Source: Hoeflea sp.
GTDB lineage: Bacteria; Pseudomonadota; Alphaproteobacteria; Rhizobiales; Rhizobiaceae
Direction of reading: 5' to 3'
NCBI RefSeq assembly: GCF_030682515.1
Contig: NZ_JAUXOD010000122.1
Coordinates: 62,001 to 126,000, forward strand
DNA length: 64,000 nt
Both the position numbers and the translations under genes were made by a program. This document shows, piece by piece, positions 1 through 64,000 of the stretch (the stretch's first letter is position 1; each line of letters begins with the position of its first letter). The notes beneath the pieces were generated by a model. It was not told the DNA's origin. It made no database searches and saw only the letters and a program-made list of their open reading frames with translations.

Positions 1-321
1 CGGTGTTGAGGCCACCAGCATCAGGTTGACCTCGTTGTTGATGATCAGCTCCTGGGCCACGTCGGCCGCGCGGTTGGGGTTGGACTGGCTGTCCTTGACG
101 ATGACTTCGACATCCATGCCCTGTTCGGCCACATAGCGGTTGAACATGTCGATGGTGAAGGCGTCGGCTTCGGCAAAGCCTGCCAGCGGGCCGGTCTGCG
201 GGCTGACATAGCCGATGCGGATCTTCCTGTTCTGCGCGATGGCCGGCATCGCCAGCCCGCCCGCGGCGATGATGAGTCCCCCGGCGGCGGCTGTCTTGAT
301 AATGCGTCTGCGTGTGATCAT
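1..321 (-). CDS. ABC transporter substrate-binding protein, Leu/Ile/Val type (N-terminal part; gene runs off the window)
   Basis: Only the first 107 codons are present; the gene continues past the left edge. It begins MITRRRIIKTAAAGGL, a twin-arginine-like signal peptide ending near AMPAIAQN, followed by IRIGYVSPQTGPLAGFAEAD, the usual opening of periplasmic binding proteins of the branched-chain amino acid family (Peripla_BP_6). These proteins bind amino acids, amides or aromatic acids and deliver them to LivHMFG-type permeases. The start at 321 has GGAGGAG upstream. It lies 41 bp after the maleylacetate reductase gene on the same strand, so it is probably the first gene of an importer serving the aromatic operon; the substrate could be an aromatic acid. 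That link is inferred from position. Confidence 0.85.
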   Translation of the reverse strand, partial: MITRRRIIKTAAAGGLIIAAGGLAMPAIAQNRKIRIGYVSPQTGPLAGFAEADAFTIDMFNRYVAEQGMDVEVIVKDSQSNPNRAADVAQELIINNEVNLMLVASTP

Positions 322-362
322 CTGCTTCTCCTCCCGTGAACGTTTGCTTCTGGATGTCTGCT

Positions 363-1430
363 TCAGTGTTCGGGCCTCTGCCCTTCCCAGGCGGCCTGCA
401 GCAGGGCGCGGATGTCGTCCTGCGTGAAGGGCCGCGGATTTGCGTAGGAATTCTGCACGGCGATCTCCGCCGCCTGATCGAGATCCGTCTCACTCAAGCC
501 GAGATCGGCAAGCCGCAGCGGCGCGCCGGCGGCCTTCGCGAAATCCCAGAGCCCCGCGCCCGGCGTGGCGCCGAAGATCGCCTCCATCGGTTTGAGCGCG
601 TCGGTCGCCGCCGCGTTGAAGCTCGTCGTGTGCGGCAGCAGGATGGCATGGGTCTCGGCGTGCGGCGTGTTGAAGGTACCGCCGATCGTGTGGGCGAGCT
701 TGTGGTGCAGGGACATGGCGACATAGCCGAGCGCCGTCGAGCAGAGCCACGCGCCGTAAAGCACCAGCGCGCGCGCCTCGGGGTCGCGCGGCGTGTCGCC
801 GAGCACCGGCAATCCGGCCTTGAACGCCTTCATCGCCTCCACCGCCATCAGGCTCGTGACCGGATTGGCGTCCGGCGCATAGAGCGCCTCCACGCCATGG
901 GCGATGGCGTTGAGCGCCGAGGTCACGGTCATCTGGGAGGGCAGGGTCAGCGTCAGGTCGACATCATAGATCACCGTTTCCGGCCGGATCGAGGCGTTGC
1001 GGCGGGTGGTCTTCCGCCCGTTCTCGGTCTCGCCCAGGATGTCGGTCATCTCCGAGCCGGCATAGCTCGTGGGAATCGCGATCTGGTTGACGCCGGTGCG
1101 GCTGGCGATCGCCTTGCCGAGCCCGATGGTGGAACCGCCGCCGAGTGACACCACGCAGTCGGCGCCGCTCTGCCTGAAGGCGGCGAGCGCCTTTTCGGTG
1201 ACCTCGACCGGCGTGTGCATGGCTGCCTCGCAGAAGGTCCCCGCCGACAGCGCGCCGAGCTGGGCCGCAAGCGCTTTGGCGTCATCGGCCTGGTTCGGCG
1301 TCGACAGCACCAGCGCCTGCCTGCCGCCCAGGCGCTCGACTTCCTGGGCTGTCCGCGCAAGCGTTCCCGAGCCGAAGACGACGCGGGTCGAAATGCCGGG
1401 GAAGGTGAAGCCTTGCGCGGGCAGTGTCAT
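363..1430 (-). CDS. Maleylacetate reductase (iron-containing alcohol dehydrogenase family)
   Basis: 355 residues, the normal size. Maleylacetate reductase converts maleylacetate to 3-oxoadipate with NAD(P)H, the step after hydroxyquinol or chlorocatechol ring cleavage. The protein starts MTLPAQGFTFPG and has the family's VVFGSG strand, a nucleotide-binding GGGSTIGLGKA loop (about residues 93-103), and SYAGSEMTDILGETENGRK. The HHKLAHTIGGTFNTPHAETHA segment holds the His residues that bind metal in related dehydrogenases. The open frame extends further upstream, but ATG 1430 overlaps the hydrolase stop by 4 bp (ATGA), which fits translational coupling. Neighbouring intradiol and LinE-like dioxygenases both yield products feeding maleylacetate, so the assignment is well supported by context. 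Confidence 0.9.
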   Translation of the reverse strand: MTLPAQGFTFPGISTRVVFGSGTLARTAQEVERLGGRQALVLSTPNQADDAKALAAQLGALSAGTFCEAAMHTPVEVTEKALAAFRQSGADCVVSLGGGSTIGLGKAIASRTGVNQIAIPTSYAGSEMTDILGETENGRKTTRRNASIRPETVIYDVDLTLTLPSQMTVTSALNAIAHGVEALYAPDANPVTSLMAVEAMKAFKAGLPVLGDTPRDPEARALVLYGAWLCSTALGYVAMSLHHKLAHTIGGTFNTPHAETHAILLPHTTSFNAAATDALKPMEAIFGATPGAGLWDFAKAAGAPLRLADLGLSETDLDQAAEIAVQNSYANPRPFTQDDIRALLQAAWEGQRPEH

Positions 1431-2071
1431 GGCTTGTCCTCCGTCAGGTCCGGTCCCGCAGTGACCGTGCGCAGAAGGTCGGAAAAGGCGGCAATCTCGT
1501 CCTCCGAGACCACATGGTCCCGGCCCGGGAACACGGCCGAGCGGACGCGCGCGCCCTGGCGGAGAAGCGCGTCTTCCGCCTTCCGCCAGGCCCAGAGCGG
1601 CACCCAGGGGTCGGCGTCGCTGTTGGAGAGATAGACCGGGATCGAGGCCATCGGCGTTTCCGGCAGGCCGGGGTCCGGCGCGCCGACTCGGCAACCGGTC
1701 AAGAGCGCGGCCGCGTCCGCCCTGCCGCCGCGCAGCAGATATTCGGTGGCAAGGCAGGCGCCCTGCGAGAACCCGGCGATGACCAGCGGCCGGTCGGGCA
1801 GGGTGTCGGCGGCGGAAGCGACTTCGGTTCTGACAAGCGCCAACGCCGCATCGAGCTGTGTGGCGGTGGTCCCGGTCAAGGGGTCCACCGCCCTCGCGTC
1901 ATACCAGGCCGGCGCTGGCGCCTGCGGCAGGACGAAATGCACATCGGGTGCGTCAAGCCTTGCAATCACCTCCTCCTGCATCTGCGCGGCGGTCTGGCCG
2001 CGCCCATGCAGGAAGATGCAGACCGCTCGGGCGGTCCGGGTCGAAGCCCCTGATGTCAGGCTCTCAGCCAT
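1427..2071 (-). CDS. Alpha/beta hydrolase, phospholipase/carboxylesterase family (MhqD-like)
   Basis: 214 residues. It has the oxyanion segment FLHGRGQ near residue 20, the nucleophile elbow GFSQGACLA (Ser about 101), an acid in SNSDADPWVP and the catalytic His in FPGRDHVVS, so the triad is complete. No signal peptide; cytoplasmic. Enzymes of this family are esterases with short acyl substrates. In Bacillus subtilis the homologue MhqD is induced with the extradiol dioxygenase MhqO by quinones and catechols, and the same pair is adjacent here. Its role might be to hydrolyse an acylated quinol or a ring-cleavage lactone, but that is inference. It overlaps the reductase gene by 4 bp and follows the dioxygenase after 9 bp. 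Confidence 0.8.
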   Translation of the reverse strand: MAESLTSGASTRTARAVCIFLHGRGQTAAQMQEEVIARLDAPDVHFVLPQAPAPAWYDARAVDPLTGTTATQLDAALALVRTEVASAADTLPDRPLVIAGFSQGACLATEYLLRGGRADAAALLTGCRVGAPDPGLPETPMASIPVYLSNSDADPWVPLWAWRKAEDALLRQGARVRSAVFPGRDHVVSEDEIAAFSDLLRTVTAGPDLTEDKP

Positions 2072-2080
2072 CCCGCCGGC

Positions 2081-3067
2081 TCAGGCGTTCTGGAAGCTGG
2101 CGGGCTCAAGCCCGGCCATCAGCTCTTCCCGGCGGTCCTCGAACCAGGGCGGGAAGACGAGCGTGGATCCGATCGCATCCGCCGGCTCGTCCTTGGCCCA
2201 GCCTTCGGGCACCGTCCAGGCGATCTCGAACAGGGCGCCGCCGGGCGAGCGCACATAGCAGGACTTGAAGTAGTTGCGGTCCTTCTGTTCGGAAATGTCG
2301 GTGAAGCCCAGGCCTTCGATATGCGCCCGGAGCTTCAACTGGTTTTCCTCATTGCCGGTGTTGAGCGCGAAATGGTGGATCGTGCCGCCCGAGAGCGTCC
2401 AGGTGCCCTGCGGCTCGTCCCGGATCTCGGTGACTTCCACGACGCTGGTCGGCCCGTTCGCATTGGGCACCTCATAGGCCATGCCGTCGGCGTCATCGGC
2501 CATCTTCTTCATGGGCAGGGCGATGGTCAGGAAGTCGTCCATGGCGTTGCGGTCGGTGACTGCGATGACGCCGCCATAGATCCCCTTGATGCCGTGCTCG
2601 GAGGAAATGCCCTGCGCCGCATTGGCGATCGGGATGCGGTTGTCCGCCGGGTTCTCGACCAGCTGCAGCTCGATGCCGCAGGGGTGCCTGAACTCCACCC
2701 GGTCGATGCCGAACCGGCTGGTCTTGCGCGCTGCGATGCCGCGCTCGCCCAGGCGGTTGATCCAGAAATCCGAAGACCCCACCGGGATCGACTGCTGCAC
2801 CACCTTCGACTGGTTGGTGCCCCGGCGTCCGTAAATGCCCGGCTTGCGGAACGGGAAGGTGGTGATGATGGTCGATTCATCGCCATTCTTCGCGCCGTAA
2901 TAGAGATGGTAGACCGGGATCGTGCCATCAAACAGCACGGTCCGCTTGACCGAGTAGAGCCCCAGGACTTTCGTGAAGAAGTCGAAATCCTCCTGGGCGC
3001 CATCGGTGCTCATGGTCAGGTGATGATATCCGCTGATGGTCGACACTGTCTCTCTCCCAAGTTTCAT
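2081..3067 (-). CDS. Ring-cleaving VOC-family dioxygenase, LinE/PcpA/MhqO-like (hydroquinone 1,2-dioxygenase candidate)
   Basis: 328 residues with two vicinal-oxygen-chelate modules (about 12-140 and 160-290). Metal ligands match the PcpA/LinE pattern: His15 or His16 in GYHHLT, His231 or His232 in TIHHFAL and Glu281 in ALFEIAW. Tyr266 in RNYFKSCYVRSPGG matches a conserved active-site tyrosine. PcpA and LinE open (chloro)hydroquinones between a hydroxylated carbon and its neighbour, giving gamma-hydroxymuconic semialdehyde or, with chlorinated substrates, maleylacetate derivatives. MhqO-type relatives serve quinone detoxification. Adjacency to maleylacetate reductase favours a hydroquinone catabolic role; exact substrate preference is not visible. 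Confidence 0.82.
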   Translation of the reverse strand: MKLGRETVSTISGYHHLTMSTDGAQEDFDFFTKVLGLYSVKRTVLFDGTIPVYHLYYGAKNGDESTIITTFPFRKPGIYGRRGTNQSKVVQQSIPVGSSDFWINRLGERGIAARKTSRFGIDRVEFRHPCGIELQLVENPADNRIPIANAAQGISSEHGIKGIYGGVIAVTDRNAMDDFLTIALPMKKMADDADGMAYEVPNANGPTSVVEVTEIRDEPQGTWTLSGGTIHHFALNTGNEENQLKLRAHIEGLGFTDISEQKDRNYFKSCYVRSPGGALFEIAWTVPEGWAKDEPADAIGSTLVFPPWFEDRREELMAGLEPASFQNA

Positions 3068-3076
3068 GTCTGATGT

Positions 3077-3928
3077 CTAAAGATGCTCATCCCTTGCGAG
3101 GATGAAGGTGAAGGCACACGCCATTCCGCCTTCGTTCGACGCTTCAAAATCGGCCAGCAGCGCGGGATCGACGGCGAACAGGGGGTCGGCGGCAATCGCC
3201 GGATCGCTCCTGTCGAACACATGGGTGATCAGCGTCTGGTGGCCTGACGCCGAGATCCGGAACTGCAGATGGGCCGGGCGCAGGGTCGGAAGGCCGAGCT
3301 GACGCAGCAGCTTGCCCACCGGCCCGTCGTCGGGGATGCGGTAGCCGCGGGGGCGGACGGTGACGATCCGGACGGTTCCGTCGGGACCGGAGGTGTAGGT
3401 GCCGCGCAGGTTGAACTCGGGCTGCATGTCCGGCGCCTGGTTCTCGTAGACGCCGTCGCCATTGGCGTGCCAGACCTCGATCCTGGCGCTCGGCACCGGC
3501 TGGCCGTCGCCGTTCAGAAGCCGCGCGGTGAACACCAGCGGCGTGCCCTTGCCGTCGAGGCAGATGCTCTCGTTGTCGGCGCGGCGCGGTGCGCCCGGCC
3601 GGTAGAACGGCCCGGCCAGCGTGTTGGGCGTGGCGCGGTCGGGAAGCGCCGCATGGCGGCGTTCGAAGGCGCTGGTCAGCCCCAGCACGTCAGCCAGCAG
3701 CACCCATTCCTGGCGCCGTTCGGAACAGGCCTCGCCGACTTCCGTGAGGAACCCGATCGCCGCCTGCAGCTCCGCCCGGCTCATGTCCATCCGGTCGGCA
3801 AGGTCGGCGAAATCAGTGAGGAACTCGCCCATGAAGCGGGCCAGCCGCTTGTCGGGAGCCGTGTGGAGGCGCTCGGCAAACGCACGTGCCGCGCTTTTCA
3901 TGGTTATGTCGGTCGCCCGTACATCCAT
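3077..3928 (-). CDS. Intradiol ring-cleavage dioxygenase, hydroxyquinol/catechol 1,2-dioxygenase family, with an altered iron-ligand motif
   Basis: 283 residues, the usual length, with an N-terminal helical dimer domain (about 1-100) and a beta-sandwich catalytic domain that begins at PNTLAGPFYRPGAP. Members cleave hydroxyquinol or catechol with a non-haem Fe(III) bound by two Tyr and two His. Here Tyr161 (NGDGVY), Tyr196 (PRGYRIPDDGPVG) and His220 (RPAH) align with the ligands, but the second His of the usual H-x-H is Gln222 (AHLQF). The codon read from the bases is CAG, so this is not a translation artefact. It is first gene of the operon, divergent from the LysR gene. With maleylacetate reductase downstream, hydroxyquinol is the expected substrate, if the enzyme is active. 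Confidence 0.8.
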   Translation of the reverse strand: MDVRATDITMKSAARAFAERLHTAPDKRLARFMGEFLTDFADLADRMDMSRAELQAAIGFLTEVGEACSERRQEWVLLADVLGLTSAFERRHAALPDRATPNTLAGPFYRPGAPRRADNESICLDGKGTPLVFTARLLNGDGQPVPSARIEVWHANGDGVYENQAPDMQPEFNLRGTYTSGPDGTVRIVTVRPRGYRIPDDGPVGKLLRQLGLPTLRPAHLQFRISASGHQTLITHVFDRSDPAIAADPLFAVDPALLADFEASNEGGMACAFTFILARDEHL

Positions 3929-3995
3929 CCCAAACTCCTCCTCCGAGGCAAGTATAGGCGATGGCAGAAGCGCAGCTATTATTTGTTTCGGGATT

Positions 3996-4008
3996 AATAT
4001 ACCATATT
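3996..4008. promoter_or_regulatory. Candidate LysR operator in the divergent promoter
   Basis: The 83-bp gap between the dioxygenase start (3928) and the LysR start (4012) is AT-rich compared with the flanks. It contains the inverted repeat AATAT-ACC-ATATT just upstream of the regulator's ATG. LysR regulators commonly bind such sites between themselves and the target operon. No binding data; the repeat is short. Confidence 0.35.
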
Positions 4009-4011
4009 GAT

Positions 4012-4971
4012 ATGAAACTTGACGAGAAGCATCTCACCCAACTCGCAGCGGTCGTCGAAACCGGCAGCGTGACCGAGGCCGCCCTGCTGCTGGGCCTGTC
4101 CCAGCCGGCGGTGTCGCGCACCCTGTCGACGCTGGAGAAGCGCGTCGGCGAGCCATTGTTCAAGCCCGGCAAGCGGCCGCTCGAGCCGACCATCATCGGC
4201 CAGCAGCTGGCCGAACACGGCCGCGTCATCCTGGAAGCCTCGCGCCGCGCGTCCGAAACCATCCTGGGGTTCCGTGCCGGCTCCGTGGGCACCGTGCGCA
4301 TCGCCGGCGTGCCGTTCTTCATGGATGCCTTCATCAGCCGCATGATCGGCGAGTTCCAGGTCCGCGAGCCCGATATCCGCGTCGACCAGTCCTATGGCAA
4401 CCTGCCGGAGCTGGGCAGCGGCATCGTCGCCAACCAGCTCGATCTGGCCATCTGTCCGCTCGGTCTGGTCGACGCCGCCAAGGGGCTCACCTTCACGCCG
4501 ATCCTGCCTGGCCGCAACATCGTCGCCTGCCGCGTCACCCATCCGCTCCTGAGCCGGCGGCGGCTCAGCACCAATGACCTGATCGATTATCCCTGGATCG
4601 CGCCGCTGCCCGGCTCGCCGCTCCTGGCCGACCTGCACGCCATCCTGTTGTCGATCGGCATGACGGAGATCAGCATCCGCTATTCCGGCGGCTCGCTCCT
4701 GTCGGTGTTCAATTATCTCGAGGAGACCGATGCGCTCACCGTGCTGCCGCACTCGGTGGTCTTCGCCCACCGCAAGGACCGCAAGGTCACCGTGCTGCCG
4801 GTGGAAATCCCGCAGCCGACCCGAACGCTCGGCATCCTGCGGCTTGAGGGACGCCCGCGGATTCCCGCGGCGGAGAAGCTCGCGCGCCATATCTCCACCC
4901 GCTTCGACGACCTGCGCCAGCTGATCAAGCGGCACGAAGACGCCGTGGTCTGGGGCAACAGCCCGCCCTGA
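4012..4971 (+). CDS. LysR-family transcriptional regulator
   Basis: 319 residues from ATG 4012 (MKLDEKHLTQLAAVVETGS). An in-frame ATG at 3961 would add 17 residues but would cover the promoter region, so the shorter start is preferred. The N-terminal winged helix-turn-helix is clear (SVTEAALLLGLSQPAVSRTLSTLEKRVGEPLF), followed by an inducer-binding domain from about residue 90. The gene is divergent from the aromatic operon 3928-1, the classical layout for LysR activators that respond to a pathway intermediate such as a quinol or muconate-like product. It most likely activates that operon and represses itself. Confidence 0.88.
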   Translation: MKLDEKHLTQLAAVVETGSVTEAALLLGLSQPAVSRTLSTLEKRVGEPLFKPGKRPLEPTIIGQQLAEHGRVILEASRRASETILGFRAGSVGTVRIAGVPFFMDAFISRMIGEFQVREPDIRVDQSYGNLPELGSGIVANQLDLAICPLGLVDAAKGLTFTPILPGRNIVACRVTHPLLSRRRLSTNDLIDYPWIAPLPGSPLLADLHAILLSIGMTEISIRYSGGSLLSVFNYLEETDALTVLPHSVVFAHRKDRKVTVLPVEIPQPTRTLGILRLEGRPRIPAAEKLARHISTRFDDLRQLIKRHEDAVVWGNSPP

Positions 4972-5010
4972 CCGGATCCGCGGACGCTCTCGCCGCTGCC
5001 GCGTCGGGGG

Positions 5011-5904
5011 CTACGAGGCGTCGGCCACGGCCCGTTCGCGGAAGAAGATGAACAGCCCCGCGGCGACGATGACGGCGGCGCCGACGAGCATCGCCGGACG
5101 CGGCACGTCGCCGAAGACGATGAAACCGAACACCACCGCCCAGAACAGCAGCGTGTACTGGAAGGGCGCGACGACGGCAGCGTCGGCCAGTTTCATCGCC
5201 CGGTTGACGCAGACATGCGCGACCATGGCGACGACGCCGAGCCCGGCCAGCAGCGCCAGGTCGAAGCTTGACGGCTCAACCCAGCCGAAGGGCGCCGTGA
5301 CCAGGCCAAGCAGGCCGGCGCCGACGATCTGCCAGAACACCAGCACCTTGTCGGGCGTGCCCCGGAGCGCGCGGCCCGACAGCATCATGAAGGCGAAGCA
5401 GAACGATCCGAAGATCGAGATCAGCGCCGGCGCGGTCAGCGTCGCCGCCGAAGGCTCGAGCGCGATGATGACGCCGAGGAACCCGACAAAGATCGCCGTC
5501 CAGCGGCGCCAGCCAACCCTTTCGCCCAGCAGGAAGGGCGACAGGGCCGCCACGTAGATCGGCGCGGCGAGCCAATAGGTCATGACGTCGGCCAGCGGCA
5601 GGTACATGACCGCGAAATAGAAGGCATAAACCTCGAGCGAGGAGAGCGCCACGCGCAGCGCCTGCATGCCCGGCCGCTCGACCCTGACCAGCGGCCGCAA
5701 GCCCATGCGCCACAGCAGGGGCGACAGAACGATGAGTGCTGCGATGCTGCGGATGAGCAGCACCTGGCCGACCGAGTAGGTCGCCACCAGCCATTTGCCC
5801 AGCGTGTCGTTGAGCGCGAACATGAGGATGCCCAACAGCATCATGGCGATGCCGAGCCGGGTGTTGGGGGAATGGAGTACTGCGGAGACGGAGGCGGTGG
5901 TCAT
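5011..5904 (-). CDS. EamA-family (DMT superfamily) transporter
   Basis: 297 residues with about ten predicted hydrophobic segments arranged as two EamA repeats (for example GIAMMLLGILMFALNDTLGKWL and the second half starting APALISIFGSFCFAFMML). Such inner-membrane proteins export metabolites, amino acids or drugs. It is the last gene of the strand that begins at the GntR regulator and includes TRAP and enolase-superfamily genes, 78 bp after the latter. That suggests efflux or overflow of a related compound, but the substrate cannot be read from the sequence. Confidence 0.75.
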   Translation of the reverse strand: MTTASVSAVLHSPNTRLGIAMMLLGILMFALNDTLGKWLVATYSVGQVLLIRSIAALIVLSPLLWRMGLRPLVRVERPGMQALRVALSSLEVYAFYFAVMYLPLADVMTYWLAAPIYVAALSPFLLGERVGWRRWTAIFVGFLGVIIALEPSAATLTAPALISIFGSFCFAFMMLSGRALRGTPDKVLVFWQIVGAGLLGLVTAPFGWVEPSSFDLALLAGLGVVAMVAHVCVNRAMKLADAAVVAPFQYTLLFWAVVFGFIVFGDVPRPAMLVGAAVIVAAGLFIFFRERAVADAS

Positions 5905-5982
5905 CAGCGGAAAGCCAGGCAGGTGTCGAATGAAGCGGGGCCAATACCACGCGCGGTGATCTTTGAACGCATCGAAAACAAG

Positions 5983-7182
5983 CTAGGAGCCATCGCTCAC
6001 CCTCACGATGGCATCCGGCCGTTTCTCCAGTCCGGGCAGCAGATCGATGCCGAGTCCTGGGGCGTCGCCAAGGGTGATCTCGCCATTCTGGACGACGGGC
6101 AGCGCGGTCACCAGTTCCGTGTACCAGCCCGTGTAGAAGGCACGGACCGATTCCTGGATCAGCGTGTTGCGGGCATGCAGCGAGAAATGGCAGGACGCCA
6201 TGAAGACGACCGGGCCGGTGCAGTCGTGCGGCGCGACGGGAATATGGTGCGCCTCGGCCATGCCGGCGATCTTGCGCGCTTCGGAAAGTCCGCCGCACCA
6301 GGACAGATCCAGCATGGCGACGCCTGCGACGCCGGTGGCGAGATAGTCGCGGAAGGCGTGCGGATAGGCGAGGGTCTCCGACGCGCAGATCATGGCGCGC
6401 GAATGCGGCGCGTAGGCCTTAAGCGTCTCGAGCGAGTCCATCCGCACCGGATCCTCGTGCCAGTAGGTGTCGAATTCGGCAAGCGCCCGGGCGATCCGCT
6501 GCGCCGCCGGCAGCTTCCACAAAGAGTGGAATTCCACCATGATATCCATGCGGTCGCCGACCGCCGCGCGGATCTTCTCGAAGGGCGCGAGCGCCGTGCG
6601 CAGTTCGGCCGGCGAGATGTCGAGCCCGCCAGTGCGTTCGGCGGCGATGTCGAAGGGCCAGATCTTCATGCCGGTGATGCCCTGCTCCAGCAGGGAGTGC
6701 GCGAGCTCGCCGGCATTGTTGAGGAACGCGTCGAGATCCTCAAAGCGTCCCAGCGCCTGACCGACGCCCCAGTTGGCGACAGCCTGGGCGCGCGAGTCAC
6801 GGACGTAGCGGTATCCTGCGCAGGTGTTGTAGGTGCGTATGCTGTCGCGGCTGCGGCCCCCGAGCGCGATCGAGACCGGCACGCCGAGCGCCTTGCCGAA
6901 CAGGTCCCACAAGGCGATGTCGATGGCGGAATTGCCGCGGGTCTCCACGCCCGCGCCGCGCCAGCCGAGATAGCCGATCAGGTCGCGGTTGATCGCCTCG
7001 ATCTGCAGCGGGTCACGGCCGATCAGCTTTGGCGCCACGGTTTCGTGCAGATAGGCCTCCACCGCGGCCGCGCCCATGAAGGTCTCGCCAAGGCCCGTCA
7101 GGCCTTCGTCGGTATGGAGCCTGACCCAGATGATGTTGGCGAATTCGGTCAGGCGGATGGTTTCAAGCGACGTGATCTTCAT
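5983..7182 (-). CDS. Enolase-superfamily sugar acid dehydratase (mandelate racemase/muconate lactonizing group)
   Basis: 399 residues: capping domain about 1-125, TIM-barrel about 140-375. Magnesium ligands are Glu217 (IMVEFHS), Glu243 (YWHEDPV) and Glu269 (CASETL); His319 in VAPHDCTGP and Lys173 in GMKIWPFD are candidate acid/base residues. Sugar acid dehydratases of this superfamily usually have Asp as the first metal ligand; here it is Glu. The His in the PHD motif is typical of acid-sugar dehydratases (galactarate, gluconate and related), which form 2-keto-3-deoxy sugar acids. Position beside a TRAP transporter and a FadR-type GntR gene supports breakdown of an imported sugar acid. The specific acid is unknown. 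Confidence 0.78.
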   Translation of the reverse strand: MKITSLETIRLTEFANIIWVRLHTDEGLTGLGETFMGAAAVEAYLHETVAPKLIGRDPLQIEAINRDLIGYLGWRGAGVETRGNSAIDIALWDLFGKALGVPVSIALGGRSRDSIRTYNTCAGYRYVRDSRAQAVANWGVGQALGRFEDLDAFLNNAGELAHSLLEQGITGMKIWPFDIAAERTGGLDISPAELRTALAPFEKIRAAVGDRMDIMVEFHSLWKLPAAQRIARALAEFDTYWHEDPVRMDSLETLKAYAPHSRAMICASETLAYPHAFRDYLATGVAGVAMLDLSWCGGLSEARKIAGMAEAHHIPVAPHDCTGPVVFMASCHFSLHARNTLIQESVRAFYTGWYTELVTALPVVQNGEITLGDAPGLGIDLLPGLEKRPDAIVRVSDGS

Positions 7183-7254
7183 GCAGGACGCCTTGCGATG
7201 GGCCGGCTGGCGCCGCGGCCCGGACTGCGCTGTTGGGAAATTGGCTTGGTGACC

Positions 7255-7278
7255 GGGGCGGCTTGAAGCCGCCGCCCC
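7255..7278 (-). terminator. Intercistronic hairpin after dctP-like gene
   Basis: Arms GGGGCGGC and GCCGCCCC form a perfect 8-bp stem with an 8-base loop directly downstream of the binding-protein stop at 7291. There is no T-run, so it is more likely an mRNA-stabilising or processing hairpin that keeps binding-protein message abundant than a true terminator. Confidence 0.4.
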
Positions 7279-7290
7279 GATCGCCTGAGC

Positions 7291-8298
7291 TCAGTTGCCG
7301 CGGATGGCCTTCAGTTCCGCCTGGATCTTCTCGACGACTTCGGCGCCGATCGTGCCAGCGTGCTTTTCATAGACCGACTGGGCCTTCTCGACCATGCGGG
7401 CCTGCTCCTCCGGTGCGATCTCGTTGACCTGCATGCCGGCCGCCTTGACGCTCTCGAGCGACTTGTTCGAAAGCGCGCGGCTAGCCGTGCGCTGCGCGTC
7501 GCGCCCGACGATGGTGCATTCCTTGAGCGCTGCCTGCTCGTCTTCCGAGAGCTGGTCCCACAGCGGCTTGGAATAGAGCACCATGAAGGGCGTGTAGGCG
7601 TGGCGCGTCACCGACAGATAGTCCTGCACCTCGTAGAACTTGGAGGTGTCGATGGTGACGAACGGGTTTTCCTGCGCGTCGATCGCCTTCGTCTCAAGCG
7701 CGGAGAACACCTCGCCGAAGGCCATCGGGGTGGCGTTGGCGCCCATGTTGGCGAAGGTGTCGAGGAAGATGTTGTTCTGCATGACGCGCACCTTCATGCC
7801 CTGCAGGTCTTCCCATTTCTCCACCGGCCGCTGCGAATTGGTGAGGTTGCGGAAGCCATTCTCCCAATAGGCGAGGTTGATGAGGCCGAGCTCGGGCAGC
7901 ATGTCGGAAATGAACGCGCCGAATTCGCCGTCGAGGACGGCATCGGCCTCCTGCTCGTTGGCGAACAGGAACGGCAGGTCGAACACGCCGAGCGCCGGCA
8001 GGATGCCGACCAGCGGCGAGGACGAGGTGACGACCATCTCCTGGGTTCCCGAGCGCAGCGCCTGCGTGGCTTGCAGGTCGCCGCCAAGCGCTCCGCCCCA
8101 GAACGCAGCGAGCTTGATCTTGCCGCCGCTCTTCTCCGTAAGGCAGGCCTCCATCGCGGCCACGCCGTTTCCGACCGGGTGGTCGGCGTTGACGCCGTTG
8201 GAGATGCGGATCGCGCGGTCCTTGAATTCTGCCAGCGCCGGCGACGCGACGCTGATGGCCAACAGTGCGGCCAGTGCGGTTGTGAGTTTCGATTTCAT
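7291..8298 (-). CDS. dctP: TRAP transporter substrate-binding protein, DctP family
   Basis: 335 residues from ATG 8298. It starts MKSKLTTALAALLAISVASPALAEFKDRAI, a clear Sec signal peptide cleaved after ALA. The mature part shows the DctP fold, including the ALRSGTQEMVVTSSSPL and WEDLQGMKVRVMQNNIF segments; the conserved arginine in the latter (KVRV) binds the substrate carboxylate in characterised family members. The longer open frame upstream to 8484 lacks sense as protein. It works with the 8354-9634 and 9631-10164 membrane subunits and probably imports a sugar acid that the enolase-superfamily enzyme then dehydrates. Confidence 0.9.
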   Translation of the reverse strand: MKSKLTTALAALLAISVASPALAEFKDRAIRISNGVNADHPVGNGVAAMEACLTEKSGGKIKLAAFWGGALGGDLQATQALRSGTQEMVVTSSSPLVGILPALGVFDLPFLFANEQEADAVLDGEFGAFISDMLPELGLINLAYWENGFRNLTNSQRPVEKWEDLQGMKVRVMQNNIFLDTFANMGANATPMAFGEVFSALETKAIDAQENPFVTIDTSKFYEVQDYLSVTRHAYTPFMVLYSKPLWDQLSEDEQAALKECTIVGRDAQRTASRALSNKSLESVKAAGMQVNEIAPEEQARMVEKAQSVYEKHAGTIGAEVVEKIQAELKAIRGN

Positions 8299-8353
8299 GC
8301 TTGGTTTCCTCCGTTGTCGTTTCTTCTTGCAGTCTTGCCTCGCACGCCCCTGG

Positions 8354-9634
8354 CTATCCTCTGAGCCATTTGAGTGGGACGAGCACGAGCTCCGGGAACA
8401 TGACGAGCAGCAGCAGCACCCCCACCTGGGCAAGCAGGAACGGCCATACGCCGCCGATGACCTTGCCAAGCGGGACGCGTGCAACGCCGCTCACCACGTT
8501 GAGGACGATGCCGACTGGCGGCGTGATAAGTCCGATGCAGGTGTTGATGACAAACATCACCCCGAAATAGACCGGGTCGATGCCGGCCTCGCGGATGATC
8601 GGCATCAGCACCGGCGTCAGGATCAGGATGGTCGGCGCCAGGTCCAGCGCCGTACCGACGACCAGCACGAGCAGCATGATGGCGAGCATCAGCAGCTTCG
8701 GATTCTCGATCAGGGGCCGGATCATGCCGCCGATCTCCGCGGGGATGTTGGCGCTGGTGATCAGCCAGGCCGACACCAGGGCGGCAGCGACCAGGAACAG
8801 CACGACCGAGGTGGTCTTGGCCGCGCGCAGCAGCACGCCGTAGAGATCCGACAGCTTCAGTTCGCGGTAGATGAACATACCGACGAAGAGTGCGTAGACG
8901 GCCGCCACGACGGCCGCCTCCGTCGGCGTGAAAACGCCGAAGCGGATGCCGCCCAGAATGATCACCGGCATCAGCAGCGCCCAGCCGGCGCGGCCCGTGG
9001 CCGTCAGTCTCTGCTTCCAGTCCTGTTTCGGCAATGTCGCGACGTCGTCCTTGCCAGCCACAATCTGCCAGGTGATCAGCAGCGCCACCGCCAGCAACAG
9101 GCCGGGCACGATGCCGGCGAGGAAGAGCTGGGTGATCGACACATTGGCCGCCACCCCGAAAATGATGAAGGCGATGGAGGGCGGGATGACCGGCGCGATG
9201 ATGCCGCCCCCGGCAATCAGCCCCGCCGAGCGCGGCACATTGTAGCCGGCGTCGCGCATCATCGGGATCAGGATGGAGGCGAGTGCGGCCGTATCGGCAG
9301 CCGCCGAGCCTGACAGCGACGCCATGATCACCGCCGCAATGATGGCCACGAAGCCCAGCCCGCCCTTGCGGTGGCCGACGAAGGAAATGGCGAAGCCGAT
9401 GATGCGCTTGGACAGGCCGCCCTGGTTCATCAGTTCGCCGGCGAGAAGGAAGAACGGGATCGCCAGCAGCGTGAAGGTGTTGGCGCCCTCGATCATGTTC
9501 TGGGCGACGATCTGGGTGTTGAAGATGCCCATATAGGTCATCAGCACGATGCCGCAGAACATCAGCGCGAAGGCCACGGGCACGCCGATCGCCATGGACC
9601 CGAGAAGTGATGCCAGGAAAACGAGAATGGTCAT
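8354..9634 (-). CDS. dctM: TRAP transporter large permease subunit, DctM family
   Basis: 426 residues, the usual length, with about 12 hydrophobic segments. Typical features include PFFLLAGELMNQGGL, GSAAADTAALASILIPMM and AGGGIIAPVIPPSIAFIIFG, the re-entrant-loop motifs of the sodium-driven transport domain. The ATG at 9634 overlaps the DctQ stop by 4 bp (ATGA). Together with DctQ it forms the inner-membrane sodium symporter part of this TRAP system. Confidence 0.92.
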   Translation of the reverse strand: MTILVFLASLLGSMAIGVPVAFALMFCGIVLMTYMGIFNTQIVAQNMIEGANTFTLLAIPFFLLAGELMNQGGLSKRIIGFAISFVGHRKGGLGFVAIIAAVIMASLSGSAAADTAALASILIPMMRDAGYNVPRSAGLIAGGGIIAPVIPPSIAFIIFGVAANVSITQLFLAGIVPGLLLAVALLITWQIVAGKDDVATLPKQDWKQRLTATGRAGWALLMPVIILGGIRFGVFTPTEAAVVAAVYALFVGMFIYRELKLSDLYGVLLRAAKTTSVVLFLVAAALVSAWLITSANIPAEIGGMIRPLIENPKLLMLAIMLLVLVVGTALDLAPTILILTPVLMPIIREAGIDPVYFGVMFVINTCIGLITPPVGIVLNVVSGVARVPLGKVIGGVWPFLLAQVGVLLLLVMFPELVLVPLKWLRG

Positions 9635-10164
9635 TCGCCGCGACCCTCCGCAGTGCCATGATCATACTCGCCGGCAAAACGGGCGATCTCCGCGTCCGTC
9701 GTCGTTCCCGTCAGCACGCTCACGATCCGCATCAGCGCGATCAGACCGATGCCGACGGATGTGAAGAAGCTGATGCCGAAAATATAGATCATCGGCATTC
9801 CGGTGACGGGCGCGATCATCGAGGCGTTGATCGGCATCTGCTTCCAGGTTCCCCAGAACAGCACCGCCGAACAGAACAGGATGAGCGCATTGCTCAGCAA
9901 CATGCAGACGAGGCGTCCGCGGCGGCCGAACAGGCGTACCATGGTCTCGACGCCCAGATGCGAGTTCTCACGGAAGGTGAGCACTGCGCCGATGAAGGTA
10001 AGCCAGACGAAGAAGTAGCGTGAAACTTCCTCGGAGATGTTCAGGCCCGAGTTGAAACCATATCGCAGCACGACATTGGAGAAGACCATGATGGCCATCC
10101 CTGCAAGCAGCGCGACGAGAATGAATTCAAGCGTCCTGATCAGATATGCGACACCTCTTTCCAT
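9631..10164 (-). CDS. dctQ: TRAP transporter small permease subunit, DctQ family
   Basis: 177 residues from ATG 10164 (MERGVAYLIRTLEF), with GGAGGAG just upstream. Four hydrophobic segments and the family hallmark SEEVSRYFFVWLTFIGAVLTFRE in the second half of helix 2. The longer open frame to 10830 is out of frame with the regulator and is not coding. The regulator's 3' end overlaps this gene's 5' end by 25 bp, so regulator and transporter are probably one transcript. Confidence 0.9.
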   Translation of the reverse strand: MERGVAYLIRTLEFILVALLAGMAIMVFSNVVLRYGFNSGLNISEEVSRYFFVWLTFIGAVLTFRENSHLGVETMVRLFGRRGRLVCMLLSNALILFCSAVLFWGTWKQMPINASMIAPVTGMPMIYIFGISFFTSVGIGLIALMRIVSVLTGTTTDAEIARFAGEYDHGTAEGRGE

Positions 10165-10877
10165 TCTGTTTCTCCTCCCTGAAGAATGTCTGTGCGTAAC
10201 CCGAGGATGTCCTGACGGGCGGATTCGATGAGCGTGGCCAGGCCGTCGCGCGCGCCTCTGGCGTCCCGCCCGATGATGGCGTCGGCCACGGCGCGGTGCA
10301 TGGGCAGCGCGGCGCGCGCCGTTTCCATGCTGATCACCGACAGGCTGAAGGAAATGCGCAGCGTGTTGGAAAGCAGCGGGATCAGCTGGCGCAGGAACTG
10401 GTTGTTCGACCCGGCGACGATGGTCTCGTGAAAATCGAGATCGGCGGCGTGATAGTCGCCTTTGCCATCGACTGCTGCGGCCATGCGCCGGTAGGCATCC
10501 TCGAGTGCGGCGATCGGAAAGGCCGGGTTGTTTGCTGCCATCCCTGCGGCGTGCGGTTCGATGCCGAGGCGGAACCCGATGAGGTCGTCCACGAACTCCC
10601 GCGTCAGCCCGCCCGTCAGGCGCCAGGCCACGACCTGCGGATCGAACAGGCTCCAGGAATCCACCGGCCGCACCCGCGTCCCGTGCCGGCGGCGCACTTC
10701 GACCATGCCCTTGGCAACCAGCGTGCGCATGGCCTCGCGCACCACCGTGCGGCTGACGCCCAGTTCTCCGCCGATCTCGTCTTCTGTGGGCAGCGCCGCC
10801 TCGGCGGAAAAACGGCCGCCGACGATCCACTCCGCGATGCGGTCAACTGTCTCCTGGTGGCGGGTTCGTGGCAACAT
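10140..10877 (-). CDS. GntR-family transcriptional regulator, FadR subfamily
   Basis: 245 residues from ATG 10877 (MLPRTRHQETVDRIAEWIV). The winged helix is evident (LPTEDEIGGELGVSRTVVREAMRTLVAKGMVEVRRRHGTRV), and the C-terminal FCD domain carries metal-ligand-like positions (FRLGIEPHAAGMAA, DLDFHETIVAGSNNQFL, MHRAVADAIIGRD). An in-frame start at 10958 would place a perfect palindrome inside the gene, so 10877 is preferred; no Shine-Dalgarno sequence is seen, so the message may be leaderless. FadR-type regulators are repressors released by a sugar acid or organic acid. It heads the TRAP/dehydratase operon and probably controls it and itself. Confidence 0.88.
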   Translation of the reverse strand: MLPRTRHQETVDRIAEWIVGGRFSAEAALPTEDEIGGELGVSRTVVREAMRTLVAKGMVEVRRRHGTRVRPVDSWSLFDPQVVAWRLTGGLTREFVDDLIGFRLGIEPHAAGMAANNPAFPIAALEDAYRRMAAAVDGKGDYHAADLDFHETIVAGSNNQFLRQLIPLLSNTLRISFSLSVISMETARAALPMHRAVADAIIGRDARGARDGLATLIESARQDILGLRTDILQGGETEWKEVSHI

Positions 10878-10882
10878 ACAAA

Positions 10883-10898
10883 GATCATACGTATGATC
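10883..10898. promoter_or_regulatory. Probable GntR operator
   Basis: Perfect 16-bp palindrome GATCATACGTATGATC ending 5 bp upstream of the GntR start codon. FadR-subfamily regulators bind short palindromes of this size. The position, over the expected transcription start or leader of the operon 10877-5011, fits autorepression. Confidence 0.7.
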
Positions 10899-10991
10899 AA
10901 TGCAAACGCAAGTCGGAAAAGCCTTGCTCGGCGGGCGGCATTGTTCCGGAACCGTCAAGTGCCCGCCTGATCGGCAAGGGGTCGTCGCACA

Positions 10992-11012
10992 GGGCCCGAT
11001 GCTGTCGGGCCC
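10992..11012 (-). terminator. Hairpin at the end of the sugar ABC/SMP-30 operon
   Basis: Perfect 8-bp stem GGGCCCGA / TCGGGCCC with a 5-base loop, 8 bp after the lactonase stop codon. No T-run follows on the minus strand, so termination efficiency is uncertain. Confidence 0.45.
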
Positions 11013-11020
11013 TTCTCATC

Positions 11021-11935
11021 TCACGGCACTTGCGCGCCCGTCGCCGCGACGTAGACGGAATAGAGCGAGCGGGTTGCCGCAATGAAGAGGCGATTGCGCT
11101 TCGGGCCGCCAAAGGTGAGGTTGGCGACGGTCTGCGGCACCAGGATCTTGCCGATGAGCTTCCCCGCAGGGTCGAAACAATGCACGCCGTCGGCGGCGCT
11201 GGACCAGAGGTTTCCGTCCATGTCGGTGCGGATGCCGTCCGGAACGCCCTTGTCGATGTGGCAGAAGACGCGGCCGTTGGCGAGCCGTCCGCCGTCGATC
11301 ACATCGAAGGCGCGGATGTGGCGCGGCAGGCTCTCGTCATGGCTTGCCGCGGAATCAGCCACGTAGAGGATGGCTTCGTCGGGCGAGAAGACGAGGCCGT
11401 TCGGCTGGCGGAAATCGGTCGCCACGGCCGTGAGGTCGCCGGTCGCGGGATCAAGCCGGTAGACATTGCGCGTCTTCTGTTCCGGCTCCGCGCGATAGCC
11501 TTCATAGTCCGACAGGATGCCGTAAGTGGGATCGGTGAACCAGACAGTGCCGTCCGATTTCACCACCACGTCATTGGGCGAATTGAGCCGCGCGCCCTCG
11601 AAGCGGTCGGCGAGCACGGTGATCGAGCCATCGGCTTCCGTGCGCGTGACCCGGCGGGAACCGTGTTCGCAGGAGACCAGCCGCCCCTGCCGGTCGCGCG
11701 TATGGCCATTGGCGAAGTTGGACGGCTGCCGGTAGACCGAAACGCCGCCCTCGGGCGTCCAGCGCAGCATGCGCTGGTTGGGAATGTCGCTCCACAACAG
11801 CTGGTTGGCGTCGTTGAACCAGACCGGGCCTTCCGCCCAGCGGCAGCCGGAATGGAGCTCGTCGAGGCCGGAGCTGGTCACAATCAGGTTGCGGAACCGT
11901 GGATCGTGGATTTCGTAGATGCTGGCCTCTGCCAT
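11021..11935 (-). CDS. SMP-30/gluconolactonase-family sugar lactonase
   Basis: 304 residues from ATG 11935 (MAEASIYEIHDPRFRN). Six-bladed beta-propeller signatures are present: CRWAEGPVWF with the metal-binding Glu, SNFANGHTRDRQGRLVSCEHGSRRV, LNSPNDVVVKSDGTVWFTDPTYG and QPNGLVFSPDEAILYVADS. Enzymes of this family hydrolyse aldonolactones with a divalent cation, the second step after oxidation of an aldose at C1. The gene is last in the ribose-type ABC operon, 14 bp after a permease gene. The imported sugar is therefore probably oxidised to a lactone, but the sugar dehydrogenase is not in this operon. Confidence 0.88.
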   Translation of the reverse strand: MAEASIYEIHDPRFRNLIVTSSGLDELHSGCRWAEGPVWFNDANQLLWSDIPNQRMLRWTPEGGVSVYRQPSNFANGHTRDRQGRLVSCEHGSRRVTRTEADGSITVLADRFEGARLNSPNDVVVKSDGTVWFTDPTYGILSDYEGYRAEPEQKTRNVYRLDPATGDLTAVATDFRQPNGLVFSPDEAILYVADSAASHDESLPRHIRAFDVIDGGRLANGRVFCHIDKGVPDGIRTDMDGNLWSSAADGVHCFDPAGKLIGKILVPQTVANLTFGGPKRNRLFIAATRSLYSVYVAATGAQVP

Positions 11936-11949
11936 GACTGTCTTTCCGT

Positions 11950-12900
11950 TTATCGCATGCCGGTCCGGCGGCCGCCGGCGAGCATGATGACGCTGATGAT
12001 GATGAGGCCGGTCATGATCAGGCGCACACCCGCGCCGATCCCGTAGGTGTTGAGCATGGACACTACCAGGAACATGAACAGCGACGCGCCCCAGATGCCG
12101 GGAACGTTGGAATCGCCGCCGGCCACCGCCGTCCCGCCGATGACGACGACGGCGATCGACATCAGGAGATATTCCGAGCCCATGTTGAGCGCAGCACCAC
12201 CGGAGAAGCAGGCGAGCAGGTAGCCTGCCAGGGAGGCGAGCACCGCGCACAGCAGGTAGGTGACGAAGCGCGCGCCATCGACCGGGATGCCCGCCATGCG
12301 GGCCGCCGCCATGCTCTGGCCGATCGCCGAGATCCAGCGACCATAAACCGTCTTCTCCAGAAGCACCCAGGCCAGCAGCGAGATGGCGAGTGCGACCAGC
12401 GCGACATTGGGGACGCCGAGCGTGCTGGATGTCGTGAAGTCGGCGAGGAAGCTTGGCGGCTTGATACGCAGGCCGCGGTTGGTCCAGATCGCCGCCGACT
12501 GCACGATGAAGCTCATCGACAGCGTGGCGATGATCGGCGGGATGCGCAACGCCTTGATCAGCGCGTAATTGCCGATGCCGACGGCAAGGCCGATCAGCAC
12601 GGCGACCAGCAGCCCGGGGACGATCATGCCGTTGTCGCCATTCATCAGCTTGAGTGCCACCGTTCCGGCCAGCGTCATGGTGGCGGGCACCGAAAGATCG
12701 ATGTTGCCGGGGCCGAGCGTGATGACGAACATCTGGCCGATGCCGACGATGATGGAGAAGGCGGCGAAGGTGAAGGCTGCCTGGCTGAGGCCGAGCGTGC
12801 TCGCGCCGCCCGTGACCATGATCGTCGCGAACCAGACGACGAAGGCGGCGATCCACGACCAGATCCATGGCTTCCCGGCGAGGCGGCTTAAGGGCGTCAT
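11950..12900 (-). CDS. Sugar ABC transporter permease, RbsC-like (second permease)
   Basis: 316 residues, 8-10 hydrophobic segments (Pfam BPD_transp_2 type). The family loop GPGNIDLSVPATMTLAGTVA and the later IWGASLFMFLVVSMLNTYGIG are visible. ATG 12900 overlaps the preceding permease stop by 4 bp (ATGA). Two different permeases in one ribose-type operon indicate a heterodimeric membrane domain. Confidence 0.88.
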   Translation of the reverse strand: MTPLSRLAGKPWIWSWIAAFVVWFATIMVTGGASTLGLSQAAFTFAAFSIIVGIGQMFVITLGPGNIDLSVPATMTLAGTVALKLMNGDNGMIVPGLLVAVLIGLAVGIGNYALIKALRIPPIIATLSMSFIVQSAAIWTNRGLRIKPPSFLADFTTSSTLGVPNVALVALAISLLAWVLLEKTVYGRWISAIGQSMAAARMAGIPVDGARFVTYLLCAVLASLAGYLLACFSGGAALNMGSEYLLMSIAVVVIGGTAVAGGDSNVPGIWGASLFMFLVVSMLNTYGIGAGVRLIMTGLIIISVIMLAGGRRTGMR

Positions 12901-13844
12901 GGCCGTGCTCCCCGTTTTTCGACGCGGTTGAGCAACAGGCGGAGCGCCAGCACGATGATGAGGATCGCGCCCTGCGCGCCGATCTGCCAGTCGGGCGAGA
13001 TGCGCAGGAACGACAGGAACGAGCCGGCGAGTGTCAGCGTCAGCGCGCCGATGACCGCGCCGATCGGCGACACCCGCCCGCCGGTGAATTCTCCGCCGCC
13101 GAGGATGACGCCGGCGATCGACAGCAGCGTGTAGCGCAGGGCGATGTTGGCGTCCGCCGACGTGGTCAGCCCGACGAGCGCGATGCCTGCGGCGACCGCG
13201 AAGAGGCCGGCAAGCCCGTAGGCGGCCGCGCGCGCGGCGACGATCGACCAGCCCGCGCGTTCCACGGAGCGCTCGTTGCCGCCGACCCCGCGGATCAGCA
13301 CGCCCAGCGAGGAGCGCATCACGATCAGATGCGCGACGACCGCAATGATGATGCTGGCGACGATCGCCATCGGCATGAGCGGCGGCTTGGCCGTCATCAG
13401 CCAGCGCACCCAGTCGGGCGCCTGGCCGCCCGGCGCCGGCAGCATCAGCACCGCAAGCCCGGCCCAGACGAAGCTCATGCCGAGCGTGACGACGATCGAG
13501 GGCAGGTTGCGCAGGTGGATGACGACGCCCACCAGCGCATAGACGCCGATGGCACTGACAAGGATCAGCGTGCCGACGAGCGGCGCATCGCGCAGGAAGG
13601 TCGCCGTCACGCAGGCCACGAAGCTGACGAAGGCACCGATCGAGAGGTCGAGATCGTTGACCGCCATGACGAACATCTGGGCAATCGTCGCAAGCGCGAT
13701 GGGCACGGCCAGGTTGAGCAGCAGGTTGAGTCCGAAATAGCTCATCGCCCGCGGCTGCAGCCAGAAGACGGCGGCCAGCAGGATCGTCAGCGACAGCGCC
13801 GGGATCACAAGCCGCACAGCATCGGAGGACAATCGCAGCCTCAT
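12897..13844 (-). CDS. Sugar ABC transporter permease, RbsC-like (first permease)
   Basis: 315 residues from ATG 13844 (MRLRLSSDAVRLVIPALSL); the open frame reads further upstream through the ATPase gene, but the ATGA overlap with the ATPase stop supports this start. Hydrophobic throughout, with the conserved loop MAVNDLDLSIGAFVSFVACV and ISPIGAVIGALTLTLAG-like C-terminal segment. Pairs with the permease at 11950-12900. Confidence 0.88.
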   Translation of the reverse strand: MRLRLSSDAVRLVIPALSLTILLAAVFWLQPRAMSYFGLNLLLNLAVPIALATIAQMFVMAVNDLDLSIGAFVSFVACVTATFLRDAPLVGTLILVSAIGVYALVGVVIHLRNLPSIVVTLGMSFVWAGLAVLMLPAPGGQAPDWVRWLMTAKPPLMPMAIVASIIIAVVAHLIVMRSSLGVLIRGVGGNERSVERAGWSIVAARAAAYGLAGLFAVAAGIALVGLTTSADANIALRYTLLSIAGVILGGGEFTGGRVSPIGAVIGALTLTLAGSFLSFLRISPDWQIGAQGAILIIVLALRLLLNRVEKRGARP

Positions 13845-15295
13845 GCCGCAGCCACCTCGAAGGACGCCGTGATGATGTTGGCCTCGGTGACCGCGTCGCC
13901 GGCGAGTTCGGCCGTGATCACGCGCTCGCGGAAGACATAGACGCGGTCGCACAGCCGCACCTCGTCCATCTCGGTGGAGTACCAGATGAAGGTGCGCCCC
14001 TTGGCGGCTTCCTGGCGGATGATCTCGTAGACTTCCTGCTTGGTGCCGACATCGACGCCGCGCATCGGATCGTCCATCAGGATGACCGGCGCCCGCGTCG
14101 CCAGCGCCCGGGCGAACAGCACTTTCTGCTGGTTGCCGCCCGACAGCGACAGGATGGCGTTGTCCATATCAGGCGTGCGGATGTCGATGCGCCGCTTCCA
14201 CTCGCCGCCGCGCGCCGCTTCGTCGGCGGTCCCGACGAGGCTCAGGCGCGACAGATCGCCAAGCGAGGCGATCGAGAAATTGCGCAGGATGGACCAGAGT
14301 TCGAAGACGCCGTTCAGCCGCCGGTCGCCGGCGACGAAGGTCACCAGCGAGTCGCTTCTCGGCCACCAGCTGTTTGACTGCGAAGCATGCAGGGCGAGCA
14401 GGAGGTCGGTCTGACCGTGCCCGGCAAGCCCCGCGAGCCCGACGATTTCGCCTTGGCGGGCGGTGAACGCCAATCCGGCGGCCTGATGCCGGATGACGAC
14501 CGGGGCGGCCGCGAGTTCGCGCGCCGAGCGATGCAGGGCATCTTCCCTGGCCACGCTTCCCATAGCCTCGACAAGGCTGTGGTGGTCAAATTCTGCCGCC
14601 GGCCTTTCGGCCACGACACGCCCGTCCTTCATGACGACGATGCGGTCGGAGGTCTCGAGGATCTCATGCAGGATGTGCGAGATGAAGATGACCGAGCCGC
14701 CGGCCGCCACGAACCGCCGGACATGGTCCAGCATCTGCCGCGCGAGGCTTGCGTCGAGCGAGGAGGTCGGTTCGTCGAGAATGACGAGGCGGGGCGCGAT
14801 GCCCGCATCCGAGAAGGCCATGGCGATCTCGACCATCTGCCGTTCGGCGATCGACAGGTCGCCCACCGTCTGGCTGCTGCTGATGCCATGGTTCGGAAAG
14901 ACCTGGTCCAGGCTCTTTTCGATCACGTGCGCCGCCCTGCCGCGCCAGCCGAAGCCGCCGAGCTCGCGATGCATGATGCGCGTGTTCTCGACGATCGACA
15001 GATTGGGGCTGAGCGAGAGTTCCTGGAAGACGCAGCGTACGCCGCGCGCCCTCGCGATGGTGATGCTGTAGCGGTCGAGGCGCTCGCCGTCGCTGGCGAC
15101 CGTTCCTTCCTGCGGCGTCAATCCGCCATTGATCACGTTGACGATCGTCGACTTGCCGGCGCCATTGTGGCCGACGAGACCGATGCATTCGCCCGGCATG
15201 ACGGCGAGCGTCACCCCGTCGAGCGCTTTCACGGCGCCGAAGCTAACCCGGGCGCCGCCGATCTCGATCACCGCCTTTGTCAAGTCTTTGGCCAT
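13841..15295 (-). CDS. Sugar ABC transporter ATP-binding protein, RbsA/MglA type (two NBDs)
   Basis: 484 residues with two nucleotide-binding domains. NBD1: Walker A GHNGAGKST, Walker B RLVILDEPTS and a signature-position LSIAERQMVEIA. NBD2: degenerate Walker A GLAGHGQTDLL, signature LSGGNQQKVLFARAL and VILMDDPMRGVDVG. The degenerate second Walker A is the norm in RbsA-type proteins. Peripheral inner-membrane protein energising the two permeases at 11950-13844. Confidence 0.92.
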   Translation of the reverse strand: MAKDLTKAVIEIGGARVSFGAVKALDGVTLAVMPGECIGLVGHNGAGKSTIVNVINGGLTPQEGTVASDGERLDRYSITIARARGVRCVFQELSLSPNLSIVENTRIMHRELGGFGWRGRAAHVIEKSLDQVFPNHGISSSQTVGDLSIAERQMVEIAMAFSDAGIAPRLVILDEPTSSLDASLARQMLDHVRRFVAAGGSVIFISHILHEILETSDRIVVMKDGRVVAERPAAEFDHHSLVEAMGSVAREDALHRSARELAAAPVVIRHQAAGLAFTARQGEIVGLAGLAGHGQTDLLLALHASQSNSWWPRSDSLVTFVAGDRRLNGVFELWSILRNFSIASLGDLSRLSLVGTADEAARGGEWKRRIDIRTPDMDNAILSLSGGNQQKVLFARALATRAPVILMDDPMRGVDVGTKQEVYEIIRQEAAKGRTFIWYSTEMDEVRLCDRVYVFRERVITAELAGDAVTEANIITASFEVAAA

Positions 15296-15325
15296 GGCTG
15301 CCGTCGTTTCATCGATCAGGGAAAA

Positions 15326-15353
15326 GCCGCGCGGCCATTCGCGGCCGCGCGGC
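15326..15353 (-). other. Intercistronic hairpin between binding-protein and ATPase genes
   Basis: Arms GCCGCGCGGCC and GGCCGCGCGGC form a perfect 11-bp stem around a 6-base loop in the 72-bp gap after the binding-protein gene. Such hairpins commonly protect the 3' end of binding-protein mRNA so that it exceeds permease mRNA. No T-run. Confidence 0.55.
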
Positions 15354-15367
15354 AGGTGCCGGGAGGC

Positions 15368-16384
15368 TTACATCGCGGCTTCAATGACCTTTATGGCGTC
15401 TTCCTGCGAGTATTCAACATTGGCGACGCCGCCGGCCTGCGTATTGGCGAGATTGTCCTCGAGATTGTCCTGGTCGATGCGCAGGAACGGCACGACGAGG
15501 TCCTTCTTGACGTCCTTGCCGTCGAGGATCTGCTGGGCGACCCAGAAGGCGAGCGTCGAGACGCCGGGTGCGATCGAGACGGACATGGTCTCGTAGCCGT
15601 TGGCGTCCTTCTGTTCCTTCCACCACTTCAGTTCGTCCTCGCGATTGCCCATGACGATGACCGGCATCGCCCGGTCGGTCGCGGCGATGGCCTGTGCTGC
15701 GCCGTAGCCGTCGCCGCCCTGGGTGACGACGCCGGCAATCTCCGGCAGGCTTGGCAGGATGCCGGCGACGGCCTTCTGGGCAACGTCCTGCGCCCAGTCG
15801 CCATGCACGGAGCCGACGATCTTGAACTGCGGGAACTCGGCGACGCCGGCATGGATGCCGGCCGAGATCTCGTCATCGACGAAGACGCCGGCGAGGCCGC
15901 GGATCTCGAGCAGGTTGCCGCCATCGGGCAGTTTGCCGGACAGGTACTCGACCTGGCTGCGGCCCATTTCCTTGAAGTCGACGGCGATGCGCCAGGCGCA
16001 GGGCTCGGTCACGATGCCGTCGAAGGAGACGACGGTGATGCCGGCGTCGCAGGCTTCCTTGACGGCGCCGTTCAGAGCCGTCGGCGAGGCGGCGTTGAGC
16101 ACGATCGCGTCATAGCCCTGAAGGATCATGTTCTGGATCTGGGCTGCCTGCTCCGTCGCCTGGTTTTCGGCGGTGGTGAACGGATCGGCGGCGGCCACGA
16201 CGCCGGCCTTCACGGCCTCGCCAGTGACTTTTTCCCAGCTCGTCAGCATGGCCTGGCGCCAGGAGTTGCCGGCATAATTGTTGGACAGAGCGATCTTCTT
16301 GTCGGCGGTGTCAGCGATCGCGGAGACAGGCATTGCGGCGCACGCGATGGCGACCGATGCCAGAAGCATCTTTCGGATTGTCAT
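15368..16384 (-). CDS. Periplasmic sugar-binding protein, ribose/galactose type
   Basis: 338 residues from ATG 16384 with AGGGAGGA before it. Signal peptide MTIRKMLLASVAIACAAMPVSAIAD. The mature protein has Peripla_BP_4 features: KIALSNNYAGNSWRQAMLTSWEKV, IQNMILQGYDAIVLNAASPTALNGAV and ITVVSFDGIVTEP. First gene of the operon running to 11021, so it defines the imported compound (a sugar or polyol). Divergent from the histidine kinase gene. Confidence 0.9.
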   Translation of the reverse strand: MTIRKMLLASVAIACAAMPVSAIADTADKKIALSNNYAGNSWRQAMLTSWEKVTGEAVKAGVVAAADPFTTAENQATEQAAQIQNMILQGYDAIVLNAASPTALNGAVKEACDAGITVVSFDGIVTEPCAWRIAVDFKEMGRSQVEYLSGKLPDGGNLLEIRGLAGVFVDDEISAGIHAGVAEFPQFKIVGSVHGDWAQDVAQKAVAGILPSLPEIAGVVTQGGDGYGAAQAIAATDRAMPVIVMGNREDELKWWKEQKDANGYETMSVSIAPGVSTLAFWVAQQILDGKDVKKDLVVPFLRIDQDNLEDNLANTQAGGVANVEYSQEDAIKVIEAAM

Positions 16385-16464
16385 GGTATTCCTCCCTGAT
16401 GATCACGCCGTGGGCGGATCGCATCATCCATGCCCCCAATGAGCCCGGATGAAAATTGTTCTTG

Positions 16465-16487
16465 TACTGAGCTTCCTCCTCTCAGTA
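16465..16487. promoter_or_regulatory. Inverted repeat in the promoter between the sugar operon and the two-component genes
   Basis: TACTGAG - 9 bases - CTCAGTA, perfect 7-bp arms, in the 266-bp gap between the binding-protein gene (start 16384) and the histidine kinase (start 16651). Size and symmetry suit a LuxR-type response regulator dimer. Candidate binding site of the regulator at 17898-18620. Confidence 0.5.
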
Positions 16488-16650
16488 AGGACAGTATGCT
16501 GAAGCCCGCTTGGCCTGTACAGGCGCAAGGCGGCAAGATATTTGCGGGTTCTGCGCAACGAGGTGCGGGTTTACGCAAGACGGCGGCGCGTCCGCGGGCG
16601 CTTAATGCATGGGCGGCGGTGGAGGCCTGCCGTTTCGGGAGGAACAGACG

Positions 16651-17886
16651 ATGCTGCATATCGCGCCGGCAGCCCTGATCGACCACTATCTGGGCATCTG
16701 CCGGCTGCTTGCAGGCCAGCTCGACTTCCGCTCGGCCATCCGTTCGGTCGCAGCCGAGGTCGCCCATATCATCCCGCACGACCATCTCGATGTCTGCGTG
16801 CTGCTGGAGGACGGCAACTACCACTCGGCCTACGAGACCGGAATCGAGACCGCCTGGGGCGAATTCGCCGGCGCTCCGGTGGTCAACAGCCCGATCCGCT
16901 CGCTGTTGTGGGGGGAGGTGGATTTTATGCTGGCCGACGACGCCATGACCGACCCGCGGTTCCATTTCGAGGGGGCGTTCAAGCGGCCGATCTTCGAACA
17001 GTCGCTGAGAAGCCGCCTGCATGTGCCCATGAAGGTCCAGGGAACCATCATCGCCGCGCTGTCCTGCTCGTCGCAGACGGCTGGCGTCTACACGATGGAG
17101 GATGTCGAGCGCGCCCGCATCATCGCCGATCTCCTGACCCCCTACTTCTTCGCGCTGCGCGCCGCCGAGCAGGCCCAGCGCTCGGCCATCGTCGAGGCCG
17201 AGGCACGGGCCCGGGAGGAAGGCCTCAGGCTTGGTGCGCTCAAGCTGACCGAAGCACTGGAGCAGGAACGCCAGCGCATCGGCATGGACCTGCATGACCA
17301 GACGCTTGCCGACCTCACGCGCCTTGCCCGCCGCATCGACCGCCTGGCGCGCTCGAGCGAGGTGGCGCCCGAGGCGCTGGAGCCGGTGTCCCGCTCCCTG
17401 CAGCACTGCATGCAGGACCTGCGGCAGATCATCGAGCAGGCAAAGCCCTCTGTCCTGCAGCTCTTTGGCCTCGCCCAGGCGATCGAGCACCATCTCGACC
17501 GCTCGACCCGCGACACCGGCTCCGCCATCGAATGGGGGCTCAGCGACGAAACCCACGGGGCGCTCGACCTCCTGGAGCCGACGGTCATCGTCGCGCTGTT
17601 CCGGATCGCCCAGGAGGCGATCAACAACGCGGTGCGCCACGCAGCCCCGCTTGCCATCAAGGTTCGGCTGGAAGCCGATCACGAGCGGCTGGCGATCGAG
17701 ATCGCCGACGATGGAACCGGCCATGCCAGGACCCGCAAGCGGATCGGCGGAGGCATCGACAACATGCAGACCCGCGCGCGGCTGATCTCCGCCCGCTTCA
17801 CCATCGCGCCGGGCAGCAAAGATCGTGGTACAGTGGTCCGCGTGGTGCTGCCGCTGGCGCCGCCGGCCGGCGTGCCGAACCTGTGA
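16651..17886 (+). CDS. Soluble GAF-domain sensor histidine kinase (HisKA_3/NarL-UhpB class)
   Basis: 411 residues from ATG 16651, with GGGAGGAA 6 bases upstream. No membrane segment, so it senses a cytoplasmic signal. A GAF-like domain spans about 20-170 (IRSVAAEVAHIIPHDHLDVC ... MKVQGTIIAALSCSS), then a coiled linker, a HisKA_3 dimerisation box with phosphoacceptor His215 in RIGMDLHDQTLADL, and a HATPase domain with EAINNAVRHA (N box), IADDGTG (G1) and GGGIDNMQTRARL. It precedes its response regulator by 11 bp. Divergence from the ribose-type ABC operon suggests the pair controls sugar uptake, unusual because such operons mostly use LacI or DeoR repressors. Confidence 0.88.
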   Translation: MLHIAPAALIDHYLGICRLLAGQLDFRSAIRSVAAEVAHIIPHDHLDVCVLLEDGNYHSAYETGIETAWGEFAGAPVVNSPIRSLLWGEVDFMLADDAMTDPRFHFEGAFKRPIFEQSLRSRLHVPMKVQGTIIAALSCSSQTAGVYTMEDVERARIIADLLTPYFFALRAAEQAQRSAIVEAEARAREEGLRLGALKLTEALEQERQRIGMDLHDQTLADLTRLARRIDRLARSSEVAPEALEPVSRSLQHCMQDLRQIIEQAKPSVLQLFGLAQAIEHHLDRSTRDTGSAIEWGLSDETHGALDLLEPTVIVALFRIAQEAINNAVRHAAPLAIKVRLEADHERLAIEIADDGTGHARTRKRIGGGIDNMQTRARLISARFTIAPGSKDRGTVVRVVLPLAPPAGVPNL

Positions 17887-17897
17887 GGAGGGGCGGA

Positions 17898-18620
17898 GTG
17901 AAGGTTCTGATCGTTGAGGACGACCCGTTGCACCGCACCTATCTGCACGAGGCGGTGGTTGCGGCCCTGCCCGAATGCGACACCGTGATCGAGGCGGAGA
18001 ACGGGCTCGCCGGCGAGAAGCTCGCCCGCGACCACAAGTCCGCCCATATCGTCATGGACCTGCAGATGGCGACCCGCAACGGCATCGAGGCGGCGCGCAC
18101 GATCTGGAAGGAACGGCCCGAGACCCACATCCTGTTCTGGTCGAACTATTCCGACGAGGCCTATGTCCGCGGCGTCTCGCGCATCGTGCCGGACGGCGCC
18201 GCCTATGGCTATGTGCTGAAATCGGCCTCGGACGAGCGGTTGAAGCTCGCGCTGCGCTCGATCTTCATCGAGAGCCAGTGCGTCATCGACCGGGAGGTGC
18301 GCGGCCTCCAGCAGAAGAGCCTCGGCCAGACCAACGGTTTCACCGATTCCGAATACGAGATCCTCATCGACATCGCGCTTGGCCTGACCGACCGCGCCAT
18401 CGCCGGCCGCCGCGGCCTGTCGCTGCGCAGCGTGCAGAACCGGCTGCAGCACCTCTATGACAAGCTCGACGTCTACCACACGGCCGGTGACGCCGCGGAC
18501 GACGGCCGCTTCAACCTCCGCGCCCGCGCGGTCACAGTGGCCTTTCTGCGCAAGCTCTTGAACTACAGCGCGCTCGAGCGGGCGGAAACGGAACTCCAGG
18601 AATGGCTTGACGGAAAGTAG
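17898..18620 (+). CDS. Response regulator with LuxR-like helix-turn-helix
   Basis: 240 residues from GTG 17898, preceded by GGGGCGG at short spacing. Receiver domain: acidic pair Asp8/Asp9 (VEDDPLHR), phosphoacceptor Asp54 (IVMDLQM), Ser/Thr region FWSNYSDEAY and Lys in YVLKSAS. The C-terminal half (GFTDSEYEILIDIALGLTDR ... LRSVQNRLQHLYDKL) resembles the NarL/LuxR four-helix DNA-binding domain but is divergent. Partner of the kinase just upstream; probable target is the operon 16384-11021. Confidence 0.85.
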   Translation: MKVLIVEDDPLHRTYLHEAVVAALPECDTVIEAENGLAGEKLARDHKSAHIVMDLQMATRNGIEAARTIWKERPETHILFWSNYSDEAYVRGVSRIVPDGAAYGYVLKSASDERLKLALRSIFIESQCVIDREVRGLQQKSLGQTNGFTDSEYEILIDIALGLTDRAIAGRRGLSLRSVQNRLQHLYDKLDVYHTAGDAADDGRFNLRARAVTVAFLRKLLNYSALERAETELQEWLDGK

Positions 18621-18657
18621 CTGGCGGCTGCCGGCAATTCAGCCGGAAGCCAGCCGA

Positions 18658-18939
18658 TCAGCCTCCCGGCCCTTGGCCGATCGCCTCCGCAACGGCGTCC
18701 CGGGTCGCATCCGCCATGGCGGCATGAACCCGGATGGTCCGGATCGGCCTGCCCTCCTCAAGGATGCCGATCACGGTCTCGATGTCCGGGCAACCCTCGT
18801 CCCGGCAGGCGAGTTCGGCGACGGTCACCGCGGTGCCGTCCGGCAGGTCCATCAGCTCGCGAACCCAGGCCTTGATCTCGGCTGACTTCGCCATCAGCCG
18901 GCTCGACCGGGGCGCGAGCGGGTTGACGAACCCCGTCAT
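18658..18939 (-). CDS. Small zinc-operon protein with C-x4-C pair, unknown function
   Basis: 93 residues from ATG 18939 ([20 protein letters not shown]). I do not recognise a named family. The core [20 protein letters not shown] holds Cys45 and Cys50, followed by an [15 protein letters not shown] segment. No signal peptide or membrane segment. It overlaps the CobW-like stop by 4 bp (ATGA) and ends the znuC-znuB-zur-cobW-cobW transcript, so a zinc-linked job such as metal binding or partner of the upstream GTPase is plausible. An internal Met at residue 16 (MAKSAEIK) could be the real start. Confidence 0.6.
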
Positions 18940-19925
18940 CCCTTCGGGCTTTTCTCGCCAGCGATGCAGCGCGCGAAGCCGTTCTCGATGATCGCGCGCG
19001 GCAGGTTTCGGCCGATGAACACGACCCGCGTCAGGCGGGTTTCGTCCGGCTTCCACGGCCGCTGGTGATTGCCTTCGAGCAGCATGTGGACGCCCTGCAT
19101 GACATAGCGGTCGTCGTCGCCCTCGAAGGCGATGATTCCCTTCATGCGCAGCATGTCCATGCCGAAGTGCTGGGCGACCCCCTGGATCCAGGGAAAGAAC
19201 CGCTCTGGCGAGAGCGGTGCGTCGCTCGTGAGCGAGAAGCTCGAGACATGATCGTCATGCTCGTGGTCGTGGAAATGCTCGAGGAAATCGGGCTCCAGCT
19301 CCAGCACCCGGTCGAGATCGAAGGCGTTGCGGCCGATCACCTGGTCGAGCGGCACCTGGCAGCGTTCGCTCTTCCGGATGACGGCGGTCGGATTGATCCG
19401 GCGGATCCTGGCCTCGACCTCGGCCAGTTCCTGTTCGCTCACCAGGTCGATCTTGTTGAGAAGGATGATGTCGGCGAAGGCCAGCTGTTCCTGCGCCTCA
19501 TGCGCGGTGTCGATCTCGCCCATGAGATGCTTGGCGTCCACCACCGTGACGATTGCGTCGAGCTTGGTCTTCGACTGCACGTCTTCGTCGACGAAGAAGG
19601 TCTGCGCCACCGGGGCGGGGTCGGCGAGCCCGGTCGTTTCGACCAGGATCGCGTCGAAGCGGTTGCGTCGTTTCATCAGGCCGTCGATGATGCGGATCAG
19701 GTCGCCGCGCACCGTGCAGCAGATGCATCCGTTGTTCATCTCGAAGACCTCCTCGTCGGCATCGACGATGAGATCGTTGTCGATGCCGACATCGCCGAAT
19801 TCGTTGACGATCACCGCATAGCGCTTGCCGTGATCCTCGGTCAGGATGCGGTTGAGAAGCGTCGTCTTGCCGGCGCCGAGATAGCCGGTCAGCACGGTAA
19901 CCGGGATTTTGTCGATGGCGTTCAT
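18936..19925 (-). CDS. CobW/ZNG1-family GTPase (zinc-linked metallochaperone candidate)
   Basis: 329 residues from ATG 19925 ([20 protein letters not shown]). GTPase motifs: [11 protein letters not shown] (Walker A), [10 protein letters not shown] (Walker B region), LNKID (NKxD). The metal site motif CICC is in [13 protein letters not shown], and a His-rich loop [11 protein letters not shown] sits before the C-terminal CobW_C domain. G3E GTPases of this kind move zinc to client metalloenzymes under zinc shortage. Overlaps the preceding CobW gene by 4 bp. Position behind zur and znuCB supports a zinc rather than cobalt role. Confidence 0.88.
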
Positions 19926-21100
19926 GATGATCTCCGCGAAGTGGTGGTGAGGTAGGAAGAAATCCGCGAGAGCGGTTTGGCGAAGGCGTCGCCGATGCCG
20001 CCCAGCAGTCGGCCGAACGGGGATGGCGCCCCGCCGATCACCGCCGAAAACAGCGCGCGCACCGGCTCCGGATCGATGCCGGAGGTGATGAACACCAGGC
20101 GGGTGCGCCGGTCGTCGTCGGGCCAGGTGTCCAACCTGACCGGGGCGGACGTGGAATGCTGTACGGCATGCACGATCCGCGGGGACTCCGGCTCTTCCGC
20201 CACGCCGACGATGCCCTTGACCCTGAGCAGGTGTTGCCCGGCGGACTGCTGCAGCACGGACAGGAACTGCAAGAACCGGCTTTCGGGGATGGTCGCATCG
20301 TGGACAATGCTGAAGCTTCGAATGCCCGAGGTGTGCCTTGAGAGGCGGTCGCGCCCGGCTGACGCAGGCCCATGAAGCTCCTCGGCCGCCAGCGCCGCTT
20401 CCAGCGCAAGCCATCCCGAGACGTCCTCGCCGCGCTCGACGACCGAATAGGGGCGTGGTGCGAACAGGGCGGCAAGCTCCGCGTCCCGGCGGTCGTAGAT
20501 CCGCGCGTCGGCATTGAGCAGGCGCAGCTCCCGCGGCAGCGCCGCGATATCCGAGAGAGTGGCGGGGTCCTTCGCCAGATCGGTCTTGGTCAGGACGATG
20601 CGGTCGGCGAATGCAATCTGCTTCACCGCCTCGAAATGCCGGTCGATGGAGATGCCACCGGTGACGATATCATATAACGTAACGAAGCCCGCCAAATAAA
20701 ATACGGTGTCGACCGTCCGGTCGCGCAAGGTCTCGGCGCCGTGCCGGTCGGCCATGAGCGCGTTGACCAGCGGGGCAGGGTCTCCCAACCCGCTCATCTC
20801 GACGATCACCCGGGAGAATGCGGGCGCCAGCTTGGCCGATGCCGCGCAATGCAGGTCGAACAGCGTCGCCCGGAGATCGGTCGTGCCCGCGCAGCACAGG
20901 CAGCCGGTCGAGACCTGGCTGATGGCGGTCTCGCCCTGGCGCACCAGCAGATGATCGATGGCGACATCGCCGAACTCGTTGATGACGACCGCGCTGTCGT
21001 GGAACGACGGTTCCGCCAGCAGCTCGTTGAGCAGCGTCGACTTGCCTGAGCCGAGGAATCCGCTCAGCAGGAACACCGGGATCCGGTCGGGCAGGGCCAT
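19922..21100 (-). CDS. Second CobW-family GTP-binding protein in the zur operon
   Basis: 392 residues. [12 protein letters not shown] (Walker A), [15 protein letters not shown] in [12 protein letters not shown] and TKTD in place of NKxD ([10 protein letters not shown]). Divergent from the 329-residue paralogue next door, with a long middle region and a C-terminal TTTSRRSS tail. Begins 4 bp after the zur stop, so co-transcribed. Likely zinc-responsive metallochaperone; the client is unknown. Confidence 0.85.
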
Positions 21101-21104
21101 GGCG

Positions 21105-21515
21105 TCAGGATGCCTGGCACGTGCGGCAGATGCCGCGCAGTTCGATGGTCGTCTTCTTGAGCGCGAAACTGGCCTCGCCCGCCAGGTGCTTGAGCCGCAG
21201 GGCGAGGTCGTTGTCCGAAATCTCGTTCACCTGGCCGCACCGCTCGCAGATCATGAAGGCGATGGTGTCGTCGCCGTCGCAGCCCGGATGGCGGCAGGCG
21301 ACAAAGGCGTTGAGACTTTCGAGCCGGTGCACCAGGCCGAATTCCACCAGCTTGTCGAGCGCGCGATAGACCTGCAAGGGCGCACGGAACCCGTTGTCGC
21401 GCAGCTGGTCGAGAATGGTGTAGGCGCTCAAGGGCCCTTTCGACCGTGTCAGCGCCCCCATTACCAAGGACTGGTTCTTGGTCAGGTCCGCTGCTTCGTG
21501 AACATGGTCGCTCAT
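21105..21515 (-). CDS. zur: Zinc uptake regulator, Fur family
   Basis: 136 residues. Winged-helix region YTILDQLRDNGFRAPLQVYRALDKLVEFGLVHRL; zinc sites include VACRHPGCDGDDTIAFMICERCGQ and a C-terminal CRTC pair, the CxxC arrangement that holds structural zinc in Fur proteins. Gene position directly after znuB (ATGA overlap) and beside znuA identifies it as Zur rather than Fur, Irr or Mur. It represses znu genes when zinc is plentiful. Confidence 0.9.
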   Translation of the reverse strand: MSDHVHEAADLTKNQSLVMGALTRSKGPLSAYTILDQLRDNGFRAPLQVYRALDKLVEFGLVHRLESLNAFVACRHPGCDGDDTIAFMICERCGQVNEISDNDLALRLKHLAGEASFALKKTTIELRGICRTCQAS

Positions 21516-22357
21516 GGCCGGGTTCCTTTCTGGGTTTCAGTCGCAGGCTTTGCCATCTCTATGGTCTTCGTGCGCGAAAAGAGGGGCATGAGCGACAGGA
21601 TGAACAGGACCAGGGCCGCGACCACGATGCTGGGGCCGGCAGGCGTGTCCCACTCCAGCGAACCGAACAGGCCGCCCACGACCGCCGCCGCGCCGATGAC
21701 CGCCGCCAAAACCGCCATCTGCTCGGGGCTTGACGAAAACCGGCGCGCGGCGGCGGCCGGGATGATCAGCATGGCCGTGATCAGAAGCACACCGACGATC
21801 TTCATGGAAATGGCGATGACCGCAGCCATCAGCAGCATGAAGATGATGTTGACCCGTTCCGGGTTCATCCCTTCGGCTTCGGCCAGTTCGCGGTTGATGG
21901 TGGCGGCAAACAGCGGTCGCCAGATGATGGCCAGGACGGCAAGAACCACGGCGCCGCCCAGCCAGATTATGGCGATGTCCATTCTCGACACCGCAAGGAT
22001 GTCGCCGAACAGGAAGCCCATCAGGTCCATGCGGATCCAGGTCATGAAGGCGAGCACGACGAGGCCGAGCGCCAGGGCGGAATGGGCGAGCAGTCCCAGC
22101 AGCGCGTCCGAAGACAACGTCCCCTTTTTCTGCAGCAGCAGCAGCGCGATGGAGACGCAGGCCGAGACGCCGAAGACGGCGAGCGTGATGTTGATCTCGA
22201 ACAGGAAGGCCAGGGCCACGCCGAGCAGGGCCGCGTGCGACAGCGTATCGCCGAAATAGGCGAGCCTGCGCCAGACGATGAAGCAGCCCAGCGGTCCTGC
22301 CACCAGCGCCACGCCGATGCCTGCAAGGATGGCGCGGGTGAAGAAGTCGTCAAGCAT
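21512..22357 (-). CDS. znuB: Zinc ABC transporter permease
   Basis: 281 residues from ATG 22357 (MLDDFFTRAILAGIGVALV). About eight hydrophobic segments and the ABC-3 family signature around RRLAYFGDTLSHAALLGVALAF and EAEGMNPERVNIIFMLLMA. The open frame upstream of 22357 is the antisense of the His-rich tail of ZnuC and is not protein. Overlaps znuC by 8 bp and zur by 4 bp. Inner-membrane channel of the high-affinity zinc importer. Confidence 0.92.
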   Translation of the reverse strand: MLDDFFTRAILAGIGVALVAGPLGCFIVWRRLAYFGDTLSHAALLGVALAFLFEINITLAVFGVSACVSIALLLLQKKGTLSSDALLGLLAHSALALGLVVLAFMTWIRMDLMGFLFGDILAVSRMDIAIIWLGGAVVLAVLAIIWRPLFAATINRELAEAEGMNPERVNIIFMLLMAAVIAISMKIVGVLLITAMLIIPAAAARRFSSSPEQMAVLAAVIGAAAVVGGLFGSLEWDTPAGPSIVVAALVLFILSLMPLFSRTKTIEMAKPATETQKGTRP

Positions 22358-23174
22358 CGGACCTGCCCTCGCTGCCGTGGTGGTGGTGACCGTCGTCGGG
22401 ATGGCAATGATCGGTGATGGAGCCGTCGCCATGCTCGACGCGCCCGTCGGGCAGATGCGTGTGGTCGTGATGATGCTCGTAGACCGCGAGCGTGGAGGCG
22501 GCGCGGGCGCCGAACAGCGCCTTGTACTCGGCGCTCGAGGCCACCACCGTCGGCGTGCCCGAGCAGCAGACATGGCCGTTGAGGCAGATCACCCGGTCGG
22601 TCGCCGCCATCACCACATGCAGGTCATGGGAGATCAGCAGGATGCCGCAATGCATCTCGTCGCGGATCCGCTTGATCAGGTCGTAGAGCGCGATCTCGCC
22701 GGAAAAATCGACGCCCTGGACCGGTTCGTCGAGAACCAGAAGATTGGGCTTGCGGGCCACCGCGCGCGCCAGCATCACCCGCTGGAACTCGCCGCCCGAC
22801 AGCGTCCGCACCTCGGCGCCGGCCAGATGGCTGACGCCGGTGGACGCCATGGCGCTTTCGGCCTCATGCACGCTGACATGGCCGGTAAGCCGCATGAAGC
22901 GGCGCACCGTCAGCGGCAGCGTCCAGTCGACCGCGAGCTTCTGCGGCACATAGGCGACCTTGAGGTCCGCACGCCGCTGGATGGTTCCTTCATCCGGCTT
23001 GAGGATGCCGAGCGCCATCTTCGCCGTCGTCGACTTTCCGGACCCGTTCGGTCCGATCAGCGTCACGATCTCTCCGGTATCGATGGAAAGACTCACGCCG
23101 CGGACAAGCCAGCGACCGGCGCGATGAATGCCGGCATTGTCGAGCGTGACGAGAGAATCAGGTTTTTGCAGCAT
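22350..23174 (-). CDS. znuC: Zinc ABC transporter ATP-binding protein
   Basis: 274 residues from ATG 23174 (MLQKPDSLVTLDNAGIHRAG). Walker A GPNGSGKST, signature LSGGEFQRVMLARAV, Walker B LLVLDEPVQGVD, H-loop LLISHDLHVV. The C-terminal tail is rich in His (YEHHHDHTHLPDG, HPDDGHHHHGSEG), common in ZnuC and probably zinc-binding. A further in-frame Met at 23252 would overlap the regulatory boxes, so 23174 is chosen. First gene of the minus-strand zinc operon. Confidence 0.92.
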   Translation of the reverse strand: MLQKPDSLVTLDNAGIHRAGRWLVRGVSLSIDTGEIVTLIGPNGSGKSTTAKMALGILKPDEGTIQRRADLKVAYVPQKLAVDWTLPLTVRRFMRLTGHVSVHEAESAMASTGVSHLAGAEVRTLSGGEFQRVMLARAVARKPNLLVLDEPVQGVDFSGEIALYDLIKRIRDEMHCGILLISHDLHVVMAATDRVICLNGHVCCSGTPTVVASSAEYKALFGARAASTLAVYEHHHDHTHLPDGRVEHGDGSITDHCHPDDGHHHHGSEGRSDA

Positions 23175-23234
23175 GGCTGATCTGAACGGCTTCCTGCGGA
23201 TCGTGACAAGGGGGTTGCGCCGCCTTATCGCACA

Positions 23235-23270
23235 CGTTATACAGTTACGCAATCTCGTTATGAGATAACG
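23235..23270. promoter_or_regulatory. Two tandem Zur boxes between znuC and znuA
   Basis: 23257-23269 reads GTTAT-GAG-ATAAC and 23236-23248 reads GTTAT-ACA-GTTAC. The first is a perfect inverted repeat; the second differs in its right arm. The two are 21 bp apart, two helical turns, so dimers could sit on one face. They lie between the divergent znuA and znuCB-zur genes, the classical Zur position. Confidence 0.75.
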
Positions 23271-23301
23271 TCACACATCCAAGTTTTATATGGAGACTGT
23301 C

Positions 23302-24378
23302 ATGGACCGCCTCAAGGCCTTTCTTCTTGCTTCCACATTGCTCGCGTCCTCTGCCGCCTCTGCCAGTGCAGACGTGAATGTGGTCGCCTCCATCAAGCCG
23401 ATCCATTCCCTGGTGGCGGCGGTGATGGAAGGTGTGGGTGAACCGGGACTGATTGTCGAAGGCGCGGGCTCGCCCCATACCTATGCCCTCAAGCCGTCGC
23501 AGGCGCAGATGCTGGAATCGGCCAATCTTGTCTTCTGGATCGGGCATGAACTGGAAGCCTTCCTGGAAAAGCCGCTCGAAACGATTGGCGCCAACGCCAA
23601 ATCGATCGAGCTGATCGATGCCCATGACCTGGTCAAGCTCGGTTTCCGCGAGGGCGGCGCCTTCGACAAGCATGATCACGGCGATGAGGCAGGTCATGAC
23701 GATCACGCCCATGAAGCCGAAGCAAAGCACGACCACGCGCACGAAAAGACAGCCGAGGCCAAGCACGATCATGCGCATGAGAAGACCGCTGAAGCCGAGC
23801 ATGACCACGCGCATGAAAAGACTGCGGCGGCCGGTCATGAAGGGCATGACCACGGCGCGTTCGACGCCCATGTCTGGCTGGATCCGGTGAATGCCAAGGC
23901 CATGGTTCATGAAATCGAGGAAGCGCTTGTCGAGGCCGATCCCGCCAATGCCGCCAAATATGAAGCCAACGCGGAAGCCGTGACGGCCAGGCTCGATGCC
24001 CTGATTGCCGAGGTTTCGGCCGAACTCGAGCCGGTCAAGGGCAAGGGCTTCATCGTCTTCCACGATGCCTACCAGTATTTCGAGAACCGCTTCGGCGTCA
24101 CCGCCTCGGGCTCGATCACCGTGTCTCCGGAAGTCATGCCCGGCGCCGAGCGGATCACCGAAATCCGCGCGCGGGTGCAGGATCTGGGTGCTGCCTGCGT
24201 GTTCGCCGAGCCGCAGTTCGAGCCGAAGCTGGTGTCGACCGTGATCGAGGGCTCAAAGGCCAAGTCCGGGATCATCGATCCGCTCGGTGCCGAGCTCGAA
24301 AACGGACCCGACCTCTACTTCCAGGTGATCCGCAACATGGCGACCTCGATCAGGACCTGCCTGTCCGAAGCCAGCTGA
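23302..24378 (+). CDS. znuA: Periplasmic zinc-binding protein
   Basis: 358 residues from ATG 23302 (GGAGA at good spacing; an ATG at 23290 lacks one). Signal peptide MDRLKAFLLASTLLASSAASASA. The cluster A-I fold is clear: VNVVASIKPIHSLVAAVM with a metal-site His, GSPHTYALKPSQA with the second His, FDAHVWLDPVNA and FIVFHDAYQYFENRFG. Between them (about 119-185) is a long acidic His-rich loop that gathers or senses zinc in ZnuA proteins; here it contains three 12-residue tandem units of the type AEAKHDHAHEKT. Single gene, divergent from znuCB-zur. Confidence 0.95.
   Translation: MDRLKAFLLASTLLASSAASASADVNVVASIKPIHSLVAAVMEGVGEPGLIVEGAGSPHTYALKPSQAQMLESANLVFWIGHELEAFLEKPLETIGANAKSIELIDAHDLVKLGFREGGAFDKHDHGDEAGHDDHAHEAEAKHDHAHEKTAEAKHDHAHEKTAEAEHDHAHEKTAAAGHEGHDHGAFDAHVWLDPVNAKAMVHEIEEALVEADPANAAKYEANAEAVTARLDALIAEVSAELEPVKGKGFIVFHDAYQYFENRFGVTASGSITVSPEVMPGAERITEIRARVQDLGAACVFAEPQFEPKLVSTVIEGSKAKSGIIDPLGAELENGPDLYFQVIRNMATSIRTCLSEAS
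23716..23823 (+). repeat. Three tandem 36-bp units encoding a His-rich 12-residue repeat in ZnuA
   Basis: Units at 23716-23751, 23752-23787 and 23788-23823 encode AEAKHDHAHEKT, AEAKHDHAHEKT and AEAEHDHAHEKT. The bases differ at synonymous positions, so the array is not a very recent duplication. Confidence 0.9.
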
Positions 24379-24399
24379 GGGATTGTTTGGCCTTCCCAG

Positions 24400-24424
24400 C
24401 GGGCGGCTCGCGCCGCCCGTTTTT
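24400..24424 (+). terminator. Rho-independent terminator of znuA
   Basis: CGGGCGGC - TCGC - GCCGCCCG, a perfect 8-bp stem, followed by TTTTT, 21 bp after the znuA stop. Confidence 0.85.
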
Positions 24425-24437
24425 CATCTTTGCCAAC

Positions 24438-24450
24438 GTCATGGTATAAC
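24438..24450. promoter_or_regulatory. Candidate third Zur box before the oxidoreductase-CobW pair
   Basis: GTCAT-GGT-ATAAC fits the GTNAT-N3-ATNAC pattern of the znuA/znuC box. It is in an AT-rich patch just after the znuA terminator and 112 bp before the next gene, where a promoter is expected. Confidence 0.55.
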
Positions 24451-24562
24451 ATATGAGTACTTTGAGCACTTCTATGGGGTCGGGCTGCGGCGCGGCCGTC
24501 CCCCTTGCCCCGTGTCTCCGCGGCGCCCTCGCGCGGCTCGACCGGCCTGCGGGAGGTTCGCA

Positions 24563-25486
24563 ATGATCGATGTGGCGATCATAGGCGGCAGCTTTGCCGG
24601 CCTCACCGCCGCACTCCAGCTCGGACGCGCGAGCCGGTCGGTCCTGGTGCTGGATTCCGGGGCTCCGCGCAACCGCACCTCGCCGGGCGCCCATGGTGTG
24701 GCCGGATGGGATGGCGTTGCGCCCGCCGAAATTCTCGCCCGGTTCCGCGCCGACCTTGAGCCCTACCCGAGCGTGAGCCTTCGCGATGCGGCGGTGACAG
24801 GGGCAAGCGGACGCCACGACGCGTTCACGCTGACGCTGGATGGAAACGAGCAGGTCCTGGCGCGACGCATCGTGCTGGCCCATGGCGTGCGCGACATCCT
24901 GCCCGCCATTCCGGGCCTCACGGATGCCTGGGGAAGACGGGTGCTGCATTGTCCCTACTGCCACGGCTACGAGGTGAAGGGTGGCTCGCTTGCGGTGCTC
25001 GCCACCCATCCGATGAGCGGGCATCAGGCCTTGATGCTGAGGACGGACTGGAGCGAACGGGTGACGCTGCTCACCGCCGGCATGGAGGGCTTTGACTGGC
25101 AGGCGCTCGAGAAGGCCGGCGTGCGGGTCGACCGTCGCGGACTGGAGGCGGTCGAGGACGTCGGGGACGGCATTGACCTGCACCTGACCGGCGGGTCGGT
25201 GGAGCGCCATGCCGCGTTGTTCCTGGGCCCCAGGACCTCGCTCGCCCAGACTCCCGCCGAGCAATTGGGCTGTCTGCTGAGCGAAGGGCCGATGGGGTCC
25301 TTTGTCAGGGTCGGCCCGATGGCCCAGACCAGCATCCAAGGTGTCTTCGCCGCCGGCGACATCGCGCGGCCGATGCCCAACATCAATTTCGCCCTTGCCG
25401 ACGGCGCCCAGGCCGGCAGCGGCTGCCATGCCTCGCTGCTGTTCCCCGGTTTCGTCCAACCCGTAGTCCAGGACCCCACGCCATGA
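24563..25486 (+). CDS. FAD-dependent thioredoxin-reductase-like oxidoreductase with CPYC motif
   Basis: 307 residues from ATG 24563 ([21 protein letters not shown]), with GGGAGG upstream; the longer frame from 24383 crosses the promoter. FAD-binding [10 protein letters not shown], redox motif CPYCHGYE at about 134, and [17 protein letters not shown] for the FAD-binding C-terminus. In true thioredoxin reductases the motif is CATC; CxxCHGYE occurs in a group of small disulfide oxidoreductases (GliT-like) with varied substrates. The NADPH-binding region is short and weak. Overlaps the CobW gene by 4 bp and lies after a Zur-like box, so it may act in thiol or zinc-limitation stress. Confidence 0.78.
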
Positions 25487-26691
25487 CTGACCGCCATCTC
25501 CCCGTCACCGTCCTCTCCGGCTTCCTCGGCGCCGGCAAGACGACCTTGCTCAATCACATCCTCACCAACCGCGACGGCCTGCGCGTCGCGGTCATCGTCA
25601 ACGACATGAGCGAGGTGAACATCGATGCGAGCCTCATCCGCGAGGGCGGCGCCAACCTGTCGCGCACCGACGAGCAGCTGGTCGAGATGACCAATGGCTG
25701 CATCTGCTGCACGCTGCGCGACGATCTCCTGGCAGAGGTGACGTCGCTCGCGGCCCAGGGCCGGTTCGATCACCTGCTGATCGAATCGACCGGCATTTCC
25801 GAGCCGCTGCCTGTCGCCTCCACTTTCGAGTTCCGCGACGAGCAGGGCTTCAGCCTCTCCGATGTCGCGAAACTCGATTCGATGGTCACGGTGGTCGATG
25901 CGGCGAGCCTGCTCAAGGATTATGCCTCGAGCGATTTCCTGCGCGACCGCGGCGAGACGCTGGGCGATCAGGACACCCGCACCCTTGTCGACCTGCTGGT
26001 GGACCAGATCGAGTTCGCCGACACGATCATCCTCAACAAGGTGTCGGCGACCACGCCGGAGACCCTTGACGCCGCCCGCAAGATCATCCGCGCGCTCAAT
26101 CCGGAAGCGGTTCTGATCGAAGCGGATTTCGCGCAGGTGGCGCTCGGCGACATCCTCGGCACCGGCCGGTTCGACTTCGACAGGGCGCATGAACATCCGC
26201 TCTGGTACAAGGAGTTGAACGGGTTCAAGGACCACATTCCGGAGACCGAGGAATATGGCATCCGCTCCTTCGTCTACCGGGCGCGGCAGCCCTTCGACCC
26301 CATGAAGCTGCAGGCCTTCATCAACCGGCCCTGGCCCGGCGTGGTGCGCGCCAAGGGCTTCTTCTGGCTGGCGACGCGTCCACGTTTCGTGGGCGAACTC
26401 TCCATGGCCGGCGCGCTGGTGCGCACGGAAAAGCGCGGGCTCTGGTGGTCGGCGGCGCCGAAGGAATACTGGCCTGACGATCCGGCCTGGCATCGCTCCA
26501 TGGCATCCTATTTCGATCCGGTCTGGGGCGACCGCCGCCAGGAACTGGTGTTCATCGGCTGCGATCCCATGGACGAGGCGAGGATCCGCGCCGAGCTCGA
26601 CGCCTGCCTGGTGAACGCGCCGGCCCTGCTTCCGGACCTCTGGACCTCCATGCCCGACCCGTTTCCTGCGTGGGACAAGCAGGCGGCCTAG
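25483..26691 (+). CDS. CobW-family GTPase, ZigA/YciC-like zinc chaperone candidate
   Basis: 402 residues. [31 protein letters not shown] in [27 protein letters not shown], and NKVS where NKxD is usual. The large C-terminal domain ([19 protein letters not shown] ... [26 protein letters not shown]) is that of the longer ZigA/YciC-type proteins induced by zinc starvation. Third CobW paralogue in 8 kb. Coupled by ATGA to the oxidoreductase gene, suggesting joint function. Confidence 0.85.
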
Positions 26692-26764
26692 ACGGGTCCG
26701 ATTGTCTGCGCGATCCGGAAACCGGCTGGCGGAGCAATTGACGAGGTGAAGACAGAGATCTAGT

Positions 26765-26959
26765 GTCACGGCATGGTTCCGCCCGACTCGAAGGAAAGGC
26801 GGATTAAAAGGGAACACGGTGAGGTGTAGCCAAGAGGCGCCGAACCCGTGACTGCCCCCGCAACTGTGAGCGGCGAGCTTTCTCAAGATTTGCCACTGGC
26901 GCAAGCACCGCGCCGGGAAGGTTTGAGAAAGCATGGACCCGCAAGTCAGGAGACCTGCC
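26765..26959 (+). ncRNA. Cobalamin riboswitch
   Basis: Recognised by its ordered conserved blocks: AAAGGGAACACGGTGAGG near 26806, GCCAAGAGGC and CCGTGACTGCCCCCGCAACTG around 26835-26865 (read as separate blocks), the AAGGTTTGAG arm, and the B12 box GTCAGGAGACCTGCC ending at 26959. In the absence of adenosylcobalamin it permits expression; with the ligand it blocks transcription or translation downstream. It precedes the DUF1636-FecCD-type operon, 125 bp from the first start codon. Boundaries are approximate. Confidence 0.9.
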
Positions 26960-27084
26960 ATGACCATCGTAACTTAACCCGGGCGGGGTGTCCGGACAGG
27001 GAGAATTGTCATGAGCAGCCGGACCTCCGGACATAGCCAGGTCAATCATCGCTTTGGCCCCCGCATTCTCGTGCGGAGCGCGCA

Positions 27085-27510
27085 ATGCCGATCAGACAGA
27101 CGACCACAAGACCGTCTTCCCACAGAATAACCGTCTGCACCGCTTGCCGGCACACGGGCAGCGATTGCCGCCCTGGCCTGGGTTTGATCGCCCGGTTGCG
27201 CGATGCCATGGACAACGCAAGCGAGGCAACAGGAGCGCTCTTCGAGATTTCCGGGGTCGCCTGCATGGCGGGCTGCGACCGGCCCTGCACGGTTGCTTAT
27301 CAGGCGACCAACAAGGCCACCTACCTGTTTGGCGACATCGATCCGGCGGACGACATCGACGACCTGGTCAGCTTTGCCCGGCACTATGCCAGTCTTGACG
27401 ACGGCTGGTGCTCATCGAGCCAGCGCCCGGGAAAGCTCCGCCAGTCAACGCTCGCCCGCATTCCGGCCGCGATGTTCGTGGTCGAGCAGGTCGAAGGCTG
27501 CCTTCAATGA
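27085..27510 (+). CDS. DUF1636 Cys-rich metal-binding protein
   Basis: 141 residues from ATG 27085 with GGAG six bases upstream. An N-terminal CTACRH motif and ACMAGCDRPC further on give a ferredoxin-like cysteine arrangement (C-x2-C ... C-x3-C-x3-C), typical of the DUF1636 family. Function is unproven; the family often sits under cobalamin riboswitches and may deliver cobalt, hold an iron-sulfur cluster or sense the metal. First gene of the riboswitch operon, overlapping the ATPase gene by 4 bp. Confidence 0.75.
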   Translation: MPIRQTTTRPSSHRITVCTACRHTGSDCRPGLGLIARLRDAMDNASEATGALFEISGVACMAGCDRPCTVAYQATNKATYLFGDIDPADDIDDLVSFARHYASLDDGWCSSSQRPGKLRQSTLARIPAAMFVVEQVEGCLQ

Positions 27511-28286
27511 GCGCGGCCAGCCTGACTTTCGCCGGCGCGTCCTGGCATGCGCCGCGCGGGCCGGTGATCCTCAAGCCCGTGACGCTCGATCTCCCCGCGG
27601 GCCGGGTGCTGGGTGTGGTTGGACCCAATGGCGCGGGCAAGTCCACCTTCCTGCGCCTCGTCTACCGCTATTTGAAACCGGCGTCCGGTGCGGTCCTGAT
27701 CGACGGAGAAAACATCTGGACCATGCGCGCCCGTGACGTCGCGCTCAAGGTTGCCGCGGTGCTGCAGGAACAGCCGACCGACTTCGCTCTGACCGTGCGC
27801 GAGATCGTCGACCTCGGACGGCTTCCGCATCGCGGCGGCCTGGTGCGCAGCGACACCCGGGATGCCGCGGTTGTCTCGGCCGTTCTGGACAGGCTTGACC
27901 TTCAGGGATTTGCCGGTCGCCGTTTCGGCTCGCTGTCCGGGGGCGAAAGGCAGCGGGTGATGGTGGCGCGCGCGCTTGCGCAGCAGCCGTCCCTGCTGGT
28001 GCTCGACGAGCCCACAAACCATCTCGATATCCGCCACCAGCTCGAGGTGATCCGGCTGATCCGGGACCTCGACATGACGATCATCACCAGCCTGCATGAC
28101 CTCAACATGGCGGCGGTGGTCTGCGACGACATCCTGCTGCTGCAACAGGGCCAGGCCATGGGTTTCGGCACGCCGGATGACGTGCTTGCCGACGAGACCG
28201 TCTCGCGCGCCTTCGGGGTGCTCGCCCGGCGCGAACGGCTGACACCGAGCGAGACGACGCATTTTACCTATCAGCTTCACGCATGA
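27507..28286 (+). CDS. FecE/BtuD-type ABC transporter ATP-binding protein
   Basis: 259 residues from ATG 27507 (MSAASLTFAGASW). Walker A GPNGAGKST, Q-loop VLQEQ, signature LSGGERQRVMVARAL, Walker B LLVLDEPTNHLD, H-loop ITSLHDLNMAA. Sequence type is that of siderophore and cobalamin importers. The riboswitch upstream favours cobalamin, cobinamide or a cobalt complex as cargo. Confidence 0.88.
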   Translation: MSAASLTFAGASWHAPRGPVILKPVTLDLPAGRVLGVVGPNGAGKSTFLRLVYRYLKPASGAVLIDGENIWTMRARDVALKVAAVLQEQPTDFALTVREIVDLGRLPHRGGLVRSDTRDAAVVSAVLDRLDLQGFAGRRFGSLSGGERQRVMVARALAQQPSLLVLDEPTNHLDIRHQLEVIRLIRDLDMTIITSLHDLNMAAVVCDDILLLQQGQAMGFGTPDDVLADETVSRAFGVLARRERLTPSETTHFTYQLHA

Positions 28287-28297
28287 GGACTTTTGCC

Positions 28298-29236
28298 ATG
28301 AAAACACTTTTCCCCGCCCTTGTCGGACTGGCCGTTCTGGCCGCGCCTGCCTTCGCCGGCACGACCGTCGAGAGCTGCAACCGCAGCGTCACCTTCGACG
28401 CTCCGCCAAAGGCCGCCATTTCCAATGATGTCAACTTGACCGAAATGATGCTGGTCCTGGGCCTCGCCGACCGCATGGTCGGCTACACGGGCATCTCCGG
28501 CTGGAAGACGCTGGACGAGGAGATGCGCGCGGGCGTGAAGGAATTGCCGGAGCTGTCTGAAAAATACCCGTCCAAGGAAGTGATCGTCGGCGCCGACGCG
28601 GACTTCTTCTTCGCCGGCTGGAACTACGGCATGAAGGTCGGCGGCGAGGTGACACCCGAGACCCTCGAACCCTTCGGCGTCAAGGTCTACGAGTTGACCG
28701 AAAGCTGCATCCATATCGGACCAAAGGCCAAGGTCTCGATGGAGGACATGTACACCGACCTGCTCAATCTCGGCCGCATCTTCGGCATCGAAAACAAGGC
28801 GCAGGCGCTGGTCGAGGGCTACAGGGCGGAGCTTGCGGCCTTTGACGCGACGGTGAAGAAGGGCGACACGCCGCTCCGGGTGTTCGTCTACGATTCGGGC
28901 GAGGACACGCCCTTCACCGCCGGCCGCTACGCCATGCCGACGGCGATGATCGAGGCTGCGGGCGGCCTAAACATCATGGACGATTTCGAAAAGAGCTGGG
29001 CGACCGTCAACTGGGAAGCCGTCGTCGAGCGCGACCCCGAGGTGATCGTCATTGTCAATTATGGTGACGTGACTGCCGAGCAGAAGATCGACTTCATGAA
29101 GACCAACCCGGCCTTTGCCGACATCGATGCGGTCAGGAACGACCGCTTTGTCGTGCTCGACTATGTGGAGGCGACGCCCGGGCCGCGCAATATAAGGGCG
29201 ATCAAGAAGCTCGCCGCCGCCTTCTGGCCGAACTGA
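28298..29236 (+). CDS. Periplasmic binding protein of the cobalamin-regulated ABC system (BtuF/FecB-like)
   Basis: 312 residues from ATG 28298 (MKTLFPALVGLAVLAAPAFAG, a signal peptide); GAGGA lies 9 bases upstream. An ATG at 28283 would add five residues but overlaps the ATPase stop. Class III (Peripla_BP_2) fold: AISNDVNLTEMMLVLGLADRMVGYTG and KYPSKEVIVGADADFFFAG, with the single interdomain helix. Ligand not readable from the sequence. Confidence 0.85.
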   Translation: MKTLFPALVGLAVLAAPAFAGTTVESCNRSVTFDAPPKAAISNDVNLTEMMLVLGLADRMVGYTGISGWKTLDEEMRAGVKELPELSEKYPSKEVIVGADADFFFAGWNYGMKVGGEVTPETLEPFGVKVYELTESCIHIGPKAKVSMEDMYTDLLNLGRIFGIENKAQALVEGYRAELAAFDATVKKGDTPLRVFVYDSGEDTPFTAGRYAMPTAMIEAAGGLNIMDDFEKSWATVNWEAVVERDPEVIVIVNYGDVTAEQKIDFMKTNPAFADIDAVRNDRFVVLDYVEATPGPRNIRAIKKLAAAFWPN

Positions 29237-29264
29237 GTTGAAGGACATTGCCCACAAAGGCCGC

Positions 29265-30296
29265 ATGACAGCCCGTCCGACGCCGCCCGGCGCCGGACGG
29301 GCTGTGTTTCTGATCGCGAGCTGCCTGGCCCTCCTGCTGTCGCTGACGGTCGCGGTGTCGGTCGGCGCCATCGCGGTGGAATGGACGACCGTCTGGGGCG
29401 TGCTCGCCAACCGGATATCGCCGGGGTCGGTGGAGGTGACCTGGTCCGCCGGCCGCGAGGCGATCGTCTGGGAGCTCCGCTTTCCCCGGGCGCTGCTCGC
29501 GGTCATGGTGGGGGCCGGGCTGGCGCTGGTGGGCGCGAGCCTCCAGTCTGTCACCCGCAATCCGCTCGCCGATCCGCATCTCCTGGGCATCTCCTCGGGC
29601 GGGGCTTTCGGGGCGATCCTGGCGCTACTTCACACCGGCCTCTTCCTGGGCCCGCTTACCGTACCGCTGCTCGCCTTCGCCGGCGCGCTCGTGGCCACGA
29701 TGATTGTCCTTGGCGTGGCGCGCATGACCCACTCCACCAGTGCCGACCGGTTGGTGCTGGCCGGGGTGGCTGTGTCCTTCATCATCATGGCGCTCGCCAA
29801 CATGCTGATCTTCCTCGGCGATCCCAAGGCGGCCCACACGGTGGTGTTCTGGATGCTGGGCGGACTTGGGCTCGCGCAGTGGTCGCAGCTCGGCTGGCCG
29901 CTCGTCGTTCTCCTGAGCTGCGCGGCCTGGCTGCGCTGGCGGGCGGGCGATCTCAACGCGATGACGGTGGGCGACGAGACCGCCACCACGCTCGGCATCG
30001 ACGTACGCCGCTTCCGGCTTCAGGTCTTCGTCGTCGGCGCGCTGATCACCGGGGTGATGGTCGCCTTCTCCGGCATCATCGGCTTTGTCGGGTTGATGGT
30101 CCCCCATATCGTGCGCCTGTTCAGCGGCGGCGATTACCGCAGGGTGCTGCCGGCGTCGATGGTGGTCGGCGCGATTTTCCTCTTGTGGGCCGATGTCGCC
30201 GCGCGCACCGTGATGGCGCCGGAGGACATGCCGATCGGCATCGTCACCGGCCTGGTCGGAGGCGTCTTTTTCGTCTGGCTTCTGCGCCGGGCGTGA
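29265..30296 (+). CDS. FecCD-family ABC transporter permease
   Basis: 343 residues from ATG 29265 (MTARPTPPGAGRAVFL) with AAAGG upstream; a TTG at 29238 gives nine more residues but has no ribosome-binding site. About ten hydrophobic segments and the hallmarks LRFPRALLAVMVGAGLALVGASLQ, NPLADPHLLGISSGGAFGA and GFVGLMVPHIVRLFSGGDYR. Completes the riboswitch-controlled importer; only one permease gene, so it should act as a homodimer. Confidence 0.9.
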   Translation: MTARPTPPGAGRAVFLIASCLALLLSLTVAVSVGAIAVEWTTVWGVLANRISPGSVEVTWSAGREAIVWELRFPRALLAVMVGAGLALVGASLQSVTRNPLADPHLLGISSGGAFGAILALLHTGLFLGPLTVPLLAFAGALVATMIVLGVARMTHSTSADRLVLAGVAVSFIIMALANMLIFLGDPKAAHTVVFWMLGGLGLAQWSQLGWPLVVLLSCAAWLRWRAGDLNAMTVGDETATTLGIDVRRFRLQVFVVGALITGVMVAFSGIIGFVGLMVPHIVRLFSGGDYRRVLPASMVVGAIFLLWADVAARTVMAPEDMPIGIVTGLVGGVFFVWLLRRA

Positions 30297-30341
30297 ACCC
30301 GATCACGCAAGGGACTGCGGTCGTACTGGCCATCCGCTCGA

Positions 30342-32924
30342 TCAGACGATGAAGCGCGACCAGCCGCCATAGCTGCGACGGACCGGCCCGCGCGGAATGC
30401 TGAGCGCGACCAGCGCCAGCCCCGCGATCACATCGCCAAGCATCTGCACCGTCGTCGCATCGGCCACCAGCGCGGTGATGACAAGCGCCATGCCGAGCGG
30501 GATGTTGAGGAAGCGGATGGGGCGCGCCACTTCGGCGGTAGCCGTCACCGCGACCGTGATCGCCAGCGCCCCGACCAGATGGTCCGCATGGGCGAGCGTG
30601 CCCTCGGTGCCGAGGGTGAGGCGCGTCAGCATCAGCCAGAGGCCAATTCCGATGGAGGCCAGGAGGGTCCAGGGCAGGCTGATGCCGCCGCTTACCATCT
30701 CGCCCATGATCGCCTTTGGGCCCCGGTCGAAATCGTCACGCGCCGATTCGTCCGGGCCGTCATCGGTGTCGCCGAACAGAAGCACCCGGAGAAGCGGATG
30801 CCCCTGGCGACGGCGGCGGGCGAGGAACTGGCAGGTCGCGACCAGTTCGTCGACCGAATAGGGAATCTGTATCAGCATCGCCGCGGCCGTGATCAGGCAG
30901 AGCGTGCACCAGGTCCCGAGCACGATCGGCTGGATCACGATGAAGCTCACGGAAATGACACCGAGAGGCACAATCAGGATGCCGAAGATCAGCACCAGCC
31001 ACGGCATGGTGCGCCACCGCTGGGCCGAGCCGATGAGGGCGATGAGGATTTCCAGCATGTAAACCAGTGCGCCGAGCCCTGCATCCGGCACCGGCCAGGC
31101 CCGAGACACCGAGGAGGTGATGATTTCCTCGGTGCCGTTCTTCCCGTCGCCTGCAATGGCGCCAAGCGAAAAGAACGGCTCCAAGACGGAATCGATGTGT
31201 CCGAGCTGATAGGCCGCGAGATAGCGCGAGACGTACAGGCCTACCAGCGCCAGCAGGATGATCGGAAGGCGCTGGAACCAGGCCGACGGCGAATACTCCC
31301 ATCCCGGCGGCACCGTTGGTCCCGTCGAGGCTGCCACGCGGCTGATGCCTGGCGCCGGCCGCGTGGCCACTGCAAAGCCGAACACCAGCGCCCCCACCAG
31401 CGTGCCGTTGAGATAGGCCTGGGCGGTCGGCGCCCAGAACAGCAGTGGCGCAAACATGACCCAGAGGCCCAGGCCCGCGACCAGCCATCGCACCGCGCCG
31501 AAGCGCCAGGACAGAGCAACAAAGCTCAGCGCCATGATGAGAAGTCCCGCCACCACGTCGCTCGCGGTCATCGCCCAGCTTTCATAGCCGAGCAGGGGAG
31601 GGCTCGCCACCAGCCAGCTGCCGAAGCCGATGTTGAGGAACTGAGTCCAGCGGAACCGGTCATGGTCGCTGCGCAGGGCGTCTTCCGCCCGCACTCGCAG
31701 CGCCTCGGGGTCACCGGTGCGTTCGGCGCTTGTGCTCAGCCAGTGCGGGACGGTCAGCCCGTTCGCTTCATACCAGCCCAGCGGATCGGATTTGAGTGCC
31801 GCGATCAGTTTGGGCAGGGTGTCGCGGATCCTGTGGCGGGGGCGCCAGCCCAGCAGGTCCCGGGCCCGCGATATGTCGAGTTCGTAGTGATCGCTGGCCA
31901 TCTCGACCATGAACGGCCGGATGAACGGCTTTTCCCCGTAATCCAGGGCATCTGGAACCAGCGGTTCGCTTCTGGTTTCAAGCCATGCGCCCGCGGCGGC
32001 AAGGGGCTTGGGAACGGACACCGTTGTCCAGTCGTCCGATCCGTGAATGAGCCGGGCGAGCGTTTCCTGCAGCTCGTCATAGCCCATGGCTTCGGGCTCG
32101 CCGACAAGCATCGTGGTTTCGCCGGGCAGATCCGCGCGGCGGTCGACGGTGCGCACGAAGGCATCGATCATGTCGTCCTCATGCAGCAGCGATTGTCCGG
32201 TGGCGGGATCGCCCGAATAGGCATGCGCCTTGAATTCGCGCTCATAGATGCGGCGGATCTGCTGCACCAGCGTCGGCACGCCGGTGGTCTCGCTGTAGAG
32301 CCCGGCCAGGTGCAGGAACACGCACGCCATCTCGCCGCGCTCGGCGCGGATCACCTCTTCCGCCCGGGCCTTGGACTGCGGATAGGCCCATTTCGGATCG
32401 ATCTCGGCCTGTTCGGTGATCGGCACGCCGGGCGCCCCCGGCCGGTGGACCAGCATGGTGCCGGAATAGATGAACTGCTCGACCTGGCACGTCCGCAACG
32501 CCTGGATCAGGTTCCGCGTCCCCTCGACATTCACCGCCTCGTAGGCGGGAGAGTTTTCGCCGGTGAAATCGAAATAGGCGGCCAGGTGGATGACCGAGGC
32601 GATCTGCGATCCGTGCCGCTCCGCCAGATCGCGCACGGCAAGCGTGACCGCATCGGAAGACGTCAGGTCGGTCTCGATGACTTCGCAGGCGGCGCCTTCC
32701 CTGGAAAGGTCGATGCCGATGACGCGGTAGGCGGGCGCGAGCGCTTTGACCAGGGCAGTGCCGATCTTTCCCGCAGCACCGGTGACGACGACCAGAGGCT
32801 TGTCGCCCGAACCTTGCCGGGTTCTGGAGTCGATTTGCTCCGCGCCGTCCCCGCGCCGCTGCTGATTCCTGGCGTCGGATTGCCTTGTCACGCCGTTCTC
32901 CTCGGGCCGTTTTTCTCTACTCAT
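30342..32924 (-). CDS. Fusion protein: NAD-dependent epimerase + SPW-repeat membrane region + VKOR-like domain
   Basis: 860 residues from ATG 32924; earlier in-frame starts exist at 32975 (ATG) and 32987 (GTG) and none has a clear ribosome site. Residues about 43-370 form an extended SDR/epimerase domain with TGAAGKIG (48-55), HLAAYFDFTGEN and YPQSK (YxxxK). Residues 430-545 are SPW-type membrane repeats (ASPPLLGYESWAMTASDVVA). Residues about 560-700 resemble vitamin K epoxide reductase, with active CxxC as WCTLC (Cys673, Cys676). The usual periplasmic loop cysteine pair of VKOR is absent. More SPW-like segments end the protein. Likely an inner-membrane redox protein with a cytoplasmic NAD(P) domain; substrate unknown. 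Stands alone between operons. Confidence 0.75.
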   Translation of the reverse strand: MSREKRPEENGVTRQSDARNQQRRGDGAEQIDSRTRQGSGDKPLVVVTGAAGKIGTALVKALAPAYRVIGIDLSREGAACEVIETDLTSSDAVTLAVRDLAERHGSQIASVIHLAAYFDFTGENSPAYEAVNVEGTRNLIQALRTCQVEQFIYSGTMLVHRPGAPGVPITEQAEIDPKWAYPQSKARAEEVIRAERGEMACVFLHLAGLYSETTGVPTLVQQIRRIYEREFKAHAYSGDPATGQSLLHEDDMIDAFVRTVDRRADLPGETTMLVGEPEAMGYDELQETLARLIHGSDDWTTVSVPKPLAAAGAWLETRSEPLVPDALDYGEKPFIRPFMVEMASDHYELDISRARDLLGWRPRHRIRDTLPKLIAALKSDPLGWYEANGLTVPHWLSTSAERTGDPEALRVRAEDALRSDHDRFRWTQFLNIGFGSWLVASPPLLGYESWAMTASDVVAGLLIMALSFVALSWRFGAVRWLVAGLGLWVMFAPLLFWAPTAQAYLNGTLVGALVFGFAVATRPAPGISRVAASTGPTVPPGWEYSPSAWFQRLPIILLALVGLYVSRYLAAYQLGHIDSVLEPFFSLGAIAGDGKNGTEEIITSSVSRAWPVPDAGLGALVYMLEILIALIGSAQRWRTMPWLVLIFGILIVPLGVISVSFIVIQPIVLGTWCTLCLITAAAMLIQIPYSVDELVATCQFLARRRRQGHPLLRVLLFGDTDDGPDESARDDFDRGPKAIMGEMVSGGISLPWTLLASIGIGLWLMLTRLTLGTEGTLAHADHLVGALAITVAVTATAEVARPIRFLNIPLGMALVITALVADATTVQMLGDVIAGLALVALSIPRGPVRRSYGGWSRFIV

Positions 32925-33200
32925 CAAACCGGCTCGACCGGATATTGTTCCGGTCCTGTCGCGAAAGACACGCATGCGGCGCTGCACCGGACACCCGCGC
33001 TGGGCCGGGCGTGCTGCCGGACCGCTTCCCGCGCTGCCTTGCCTGCCCGCCGGAGGGATGAGAGACTTTAAGGACGGATCCTCACACCTGGTTCCGGTCG
33101 GAACCGTCGTAGATTCCTCTCAGCGCCAGCTGGCCCGGGGTCTCGGGGTGAAGCCTGCCATCCGGCCCGCGGCAATCGATTTGTACATTTGCTACCAGCA
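32925..33200. other. Non-coding gap upstream of the transketolase genes
   Basis: I see no gene or RNA here. It carries the divergent upstream regions of the fusion gene and the transketolase operon; the operator-like repeats begin near its right end. Confidence 0.5.
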
Positions 33201-33212
33201 TTGACATTTGTC
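33186..33212. promoter_or_regulatory. Operator-like half-sites before the transketolase/RLP operon
   Basis: ACATTTGC at 33186-33192 region and TTGACATTTGTC at 33201-33212, the latter containing a good -35 hexamer TTGACA. The CATTTG(A/T)C half-site recurs before mtnK (40234-40242) and the aldolase gene (43701-43733), suggesting one regulator. Confidence 0.5.
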
Positions 33213-33252
33213 TATTTCCCGGGCATCGTCGATCCGAATGAGGGAGGCAGAT

Positions 33253-34182
33253 GTGCGCAACAACCGTTCGACCGAAGACATAGCCATGGGAATCCGCAGG
33301 CGGGTGTTCGAGCACTCGATGCGCAACAATGGCGGCTATCTGAGCCAGGCCTGCTCCGCGGCAGAGCAATTGGCGTTCCTCTACAATGAGGCTCTCAATC
33401 TGGGTGAACCAGTGCTTCCCGCAGTGCCCAGGCCGTTTGCCGGCGTGCCCTCTGCCAGCAATCCCGATTATGTGACAGGTGCTGGCTACAACGGCCCGTT
33501 CGAGCCGCAATTTGACCGCCTCTTCATTGCCCCTGCACACTACGCGCTGGTGGCCTATGCGACGCTGATCGAGACCGGGCGCATGGATGCCGAAGGGCTC
33601 GAGATGTTCAACAAGGACGGCTCGTCGGTCGAGATGATCGGCGCCGAGCACTCGCCCGGCATGGAAGTCCACAACGGCACGCTGGGCATCGGCCTGTCCA
33701 CCGGCGCGGGCCTGGCCTGGGGCCGCAAGCGGCGTGGCGACACCGGCCAGGTCTGCGTCTTCATGTCTGATGGCGAGGTCCAGGAAGGCCAGACCTGGGA
33801 AGCGGTCCAGGCAGCCGCCCATCACGGCATCGACAATCTCTGGGCGCTGATGGATGTCAATGACCAGCAGTGCGACGGCGCCATGAGCTCGGTGATGGAA
33901 GTGCGCGACATCGCCGCCAAGTTCCGTGCCTTTGGCGCGGTCTGTGTGGAAATCGACGCTCACGACCTGGGCGCCCTGCGCCAGGCCAAGGCCGAGCCGC
34001 ATGAAGGTCAGCCGCTGATCATCCTCGCCCGCTCCTCGCCCACGCAGGGCATGAGCTTCCTGCAGAAGCGTTTCCCCCGCCTGCACTATGTGCGCTTCAA
34101 ATCCAACGAGGAACGCGCCGAGATGAATGTCTCGATCGCAGCCGAACTCGGCATCGCGCCGATCGAACTGGAGGCCCACTGA
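33253..34182 (+). CDS. Transketolase, N-terminal (ThDP-pyrophosphate) subunit
   Basis: 309 residues from GTG 33253 (VRNNRSTEDIAMGIRRRV), chosen because AGGGAGG ends five bases before it; in-frame upstream starts have no such site. Contains IAPAHYALVAYA and GAEHSPGMEVHNGTLGIGLSTGAG, and the ThDP/Mg motif MSDGEVQEGQTWEA ... DVND. This is one half of a split transketolase; the other half follows with a one-base overlap. Split transketolases are often pathway-specific and act on unusual ketoses, transferring two-carbon units. Co-transcribed with the RuBisCO-like gene. Confidence 0.88.
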   Translation: MRNNRSTEDIAMGIRRRVFEHSMRNNGGYLSQACSAAEQLAFLYNEALNLGEPVLPAVPRPFAGVPSASNPDYVTGAGYNGPFEPQFDRLFIAPAHYALVAYATLIETGRMDAEGLEMFNKDGSSVEMIGAEHSPGMEVHNGTLGIGLSTGAGLAWGRKRRGDTGQVCVFMSDGEVQEGQTWEAVQAAAHHGIDNLWALMDVNDQQCDGAMSSVMEVRDIAAKFRAFGAVCVEIDAHDLGALRQAKAEPHEGQPLIILARSSPTQGMSFLQKRFPRLHYVRFKSNEERAEMNVSIAAELGIAPIELEAH

Positions 34183-35186
34183 TGGTTGAGATGGTCAATC
34201 GCCCCTATGCCTCGGCCTTCGAGGCCTTTGCGGTCAAGAACCCCGACGTGCTGTGCCTGTCGGCCGACCTGACCTCGTCCTGCGAGATCGACGGGTTTAG
34301 GGACCGGCATCCGGACCAGTTCCTGTCGCTCGGCATGGCCGAGCAGAACATGATGAGCTTCGCCGGCGGCCTGGGCCTCGCCGGCTACCGGCCGTTCCTG
34401 CATTCCTTCGGCGTGTTCCTCTACCGCCGTCCCTATGATCAATTGATGGCGTCCGTCGCCTATCCGCGCCGCAAGGTGCGGCTGATGGGTTTCCTGCCCG
34501 GCATCACCACGCCCGGCGGCATGACCCACCAGGCGATCGAGGACATCGCGGTGATGCGCTCGATCCCCAACATGTCGATCCTCGAGACCGGCGACGCCAC
34601 CGAGGTCGAAAGCATCTGCGAGGCGGCCGATTCCATCGACGGTCCGGTCTACTGCCGGGTGCTGCGCGGCTCGGTGCCGCGGCTGTTCGACAGCCCGATC
34701 AAGGTCGGCGAGATGCGCGAACTGGCATTGGGCGAAGACGTCCTTGTCGTGACTTCGGGCATTGCCACGGAAGAAGCCTTGCGGGCGCGCGATGCGCTAT
34801 CAAAGGCCGGCGTCGCCGTGCGGCACCTGCATATCCACACCATCAAGCCGTTCAACGAACAGGCGCTGCTCGACCATATCGGCTCGGTCAGGACAGGCGT
34901 TGTAGTGCTCGAAAACCATCTGATCACCGGCGGCGTCGGCTCTCTGGTGGCCGAGATCATGGCCGACAACGGCGTCGGCAAGCCGCTGGTGCGGCTGGGA
35001 CTGAACGACACCTACGCCCATGGCGGCTCGAAACCCTACCTGATGAAGCATTACGGTCTCGACGCAGGCGCCCTGGTGCGCGGCATCGAGCGGGTGATGG
35101 GCATTTCCACCGGCATTGACGACGAGGCCCTCGCCACTGCCCGCATAGATGCGGTCCATTCGCTGGTCAAGGCCGAGGCCCTGTAG
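34182..35186 (+). CDS. Transketolase, C-terminal (pyrimidine-binding) subunit
   Basis: 334 residues. Catalytic Glu of the pyrimidine domain in LGMAEQNMMSFAGGLGLAGYRPF, then a transketolase C-terminal domain from about 190 (GEDVLVVTSGIATEEALRARDAL). It overlaps the N-terminal subunit gene by one base (TGATG) and the RLP gene start follows at once. Together the two subunits make one active site. Confidence 0.9.
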   Translation: MVEMVNRPYASAFEAFAVKNPDVLCLSADLTSSCEIDGFRDRHPDQFLSLGMAEQNMMSFAGGLGLAGYRPFLHSFGVFLYRRPYDQLMASVAYPRRKVRLMGFLPGITTPGGMTHQAIEDIAVMRSIPNMSILETGDATEVESICEAADSIDGPVYCRVLRGSVPRLFDSPIKVGEMRELALGEDVLVVTSGIATEEALRARDALSKAGVAVRHLHIHTIKPFNEQALLDHIGSVRTGVVVLENHLITGGVGSLVAEIMADNGVGKPLVRLGLNDTYAHGGSKPYLMKHYGLDAGALVRGIERVMGISTGIDDEALATARIDAVHSLVKAEAL

Positions 35187-35188
35187 TG

Positions 35189-36322
35189 ATGAGCGCAGAC
35201 ACACGCTTCCGCGTCTTGTACCGGCTTCTGGCCGACAGTCCCGAGGACGCCCGTCAGCGGGCGCTGGGCATCGCGCTCGAGCAGACGGTCGAGATCCCCG
35301 GCGACATTGTGCCGGCGGGTTATATCAGCGACGAGATCGTGGGGCAGGTCGAAACCATAAGCCATGTCGCGGGCAAGGCCTACGAGACGGTGATCTCCTT
35401 TAGCCCCGACAGCGCCGGCGACGAGGTCATCCAGCTTATCAACGTGATCTTCGGCAATTCCTCGATCCAGCAGAACATCCGCGTGACGGGCTTTGACCCC
35501 GGTCCTGTGATCCGCGATCGCTTCAAGGGACCACGCTTTGGCATAAAGGGCGTTCGCGCCCGCTCGGGCCGCGCGCGCGGCGGCCTGATTTCCCCGGTGA
35601 TCAAGCCCCAAGGGTCGAGCGTCAAGCAACTCGCCGACATTGCCTACCGCTGCACGCTGGGCGGTGCCGACATCATCAAGGATGACCACGGCCTCGCCAA
35701 CCAGAAGATGGCGCCGTTCGCCGAACGGGTGAAGGCGGTGAGCGCCGCGGTGGCCGACGCCAATGCCAAGACCGGCGGCTCGGCGCTCTATTTCGTCAAT
35801 GTCACCGGCCATACGGGCTGGCCTTTGGATGAGGCGTATCAGGCAAAGGAAGCCGGCGCCGGAGGCGTTCTGCTGATGCCCGGCCTGATGGGCTTCGGCG
35901 TGGTCCAGGCGCTGGCGCGCGACCCGTCCTTCGACCTGCCGATCATGACCCATCCGAGCTTCACCGGTCCCTATGTTCTGACGCCTGAGACGGGCGTGTC
36001 GCACGCCCTCATGTATGGCATGTTCCAGCGGCTGGCAGGCTCCGACATCTCGGTCTTCCCCAATGTCGGCGGCCGCTTCGGCTTCAGCGTCGAGGAATGC
36101 CTGTCGATCGCAAGCGCCTGCCGCGACATGGACGGCATCGGCCGGCCGATGATGCCGAGCCCCGGCGGCGGCATGAGTGTCGAGCGTGCTTCGGACATGG
36201 TGTCCATGTATGGCGAGGACGTCGTCTTCCTGCTGGGCGGCAGCCTGTTGCGCGCCGGCGATGCGATCGGCGACGCGGTGCGCGCCATGCGCGATGCGGT
36301 GGACGGGCTCACCGCCGACTGA
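35189..36322 (+). CDS. RuBisCO-like protein (form IV)
   Basis: 377 residues from ATG 35189 (a GTG three bases earlier is also possible). The barrel is recognisable: GPRFGIKGVRA, SPVIKPQG (Lys139, position of RuBisCO Lys175), GGADIIKDDHGLAN (Lys164, position of the carbamylated Lys201), VNVTGHTG, MTHPSFTG and SPGGGMSVE (phosphate-binding). The metal-ligand triad K-D-E of RuBisCO reads K-D-H here: His167 replaces Glu204. Lys177 is also changed (Gln). So it is not a CO2-fixing enzyme. Known RLPs act as enolase or isomerase in methylthioribose metabolism, or in isoapionate breakdown. Neighbouring mtnK and mtnA favour a 5-modified ribulose-1-phosphate substrate. Confidence 0.85.
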   Translation: MSADTRFRVLYRLLADSPEDARQRALGIALEQTVEIPGDIVPAGYISDEIVGQVETISHVAGKAYETVISFSPDSAGDEVIQLINVIFGNSSIQQNIRVTGFDPGPVIRDRFKGPRFGIKGVRARSGRARGGLISPVIKPQGSSVKQLADIAYRCTLGGADIIKDDHGLANQKMAPFAERVKAVSAAVADANAKTGGSALYFVNVTGHTGWPLDEAYQAKEAGAGGVLLMPGLMGFGVVQALARDPSFDLPIMTHPSFTGPYVLTPETGVSHALMYGMFQRLAGSDISVFPNVGGRFGFSVEECLSIASACRDMDGIGRPMMPSPGGGMSVERASDMVSMYGEDVVFLLGGSLLRAGDAIGDAVRAMRDAVDGLTAD

Positions 36323-36350
36323 GTTTCATGAGGTTGTCCTGAAACTGAGG

Positions 36351-36378
36351 GGCCGGTCGAAAGACTGGCCTTTTTTTT
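36351..36378 (+). terminator. Terminator of the transketolase/RLP operon
   Basis: GGCCGGTC - GAAA - GACTGGCC (8 pairs, one G-T) followed by eight T, 29 bp after the RLP stop. Confidence 0.9.
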
Positions 36379-36440
36379 ACTTGTATCATCGCCCGTTGCC
36401 GGCCCGGCGCGCGGCGCTTTCGAGCACGCTCGCTTAAAGC

Positions 36441-36469
36441 AAAAAAAGGCCGCATCCGGAGATGCGGCC
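36441..36469 (-). terminator. Terminator of the ABC transporter operon
   Basis: GGCCGCATC - CGGA - GATGCGGCC, a perfect 9-bp stem; on the minus strand it is followed by seven T. It lies 25 bp beyond the binding-protein stop at 36495, back to back with the RLP terminator. Confidence 0.9.
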
Positions 36470-36494
36470 TTTCCATCCTGGGAGGGATGTTGGA

Positions 36495-37550
36495 TCAGCG
36501 TGCCGGCAGCGGCATCCACTCGGTCATGGCGACATCGGCATGAGCGAACTGTGGCATCTTGGCCGACAGTTCTTCCATGTTCTTGATGTCGTTTTCGAGG
36601 AGGAACTGCTGCGTGATCAGGGTCGGCGGCACCACCACCTGAGCGCCCGGATCGCCACCGGTCAGCATGATGGCAAGCGCACGCACGGAGACTTCGCCGA
36701 CGACGGCCGGGTTGGTCGCGACCGTTGCGGCCCAGGCGCTGTCGGGTTCGCGCATCGCCGAGATGTCGGCGGTCGACACGTCGGCCGAGTAGATCTTGAT
36801 GTCCTGCGACAGGCCGGCTTCGTCGACGGCGATCTTTACGCCCTTGGCGAATTCGTCATAGGGAGCGAAGAACACCGAGATGTCCGGGTTTGCCTGCAGC
36901 ACCGAGCGGGCCTGGTTGGCGTTGGAGTTGGCGATCGGGTTGTCGAGCGTGCCCATCTGGGCGGCCTCGACGATGCCCGGATTGGCGGCCTTGACCTCTT
37001 CCCAGGCGACGTGACGGCGGTCGAGCGGCGCGATGCCCGGCACGTAGACATAGCCGGCCTTCCATTCGGTGCCGTTGTCCTTGATCGCCTGTTCGAGCGC
37101 CAGCTTGCCCAGCAGATAGTCCGACTGCTCGATCTGCGGGATCGCGGCGTTCTCGACATTGACGTCGAAGGCCACGACCTTGATGCCGGCGTCCACCGCG
37201 CGCTGGGCGGCTTCCTTCATCGATTCCGTGAGGCCGTGCTGGATGATGATGCCGTTCACGCCGAGCGCGATCGCCTGGTCGACCATGTCGGCCTGAAGCG
37301 CCGCGTCCTGGCGGCTGTCGAGAACGCGCAAGTCGACGCCAAGCGCTGCCGCCTGCTTTTCCACGCCCGAGAGATAGGCCTGGAAGAAGTCGCCGGTCGA
37401 CAGATAGCGCACCAGCGCGATCTTGACTTCGCCCGGATTGTCGAGCGGTGCCGGCATGTCCGCCGCCTGGACGAATCCGGCGGGAAGGGTGACGGCTGCC
37501 GCCGCGAGGCCTGCAAACAGGGCCAAGGCTTTTCTACGTATGATTTTCAT
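36495..37550 (-). CDS. Periplasmic sugar-binding protein of the mtnK/RLP locus
   Basis: 351 residues from ATG 37550 with GGAGGA upstream. Signal peptide MKIIRRKALALFAGLAAAAVTLP...VQAAD. Ribose-type fold: KIALVRYLSTGDFFQAYLSG, DQAIALGVNGIIIQHG, AGIKVVAFDVN. Third gene of the operon ATPase-permease-binding protein, which is divergent from mtnK. Predicted ligand is a pentose derivative such as 5-methylthioribose or 5-deoxyribose, from the neighbouring kinase and isomerase. Confidence 0.87.
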   Translation of the reverse strand: MKIIRRKALALFAGLAAAAVTLPAGFVQAADMPAPLDNPGEVKIALVRYLSTGDFFQAYLSGVEKQAAALGVDLRVLDSRQDAALQADMVDQAIALGVNGIIIQHGLTESMKEAAQRAVDAGIKVVAFDVNVENAAIPQIEQSDYLLGKLALEQAIKDNGTEWKAGYVYVPGIAPLDRRHVAWEEVKAANPGIVEAAQMGTLDNPIANSNANQARSVLQANPDISVFFAPYDEFAKGVKIAVDEAGLSQDIKIYSADVSTADISAMREPDSAWAATVATNPAVVGEVSVRALAIMLTGGDPGAQVVVPPTLITQQFLLENDIKNMEELSAKMPQFAHADVAMTEWMPLPAR

Positions 37551-37581
37551 GCTGTTTTCCTCCGTTAAACTGATCGTCTTG

Positions 37582-38652
37582 CTAGTGGCCTCCGGCCTTT
37601 CGGGCCGAAAGCGAAAAGGTGAAGACAAGGGCGATGACAAGCACCAGGCCCTTGATGAAATCCTGGGTGTAGTAGGGCGCGTTCATCATCGTCAGGCCCT
37701 GCAGCAGGATGCCCACAAACAGCGCGCCCATCGATGTGCCGAAGGCATTCGGCTTGGCGGCGCCCAGCACCGCATAGCCGATCAATGCCGCAGCCACCGC
37801 ATCGAGCAGCAGGTTGGTTCCGGACGCGATGTCGCCGCGCCCGAGCCGGGCGGCGAGCAGCATGCCGCCGATCGAGGCGAGCACGCCCGAGATCATGTAG
37901 GCCAGGATCTTGTAGCGGTTCACATTGGTACCGGCCAGGCTCGCCGCCCGCTCGTTCGATCCGATCGCGTACATCAGCCGTCCGTGCCGGGTGAGTTCGA
38001 GGAACACCCAGACCAGAATGCCGATGATCACCAGGAACACCACCGGCGCCGGCAGCAGGTTCTCCAGAATGAAATCGAACCGGTGACGGCCAAGCTCGAG
38101 GAACAGCGGCGAGAACGTGCCTTGGGCGGTCGAGCCGTCGGGCAGGGTCATGCCCATGGCGATCGAGCGGCCCTCGGTGGGAATGCGCTGCAGGCCCACC
38201 AGCAGGAACATCATCCCGAGCGTCGCAAGCAGGTCGGGCACCTTGGTCTTGACGATCAGCAGGCCGTTGATCAGCCCGATCAGCGCGCCCATCGCCAGGC
38301 AGGCGACGATGGCGACGAAGGCGGGCTGTTCGAGCACCACCATCATGTAGGCGGCGAGCATCATCGACGAGGTCGCCACCGAGCCGATCGACAGGTCGAA
38401 GCCGCCCACGACCAGCGTGCAGGTGACGCCCAAGGCCAGAATTCCGGTGATCGCCACCGACTGGAAGATGAAGACCGCGCTGCGCGGACCTGCAAAGCCG
38501 TTGGCGAAGACGGAGAAGAAGATCACAAGCCCGACCAGGAGCGCCAGGAAACCGTAGCGGATGGCGATGTCGATCACCCGGTTCGAGTGCGGCTGTGGCT
38601 TGGGCGCGCGTGACTCCGCGCTGTTGGAGGTCTCGGTCTGGTTCATGCTCAT
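37582..38652 (-). CDS. Sugar ABC transporter permease, RbsC-like (mtnK/RLP locus)
   Basis: 356 residues from ATG 38652 (MSMNQTETSN), overlapping the ATPase stop by 4 bp. Hydrophilic N-terminal 27 residues, then about ten hydrophobic segments including the family loop TLVVGGFDLSIGSVATSSMML. The longer open frame to 39345 is antisense noise. Confidence 0.88.
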   Translation of the reverse strand: MSMNQTETSNSAESRAPKPQPHSNRVIDIAIRYGFLALLVGLVIFFSVFANGFAGPRSAVFIFQSVAITGILALGVTCTLVVGGFDLSIGSVATSSMMLAAYMMVVLEQPAFVAIVACLAMGALIGLINGLLIVKTKVPDLLATLGMMFLLVGLQRIPTEGRSIAMGMTLPDGSTAQGTFSPLFLELGRHRFDFILENLLPAPVVFLVIIGILVWVFLELTRHGRLMYAIGSNERAASLAGTNVNRYKILAYMISGVLASIGGMLLAARLGRGDIASGTNLLLDAVAAALIGYAVLGAAKPNAFGTSMGALFVGILLQGLTMMNAPYYTQDFIKGLVLVIALVFTFSLSARKAGGH

Positions 38653-40181
38653 GCGTGTGCTGTCCTTGCGGCGCTGCCGGCATCTGCCGGCAGGGCCCCG
38701 GTTACTGCGGTGAGGATCTCGTTGAGATCCACATTCTCGTTGCGGAATTCCGCCGCGACCGAGTGCTCGGTCATGACGATGATGCGGTCGGCCACTTCCA
38801 GCGCCTCGTCGAGTTCGGAGACGAACACCAGCGTCGCGCGGCTGTTGGCGGTCTGGCGGATCTTGCGGCCGATGTCCCGGCGGGCGCGGATATCGACGCC
38901 CTGGAACGGTTCGTCGAGCAGCAGCAGCCGGCATTCCTCGGCGAGCCATCTTGCCAGCATCACCTTCTGCTGGTTGCCGCCCGAGAGGGTGCCGATCGAA
39001 TCGGTCTCGCCCTGGCAGACGATCGACAGCGCCTCGATCATGGCGTTGGCGGTCTTGCGCTCGTCGGAGCGCTTGATGAAGGACAGGTTCGAGTAGCGCC
39101 CGAGGAAGGGCAGGGTGATGTTGCGGGTGATGTCGAAATCGGCAACCACGGCATTGTTGGCACGGTCCTTGGCCGACATGAACACGCCGCGCGCAATGGC
39201 GGCCTGCGGGGTGGCCGGCTGGTAGTCCTTGCCGTCGATCCGGATCTGTCCGCCTGCTGGCCGGCCGAGGCCGAACAGGCTTTGCGCAAACGCGCTCTTG
39301 CCGCTGCCGAGCAGGCCGGTAACGGCCACGACCTCGTTCTCGCACAGGGTGAAATCGAATGGTGCGCTGCCGGGCAGGAGCTTGAGGGCGTTGATCTCGA
39401 GCACGGGCTTGCCGGGCGCGCCGATGGTGATGTCGGCTTCGGTCATCCGGTGGCCGAGCATGGCCTGGACCGCGCCTTCGTAATCGAGCGCCGCGCCTTC
39501 GAAGATCCCGGAGATCTCGCCGTCGCGCATCGACACGATGCGCGATGCGATGCGGCGGATGTCGGACATGCGGTGGGAGATGTAGAGAACGGCGACGCCC
39601 TTGGCCGACAGGCGTTCGATGAGCAGGAACAGCCGCTCCGCTTCGGTGGCCGAGAGCGACGACGTCGGCTCGTCGAGGATGAGCAGTTGCGGGTCATGCG
39701 CCATGGCCCGCGCAATGGCGATCAGCTGCCGGTCGGCGACGCCAAGCTCGGCCACCGACTGGCGCACATTGAGCGAGAGCCCCATCTGGCTGGCGATCCG
39801 CTCGGCGTCGGCATAGTTCTGCCTGCGCTTGAGGAAGAAGCCGTAGGACGGTTCGGCAAGCCGGTCGATCAGCAGGTTGGAGGCGACATCGAGATCGGGG
39901 ATCACCCCGTCATTGATGTTCTGGTGCACGGTGACGACGCCCGCGCGGATGGCTTCGGAAGGGGTGGACGGGCGGAAATCCTTGCCCAGCAGGCTGATCG
40001 AGCCCGAGTCGAGCGCATGCACGCCGCTCAGGATCTTGACGAGCGTGGATTTGCCCGCGCCATTGGCGCCCATCAGCACAGTGACGGAACCGGCAGGCAG
40101 CGACAGGTTGAGCCGCTTGAGGACACGATTGTCCCCGAACGACTTGTCCACGCCCCGCAATTCGCAAAGAGTTCCGTTCAT
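38649..40181 (-). CDS. Sugar ABC transporter ATP-binding protein (two NBDs), mtnK/RLP locus
   Basis: 510 residues. NBD1: GANGAGKST, LILDEPTSSLSATEA, signature-like VAELGVADRQL. NBD2: GLLGSGKSAFA, which keeps an intact Walker A lysine, unlike most RbsA-type second domains; LSGGNQQKVMLARWL; LLLLDEPFQGVDIRA. First gene of the importer operon, starting 123 bp from mtnK on the other strand and sharing the palindromic operator. Confidence 0.92.
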   Translation of the reverse strand: MNGTLCELRGVDKSFGDNRVLKRLNLSLPAGSVTVLMGANGAGKSTLVKILSGVHALDSGSISLLGKDFRPSTPSEAIRAGVVTVHQNINDGVIPDLDVASNLLIDRLAEPSYGFFLKRRQNYADAERIASQMGLSLNVRQSVAELGVADRQLIAIARAMAHDPQLLILDEPTSSLSATEAERLFLLIERLSAKGVAVLYISHRMSDIRRIASRIVSMRDGEISGIFEGAALDYEGAVQAMLGHRMTEADITIGAPGKPVLEINALKLLPGSAPFDFTLCENEVVAVTGLLGSGKSAFAQSLFGLGRPAGGQIRIDGKDYQPATPQAAIARGVFMSAKDRANNAVVADFDITRNITLPFLGRYSNLSFIKRSDERKTANAMIEALSIVCQGETDSIGTLSGGNQQKVMLARWLAEECRLLLLDEPFQGVDIRARRDIGRKIRQTANSRATLVFVSELDEALEVADRIIVMTEHSVAAEFRNENVDLNEILTAVTGALPADAGSAARTAHA

Positions 40182-40222
40182 CCTGTCCTCCCGCTATGAT
40201 GAAAACAGCAGCGGTGACAAAA

Positions 40223-40242
40223 GTCAATACGTATTGACAAAT
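40223..40242. promoter_or_regulatory. Palindromic operator between the ABC operon and mtnK
   Basis: Perfect 16-bp palindrome GTCAATACGTATTGAC (40223-40238), running into TTGACAAATG, which repeats the half-site seen at 43701-43733 and 33201-33212. TTGACA at 40234-40239 is a good -35 for mtnK, with TAGGCT 18 bp on as -10. Likely SorC-family regulator site controlling both directions. Confidence 0.65.
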
Positions 40243-40304
40243 GATTGAATTGGACACTAGGCTTGGTCAACACATAGCCTGGACTGTCATGTGGGAGGAT
40301 GGTT

Positions 40305-41567
40305 TTGAGCAGCAACTACATACCTTTATCGCCGGAAACCCTGGGGGATCGCCTGGGCGGTCTGGACGTTATGGCACAGGCCGTGGGCGGCGCCCCGTCT
40401 GCCTGGAATGTGCGTGAAGTCGGCGACGGCAACCTCAATCTCGTCTTTATCGTGGAAGGCGAGGCCGGAAGCGTCATCGTCAAGCAGGCGCTTCCTTATG
40501 TCCGCCTGGTGGGCGACAGCTGGCCGCTGCCGCTCAAGCGGGCGTTTTTCGAGTATCATGCCCTGATCCGCCAGGAAGCGCGGGATCCGGGCAGCGTGCC
40601 CGAGGTCCTGCATTTTGACGAAAGCCAGGCGCTCATCATCATGGAGCGGCTGCAGCCGCATATTATTCTGCGCCAGCAGACCATGGAAGGCCGCAAGGTT
40701 GCGGGTCTTGGCCGCACCTTGGGATTGTTTGCTGCGCGCACGGCGTTTCGTGGTTCGGATTTGTCGATGACGGCGGCGGACAAGAAAGCCGACGCGGCCC
40801 TCTTCGCCGGCAATGTCGAGCTGTGCGACATCACCGAGTCGCTGGTCTTCACCGATCCCTATTATGACGCGAAGCTCAACCGGCACACCACGCCGCAGCT
40901 CGACGGCATTGTCGCCGACCTGCGCCGGGATGAGGCGCTGAAGGTCGAGGTCCAGCACATGAAGCGGGCCTTCACCTCGCGCGGCGAAACCATGTGCCAT
41001 GGCGATCTCCATGCTGGCTCGATCATGGTCACCGGCGAGCAATCCCGGATCATCGATCCGGAATTCGCCTTCTACGGCCCGTTCGGCTTCGACATCGGCA
41101 TGCTGATCGGCAATTACCTGATGGCCTATCACGCGATGCCGGCCCATATCTCCGATGCGGATGCCTGCCGCGACTTCCAGGACTGGATCCTCTCCGTCAT
41201 CGACGAGACCTGGACGGTGTTCCGCGAGGAGTTCCTGCGCCTGTGGCGCACCGAGCGGACCGGCATCCTCTACCCGAAGGCGCTCTACGAGGATCAGGGA
41301 CACCATTTCGCCTCCGAGAGTGCGGCCGAGCAGCTGCTCGCGGAGATCTTCCGCGATCTCGTCGGCTTTGCCGGCATCGAGATGCACCGGCGAATCCTGG
41401 GCCTTGCCCATGTCGCCGAACTCGACACCATCAAGGACGAGGACCTCAAGGCCCGCTGCGAGGCGCGATGCCTCAAGCTGGGGCAGTTCCTGGTCATGAA
41501 CAGAAATCGCCTGACGGGCATGGACGCCGTACTGGCTGCGGCGCAGCGCGCCGAAACGGGAGCATGA
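40305..41567 (+). CDS. mtnK: S-methyl-5-thioribose kinase (MtnK-like)
   Basis: 420 residues from TTG 40305, six bases after GGGAGG; an ATG at 40299 touches that site and would leave no spacer, so TTG is preferred (two residues shorter). Choline-kinase-like fold with MtnK hallmarks: EVGDGNLNLVFIVEG, SVIVKQALPYVRLVGDSWPLP, catalytic loop CHGDLHAGSI and metal-binding IIDPEFAFYG. MtnK phosphorylates 5-methylthioribose at C1; close relatives phosphorylate 5-deoxyribose. Followed after 3 bp by mtnA. Confidence 0.92.
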   Translation: MSSNYIPLSPETLGDRLGGLDVMAQAVGGAPSAWNVREVGDGNLNLVFIVEGEAGSVIVKQALPYVRLVGDSWPLPLKRAFFEYHALIRQEARDPGSVPEVLHFDESQALIIMERLQPHIILRQQTMEGRKVAGLGRTLGLFAARTAFRGSDLSMTAADKKADAALFAGNVELCDITESLVFTDPYYDAKLNRHTTPQLDGIVADLRRDEALKVEVQHMKRAFTSRGETMCHGDLHAGSIMVTGEQSRIIDPEFAFYGPFGFDIGMLIGNYLMAYHAMPAHISDADACRDFQDWILSVIDETWTVFREEFLRLWRTERTGILYPKALYEDQGHHFASESAAEQLLAEIFRDLVGFAGIEMHRRILGLAHVAELDTIKDEDLKARCEARCLKLGQFLVMNRNRLTGMDAVLAAAQRAETGA

Positions 41568-41570
41568 GGC

Positions 41571-42674
41571 ATGAAGGTTGGTGACACGCACTACCGGTCG
41601 ATCTGGTTTGATGGCGAGAAGTCCAGGGTCATGATCATCGATCAGCGCTGGCTGCCGCACGAATTCCGGGTGGTCGAGCTCGACACGCTGGACGAGTTCG
41701 CCACGGCGATCCGGGACATGTGGGTTCGCGGCGCGCCGCTGATCGGCGCCACTGCCGCCTATGGCGTCGCCATCGAGATGCAGCGCGATGCCTCCGATGC
41801 TTCGCTCGACAGTGCCTGGGAGCTCTTGCACGAGACCCGGCCGACGGCGATCAACCTGCGCTGGGCGCTCGATGAAATGCGCCAGACGCTGGCCGGACTT
41901 CCCCTGGACGAGCGCGCCGCGGCCGCGTTCCGCAAGGCCGAAGAAATCTGCGACGCCGATGTCGAGACCAACCGCATGATCGGCGTGCATGGCCTGGAGA
42001 TCATCCGGAAGATAGCCGCCACCAAGAAACCCGGCGAGGCGGTCAACATTCTCACCCACTGCAATGCCGGCTGGCTGGCGACGGTGGACTGGGGCACGGC
42101 CACGTCGCCGATGTACCAGGCGGCGACCGCCGGCATTCCCATCCATGTCTGGGTCGACGAGACCCGCCCGCGCAACCAGGGCGCCCAGCTCACCAGCTGG
42201 GAAATGAACAGCCACGGCATCCCGCACCATCTCATCGTCGACAATGCCGGCGGGCACCTGATGCAGCACGGTCAGGTCGACATGGTCATTGTCGGCACCG
42301 ACCGGACCACCGCCTCGGGCGATGTCTGCAACAAGATCGGCACCTATCTGAAGGCGCTCGCGGCCCATGACAATGATGTGCCGTTCTACGTGGCGCTGCC
42401 CTCGAGCACGATCGACTGGACGGTGAACGACGGCGTGCGCGAGATTCCGATCGAGGAGCGCAACGACCGCGAGGTCACCCATGTCTTCGGACGGCTGGAG
42501 GATGGCAGCGTTGCCCAGGTGCAGATTTCGCCGGATGGCACGCCCGGCGGCAACCCCGCCTTCGACGTCACGCCGGCGCGCCTTGTCACCGGCCTGATCA
42601 CCGAGCGCGGCATCGCCGAAGCTTCGCCCGAAGGCCTGCTGGGCCTGTTCCCCGAGCGCCGCAGCGCCGCCTGA
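41571..42674 (+). CDS. mtnA: S-methyl-5-thioribose-1-phosphate isomerase (MtnA-like)
   Basis: 367 residues. MtnA/eIF2B-like fold with all hallmarks: [25 protein letters not shown], catalytic Cys in [22 protein letters not shown], catalytic Asp in [19 protein letters not shown]. It converts 5-methylthioribose-1-phosphate to the ribulose-1-phosphate. The usual partners of the full methionine salvage pathway (mtnB, C, D, W, X) are not in this window; instead an aldolase fusion and an RLP are present. Confidence 0.93.
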
Positions 42675-42706
42675 TCGCCCGCGTGGCTCCACGCACCGCG
42701 GTCGGT

Positions 42707-43678
42707 TCAGGCGAAGTCCATCATCGCGGCGGCGCAGCTCTGGTTGGTGACCAGATGGGTCGCGTACCCGCCCCTGATGGCGGCAATGGCCGCGGGCACG
42801 CGTTCCTCGCCCACCGAGACCAGGATCCCCATCTCGCGGTGGCGCAATTCCTCGAGCTCGATCCCCATCATCCGGTCATCCAGCGGACCGCTGACCGGAT
42901 CGCCCTTGGCGTCGATGAAGCGGCCGCACAACACGCCGACGGCGCCGTTGGCGATGTAGTCCTCGAGTTCCTTCTGGGTCGCCACGCCGCTGGAGGCGAC
43001 ATGGCTGTCGGGCTTGCACGAGCCCACGGCGAACAGGATCTTGTTGCAGTGGCGGATCGCGTCGAGCTGCCGGGCGATGAGCTGCTCCGCGCGCAGGGTG
43101 GCAGCGATCTCGGCCGTGCTCAGGATCGCCGGCACATGCAGGTTGATGCACTTGGCGGAGAACTTCCGCGCCACGTTGGACGAGCAGACATCGGCGGAAA
43201 AGCCGTAGGGCGTGGCCATGGAGCCTACCAGCTGCATCACGGTGAGATCGGGAATGACCGTCTGCTCGAGGCGTTCGGCCACATCGTAGATGGTCTTGCC
43301 CCAGGCGACGCCGAGCCGGTCGCCGGGCTCGAGAAGGCTCGGCAGCCAGTCCGCCGCCCCGCGGATGATGCGGCTGGCATGATCGTCCTCGCCGTCGGTG
43401 CCGTCGGGAAGGATATAGGCGGCCTTCAGGCCGAAGCGGTCGCGCAGCGCCAGCGCGGTCCGGTGCGTGTTGAAGGCCTCGGGCGACAGTTTGGTGTGGA
43501 TGTAGCCACGTTCCCGGGCTTCCTGCAGATAGTTCACCACCGTGGCCCGCGACACCAGCAGCCGGTTGGCGATCTCGCTCTGGTTGAGCCCGTCGTGGTA
43601 ATAAAGCCATGCGGTCTCGACGACGATATCCTCGCCGCTGACTTGCTTGGTAGAGCGTCTGGTCGGGTTCTGGGGCAT
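42707..43678 (-). CDS. SorC/DeoR-family sugar-binding transcriptional regulator
   Basis: 323 residues. N-terminal helix-turn-helix AWLYYHDGLNQSEIANRLLVSRATVVNYLQEARERGYI, then a sugar-phosphate-binding domain (LGVAWGKTIYDVAERL, VQLVGS-like MQLVGSMATP, GVLCGRFIDAKG). SorC proteins bind phosphorylated sugars as effectors. It lies between mtnA (convergent) and the aldolase fusion gene (divergent), so it most likely governs the whole locus through the CATTTG(A/T)C sites. Confidence 0.9.
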   Translation of the reverse strand: MPQNPTRRSTKQVSGEDIVVETAWLYYHDGLNQSEIANRLLVSRATVVNYLQEARERGYIHTKLSPEAFNTHRTALALRDRFGLKAAYILPDGTDGEDDHASRIIRGAADWLPSLLEPGDRLGVAWGKTIYDVAERLEQTVIPDLTVMQLVGSMATPYGFSADVCSSNVARKFSAKCINLHVPAILSTAEIAATLRAEQLIARQLDAIRHCNKILFAVGSCKPDSHVASSGVATQKELEDYIANGAVGVLCGRFIDAKGDPVSGPLDDRMMGIELEELRHREMGILVSVGEERVPAAIAAIRGGYATHLVTNQSCAAAMMDFA

Positions 43679-43700
43679 ATCAATCCATCACCAATATATA

Positions 43701-43733
43701 CATTTGACAATAGAGAATGACTTTTGTCAAATG
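43701..43733. promoter_or_regulatory. Inverted-repeat operator/promoter between the SorC gene and the aldolase fusion
   Basis: CATTTGACA (43701-43709) and TGTCAAATG (43725-43733), 9-bp arms 15 bp apart. Because of the symmetry TTGACA-N17-TCAAAT can be read as a -35/-10 pair on both strands, giving overlapping divergent promoters under one operator. Confidence 0.65.
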
Positions 43734-43757
43734 ATGCAAACACACATGGAGATCGTA

Positions 43758-45827
43758 ATGCGGCAAAACAGGTGGAATGACAAGGAAGCCCAGGCCCGGG
43801 TCGAGGCGGCCGGCACCAATCCCGCCGACCGGACCCTGGCGCTCAGGGTCTATTCGTCCCGCATCATCGGCGCCGATCCCGATCTCGTCATGCATGGCGG
43901 CGGCAACACTTCGGTCAAGACCGAGAGGGAAGATCTTTTCGGCGTCCTGCAGCCGGTGCTGCATGTCAAGGGAAGCGGCTGGGATCTCGATACGCTCGAA
44001 GCCGCGGGCTTGCCCGGCGTGCGGCTCGATGCGCTTTTGGAGATGCGCCAGCTCGACGCCCTGTCCGACGAGGACATGGTCAACATGCAGCGCTCCAACC
44101 TGCTCGATTCCAGCGCCCCGAACCCGTCGGTCGAAACCCTGCTGCACGCCTTCCTGCCGCACACCTTTGTCGATCACACCCATGCCACCGCCTTCCTGGC
44201 GCTCGCCAACCTGCCCGAACCGGAAGCCGCGATCCGCGAGATCTTCGGGGATCGGCTGGCGGTGGTGCCATACATCATGCCCGGCTTTGCGCTGGCCAAG
44301 AAGGCGGCCGAAGTGTTTGACGCCCATCCCGACTGCGAGGGGATCATCCTTCTCAAGCACGGCCATTTCACCTTCGGCGCGACGGCGAAGGAAAGCTACG
44401 ACAAGGTGATCGCGCACACCAATCTGGTCGAGGACTGGCTTGCCGCGAAGAACGCCGGCCGCCGCTTTGCCGGCACCGTCAAGAGGAACCGCACGGCGTC
44501 AGCGCCGGAAGCTGCAGCCATCCTGCCGGTCCTGCGCGGCGCGATCGGCCGGCTGCGCGGCGACCATCATCGGGCCGCGCCCCTGCCGGTTGTGATGGAT
44601 ATGCGCGGCGGCGAGGTGATCGACGCCTTCCTCGGCCGTCCCGATCTCCAGGATCTCGCCCGGCGCGGCGTCGCCTCGCCCGACCACGTGATCCGCACCA
44701 AAGGCCGCATGCTGGTTCTGGGCAAGGATGACCTGGCCCAGGGTCGCGCCGGCATCGAAGCCAGGGTGGAGGAGTATGCCGAAGCCTATCGCGCGATGTT
44801 CAAGGCGCAGTTTGATCGGGTCGGCGGCGGCAAGGTGATGCTGGAACCGCACCCCTGCGTCGCCTGGATCGAGGGTCTGGGCATCGTCGGAATCGGCAAG
44901 GATGCCTCGGCCGCGTCCGCCGCCGCCGACATCGCCGAGCAGACGGTCGAGGTGATGACCTTGGGGGAAGCCGCGGGCGGCTTCCGTCCGATCGGCCCGG
45001 ACGACCTGTTCGACATGGAATACTGGTCGCTCGAACAGGCGAAGCTCTCCAAGGCCGCGGCCAAGCCCTTTGCCGGGCAGGTGGTCGCCGTCACCGGCGG
45101 CGCCGGCGCCATAGGCCTTGCCACCGCAAAAGCCTTCGCGCGGGAGGGCGCCGCGGTGGCGCTGATCGATTTCAACCCCGAGGCCTGCAAGGCCGCTGCG
45201 GCCTCGATCGGCCCCAACTGCCTCGCGGTCGTGGCTGACCTGACCGCATCCGGCGCCGCCGACAAGGCCGTGGGAGAGATTGTCGCGCGTTTCGGCGGCC
45301 TCGACGTGCTCGTCTCCAACGCCGGCGCCGCCGTTCAGGGCATGCTTCTCGATCTCGACGAGGCGACGCTGCGCGCAAGTTTCGAACTCAACTTCTTCTC
45401 CCACCTCGCCATGGCCAAGGCCGCGGCCAAGGTATTCTCCGCCCAGGACCATGGCGGGCAGATGCTGTTCAACGTCTCCAAGCAGGCGGTCAACCCTGGC
45501 AAGGGTTTTGGCGCCTACGGGCTGCCCAAGGCGGCCACCTTCTTCCTGGTCCGGCAACTGGCGCTCGAGCTCGGCGGGTCGGGCATCAGGGTCAACGGCG
45601 TCAATGCCGACCGCATCCGCTCCGGCCTGCTGACGGATGATTTCATCCAATCCCGCGCCGAGGCGAGGGGGGTATCCGCCTCCGACTACATGGCCGGCAA
45701 CCTGCTCAAACGCGAGGTCGAGGCCACCCATGTCGCCGACGCCTTCCTGGCGCTGGCGCGATCCGAGCGGACCACCGCCCACGTCATCACCGTCGACGGC
45801 GGCAACATAGAGGCGGCCTTGCGCTAG
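43758..45827 (+). CDS. Bifunctional class II aldolase / short-chain dehydrogenase (RhaD-like fusion)
   Basis: 689 residues from ATG 43758 (MRQNRWNDKEAQARVE), with GGAG seven bases upstream. N-terminal class II aldolase domain (about 1-270): GGGNTSVK, VDHTHATAF with metal His-x-His and ILLKHGHFTFG with the third His. C-terminal SDR (about 432-689): TGGAGAIG, SNAGAA, NVSKQAV and YGLPK for the Ser-Tyr-Lys set. The family cleaves rhamnulose-1-phosphate to DHAP and lactaldehyde and oxidises the aldehyde. Here the partner isomerase makes a 5-modified ribulose-1-phosphate, so cleavage to DHAP plus methylthioacetaldehyde or acetaldehyde is a reasonable prediction. Confidence 0.88.
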   Translation: MRQNRWNDKEAQARVEAAGTNPADRTLALRVYSSRIIGADPDLVMHGGGNTSVKTEREDLFGVLQPVLHVKGSGWDLDTLEAAGLPGVRLDALLEMRQLDALSDEDMVNMQRSNLLDSSAPNPSVETLLHAFLPHTFVDHTHATAFLALANLPEPEAAIREIFGDRLAVVPYIMPGFALAKKAAEVFDAHPDCEGIILLKHGHFTFGATAKESYDKVIAHTNLVEDWLAAKNAGRRFAGTVKRNRTASAPEAAAILPVLRGAIGRLRGDHHRAAPLPVVMDMRGGEVIDAFLGRPDLQDLARRGVASPDHVIRTKGRMLVLGKDDLAQGRAGIEARVEEYAEAYRAMFKAQFDRVGGGKVMLEPHPCVAWIEGLGIVGIGKDASAASAAADIAEQTVEVMTLGEAAGGFRPIGPDDLFDMEYWSLEQAKLSKAAAKPFAGQVVAVTGGAGAIGLATAKAFAREGAAVALIDFNPEACKAAAASIGPNCLAVVADLTASGAADKAVGEIVARFGGLDVLVSNAGAAVQGMLLDLDEATLRASFELNFFSHLAMAKAAAKVFSAQDHGGQMLFNVSKQAVNPGKGFGAYGLPKAATFFLVRQLALELGGSGIRVNGVNADRIRSGLLTDDFIQSRAEARGVSASDYMAGNLLKREVEATHVADAFLALARSERTTAHVITVDGGNIEAALR

Positions 45828-45843
45828 GAGCTCGATTCCAGAG

Positions 45844-45882
45844 CATCCTGCGTCGGGCGTCTCCGCCTGAACGCAGGATGCG
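45844..45882 (+). terminator. Hairpin downstream of the aldolase fusion gene
   Basis: GCATCCTGCGT and ACGCAGGATGC, 11-bp perfect arms with a 17-base spacer, 16 bp after the stop. No T-run. The rest of the gap to 46151 holds no gene I can support; a 174-codon open frame there has no family features. Confidence 0.5.
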
Positions 45883-46151
45883 CGAGGCTCGATCCCGTTC
45901 CTTGCCGGCCGCGCTCGGACAGAGCCAGAATTCTCGCCTGATGGCCGTTACGAAATTGGTAGGGGTTGCCGGAGCCGGCCGCGAACGCCGCCTGAGCGAC
46001 GCTCTCGCCCTGCCGGTCAAGCATGTGTCGCCCAGGAATCATGGTGCGGCTGCGCAGGAAATCTGGAGTCTCTGTCTGGCCGGCCGTCGACGCGGGTTGT
46101 CCGATGTCACAACCGAGTACATTCAGCGCATCTGGTGGGGCTTTTGCTATT

Positions 46152-47174
46152 CTAGACGGATTGCCGTTCAACGATCGGGCACTCGACCTTCAACTGGTCG
46201 TGGCTGCTCTTCAATCCGCCTGCAATATCGTGGATCATTTCCACGGCCATCGCACCCATCTGGAACAAGGGAAGATGCAGGGTTGTCAGCGGAGGCCGGA
46301 GGAACTGGGCGATGTCGCGATTGTCAAAGCCGATCACCGATACATCTCCGGGAATGGATTTTCCGCGTTCCTTCAAAGCCTCGATACATCCCAGCGCCAT
46401 AAGGTCGTTGGCGCAGAAAATGGCGTCCGGCGGATTGGCGAGATCCATCAGCGCATGGGTTTCCGTGTAGCCCGAAGACGGTTCCCAGTTTCCGTATCGC
46501 ACCAGGTCCGCATCGAAGGTGAAGTCATTGCTCGCCAACGCCTGCTTGTAGCCGCGCAACCGGTCGCGCGGGTTATCGAGGCCGTCCTGGCCATTGATCA
46601 GCCCGATCCTGCGGCGGCCGGCCTGGATCAGCCGTTCCGTCGCCGCGCGGCCGCCGGCAACATCCCCTGGAAGAATTGACGGCAGGCGCCGGCTCTGGTC
46701 GTAGCAATTCACCAGCACTGACGGCATCTTGAAAAGAGCGGCGGGTGGATCGATCTTGCGGGTCAGGATGGTGCCAAAGATATATCCGAGCAGGGGTTGC
46801 CGCTGGCACAGGGAAAACACGTCCTCGTTCGGATCCTCGCCGGCCCGAAAAATGCCGAGAGTGACGATCACGCCCAGTTCCAGCGCTTTCTCACGCGCGC
46901 CTTCGAACGCCAGCGCCATCCAGGGGTCGGTCGTCAGTTCGTCTGTGAGGAAGGCAATCACGCTGCTTTCAGACGGATCGGTGGCTATCGACCGGTTGGG
47001 GAGCCGATAGCCAAGCTCATTGACCGCATCCATCACTTTCTTGCGTGTTGCCTCGCTGAACCGCGCTCCCGAACTTCCGTTGAGGATCAGGGATACCGTT
47101 GCCTGTGACACGCCCGCCCGCGCGGCAACATCCATCATTGTAGGTTTCAAGGCATTCTCCGTGATGCGTGCCAT
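46152..47174 (-). CDS. LacI-family transcriptional regulator
   Basis: 340 residues. N-terminal LacI helix-turn-helix TMMDVAARAGVSQATVSLILNGSSGARFSEATRKKV, hinge, then a periplasmic-binding-protein-like core (VIAFLTDELTTDPWMALAFEGARE, RLIQAGRRRIGLINGQDG, DAIFCANDLMALGCIEAL). Same strand as, and just downstream of, the permease at 47198; probably represses both flanking transporter operons in the absence of their sugar. Confidence 0.9.
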   Translation of the reverse strand: MARITENALKPTMMDVAARAGVSQATVSLILNGSSGARFSEATRKKVMDAVNELGYRLPNRSIATDPSESSVIAFLTDELTTDPWMALAFEGAREKALELGVIVTLGIFRAGEDPNEDVFSLCQRQPLLGYIFGTILTRKIDPPAALFKMPSVLVNCYDQSRRLPSILPGDVAGGRAATERLIQAGRRRIGLINGQDGLDNPRDRLRGYKQALASNDFTFDADLVRYGNWEPSSGYTETHALMDLANPPDAIFCANDLMALGCIEALKERGKSIPGDVSVIGFDNRDIAQFLRPPLTTLHLPLFQMGAMAVEMIHDIAGGLKSSHDQLKVECPIVERQSV

Positions 47175-47197
47175 GGCGACCGCAGATTCGCTTCAAC

Positions 47198-48193
47198 CTA
47201 TGTTCGGAAGTTCCGGAATCGGTCGAATGCCACGGCAACGATGATGAAGGTACCTATGAACATTCCCTGCCAGAAAGTCGAGATGCCGAGCAGGATGAGG
47301 GAGTTGCGAATGACCTCTATCAACAGGGCGCCGACAACGGCTCCAAGCGCCGTCCCCTCGCCGCCGGCCAGATTGGCGCCGCCGATGACGGCTGCGGCGA
47401 TGACGGTGAGTTCCATCGCCTGGCCGAGATTGGTGGTGACGCTGCCGAGCCAGCCTGCCATCAGAATGCCCGCCAGGCCTGCCGTGAAGGCCGAAAACAT
47501 GTAGATGCTGACCTTGAGCCGCTTGACCGGAATGCCGGTCAGCACCGCCGCGGTCTCGTTGCTGCCGATGGCGAACAGATGCTGCCCCCAGCGGCTCCAT
47601 TTGAACGCCAGCGACATGACGATGGTGAGCGCCGTGAGAACAAAAAGCGGATGAGGCAGGCCGAAGGTGGAGCCGCCGCCGACCCAGAGCAGGATGTCGT
47701 GGTCGGGGCCGAACTGCCAGATCATCTTGTTGTCCGACAGCACCATGGCGAGCGAGCGCGCCGCCGAGAGGGTCCCCAGCGTCACCACGAAGGCCGGCAT
47801 CCCCGCATAGGCGATGAGAACGCCGTTGAGAAGTCCGACCAGGAGTGCCGCGCCCAGCGCGAGGACGGCGGCGAACCAGAACGGCAGCCCGCTGGCCATG
47901 GCGACGGAAATCACCATGGCGCTGAGCACGACGGAGGAACCGACGGAAAGATCGATGCCGCCCGAGGCGATCACCGCCGTCATGCCGATGGCGATGATGG
48001 CGACGAAGGCGAAATTGCGGGCGACGTTGAACAGGTTGCGTTCGCTGGCGAAGGCATCGGTCATGAAGGTGAGCGCGAGGCAGGCCAGCACGGCTGCGGT
48101 GAAGACCCAGAAGACCTGAAGCCCCATGATGCGCGAAAGCAGGCTCTTGTGCTGGCTCTTGCCGATGATGTCATCGAGTGTCGTCATTGTCAT
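47198..48193 (-). CDS. Sugar ABC transporter permease, Frc/RbsC-like
   Basis: 331 residues, about ten hydrophobic segments with AVIASGGIDLSVGSSVVLSAMV as family loop and GSNETAAVLTGIPVKRLKV. Six bp after a single-domain ATPase gene; together they resemble the FrcC-FrcA arrangement. The cognate binding protein is likely the one at 50121. Confidence 0.87.
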   Translation of the reverse strand: MTMTTLDDIIGKSQHKSLLSRIMGLQVFWVFTAAVLACLALTFMTDAFASERNLFNVARNFAFVAIIAIGMTAVIASGGIDLSVGSSVVLSAMVISVAMASGLPFWFAAVLALGAALLVGLLNGVLIAYAGMPAFVVTLGTLSAARSLAMVLSDNKMIWQFGPDHDILLWVGGGSTFGLPHPLFVLTALTIVMSLAFKWSRWGQHLFAIGSNETAAVLTGIPVKRLKVSIYMFSAFTAGLAGILMAGWLGSVTTNLGQAMELTVIAAAVIGGANLAGGEGTALGAVVGALLIEVIRNSLILLGISTFWQGMFIGTFIIVAVAFDRFRNFRT

Positions 48194-48199
48194 ATCCTT

Positions 48200-48940
48200 T
48201 CAGGCGGTCTCGATGGCGCCGGTGATGAGGCCGGTCACTTCCTCGGGAGAGGAATGGGCGGCTGCCTTGCTGCTGACCAGTTCGCCGCGGCGCAGGACGG
48301 CGATCCTGTCCGACACGCTGAAGACATCCGGCATCCGGTGGCTGATGAGGATGACGCTGATGCCGCGGTCCCTGAGCCTGCGGATCAGATCGAGCACCTC
48401 GGCGACCTGGCGCACGGAAATGGCTGCGGTGGGTTCATCCATCATCACGATCTTGGGTTCGGACAGCAGCGTGCGGGCGATGGCCACCGCCTGGCGCTGG
48501 CCTCCGGACATCTTCCGCACCTGGTCGCGGGGCCGGGTTTCCGACTTGAGCTGCTTGAACAGTTCCGCGGAGACCGTGTTCATCTGCCTGTAGTCGATAA
48601 ATTTGAACGGACCGAAGCGGCGCATCGGTTCCCGTCCGAGAAACACGTTTGACGCCGCCGACAGATTGTCCGCGAGCGCCAGATCCTGGTAGACCATCGC
48701 GATGCCCGCGCGCTGGGCATCGATCGGCTTGTGGAAATCCGTCTCTTCCCCGTCGATTCTGATGATGCCGGCCGATGGCCGGAAGTTGCCGGCAATGATC
48801 TTGACCAGGGTGGATTTGCCCGCCCCGTTGTCGCCCATCAGGCCGAGGACTTCCCCCGGTTCGATGGACAGCGACACGCCGGACAGCGCCTGAATCGCCC
48901 CGAAATTCTTCGATAATGCAGTAATTACAAGCCGCGACAT
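48200..48940 (-). CDS. Single-domain sugar ABC transporter ATPase (FrcA-like)
   Basis: 246 residues from ATG 48940 with GAGGAGGA upstream. GDNGAGKST, MVYQDLALADNLSAASNVFLG, MSGGQRQAVAIARTL, IVMMDEPTAAISV, ISHRMPDVF. Only one nucleotide-binding domain, unlike RbsA; matches the FrcA subtype. Divergent from the epimerase gene. Confidence 0.88.
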   Translation of the reverse strand: MSRLVITALSKNFGAIQALSGVSLSIEPGEVLGLMGDNGAGKSTLVKIIAGNFRPSAGIIRIDGEETDFHKPIDAQRAGIAMVYQDLALADNLSAASNVFLGREPMRRFGPFKFIDYRQMNTVSAELFKQLKSETRPRDQVRKMSGGQRQAVAIARTLLSEPKIVMMDEPTAAISVRQVAEVLDLIRRLRDRGISVILISHRMPDVFSVSDRIAVLRRGELVSSKAAAHSSPEEVTGLITGAIETA

Positions 48941-49044
48941 CGTTCCTCCTCGTCGGGTTCGCCCTATGGGTGTGCCGCCCGCGAGCCGCTTCCCACACTC
49001 CTCCTCAGCGCAATCTAGCACATATTATGACTAATAGCTTGACT

Positions 49045-49055
49045 TAATATTATTA
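49045..49055. promoter_or_regulatory. Operator-like word TAATATTATTA in the divergent promoter
   Basis: The 158-bp gap between ATPase (48940) and epimerase (49099) is very AT-rich around this word. The same 11-mer, inverted, occurs at 51183-51193 before the second binding-protein gene. It may be the site of the LacI regulator at 46152. Confidence 0.45.
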
Positions 49056-49098
49056 GTAAACAATGCTTATGCAAGTTTCGCTGGATAGGGAGGAATGG

Positions 49099-50079
49099 AT
49101 GAGGCTGCTGGTGACGGGCGCTGCGGGGAAGGTGGGGCAGGTGTTCATTCCTGCGTTCCTTGCCGATTGCCGTTTTGCCGGCTGGGAGGTCGTCGCGCTG
49201 TGCCACAACAGGTTCATCGAGCCTCGCGAACGCGTATCGATCGTGTCCGGGTCGATCTCCGATGAAGCCGTTGTCGCCCGAGCGATGGAGGGTGTGACGC
49301 ATGTGGTGCATCTGGCCGCGGTCAAGGAATCCCCCGATCTGGTCTTCGACGTTGCCCTGAAGGGACTTTTCCATCTGCTCGAGGCATTCCGCGCATCTGC
49401 GGAGGCGCGCCAGTTCATTCTCCTGAGCGGCGACTGCGTGGTTGGCCACATCTTTCAGCCCTACGACCAGCCGATCACGGAGGCGTCCGTGCGCAAGGCC
49501 TATCCGGGCTGCTATGCGCTGACCAAGGTGCTCGAGGAGACGATGCTGGAGCAATATGGCATCCAGTATGGCGTCAACTGGTCGACGTTGCGCGCACCGT
49601 GGATCATGGAAAAGGATGATTTCCGCTTCGCGCTCGATTTCGGCGACGCCCAGTTTGGCGGACCGTCCTGGACGGAGATTGTCGATGAGGCAGCGCTGCA
49701 GCGATACCGAAACGGTCGCTACGTGCCGGTGTTGCGGGATGCAGGCGGCGGCTATCTGAAGCGGAACTTCGTCCATGTCGACGATCTGGTCTCGGCCATC
49801 CTCGCGACCATCGGCAATCCGCGCGCAAACGGTCAGCTGTTCAACATATCGATGGATCAGCCGGTCGATTACGGCGCTGTCGGCGCGATGCTCAAGGCCA
49901 GCAATGACCTCGAGCCGATCGAGATCCACACCCCGTTTCACAGCAATTGGCTCGACAATTCGAAGGCGCGGATGGTGCTTGGGTGGGCGCCGGAGGTGGG
50001 GCTGGAACAGCTTGCAGAGCGCGCATGGCGCTACGAACGCGAGGAGAACGACCCGCGCGTGGTTTGGTATCCCGGTTAA
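49099..50079 (+). CDS. NAD-dependent epimerase/dehydratase family protein (extended SDR)
   Basis: 326 residues from ATG 49099, four bases after AGGGAGGA; an in-frame ATG at 49063 is less well placed. Rossmann motif VTGAAGKVGQVF, THVVHLAAVKE, SGDCVVGH, YALTK as YxxxK, and NFVHVDDLVSAI. Acts on a nucleotide sugar, free sugar or sugar lactone in similar proteins; substrate unknown. First gene of the operon with two binding proteins, so probably modifies the imported sugar. Confidence 0.82.
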   Translation: MRLLVTGAAGKVGQVFIPAFLADCRFAGWEVVALCHNRFIEPRERVSIVSGSISDEAVVARAMEGVTHVVHLAAVKESPDLVFDVALKGLFHLLEAFRASAEARQFILLSGDCVVGHIFQPYDQPITEASVRKAYPGCYALTKVLEETMLEQYGIQYGVNWSTLRAPWIMEKDDFRFALDFGDAQFGGPSWTEIVDEAALQRYRNGRYVPVLRDAGGGYLKRNFVHVDDLVSAILATIGNPRANGQLFNISMDQPVDYGAVGAMLKASNDLEPIEIHTPFHSNWLDNSKARMVLGWAPEVGLEQLAERAWRYEREENDPRVVWYPG

Positions 50080-50120
50080 GGCAGGAGGCCTCGCCGGTTT
50101 TAAGTGGAGGAGAGAGCATT

Positions 50121-51113
50121 ATGAAAACGACATTATTGGCCGTGACGGCCCTATCCGTGATGATGCTGGCGGCCGGATCGGCCGCTGCGCAGGAAAAGAA
50201 GACTCTGGCGATCGTCGTCAAGGGACTGGACAACCCCTTCTTCGAGCAGATCAATCTGGGCTGCCAGAAGTGGATGTCCGAGAATGCGGACAGTGAATAT
50301 GAGTGTCTCTATACCGGTCCCGCATCCTCGGCTGACGAGGCCGGCGCAGTGCAGATCGTCGATGACCTGCTGACCCGCGGCGTCGCCGCCATCGCCATCT
50401 CGCCCTCGAATGCGCCGGCCATGGCGAACCGGCTCCGTGCCATTGCGCCGACTGTTCCGGTGATGACGGTGGATGCCGATCTCCTCGAGGCCGACCGCGA
50501 TCTGCGCACGACCTATCTGGGGACCGACAACTACCTGATGGGCGTGAAAATGGCGGAAGAGGCCAGCGCGCTGAAGTCCGAAGGCGGCACGGTCTGCCTG
50601 CAGCTCGGCAATGTCGCCGCCGACAACATCAACGCCCGCGCCCAGGGGTTCCGGGACACCGCGGGCGGCGAGAAGGGCCTCGACCGCCTGACCGGCCAGG
50701 GCGGCTGGACGGAGATCGAGGGATGCCCGGTCTTCACCAACGACCAGGCCGATCTCGCCAATCAGCAGATGTCGGACGTGTTCACTGCAAATCCGGATCT
50801 CGATGCCTTCATCCTGATCGGCGGCTGGGCCCAGTTCGCGCCGCAGGCCTATGCTCAGGTCACCGACCAGGTGATGGACAAGCTCAAGAGCAAGGAGCTG
50901 ATCATCATCGCCGGCGACACCCTGCCGCCGCAGACCCAGGCCTTCCGCGATGGCCGCAGCCATTCCCAGGTCGGCCAGCGTCCCTTCGAGATGGGTTACA
51001 AGGCGCCGGATGTGATGATCCAGCTAATCAACGGCGAGACCGTGGAAGATCCGCTGTTCACCGGCCTTGATGTCTGCAACCTCGAAGATCCCGGCTTCTG
51101 CGCGGACAACTAG
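50121..51113 (+). CDS. Periplasmic sugar-binding protein (first of two)
   Basis: 330 residues from ATG 50121 with GGAGGAGAG. Signal peptide MKTTLLAVTALSVMMLAAGSAAAQ. Features: LAIVVKGLDNPFFEQINLGCQKW, DDLLTRGVAAIAISPSNA, VMTVDADLLEADR, LIIIAGDTLPPQ. FrcB-like. Probably serves the FrcCA-like proteins on the other strand (47198-48940). Confidence 0.87.
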   Translation: MKTTLLAVTALSVMMLAAGSAAAQEKKTLAIVVKGLDNPFFEQINLGCQKWMSENADSEYECLYTGPASSADEAGAVQIVDDLLTRGVAAIAISPSNAPAMANRLRAIAPTVPVMTVDADLLEADRDLRTTYLGTDNYLMGVKMAEEASALKSEGGTVCLQLGNVAADNINARAQGFRDTAGGEKGLDRLTGQGGWTEIEGCPVFTNDQADLANQQMSDVFTANPDLDAFILIGGWAQFAPQAYAQVTDQVMDKLKSKELIIIAGDTLPPQTQAFRDGRSHSQVGQRPFEMGYKAPDVMIQLINGETVEDPLFTGLDVCNLEDPGFCADN

Positions 51114-51171
51114 GTCTCCCGAGGGCGATGGGGTTGGCTCGAAAAAGCCGCCCCGTCGTTTCCTCTGAACA

Positions 51172-51204
51172 CCGCACATTATTAATAATATTAGCAATGT
51201 GCGG
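51172..51204. promoter_or_regulatory. Inverted repeat before the second binding-protein gene
   Basis: CCGCACATT (51172-51180) and AATGTGCGG (51196-51204) flank a 15-bp AT core that contains the palindrome ATTATTAATAAT and the word shared with 49045-49055. Candidate operator, 57 bp before the start at 51262. Confidence 0.5.
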
Positions 51205-51261
51205 CCACCCAAACGCATGTCAATCGCGGCCTTGGAGGAAAAGGCTGCAGGGAGGAAGAAA

Positions 51262-52209
51262 ATGTACAATCTCAAGTCGATACTTCTCACCGCGGGCATG
51301 GTGCTGGCGGCAAGCGCTGCCGCAGCACAGGAAAAGCCGGCGCTCGCCTTCGTGGTCAACGCCGCGTCCGATTTCTGGAAACTGTCGGAAGCCGGCGTCA
51401 AGGCGGCCCAGGCCGAGCTTCCAGGCTATGAGCTGCAGTTCCGCTACCCCGCCCAGGGCACGGCCGCGTTGCAGAACGCGCTGATGGACGACCTGGTGGC
51501 CGCGGGCACCGATGCGATCATGATCTCGTCGGCCGATCCGAAGAACTCGATCGACGCGTTCAACCGGATCGCCGCCCAGGTGCCGCTGTTTACCACCGAC
51601 AGCGACGCCCCCAGCAGCAACCGCATCGCCTATCTCGGCTCGTCCAACACCGCGGCCGGCGTTCAGGCGGGCGAGATCGCGGTGGAAGCGATGCCCGATG
51701 GCGGCAAGTGCATGGGCTTTGTCGGCTTCCTTGGAGCCGACAACGCCGTCGAGCGCATCGACGGTTTCCGTCAGGCCGTCGAAGGCAAGGGCATAGAACT
51801 GGTAGACGTGCGCGGGGACGATGTGGATTTCGCCCGGGCGCGGTCCAACGTCGACGACGTGCTGGCCGCCAATCCGGACATCACCTGCATGGTCGGGTTC
51901 TACTCCTACAACCCGCCCAAGATCTACGAGGCCCTGCAGGCCGCGGGCAAGCTGGGCGAGATCACCGTCATCGCCTTTGACGAGGATCCGATCACCCTGG
52001 GCGCCGTTCGCGAAGGCAGCTTCGCCGGCACCGTGGTGCAGGATCCCTATCAGTGGGGCTATCAGGGCATGAAGCTGATGGCGGCCTACCTGGAAGGCGA
52101 CAAGTCGCAGATCCCGGCCGACGGTCTGATCATCGTGCCCACCAAGAAGATCAGCAAGGACAATGTCGATGCGTTCGAGGCGGAGCTGAAAGCCCGCGTC
52201 GGGGGATAG
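51262..52209 (+). CDS. Periplasmic sugar-binding protein (second of two)
   Basis: 315 residues from ATG 51262 (GGAGGAAG upstream). Signal peptide MYNLKSILLTAGMVLAASAAAAQ. Ribose-type: LAFVVNAASDFWKLSEAGVKAA, AGTDAIMISSADPKNS, PLFTTDSDAPSSNRIAYLG. Distinct from the protein at 50121 (little similarity beyond the fold), and followed by its own two-domain ATPase and permease. Confidence 0.88.
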   Translation: MYNLKSILLTAGMVLAASAAAAQEKPALAFVVNAASDFWKLSEAGVKAAQAELPGYELQFRYPAQGTAALQNALMDDLVAAGTDAIMISSADPKNSIDAFNRIAAQVPLFTTDSDAPSSNRIAYLGSSNTAAGVQAGEIAVEAMPDGGKCMGFVGFLGADNAVERIDGFRQAVEGKGIELVDVRGDDVDFARARSNVDDVLAANPDITCMVGFYSYNPPKIYEALQAAGKLGEITVIAFDEDPITLGAVREGSFAGTVVQDPYQWGYQGMKLMAAYLEGDKSQIPADGLIIVPTKKISKDNVDAFEAELKARVGG

Positions 52210-52237
52210 GGCGAGTCATCCTCTCGCTTTGTCCAAG

Positions 52238-52268
52238 GGCTGCACGGGCTCAAAGGGTCCGTGCAGCC
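52238..52268 (+). other. Intercistronic hairpin after the second binding-protein gene
   Basis: GGCTGCACGG and CCGTGCAGCC, perfect 10-bp stem with an 11-base loop in the 91-bp gap before the ATPase gene. Likely an mRNA stabiliser or partial attenuator; no T-run. Confidence 0.55.
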
Positions 52269-52300
52269 TTCCCCTGCGACCGTCTGAGACGGGGAAATCC

Positions 52301-53806
52301 ATGCCTGAAGTCAGAGACAAGCCGATATCGCTTGAACTTTCCGGGATCACGAAGGTCTATCCCGGCGCGATCGCCCTCAACAAGGTCTCTCTCTCGATAC
52401 GCAGCGGCGAGGTGGTCGGCCTGATCGGCGAGAACGGGGCCGGGAAATCGACGCTCATGAAGGTCCTGGGCGGCACCATTGCGCCGGATGAGGGACGGGT
52501 CGTCATTGATGGCGAAACCGTCAGGTCGCTGACGCCCGCGCGCGCCGCAGGCCTCGGAATAGCCTTCGTCCACCAGGAGCTGAACCCGTTCTCGAACCTT
52601 GATGTGACGGCCAACGTGCTGCTGGGGCGGGAGATGCGCCGCGGCGTTCTGGGCTTCCTTGACCGGCCGTCGATGGAAAACAAGGTCGGGCCCATACTGA
52701 AACTCCTGGGGACGCGCTTCGGCCCGAAAGATCCGGTTGCCGAACTCTCCCTTGCCGATCAGCAATTGCTGGAGATCGCCCGGGCGCTCTCGATCAATGT
52801 CCGCCTCCTGATCCTGGATGAACCCACCTCCAGCCTCACCCTGTCGGAGACCAACCGGCTGCTCGACGTCATTCGCAAACTCCGCGCCGAAGGGGTGGCG
52901 GTGCTGTTCATCACCCACCGGCTCGCCGAGATCGTCGAGGTGGCGGACCGCGTCGTGGCGCTGCGTGACGGCTGCAACGCCGGAGAACTGTCCCGCCAGG
53001 AGATCAGCAGGGACACCATGGTCCGAATGATGATCGGCCGCGATGTGAACCAGTTCTATGAGAAGTCCGATCACGCGCCCGGCAGGCCGGTGCTGGACAT
53101 CAAGGGGCTGCGGACCAGGGCCTATCCGCATCAGAGCGTGGACCTGTGCCTGCTCGCGGGTGAAATAAGCTGCCTGGCCGGGCTTGTCGGGGCAGGGCGC
53201 ACCGAGCTCGCAAGAGCCATCTTCGGCATTGATCCGGTCGAGGGCGGACGCATCGAGATGGACGGCAAGCCTCTGCGCGGAAATTCGGTGCCCGAAGCGA
53301 TCGCGGCGGGCATCTGCCTGGTTCCGGAGGACCGGAAGGCAGAGGGCCTGTTTCTCGACTTCGCGGTGACGGAGAACATCGCGATGCCCAGTCACGCAGC
53401 ACTTGCCAGGCGGGGATTTGTCAATCACGCGGCGGTGACCCGTCTGGCCGAGGCGTCGCGACAGAAACTCAGGATCAAGGCGTCGGGTCTCAACCGCGCG
53501 GTGGCGGAGCTTTCGGGCGGGAACCAGCAGAAGGTGGTTCTGGCCAAGTGGCTGGCGATGAACCCGAAGCTGATCATCCTGGACGAACCCACGCGCGGCA
53601 TCGATGTCGGCGCCAAGGCGGAAGTCTATCACCTGATGCAGGAGCTTGCGGCGCAAGGCGTGGCGCTCCTGATGATCTCGTCGGACATGGAAGAAGTCAT
53701 CGGCATTTCGGACCGGGTCGCGGTGATGTGCCGGGGGAAGATCAACGGGATCCTCGACCGCGGCGAACTGACCGAGGAAAACATTCTCCGGCTCGCCGTG
53801 GAATAG
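52301..53806 (+). CDS. Sugar ABC transporter ATP-binding protein, RbsA type
   Basis: 501 residues from ATG 52301 (GGGGAAA upstream). NBD1 GENGAGKSTLMKVL, LILDEPTSSLT; NBD2 degenerate Walker A GLVGAGRTELARAIFG, LSGGNQQKVVLAKWL, LIILDEPTRGIDVGAK. Works with the binding protein at 51262 and the permease at 53819. Confidence 0.92.
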   Translation: MPEVRDKPISLELSGITKVYPGAIALNKVSLSIRSGEVVGLIGENGAGKSTLMKVLGGTIAPDEGRVVIDGETVRSLTPARAAGLGIAFVHQELNPFSNLDVTANVLLGREMRRGVLGFLDRPSMENKVGPILKLLGTRFGPKDPVAELSLADQQLLEIARALSINVRLLILDEPTSSLTLSETNRLLDVIRKLRAEGVAVLFITHRLAEIVEVADRVVALRDGCNAGELSRQEISRDTMVRMMIGRDVNQFYEKSDHAPGRPVLDIKGLRTRAYPHQSVDLCLLAGEISCLAGLVGAGRTELARAIFGIDPVEGGRIEMDGKPLRGNSVPEAIAAGICLVPEDRKAEGLFLDFAVTENIAMPSHAALARRGFVNHAAVTRLAEASRQKLRIKASGLNRAVAELSGGNQQKVVLAKWLAMNPKLIILDEPTRGIDVGAKAEVYHLMQELAAQGVALLMISSDMEEVIGISDRVAVMCRGKINGILDRGELTEENILRLAVE

Positions 53807-53818
53807 AAGGAGCAGACG

Positions 53819-54811
53819 ATGCAGAAGAAAGACATTGGCCTTGCCACGCTTGTTGTGACCGTCGGCGCGATCGTCGCGATGGTCAATCCGCGGTTTCTAT
53901 CGCCCATCAATCTCGCCAATACCGCCAATCTCATCGGCCTGTTCGGGCTGTTTTCGATCGCCGAGGCCTTCGTCATCGTCACCGCCGGCATCGAACTGTC
54001 GATCGGCTCGGTGATCGCGCTGCTCGGCGTCATCTTTGTCGATCTGATCGCGAGCTTCGGCGTGCCCTGGCCCATGGCGCTGGCGGTGGTCATGGTGCTT
54101 TCGATCTTCATCGGCCTTCTGCATGGCTGGCTGATCACCCGGCTGAAGCTGCAGCCTTTCGTCGTCACGCTGTGCGGGCTTTTGATCTATCGCGGCGTTG
54201 CCCGCTTCTACACAAAGGACGGCACTGCAGGGTTCAGCTTCGGATCGGATTTTCCGATGCTCGAATTCCTGGTGTCGGGCCGCACCGCCGGCGTGCCCCA
54301 TTCGGTGATCGCATTCCTGCTGGTGGCGATCATCGCCTGGTTCCTGCTGCACCGCACGGTTTTCGGCCGGCACCTGTTCGCGGTCGGCAAGAACGCGGAA
54401 GCGGCGCGCTATTCCGGCATCAACACGGACCGCGTCATCATCCAGGCCTATGTGCTGTGCGCGTTTCTCACGGGCATCTCGGCGGTGTTCTTCGCCATGT
54501 ACACCCGCTCGGTGCAGCCATCCTCGCACGGCAATTTCTATGAACTTTATGGCATCGCCGCTGCGGTGCTGGGCGGGTTCTCCCTGCGCGGCGGCGAGGG
54601 ATCGATCGTCGGCGTGGTGCTGGGCGTTATCCTGCTGCAGATCCTGCAGAACCTGGTCAACCTCTTGGGCATCCCGTCCTCGTTGAATTTCGCCGTGATG
54701 GGCAGCGTCATTCTGGCGGGAGTGATCGCAGACACACAGTTTTCCCGTTACCGCGAGACCCGCCGCCAGCAGAGTGCAATGGCGGCGCTTGAAGACAGCG
54801 CAAGGCGATGA
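53819..54811 (+). CDS. Sugar ABC transporter permease, RbsC-like
   Basis: 330 residues, 12 bp after the ATPase gene, with AAGGAG upstream. About ten hydrophobic segments; VIVTAGIELSIGSVIALLGVI as family loop; GKNAEAARYSGINTDRV. Confidence 0.9.
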   Translation: MQKKDIGLATLVVTVGAIVAMVNPRFLSPINLANTANLIGLFGLFSIAEAFVIVTAGIELSIGSVIALLGVIFVDLIASFGVPWPMALAVVMVLSIFIGLLHGWLITRLKLQPFVVTLCGLLIYRGVARFYTKDGTAGFSFGSDFPMLEFLVSGRTAGVPHSVIAFLLVAIIAWFLLHRTVFGRHLFAVGKNAEAARYSGINTDRVIIQAYVLCAFLTGISAVFFAMYTRSVQPSSHGNFYELYGIAAAVLGGFSLRGGEGSIVGVVLGVILLQILQNLVNLLGIPSSLNFAVMGSVILAGVIADTQFSRYRETRRQQSAMAALEDSARR

Positions 54812-54939
54812 CGAAGGCCCAGGCCAAGTCAGGTCGAAGCAATCGGGACAAGAGGTTTTGGGATATTCAACAGCCAAACGATGCGTTGCCGTTCCGGGCG
54901 GCGCCGAGGCTGAGCAGCCAAGCATGAGGAGCAAACGAT

Positions 54940-55926
54940 ATGTTCAGATGGGGAATAATGTCGACAGCCAAGATCGGCCGCGACCAGGTGATCCCGCAAT
55001 TGCAGGATTCCGAGAACGGCGTGGTCACGGCGATCGCCAGTCGCGATCATGCCCGCGCCCGCGCGCTCGCCGACCGCTTCGGCATTCCGCTGGCGTTTTC
55101 GTCCTATGAGGAGCTGCTCGCCTCCGCCGAGATCGACGGCGTCTACATCCCGCTGCCCACTTCGCAGCACATCGAGTGGGCGCTCAAGGCGGCCCAGGCC
55201 GGCAAGCATGTCCTGTGCGAGAAGCCGATCGCGCTGCATGCCGACGAGATCGCACCGCTGATCAAGGCGCGTGACGTGAACGACGTGCTGGTCTGCGAGG
55301 CCTTCATGGTCACCTATCACCCGCAATGGCGGAAGGTCCGGGAGCTGATCGCCGATGGCGCCATCGGCCGGCTGCGCCATGTGCAGGGCGCGTTTTCCTA
55401 TTTCAACGCCGATCCGGCCAACATGCGCAACAAGCCGGAACTGGGCGGCGGCGGCCTGCCCGACATCGGCGTCTATCCGACGGTGTCGACCCGGTTCTCG
55501 ACCGGTCGCGAACCGCTGAGGGTGCAGGCCACCGTCGAGCGCCATCCTCAATTCGGCACCGACAGTTACGCCAGCGTCAAGGCCGATTTCGGTGATTTCG
55601 AGATGAGCTTCTACTGCTCGACCCAGATGGCGCTGCGCCAGCTGATGGTGTTTCACGGCGAGAAGGGCTACATCGAGGTGACCGCGCCCTTCAATGCGGG
55701 CGACTACGGCCATGCCACGGTCAGCTTGCACAATGTGACCCATGAGGAAGCAAGGGTCTTCCGGTTTCCGGGCGTGCGCCAGTACCGGCTGCAGGCCGAG
55801 GCCTTTGTCCGCAAGGCGCGCGGCGGCCAGGAGGAGGTGTTCACCCTGGAGCAGTCGGTCCTCAACCAGGCATTCATCGACGCGGTGTACCGCGCGGCCA
55901 CCCATGACCGCTGGGAGACCGTGTAG
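54940..55926 (+). CDS. Gfo/Idh/MocA-family oxidoreductase
   Basis: 328 residues from ATG 54940 (GAGGAGC upstream). Rossmann domain [21 protein letters not shown], then the family motif [11 protein letters not shown] (Lys-Pro of the E-K-P signature) and [20 protein letters not shown](P)-dependent dehydrogenases of sugars or inositols. Last in the operon, so it probably oxidises the imported sugar. Confidence 0.87.
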
Positions 55927-56005
55927 CAGACACTGTTTCGACCACGTTTCCTGATTGTCGATCGACTATCCTCGCTGACGGGTGCCATGAAGCTGCTTCA
56001 GAAGG

Positions 56006-56287
56006 TCATCGACAGACTTCGGAGTTGCGGACAGCTATATAGACAACCTCGCCTCCGTCCAGGACAGTCAGAGTGAGCGGGGCGCCCGGCACGCTGGTTT
56101 CCTTGTCCCAGAGGGACGCGAATTCTGTCGCAACGTTCGATTGTTGGCCGAATGCACTCGACCAGCGCATCAGATGCGGTCGGAGTTGGTAGGTCTGGTC
56201 CGATCGGCGTATCAGTAGGTCGAGTTCGACGAGGGTTCGGCACAGGGTGCTGCTGGCGTTCGGTTTCGGGGGCTGAAGGCCTCGCAA
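56006..56287 (-). pseudogene. IclR-family regulator remnant
   Basis: About 93 codons resemble the middle of an IclR regulator: NASSTLCRTLVELDLLIRRS (end of the winged helix), YQLRPHLMRWSSAF, then LTLTVLDGGEVVYIAVRNSE. The first helices are missing and the frame stops right after the start of the ligand domain, where a full IclR has about 150 more residues. No ATG start. The remains lie upstream of the iron alcohol dehydrogenase on the opposite strand, where a regulator would be expected. Confidence 0.6.
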
Positions 56288-56301
56288 GTTTGGAGAATAT
56301 G

Positions 56302-57459
56302 ATGAATCCCTTCACGTTCAATACATCCAAGTCGATCCAGTTCGGCGCCGGTTCGCTCAACCGTATCGGCGAACTGGTCAGGGCGCAGATCGGCGATCGG
56401 GTGATGCTGGTCACCGACCCGGGCATGATGTCGACCGGTATTGTCGACCGGACCCTGAAGATCCTGTCCGACGCCGGCGTCCGCGTTGAATTGTTCAAGG
56501 ATGTCGAGGCCGATCCTCCGGAAGCCGTGATCCTCAAGGCGACGGAGCAGGCGAAGGCGGCGGATATTGCCGGCGTCGTCGGTCTTGGCGGCGGTTCGTC
56601 GCTCGATGTGGCCAAGCTTGTCGCGTTGCTGGCGCTCGGCAGGGAGGAATTGAAGGACGTCTACGGCGTTGGAAGCGCCAAGGGCCCGCGGCTGCCCCTG
56701 ATTCTGGTGCCGACGACCTCGGGGACAGGGTCGGAAGTGACCCCGATCTCGATCGTGACCACCGGCACAAACCAGAAGATGGGCGTGGTCACCCCTGTGA
56801 TCCTGCCCGATGTCGCCCTGCTCGATCCTGAGCTTACCTACGGCCTGCCTGCGCATGTGACGGCGGCCACGGGCATCGACGCAATGGTTCACGCGATCGA
56901 GGCCTATGCCTCGGCGAGCGCCAACAACAATCCGGTCTCGCGCCTGCTCGCCACCCAGGCGCTCATCATGATGGGGCGCTCGATCCTCAAGGCGGTGCAC
57001 GAGGGCGCCGACGCCGAGGCGCGCTCGGACATGTTGCTCGGCTCGATGCTTGCCGGTCAGGCTTTCGCCAATTCGCCGGTGGCGGCCGTCCACGCGCTCG
57101 CCTATCCGCTGGGCGGGCACTTCCACATTCCGCATGGACTTTCCAACGCGCTGGTGTTGCCGCATGTGCTCAGGTTCAACGTGGTGACGTCGCCGCAACC
57201 CTATGCGGAGCTTGCCCCTTACGCCTTTCCCGAACTTGCGGATCTTGAAGGGCAGGAGCGCGCGGCGGCGTTCTGCGACCGGCTCGCGGACCTTTCTCGC
57301 GACTGCGGCCTTCAACCCAATCTGCGGGCCATGGGCATCCCGGAGGATATCCTGCCCAGATTGGCTTCGGACGCGATGAACCAGACCCGGCTTCTGGTCA
57401 ACAATCCGCGCCCGTTGGCCGAAGCGGACGCATTGGCGATCTATCGCGCCGCCTATTGA
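56302..57459 (+). CDS. Iron-containing alcohol dehydrogenase
   Basis: 385 residues from ATG 56302, five bases after GGAGA (an ATG at 56299 is too close). NAD-binding VGLGGGSSLDVAKL and PTTSGTGSEVTPIS; metal ligands GIDAMVHAIEAY (Asp, His) and VHALAYPLGGHFHIPHGLSNA (two His). With the aldehyde dehydrogenase downstream it could oxidise 4-hydroxybutyrate to succinic semialdehyde and on to succinate, or another alcohol-aldehyde-acid series. Confidence 0.88.
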   Translation: MNPFTFNTSKSIQFGAGSLNRIGELVRAQIGDRVMLVTDPGMMSTGIVDRTLKILSDAGVRVELFKDVEADPPEAVILKATEQAKAADIAGVVGLGGGSSLDVAKLVALLALGREELKDVYGVGSAKGPRLPLILVPTTSGTGSEVTPISIVTTGTNQKMGVVTPVILPDVALLDPELTYGLPAHVTAATGIDAMVHAIEAYASASANNNPVSRLLATQALIMMGRSILKAVHEGADAEARSDMLLGSMLAGQAFANSPVAAVHALAYPLGGHFHIPHGLSNALVLPHVLRFNVVTSPQPYAELAPYAFPELADLEGQERAAAFCDRLADLSRDCGLQPNLRAMGIPEDILPRLASDAMNQTRLLVNNPRPLAEADALAIYRAAY

Positions 57460-57482
57460 CGGACACATTCAAAGGACCAGTC

Positions 57483-58934
57483 ATGACGCTTTCCCTCTCC
57501 GATCCGGCCTTGCTCGAAACCCGCGCCTTCCTCGGCGGCGAATGGACCAGCGGCTCAAGGACCTTCAAGGTCAACAATCCAGCCACCGGCGAGCTGGTTG
57601 CTGAAGTGGCCGACCTGACCGCCGAGGACACCCGGAAAGCGATTGACATCGCCTACGAGGCGCAGAAGGCATGGAGGGCGAAGGCCGCCAAGGAACGCTG
57701 CGCGATCCTGCTCAAGTGGAACGACCTCATGCTCGAGAACCAGGAGGATCTGGCGAAGATTCTGACGGCCGAGATGGGCAAGCCGCTGGCCGAAGCCAGG
57801 AGCGAAATCGCCTATGGGGCATCCTTTATCCAGTGGTTCGCCGAAGAGGGCCGCCGCGTCTATGGCGATGTCATTCCTGGCCATCAGGCCGACAAGCGGA
57901 TCATTGTCATCAAACAGCCGGTCGGTGTCGTTGGCTCCATCACGCCGTGGAACTTCCCCAACGCTATGATCGCCCGCAAGGTCGCCCCGGCGCTCGCATC
58001 GGGCTGCACCTTCGTCGGCCGGCCGGCCGAGAAAACCCCGCTTTCCGCCCTCGCCATGGCGGTGCTGGGCGAACGCGCCGGCATTCCCAAAGGGGGTACT
58101 CTCTATCATCACCGGATCGGACGCAAGGGGATCGGCCAGGAGCTTTGCGGCAATCCGAAGGTTCACAAGCTCACTTTCACCGGTTCCACCGAAGTCGGCC
58201 GCATCCTGATGAAGCAGTGCGCCCATGACATCAAGAAACTGTCGCTCGAGCTCGGCGGCAACGCGCCGTTCCTCGTTTTCAACGACGCGGACCTCGACAA
58301 GGCCGTCGAGGGAGCGATGATTGCCAAGTACCGCAATTCCGGCCAGACCTGCGTCTGCGCCAACCGCATCTATGCCCAGAGCGGGATCGCAGAGGTCTTT
58401 GCGGAGAAGCTTGCCGCGGCAACCTTGAAGCTCAAGGTCGGCAATGGCATGCAGGAAGGGGTGGTGATCGGACCGCTGATCGACGAGGCGGGACTGAAGA
58501 AGGTCGAGGACCACGTCGCCGACGCTGTCGGCAAGGGAGCCCGGGTGATGATCGGCGGCAAGCGGTCCGACCTCGGCGGCACCTTCTTCGAGCCAACGGT
58601 GCTGACGGGCGTGACCAGGGGAATGAAGGTGCTGTCGGAGGAAACCTTCGGGCCGGTGGCGCCGATCGTCGTCTTCGACACGATCGAGGAGGGCATCGAC
58701 CTTGCCAATGACACAGAATTCGGCCTCGCCGCCTATTTCTACGCCCGCGACATCTCCACGGTCTGGAAGCTTGCCGAGGAGATCGAAAGCGGCATGATCG
58801 GCATCAATACGGGCCTTGTGTCAACGGCGGAGGCACCCTTTGGCGGTATAAAGTCCTCGGGTCTCGGCCGAGAGGGTTCGAAATATGGCATCGAGGATTT
58901 CCTTGAGATCAAATATCTCTGCATGAGCGTCTGA
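57483..58934 (+). CDS. Aldehyde dehydrogenase, GabD-like (succinate-semialdehyde dehydrogenase type), with two compensating frameshifts
   Basis: 483 residues from ATG 57483 (AAAGGA upstream; a TTG at 57456 also exists). VGSITPWNFPNAM, catalytic Glu in LELGGNAPFLVF, catalytic Cys in SGQTCVCANR, and FGGIKSSGLGREG. Between residues about 205 and 215 the protein reads GGTLYHHRIGRK where relatives have GVLSIITGSDAK. Reading one base over from 58097 restores exactly VLSIITGSDA, so there is one extra G at 58092-58096 and one missing A at 58125-58126. Lys of the cofactor site is Arg (VGRPAEKTP). Activity is doubtful unless this is a sequencing error. Confidence 0.85.
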   Translation: MTLSLSDPALLETRAFLGGEWTSGSRTFKVNNPATGELVAEVADLTAEDTRKAIDIAYEAQKAWRAKAAKERCAILLKWNDLMLENQEDLAKILTAEMGKPLAEARSEIAYGASFIQWFAEEGRRVYGDVIPGHQADKRIIVIKQPVGVVGSITPWNFPNAMIARKVAPALASGCTFVGRPAEKTPLSALAMAVLGERAGIPKGGTLYHHRIGRKGIGQELCGNPKVHKLTFTGSTEVGRILMKQCAHDIKKLSLELGGNAPFLVFNDADLDKAVEGAMIAKYRNSGQTCVCANRIYAQSGIAEVFAEKLAAATLKLKVGNGMQEGVVIGPLIDEAGLKKVEDHVADAVGKGARVMIGGKRSDLGGTFFEPTVLTGVTRGMKVLSEETFGPVAPIVVFDTIEEGIDLANDTEFGLAAYFYARDISTVWKLAEEIESGMIGINTGLVSTAEAPFGGIKSSGLGREGSKYGIEDFLEIKYLCMSV

Positions 58935-59228
58935 TGACCAAAGGCTGCCCGAAGCACCCCGTCGCCAACAACCAACCGTGACTGCAGGAAAAGGGAACGC
59001 CAGGTTTTTCAAGTCTGTTCTTTTGCCAGATACGCAGTCCGGCTTCTTTTGGTGGATACCAAGCCCAGCCATTGGCAACCCGGATTTCGCCGGGTGTTTC
59101 CGGGGACACGTGCGCTTCTGTGCGGCTGAAAAGCCGGACTACACCGATGGAGACGAAGGCCGGGTTACCTTTCATCAACGCAGTAAATTGTGCATTGCAC
59201 AATTTCGCTATTTGCGCACAATGTCGTC
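58935..59228. promoter_or_regulatory. Upstream region of nasT with a strong palindrome
   Basis: No gene seen in this 294-bp gap. At 59185-59205 two 10-bp arms AAATTGTGCA and TGCACAATTT flank a single T. TTGCACAAT and GCGCA elements like those before nrtA (61118-61134) follow, hinting at common nitrogen control. Confidence 0.45.
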
Positions 59229-59828
59229 ATGACCGAACGGCTACCGTCTGTGCTTATTATCGATGAAAACACCTCCCGCGCTTCGATCATCGAAGCTGGG
59301 CTGTCGGCGGCCGGGCACACCCGGGTCACAGTCATCAATGAAATGCACGGAATCGCCGCAAAGATCGCACGTCACGAACCGGATGTGATCGTCATCGATC
59401 TGGAAAACCCCAACCGCGACATGCTCGAGAGCATCTTCCAGCTCTCGCGCGCGGTGAAACGGCCAATCGCCATGTTCGTGGATCGGTCCGACACGGAAGC
59501 GATGCAGTCGGCGATCGATGCCGGGGTGTCGGCCTATGTCGTTGACGGTCTGCGGCAGGAGCGGGTCAAGAGCATTCTCGATATGGCGATCAGCCGGTTC
59601 AACGCATTTTCGAGGCTTGAACGCGAACTCGAGGAAGCCCGCGGGGCGCTGGAGGAGCGCAAGGTCATCGATCAGGCCAAGGGTCTGATCATGAAGTCGC
59701 GCGGCGTGGATGAAGCCACGGCCTACAAGCTGTTGCGCAAGGCGGCGATGAACGGCAACCGGAAAATAGTCGATGTGGCCGAAAGCCTCGTGATGTCGGC
59801 GCGGTTGCTTGGCGATGAGGGCAAGTAG
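59229..59828 (+). CDS. nasT: Nitrate-responsive antiterminator with ANTAR domain
   Basis: 199 residues from ATG 59229. Receiver-like domain (LPSVLIIDENTSRASIIEAGL, DVIVIDLENPNRDM; the usual paired acidic residues are reduced) and a C-terminal ANTAR domain ERKVIDQAKGLIMKSRGVDEATAYKLLRKAAMNGNRKIVDVAESL with the conserved A-K-G-L-M core. NasT binds a two-hexaloop leader RNA and prevents termination when released from NasS by nitrate. It abuts nasS without a gap. Confidence 0.92.
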   Translation: MTERLPSVLIIDENTSRASIIEAGLSAAGHTRVTVINEMHGIAAKIARHEPDVIVIDLENPNRDMLESIFQLSRAVKRPIAMFVDRSDTEAMQSAIDAGVSAYVVDGLRQERVKSILDMAISRFNAFSRLERELEEARGALEERKVIDQAKGLIMKSRGVDEATAYKLLRKAAMNGNRKIVDVAESLVMSARLLGDEGK

Positions 59829-61058
59829 ATGATGACAGAGCTCAGCGCCGGATTTCTTCCGCTGACCGACAGCGCGATCCTGATCGCCGCAAAGGAACGC
59901 GGATTTGCGAGCGACGAAGGCATTGCGCTCAATCTCGTCCGGGAGACGTCCTGGGCCAATGTCCGCGACAAGCTGGCCGTCGGCCAGTTCGAGATCGCCC
60001 ACGCGCTCGCGCCGATGCCGATTGCCGCCAATCTCGGATTGACGCCGTTCGACACGCGCCTGATCGCGCCCATGGCGCTGGGCCTTGGCGGCAATGCAAT
60101 TACCGTCAGCAACCGTCTGCTGGCAGATATGCGGCAGCAGCAGCCTTTCACGATGTTGAACGCCAGGGAAGCGGGAGCGGCGCTCGCCCGGCTTGTCAAG
60201 GCTGGCCTGACCGAGGGTCGCAAGCGGCTGCAGTTTGGCGTTGTGCATCCATTCTCGGGGCATAATTTCGAGCTGCGCTACTGGCTCAGCGCCTCCGGCA
60301 TCCTGCCCGAGAGCGATATCGAAATCGTCATCCTGCCGCCGCCGCTGATGGCGGATGCGCTGGCCGCGGGGCAGATCGATGGCTATTGCGTTGGTGAACC
60401 CTGGAACTCGGTCGGCGTCACCAGAGGCGCAGGCCAGATCATTGCCACCAAATCCTCGATCTGGGCCTCGAGCCCGGAAAAGGTTCTGGCCGTGCGCGAG
60501 GATTGGGCGGAGGAGAACGCCGCCACGCTTCACGCCTTGTTGCGCGCGCTCTACCGGTCGGCTGAATGGTGCGGCCAGGCTGAAAACCATGCCGCACTCG
60601 CCGATATGCTGGCTTCGCATCATTATCTGGCGCAACCCGCAGGCGTGATCCTTCCCGCGCTTGATGGATCGATACTTGGCCTGTCAGACATTGGCGAGCC
60701 AGGCTCGGCGGCAAGGCCGGATTTCTTCCAGCCGCACAGCCGGGCCGCAACGTTCCCCTGGCAAAGCCATGCGCTGTGGTTCTACTCGCAGATGGTCCGC
60801 TGGGGCTATGTCGAGCACACCTCAGACCATGCCCGCATCGCGCGCCAGACGTTCCGGCCCGATATCTATCGAAGCGTTCTCGCGGCGATCGACGTGCCGG
60901 TGCCCTCCGCCAATTCCAAGGTGGAAGGCGCCCTCAGCCGCACCATCGCGGTGGGCGCATCCTCCCGGGCACTCTATCTCGGCCCGGACGGCTTTTTCGA
61001 CGGCGCAATCTTCGATCCGGACAGGCTCGATGCCTATATCGAAAGCCAGAAGCCCTGA
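59829..61058 (+). CDS. nasS: Nitrate sensor NasS (NrtA-like, cytoplasmic)
   Basis: 409 residues from ATG 59829, directly after the nasT stop. Homologous along its length to NrtA at 61382 (shared HNFELRYWLSASGI, DGYCVGEPWNSVG, FYSQMVRWG) but without a signal peptide, the hallmark of NasS. Without nitrate NasS holds NasT inactive. Confidence 0.92.
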   Translation: MMTELSAGFLPLTDSAILIAAKERGFASDEGIALNLVRETSWANVRDKLAVGQFEIAHALAPMPIAANLGLTPFDTRLIAPMALGLGGNAITVSNRLLADMRQQQPFTMLNAREAGAALARLVKAGLTEGRKRLQFGVVHPFSGHNFELRYWLSASGILPESDIEIVILPPPLMADALAAGQIDGYCVGEPWNSVGVTRGAGQIIATKSSIWASSPEKVLAVREDWAEENAATLHALLRALYRSAEWCGQAENHAALADMLASHHYLAQPAGVILPALDGSILGLSDIGEPGSAARPDFFQPHSRAATFPWQSHALWFYSQMVRWGYVEHTSDHARIARQTFRPDIYRSVLAAIDVPVPSANSKVEGALSRTIAVGASSRALYLGPDGFFDGAIFDPDRLDAYIESQKP

Positions 61059-61117
61059 GGGACTTGGTCGACATCGCTGCGGACTGAATAATATTTAGAC
61101 GCCAGTCGTTGTTGCTT

Positions 61118-61134
61118 TGCACAATCGCTGCGCA
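61118..61134. promoter_or_regulatory. Candidate NtrC binding site
   Basis: TGCAC-N7-GCGCA matches the NtrC consensus TGCAC-N7-GTGCA with one mismatch, about 85 bp upstream of the sigma-54 promoter. Confidence 0.55.
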
Positions 61135-61211
61135 GTGCAAAATCGGCCGGATCAGGTGAGCCGGTCCAGATGTCCTTCAAACCAAACGACAATTTCCTCA
61201 GAATTCAAACT

Positions 61212-61227
61212 GGCATGCCGCTTGCTT
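61212..61227 (+). promoter_or_regulatory. Sigma-54 (RpoN) promoter of the nrt operon
   Basis: TGGCATG-CCGC-TTGCT fits TGGCAYG-N4-TTGCW with the invariant GG and GC ten bases apart. Predicted start of transcription near 61238, which leaves a leader of about 144 bases before nrtA. Confidence 0.8.
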
Positions 61228-61258
61228 CATTCAGTTCAGCTTTCCAAGGCTGACATCC

Positions 61259-61347
61259 GGATCCAATGACGGGTCCGATACAGGCAACGCCGCCAAACCG
61301 AAGTCTCCCGCATCCTTTCGCGGGGCTTCCGGTTTGGCGGCTTTTTT
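61259..61347 (+). promoter_or_regulatory. ANTAR two-hexaloop leader and terminator (NasT-controlled attenuator)
   Basis: Hairpin 1 (61259-61278): CGGATCC stem, hexaloop AATGAC, GGGTCCG. Hairpin 2 (61283-61294): GGC stem, hexaloop AACGCC, GCC. Both loops have A at position 1 and G at 4, the ANTAR recognition rule. Hairpin 2 overlaps the left arm of a strong terminator (61289-61303 with 61326-61341, 15 pairs with one bulge) followed by six T (61342-61347). Binding of NasT to the hairpins would prevent the terminator and allow nrtA transcription. Confidence 0.85.
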
Positions 61348-61381
61348 ATTGCGGTCGAGGCACCGCCAAAGGAGACAGCGA

Positions 61382-62761
61382 ATGACCATGACGTTCAAAC
61401 GGCGTACCGCTCTCGCAATCGGCGCACTGGCCCTGGCTTCGGCCACCATGCTGACGCCCGCCCGTGCCGAAATGCTCGATGTCGAAAAGGACGAGCTGAA
61501 ACTGGGCTTCATCAAGCTGACCGACATGGCGCCGCTGGCGATCGCCTACGAGAAGGGCTATTTCGAAGACGAAGGCCTTTTCGTCACGCTCGAGCCGCAG
61601 GCCAACTGGAAGGTGCTTCTCGACCGGGTGATTACCGGTGAACTGGACGGCGCCCACATGCTCGCCGGCCAGCCGCTCGCCGCTACCATCGGCTTTGGCA
61701 CCAAGGCGCACATCGTCACCCCGTTCTCGATGGATCTCAATGGCAACGGCATCACCGTGTCCAACGAAGTCTGGGACCTGATGAAGCCGCATCTGGAAAA
61801 CGGCCCTGACGGCAAGCCGGTGCACCCGATCAAGGCTGACGTCCTGAAGAAGGTGATCGAAAAGTTCAAGGCCGAGGGCCGGCCGTTCAACATGGGCATG
61901 GTGTTCCCGGTCTCCACCCATAATTATGAGCTGCGCTACTGGCTCGCGTCCGGCGGCATTCACCCGGGCTTCTATTCGGCGTCCGATGTGTCGGGCCAGA
62001 TCGGCGCGGATGCGCTGCTCTCCGTCACCCCGCCGCCGCAGATGCCGGCAACGCTCGAAGCCGGCACGATCGACGGCTACAGCGTTGGCGAGCCGTGGAA
62101 CCAGGCGGCCGTGTTCAAGGGCATCGGCGTGCCGGTGATTACCGACTACGAGATCTGGAAGAACAATCCGGAAAAGGTCTTCGGCCTGACCAGGGAATTC
62201 ACCGAACAGAATCCCAACACCACTTTGGCGCTGACCAAGGCGCTGATCCGGGCGGCAAAATGGCTGGATGAAAACGACAACGCCAACCGCGAGGAAGCCG
62301 TCGAGATCCTCGCGCGCGCCGAATATGTCGGCGCCGACGCCGAAGTCATCGCCAATTCGATGACCGGAACCTTCGAATACGAGAAGGGCGACAAGCGCGA
62401 TGTGCCGGACTTCAACGTGTTTTACCGGTATTACGCCACCTATCCCTATTATTCCGACGCGGTCTGGTATCTCTCGCAGATGCGCCGCTGGGGACAGATC
62501 TCAGAGGCAAGGTCCGATGAATGGTTCGATGAAACCGCCAGATCGGTCTACCTGCCGGAGATTTATCTCAAGGCGGCGAAAATGCTGGTCGAGGAAGGCC
62601 ACGTCGACGAGGCGGACTTCCCCTGGGAGTCCGACGGCTATCGGGCCCCCACGCCTGCCGCCGATATCATCGACGGCATCGTCTATGACGGCAGGAAGCC
62701 AAACGACTATCTGAACACTCTCGAAATCGGTCTCAAGGGCGATGAGGTCGCCGGCGGCTGA
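61382..62761 (+). CDS. nrtA: Nitrate ABC transporter substrate-binding protein
   Basis: 459 residues from ATG 61382 (GGAGA upstream). N-terminus [19 protein letters not shown], a twin-arginine-like signal. NrtA/CmpA core: [75 protein letters not shown]. First gene of nrtABC, behind the attenuator. Confidence 0.93.
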
Positions 62762-62783
62762 GTCATTGCCGGACCCTTACGGG

Positions 62784-62799
62784 GCACCGCTAGCGGTGC
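62784..62799 (+). other. Intercistronic palindrome between nrtA and nrtB
   Basis: Perfect palindrome GCACCGCTAGCGGTGC in the 77-bp gap; likely mRNA hairpin after the binding-protein gene. Confidence 0.5.
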
Positions 62800-62838
62800 T
62801 CCGCTTCCGATCCTGTTTTCTGCAAAGGATATGAAACG

Positions 62839-63906
62839 ATGGCCAACGCCACCGATACCGCCTCATTCCATCTGACCGAACGCGAAAAAATCTTCTCCGC
62901 CATCACCAGGGCCAGCGGCTGGCTGGATGCGCTGGGCTTCTCCTGGCTGGTCCCGATCCTGCGGATGCTGGCTGGCGACAGCCCGCGCACGCAGCTCAGT
63001 GAACTCAGGCGGGTGCTGCTGATTCCGCTGCTGGGCATCCTCGCATTCCTGCTTGCCTGGGGCGTGCTCGCACCGAAGGTGGAAACGTCCCTCGGCGCGG
63101 TCCCCGGACCGGTCGAAGTCTGGGAACAGGCAGGCAATCTTTGGACAGACCATGTGCGCGAGAGGGAAAAGGCAGGCGCCTTTTATGACCGCCAGAACCA
63201 GCGCAACGAAACGCTGGTGGCCGACGGCAAACAGCCGCAATACCGCACCTACACCGGCAAGCCGACCTATCTGGACCAGATCATCACCTCGTTGTTCACC
63301 GTCGGGCTTGGCTTCGGCATCGCCACGCTGATTGCCATTCCGCTCGGCATCGCCTCGGGCCTGTCGAGGACCTTCAACGGCGCCATCAATCCGCTGATCC
63401 AGATCTTCAAGCCGGTGTCGCCGCTCGCCTGGCTGCCGATTGTCACCATGATCATCTCGGCGACCTACGCCACGCCCTATGACTGGATGCCGAAATCGCT
63501 GCTGATCTCGGCGGTCACGGTCACGCTCTGCTCGATGTGGCCGACTTTGATCAACACTGCGCTTGGCGTGGCCTCGGTCGACAAGGATCTGATGAATGTC
63601 AGCCGCGTCCTGCAGTTGCCGACGTCGAGAACCATCACGCAGGTGGTGCTGCCGTCCTCGCTGCCGCTGATCTTCACCGGTCTGCGGCTGTCGCTCGGCG
63701 TGGGCTGGATGGTGCTGATCGCCGCCGAGATGCTGGCGCAGAACCCCGGTCTCGGGAAATTCGTCTGGGATGAATTCCAGAACGGCTCGTCGCAGTCGCT
63801 CGCCAAGATCATGGTCGCGGTGCTCACCATCGGCCTTATCGGTTTCATGCTCGACAGGCTGATGTTCGCGCTGCAGCGCGCCTTCACCTTTTCGGCCAAC
63901 AGGTAG
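62839..63906 (+). CDS. nrtB: Nitrate ABC transporter permease
   Basis: 355 residues, AAAGGA upstream. Longer than many NrtB because of a soluble stretch (about 88-145, VWEQAGNLWTDHVREREKAG) between helix 1 and the core, as in other proteobacterial forms. BPD_transp_1 core with the EAA-type segment VGWMVLIAAEMLAQNPGLG. Nine bp ahead of the ATPase gene. Confidence 0.92.
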   Translation: MANATDTASFHLTEREKIFSAITRASGWLDALGFSWLVPILRMLAGDSPRTQLSELRRVLLIPLLGILAFLLAWGVLAPKVETSLGAVPGPVEVWEQAGNLWTDHVREREKAGAFYDRQNQRNETLVADGKQPQYRTYTGKPTYLDQIITSLFTVGLGFGIATLIAIPLGIASGLSRTFNGAINPLIQIFKPVSPLAWLPIVTMIISATYATPYDWMPKSLLISAVTVTLCSMWPTLINTALGVASVDKDLMNVSRVLQLPTSRTITQVVLPSSLPLIFTGLRLSLGVGWMVLIAAEMLAQNPGLGKFVWDEFQNGSSQSLAKIMVAVLTIGLIGFMLDRLMFALQRAFTFSANR

Positions 63907-63915
63907 GAGGACGGG

Positions 63916-64000
63916 ATGACTATTCTCGAGATATCCGGCCTGTCGAAATCCTATGGCGAGGGCCCGTCGCGCACCGAAGTCCTGAGCAACATCAACCTGA
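63916..64000 (+). CDS. Nitrate ABC transporter ATP-binding protein (start only)
   Basis: Begins at ATG 63916 with AGGAGGACGGG upstream; 28 codons visible, MTILEISGLSKSYGEGPSRT and onward, a typical first strand of an NrtD/SsuB-type ATPase. Gene runs off the right edge. Confidence 0.8.
   Translation, partial: MTILEISGLSKSYGEGPSRTEVLSNINL

Follow-up and report, generated by a model that had tools for sequence, protein, structure and literature searches.

In Rhodopseudomonas palustris, a branch through a RuBisCO-like protein (RLP) and an aldolase branch are already known to leave one and the same intermediate (excerpts of PMC5893883), and the cupin Rru_A2000 (structure 3jzv) is described in excerpts of PMC4958253 as the MTXu-5P sulfurylase. 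The new part in the locus described here is a split transketolase (Tkt, subunits TktN and TktC) instead of the cupin. The sequence-only reading of this locus knew of no described pathway with an RLP-transketolase pairing, and a search of open-licence PMC titles and abstract beginnings agrees with it: no description was found in that literature, which is not proof of absence, and the available parts of PMC10663253 and PMC7895386 do not mention the pairing.

The locus lies in a window of 64,000 nucleotides (the whole stretch of DNA that was analysed) of the host genome, G000; genomes sampled and loci compared carry G and L numbers, respectively. All genes named at 33253-45827, specifically, the split transketolase, RLP, importer, MtnK, MtnA, SorC-type regulator and the fusion of aldolase with short-chain dehydrogenase (SDR), were recovered by profile matches (Table 1). 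Both MtnK and MtnA, the pair known from the DHAP shunt, score above curated cut-offs, the ThDP-binding and pyrimidine Pfam domains of the split transketolase are above cut-off, and the aldolase/SDR fusion contains an Aldolase_II domain. The GTG start of tktN was picked by homologue comparison.

Table 1. Features of the RLP-transketolase locus, with profile scores and cut-offs in bits.
Feature	Coordinates	Strand	Evidence
tktN, ThDP-binding N-terminal subunit of split transketolase	33253..34182	+	Transketolase_N 61, cut-off 22
tktC, C-terminal subunit of split transketolase	34182..35186	+	Transket_pyr 86, Transketolase_C 64
RLP, kin of cupin-linked methylthioribulose-1-P isomerases	35189..36322	+	RuBisCO_large 65, cut-off 30
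Convergent intergenic region, terminator-like hairpins	36323..36494	.	conserved in Hoeflea loci
Periplasmic sugar-binding protein, ribose-type ABC importer	36495..37550	-	Peripla_BP_4 114, cut-off 35
Importer permease	37582..38652	-	BPD_transp_2 147, cut-off 27
Importer ATPase, two ABC domains, AraG/RbsA type	38649..40181	-	
mtnK, 5-methylthioribose kinase family	40299..41567	+	TIGR01767 480, cut-off 275
mtnA, 5-methylthioribose-1-phosphate isomerase family	41571..42674	+	TIGR00512 432, cut-off 279
SorC/DeoR-type sugar-sensing regulator	42707..43678	-	Sugar-bind 201, cut-off 27
Class II aldolase/SDR fusion	43758..45827	+	NF006192 886, cut-off 639
Palindromic operator, importer operon/mtnK gap	40215..40243	-	exact match to CATTTGWCAATANNNNWTGACTTTTGTCA
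Palindromic operator, sorC/aldolase gene gap	43701..43729	+	exact match to CATTTGWCAATANNNNWTGACTTTTGTCA
Operator half-site, upstream of tktN	33200..33212	+	weak alone

The related operator elements proposed earlier hold up in part. A palindrome is shared by two sites, the two exact matches to CATTTGWCAATANNNNWTGACTTTTGTCA standing against 0 expected in shuffles, with a pattern derived from these same two sites and hence no independent test. The tktN half-site is weak alone, its pattern giving three matches versus 1.39 expected, a count reached in 18 of 100 shuffles. The operator regions are kept in two Hoeflea loci.

Classical salvage genes had been reported missing from the window, and for mtnB and mtnD the absence extends beyond it, with no match to either family anywhere in G000. 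The best match to the MTA phosphorylase MtnP in G000 reaches 98 bits, below the cut-off of 274.85, which is passed in four of eight Tkt-type genomes searched. There is one RuBisCO-family gene in G000, and the cupin MTXu-5P methylsulfurylase gave no match there at E 1e-6. A full-length match, C121, taken from match sizes for a housekeeping transketolase, was rejected as such; it is DXS, as is C17, so that G000 has two DXS genes and no identified full-length housekeeping transketolase.

The proposed tie between the RLP and this split transketolase subfamily was recovered both in genome samples and in named loci. Among 397 genomes of the order, the RLP clade (at least 47% identity) occurs with the Tkt subfamily (at least 65%) in 23 of 23 genomes, and 23 of the 26 genomes with the Tkt subfamily possess the RLP clade (Fisher p ~2e-34, kinship uncorrected). 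Among 385 genomes of the class, Tkt was found at E 1e-90 in three (G000, G612 and G753), in each case with an adjacent RLP, the two distant genomes showing 43–44% identity for RLP and 56–58% for TktC; the remaining 14 RLPs of this sample (36–41%) have an adjacent cupin in 13 cases, and the 14th is located at a contig end. The 80 named RLP loci were ranked by similarity to the query alignment as the best 80 of at least 555, which biases them towards its clade, and 25 of them are shorter than 20 kb; in this set, tktC adjoins the RLP gene in 76 loci, with tktN present in 73, mtnA in 68, mtnK in 61, the importer genes in 61 each, sorC in 51, the aldolase fusion in 50 and the cupin in none. The tktC and RLP genes share a strand in all 76 loci, with a median gap between aligned ends of 9 bases and a maximum of 33. 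Judged by their record titles, most of the 80 come from Alphaproteobacteria; the titles of L142 (Enemella, Actinomycetota) and L154 (a Myxococcales MAG) may reflect transfer or mislabelled sequence.

Of the four named loci without Tkt, three belong to genomes that carry it at another place. L091–L093 were rejected as Tkt-free because Tkt was found elsewhere in those genomes, and L047 was rejected as an RLP locus without Tkt because the latter lies ~20 kb off on the same contig; in L091–L093 and G071, RLP and Tkt are not together. The MAG locus L140 combines an RLP of the clade with a cupin and has no Tkt. Evidence against the pairing comes from five genomes that show no RLP near the transketolase, three of them genome-wide. 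In these three (G273, G330 and G367), which gave no RLP match at E 1e-20, Tkt adjoins another ribose-type importer. A further sample at order level, of 179 genomes, gave Tkt at E 1e-80 in three, with the RLP beside it solely in G753; in G856 and G871, there is no RLP within ~10 kb of Tkt, which lies beside an AraD-like gene (L-ribulose-5-phosphate 4-epimerase, NF005123, 251.3 bits with a cut-off of 251).

The RLP set is nearer to the cupin-linked methylthioribulose-1-P isomerase (DeepYkr) group than to the isoapionate or MtnW enzymes, as the proposed role had implied. In a quick tree with one simple model (107 rows, seven of them with neither partner in the locus; long branches L067, L063 and L148 flagged), the set and the cupin-linked RLPs fall on opposite sides of one branch, and the partner switches once between cupin and transketolase. 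The two groups have 57 near-invariant residues in common, including K139, K164, D166 and H167, and differ at nine fixed positions, two of which are gaps. The best PDB match of the RLP is 3qfw, to which a cupin-linked RLP is also close, and the cupin is close to 3jzv. The RLP scores 148 bits with the MtnW model TIGR03332 (cut-off 513.6) and 63 bits with the OiaX equivalog NF042437 (cut-off 700). The cupin is missing in 14 of 15 Tkt-type genomes searched, the exception being Roseiarcus (G406), which has both. Among the fetched order-sample loci with RLP identity below 45% (L053–L065 and L067), from which matches of ~26–32% identity were mostly left out, 11 of 14 have a cupin (not L062, L063 and L067). 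We know of no assay for this RLP clade.

The association of RLP and Tkt with MtnA was corroborated by an MtnA::TktN fusion and by nucleoside variants that have MtnA without MtnK. The fusion is a single protein in G612 and G793 (one genus, 84% alike; five genomes of the order searched), with the gene order SorC, MtnA::TktN, TktC, RLP. Six named loci longer than 20 kb have MtnA without MtnK, and all six have a purine nucleoside phosphorylase (PNP), four of them together with a 5'-deoxyadenosine/MTA-type deaminase; the PNPs of the loci are inosine-type, not MTA-type. An exclusive tie to mtnK and mtnA, on which the sequence-only reading had staked itself beforehand, fails, with mtnA missing in 11 of the 76 Tkt-bearing named loci. 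Six of these 11 are possibly truncated, being shorter than 20 kb; another sugar-type cluster is seen in L127 and L131 and also in the short L117; and L108, L114 and L154 (longer than 20 kb) carry RLP and Tkt but show none of mtnA, mtnK and nucleoside genes. In L097 and L142, mtnA lies next to BisC-family S/N-oxide reductases (909 and 910 bits, below the cut-off of 1017.55), which hint at a sulfur substrate; no methanethiol-handling gene was recognised among the annotated conserved clusters.

The explanation that we consider moderately probable is an MTR-type regulon that joins the DHAP shunt to a second branch, with the transketolase as substitute for the cupin. A SorC-controlled regulon would import a 5-modified ribose, most likely 5-methylthioribose (MTR) excreted by other cells, MtnK would phosphorylate the sugar at C1, and MtnA would isomerise the product to 5-modified ribulose-1-phosphate, the start of two branches. 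In one, the aldolase domain would split this compound into DHAP and a two-carbon aldehyde, to be oxidised or reduced by the fused dehydrogenase. In the other, the RLP would act as a 1,3-isomerase, moving the carbonyl and so forming a 1-substituted xylulose-5-phosphate, which the split transketolase would cut between C2 and C3, freeing glyceraldehyde-3-phosphate and passing the two-carbon unit to an acceptor or releasing it. The two-branch proposal is supported in part: the RLP is tied to Tkt and MtnA, the aldolase branch is optional (50 of 80 loci), and Tkt also occurs without RLP. A bolder option, which we regard as rather doubtful, is a thiol-eliminating ketolase, a new kind of C-S cleavage replacing the cupin step: the thiamine-bound methylthio-enamine from 1-methylthioxylulose-5-phosphate would expel methanethiol, much as sulfite leaves in sulfoacetaldehyde acetyltransferase and water in phosphoketolase, and a single enzyme would thus give methanethiol, glyceraldehyde-3-phosphate and either acetyl phosphate or acetate. 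An argument from the active site turned out not to be specific. TktA residues H66, D155, E160, N185, E411, H473 and R520 are conserved in 14 of 14 aligned rows, phosphate-site H461 is replaced by Leu, which speaks against the reading, and the best solved-structure matches are 6yak/6yaj; loss of the donor-site histidine H100, tried as a mark of a donor lacking the C1 hydroxyl, is common to four of five other split transketolases used as controls, and we therefore dropped this argument as specific evidence.

Both the sugar (a methylthio-, deoxy- or plain ribose) and what becomes of the two-carbon unit are inferred, and the same pathway might instead serve 5-deoxyribose (from 5'-deoxyadenosine), with the RLP converting 5-deoxyribulose-1-phosphate to DXP and Tkt cleaving DXP into glyceraldehyde-3-phosphate plus either acetaldehyde or an acetyl unit for transfer. 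MtnK and MtnA of E. coli take both sugars (excerpts of PMC10986504), eight of the best 80 loci have a 5'-deoxyadenosine/MTA-deaminase-type amidohydrolase, and TktC matches DXS profiles, below cut-off. We nevertheless find this substrate unlikely: DXP feeds isoprenoid synthesis directly, a dedicated Tkt being needed for carbon use alone, the host already holds two DXS genes, and the BisC-family reductases of some loci hint at sulfur.

An unmodified sugar appears similarly improbable. Nucleosides or ribose would then give ribose-1-phosphate, ribulose-1-phosphate (by the MtnA-like enzyme) and xylulose-5-phosphate (by the RLP), which a plain transketolase would pass to the pentose phosphate pathway. 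Such a route would be long for plain ribose, MtnK is far above the methylthioribose-kinase cut-off, and the RLP is akin to enzymes assayed on the methylthio compound; on the other hand, a nucleoside transporter and an inosine-type PNP adjoin the MtnA::TktN fusion in L191, and Tkt beside an AraD-type gene without RLP is as expected with a xylulose-5-phosphate donor. Nor can the objection be upheld that a dedicated plain transketolase would be redundant, because both full-length matches in G000 are DXS; this makes the unmodified sugar slightly more likely. Apiose catabolism uses the split transketolase AptAB (apulose-4-phosphate transketolase) and the RLP OiaX, so the pair might serve a branched-sugar pathway, of the apiose/isoapionate type or another, and have no more than a regulon in common with the mtn genes. 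We consider this highly improbable given the low OiaX score, the grouping with cupin-linked RLPs and the MtnA::TktN fusion, and the apiose route was set aside with no support from the OiaX profile or open-licence PMC literature.

The proposed MTR-type regulon gives a clade of RLPs and a transketolase subfamily a testable role. If it is correct, MTR excreted by other microbes would be a source of carbon, and perhaps of sulfur and methanethiol, by a route absent from the open-licence PMC literature searched, and the RLP superfamily would gain a second downstream partner chemistry.

Among known systems, the universal methionine salvage pathway likewise has MtnK, MtnA and an RLP, whereas here the RLP is far below the MtnW cut-off, and mtnB and mtnD are missing from the genome. 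The sulfo-transketolase pathway of sulfoquinovose (SqwGH) also has a dedicated split transketolase for a sulfur-bearing sugar; in the excerpts of PMC11659671, which describe no RLP, the ketol unit passed to G3P is unmodified and the other product keeps the sulfonate, whereas in the present scheme it is the two-carbon unit cut off that would bear the modification. The SqwGH motif at the phosphate site is RAFDR; in this Tkt, S, F and the last R are retained, with H replaced by L. The DHAP shunt (mtnK-mtnA-ald2) of E. coli and R. palustris shares MtnK and MtnA as well as a class II aldolase (excerpts of PMC10986504), but here the aldolase comes as a fusion with a dehydrogenase and is optional among relatives, and RLP, transketolase and importer are added. 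As in the MTA-isoprenoid shunt of Rhodospirillum rubrum and R. palustris, where MtnA is followed by a related-group RLP acting on 5-methylthioribulose-1-phosphate (excerpts of PMC5893883 and PMC4958253), the gene of the partner enzyme adjoins that of the RLP, but the partner is a split transketolase in place of the cupin methylsulfurylase, and where the shunt has an MTA phosphorylase, the locus has a sugar importer of its own together with MtnK and a SorC-type regulator.

The sequence-only reading had placed the genes of one regulon at positions 33253–45827 of the window (contig C68 of the 4.67-Mb, 144-contig Hoeflea assembly), and all of them were found there in the proposed order, which confirms the observed gene set. 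Among the matches listed, the closest named relatives of the RuBisCO-like protein (RLP) are from Hoeflea (86–89% identity). The palindrome CATTTGWCAATANNNNWTGACTTTTGTCA occurs at two sites and a weak half-site precedes tktN; these regions are kept in two further Hoeflea loci (L088 and L089), and given this arrangement the three transcription units appear to share one regulator. Directly after the regulon, at 46152–51113, a LacI-type regulator (RbsR/CytR-like) is followed by genes resembling another sugar ABC importer. On the other side, positions 30342–32924 (minus strand) encode an 860-aa protein combining a NAD-dependent epimerase domain, SPW repeats and a vitamin K epoxide reductase domain. 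A CobW-type GTPase at 25483–26691 falls just short of the ZigA (zinc metallochaperone) cut-off, with a score of 593 where 600 is required, and its neighbours at 18936–21100 appear to resemble it, as judged by their N-termini.

Coordinates of the regulon in the window and of related features in fetched loci (L numbers)
Feature	Position	Strand	Remark
tktN	33253-34182	+	transketolase N-terminal subunit
tktC	34182-35186	+	transketolase C-terminal subunit
RLP gene	35189-36322	+	
Importer ATPase, permease, binding protein	between 40181 and 36495	-	
Palindrome, site 1	40215-40243		
mtnK	40299-41567	+	480 bits, NCBIfam cut-off 275
mtnA	41571-42674	+	432 bits, NCBIfam cut-off 279
SorC/DeoR-type regulator	42707-43678	-	
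Palindrome, site 2	43701-43729		
Aldolase/SDR fusion	43758-45827	+	
MtnA::TktN fusion	L191:7149-9119	-	
MtnA::TktN fusion	L212:314-2257	+	
DXS gene, contig C121	L215:572-2560		748 bits, cut-off 466
DXS gene, contig C17	L216:804-2753		806 bits, cut-off 466

The proposed pairing of the RLP with the split transketolase (Tkt) is backed by co-occurrence, partner swap and gene fusion. Within 397 genomes of the order, RLP matches (E 1e-20) were found in 57, including 23 genomes at the identity of at least 47% that defines the RLP clade (one partial, in G282), while TktC matches (E 1e-70) were found in 30, 26 of them in the subfamily of at least 65% identity. This subfamily is present in all 23 RLP-clade genomes (Fisher p ~2e-34, with genomes counted as independent despite their kinship), the remaining three of the 26 being G273, G330 and G367. 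A class-wide sample of 385 genomes (RLP at E 1e-50, TktC at E 1e-90) yielded RLPs in 17 genomes and TktC in three, namely the Hoeflea genome, G612 and G753, where the RLP gene directly adjoins tktC in every case; identities of the latter two to the window are 43–44% for RLP and 56–58% for TktC. Among 80 named RLP loci, the best 80 of at least 555 confirmed relatives, we found tktC in 76, tktN in 73, mtnA in 68, mtnK and each importer gene in 61, sorC in 51 and the aldolase fusion in 50, as well as a FucU/RbsD-type mutarotase (11), PNP (10), a deaminase (8) and bisC (5); none of these 80 contains a cupin gene. The 55 of them that span at least 20 kb include 52 with tktC, 50 with mtnA and 44 with mtnK. 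Four named loci lack tktC (L091, L092, L093 and L140), and the genomes of the first three encode it elsewhere (82–83%).

RLPs of lower identity adjoin a Cupin_2 protein in 11 of the 14 fetched order-sample loci below 45% identity and in 13 of 14 cases in the class sample. One cupin-linked RLP matches 3qfw (E 1e-132), which we take to be the R. palustris enzyme. The best solved-structure match of the cupin is 3jzv, Rru_A2000, which the consulted portion of PMC4958253 describes as the 1-methylthioxylulose-5-phosphate sulfurylase of R. rubrum; likewise, R. palustris RLP1 and its adjoining cupin were studied as a methylthioribulose-1-phosphate isomerase and a methylsulfurylase (PMC5893883, excerpt). 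In a quick tree of 107 RLPs with long branches flagged, a branch with an SH-aLRT of 97 separates the ten cupin-linked RLPs from the rest, and the partner label switches once between cupin-linked and Tkt-linked rows, a count that leaves out seven rows with neither partner. The cupin was not found in 14 of the 15 Tkt-type genomes searched; Roseiarcus possesses both, and the Tkt-less L140 MAG has the cupin. Therefore, the transketolase occupies the place held elsewhere by the cupin. A stretch with a distant RLP (36%; L063:6753-11655) contains neither cupin nor Tkt, has MtnK-like and glycerol-1-phosphate-dehydrogenase-like genes before the RLP and a PfkB kinase after it, and may represent a third type of RLP neighbourhood.

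MtnA and TktN are fused into a single protein in G612 and G793 (656 aa and a 649-aa open frame, respectively), which belong to the same genus; the MtnA part scores 425 bits (cut-off 279) and the Transketolase_N part 58 bits (cut-off 22). The gene order of these loci is SorC, MtnA::TktN, TktC, RLP; genes for a CNT nucleoside transporter and for an inosine-type PNP run divergently in G612, where no aldolase was found within the 16 kb examined. Six named loci of at least 20 kb have MtnA without MtnK (L097, L125, L137, L142, L143 and L152), accompanied by PNP in all six and by a 5'-deoxyadenosine/MTA-type deaminase and a BMP-type binding protein in four each. The upstream steps are thus exchanged around a constant MtnA, RLP and Tkt, and the aldolase is an optional part.

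Exceptions to the tie of RLP and Tkt with mtnK and mtnA do occur: L108, L114 and L154 contain RLP and Tkt but no recognised feeder genes. Tkt is also found without RLP: no RLP was detected genome-wide (E 1e-20) in G273, G330 and G367, where Tkt adjoins permease genes of another ribose-type importer, together in G367 with an FGGY kinase and a zinc dehydrogenase. In the order sample around G753, Tkt occurs in 3 of 179 genomes, with an adjoining RLP in G753 only; G856 and G871 have no RLP within ~10 kb of Tkt and possess an AraD-like gene, which in G856 reaches the L-ribulose-5-phosphate 4-epimerase subfamily cut-off. The L091 genome keeps its RLP in the mtn cluster and its Tkt with bisC, an FGGY kinase, a zinc dehydrogenase, an AraD-like gene and sorC. 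These neighbourhoods suggest that Tkt serves another sugar route as well, which would perhaps reach the same xylulose-5-phosphate-like donor via a 5-kinase and a 4-epimerase. A second cluster type (L039, L041, L043, L045, L046, L066, L068, L070, L073, L117, L127, L131 and L184) comprises Tkt with or without RLP, another ribose-type importer, an FGGY kinase, a zinc dehydrogenase, an AraD-like class II aldolase/epimerase, a PfkB kinase, SorC and a BisC/TorA-family Mo reductase, this being a composite whose complete gene set occurs in no single locus examined. At L039:14160-16756, as in L043, L045 and L131, a homocysteine S-methyltransferase and a cystine-type ABC importer lie near RLP, Tkt and BisC.

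The TktA residues H66, D155, E160, N185, S385, E411, F434, F437, Y440, H473 and R520 are retained in 14 of 14 rows. H100 is missing, and was rejected as a specific mark since four of the five other split transketolases of these genomes share the loss. From the phosphate-site motif RSFHR (named as such in the portion consulted of PMC11659671), TktC retains S, F and the last R, H aligns with Leu, and one of the two alignments places the first R a single position away. The donor is likely a phosphorylated ketose, whose two-carbon unit would be transferred, set free as an aldehyde, or made acetyl with loss of methanethiol.

The claimed absence of the classical salvage genes was extended from the window to the whole genome for the mtnB and mtnD families, neither of which gave a match in genome-wide searches; all MTA phosphorylase-like proteins are under cut-off, and there is one RuBisCO-family gene. 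The TktC search hit four further places, two split transketolases that adjoin FGGY kinases (C12, L186:3352-9859; C30, L187:8033-11283) and two DXS genes. A supposed full-length housekeeping transketolase was rejected, its profile match being DXS, and none was recognised among the other TktC hits.

This last result slightly raised the standing of an unmodified sugar as substrate and slightly lowered that of the favoured reading given below. By our reasoning, an RLP-type 1,3-shift would turn ribulose-1-phosphate into xylulose-5-phosphate, a route kept alive by the Tkt loci without RLP and the RLP/Tkt loci without recognised feeders; we consider it unlikely. The MTR-kinase score and the kinship of the RLP point to a sulfur substrate, as do the BisC-family reductases adjoining mtnA in L097 and L142, which both score under the family cut-off. 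E. coli MtnK and MtnA act on methylthioribose and 5-deoxyribose alike (PMC10986504, in part), and an outside supply of methylthioribose is plausible because E. coli exports it as waste (PMC6302742, in part).

The earlier interpretation is supported in its core, the RLP–transketolase pairing; Tkt occurring without RLP counts against it. We lean, with moderate confidence, towards a 5-modified ribose, most likely methylthioribose, being processed through an aldolase branch and an RLP–transketolase branch. The system would then represent a transketolase variant among the already known RLP-based methylthioribose pathways.
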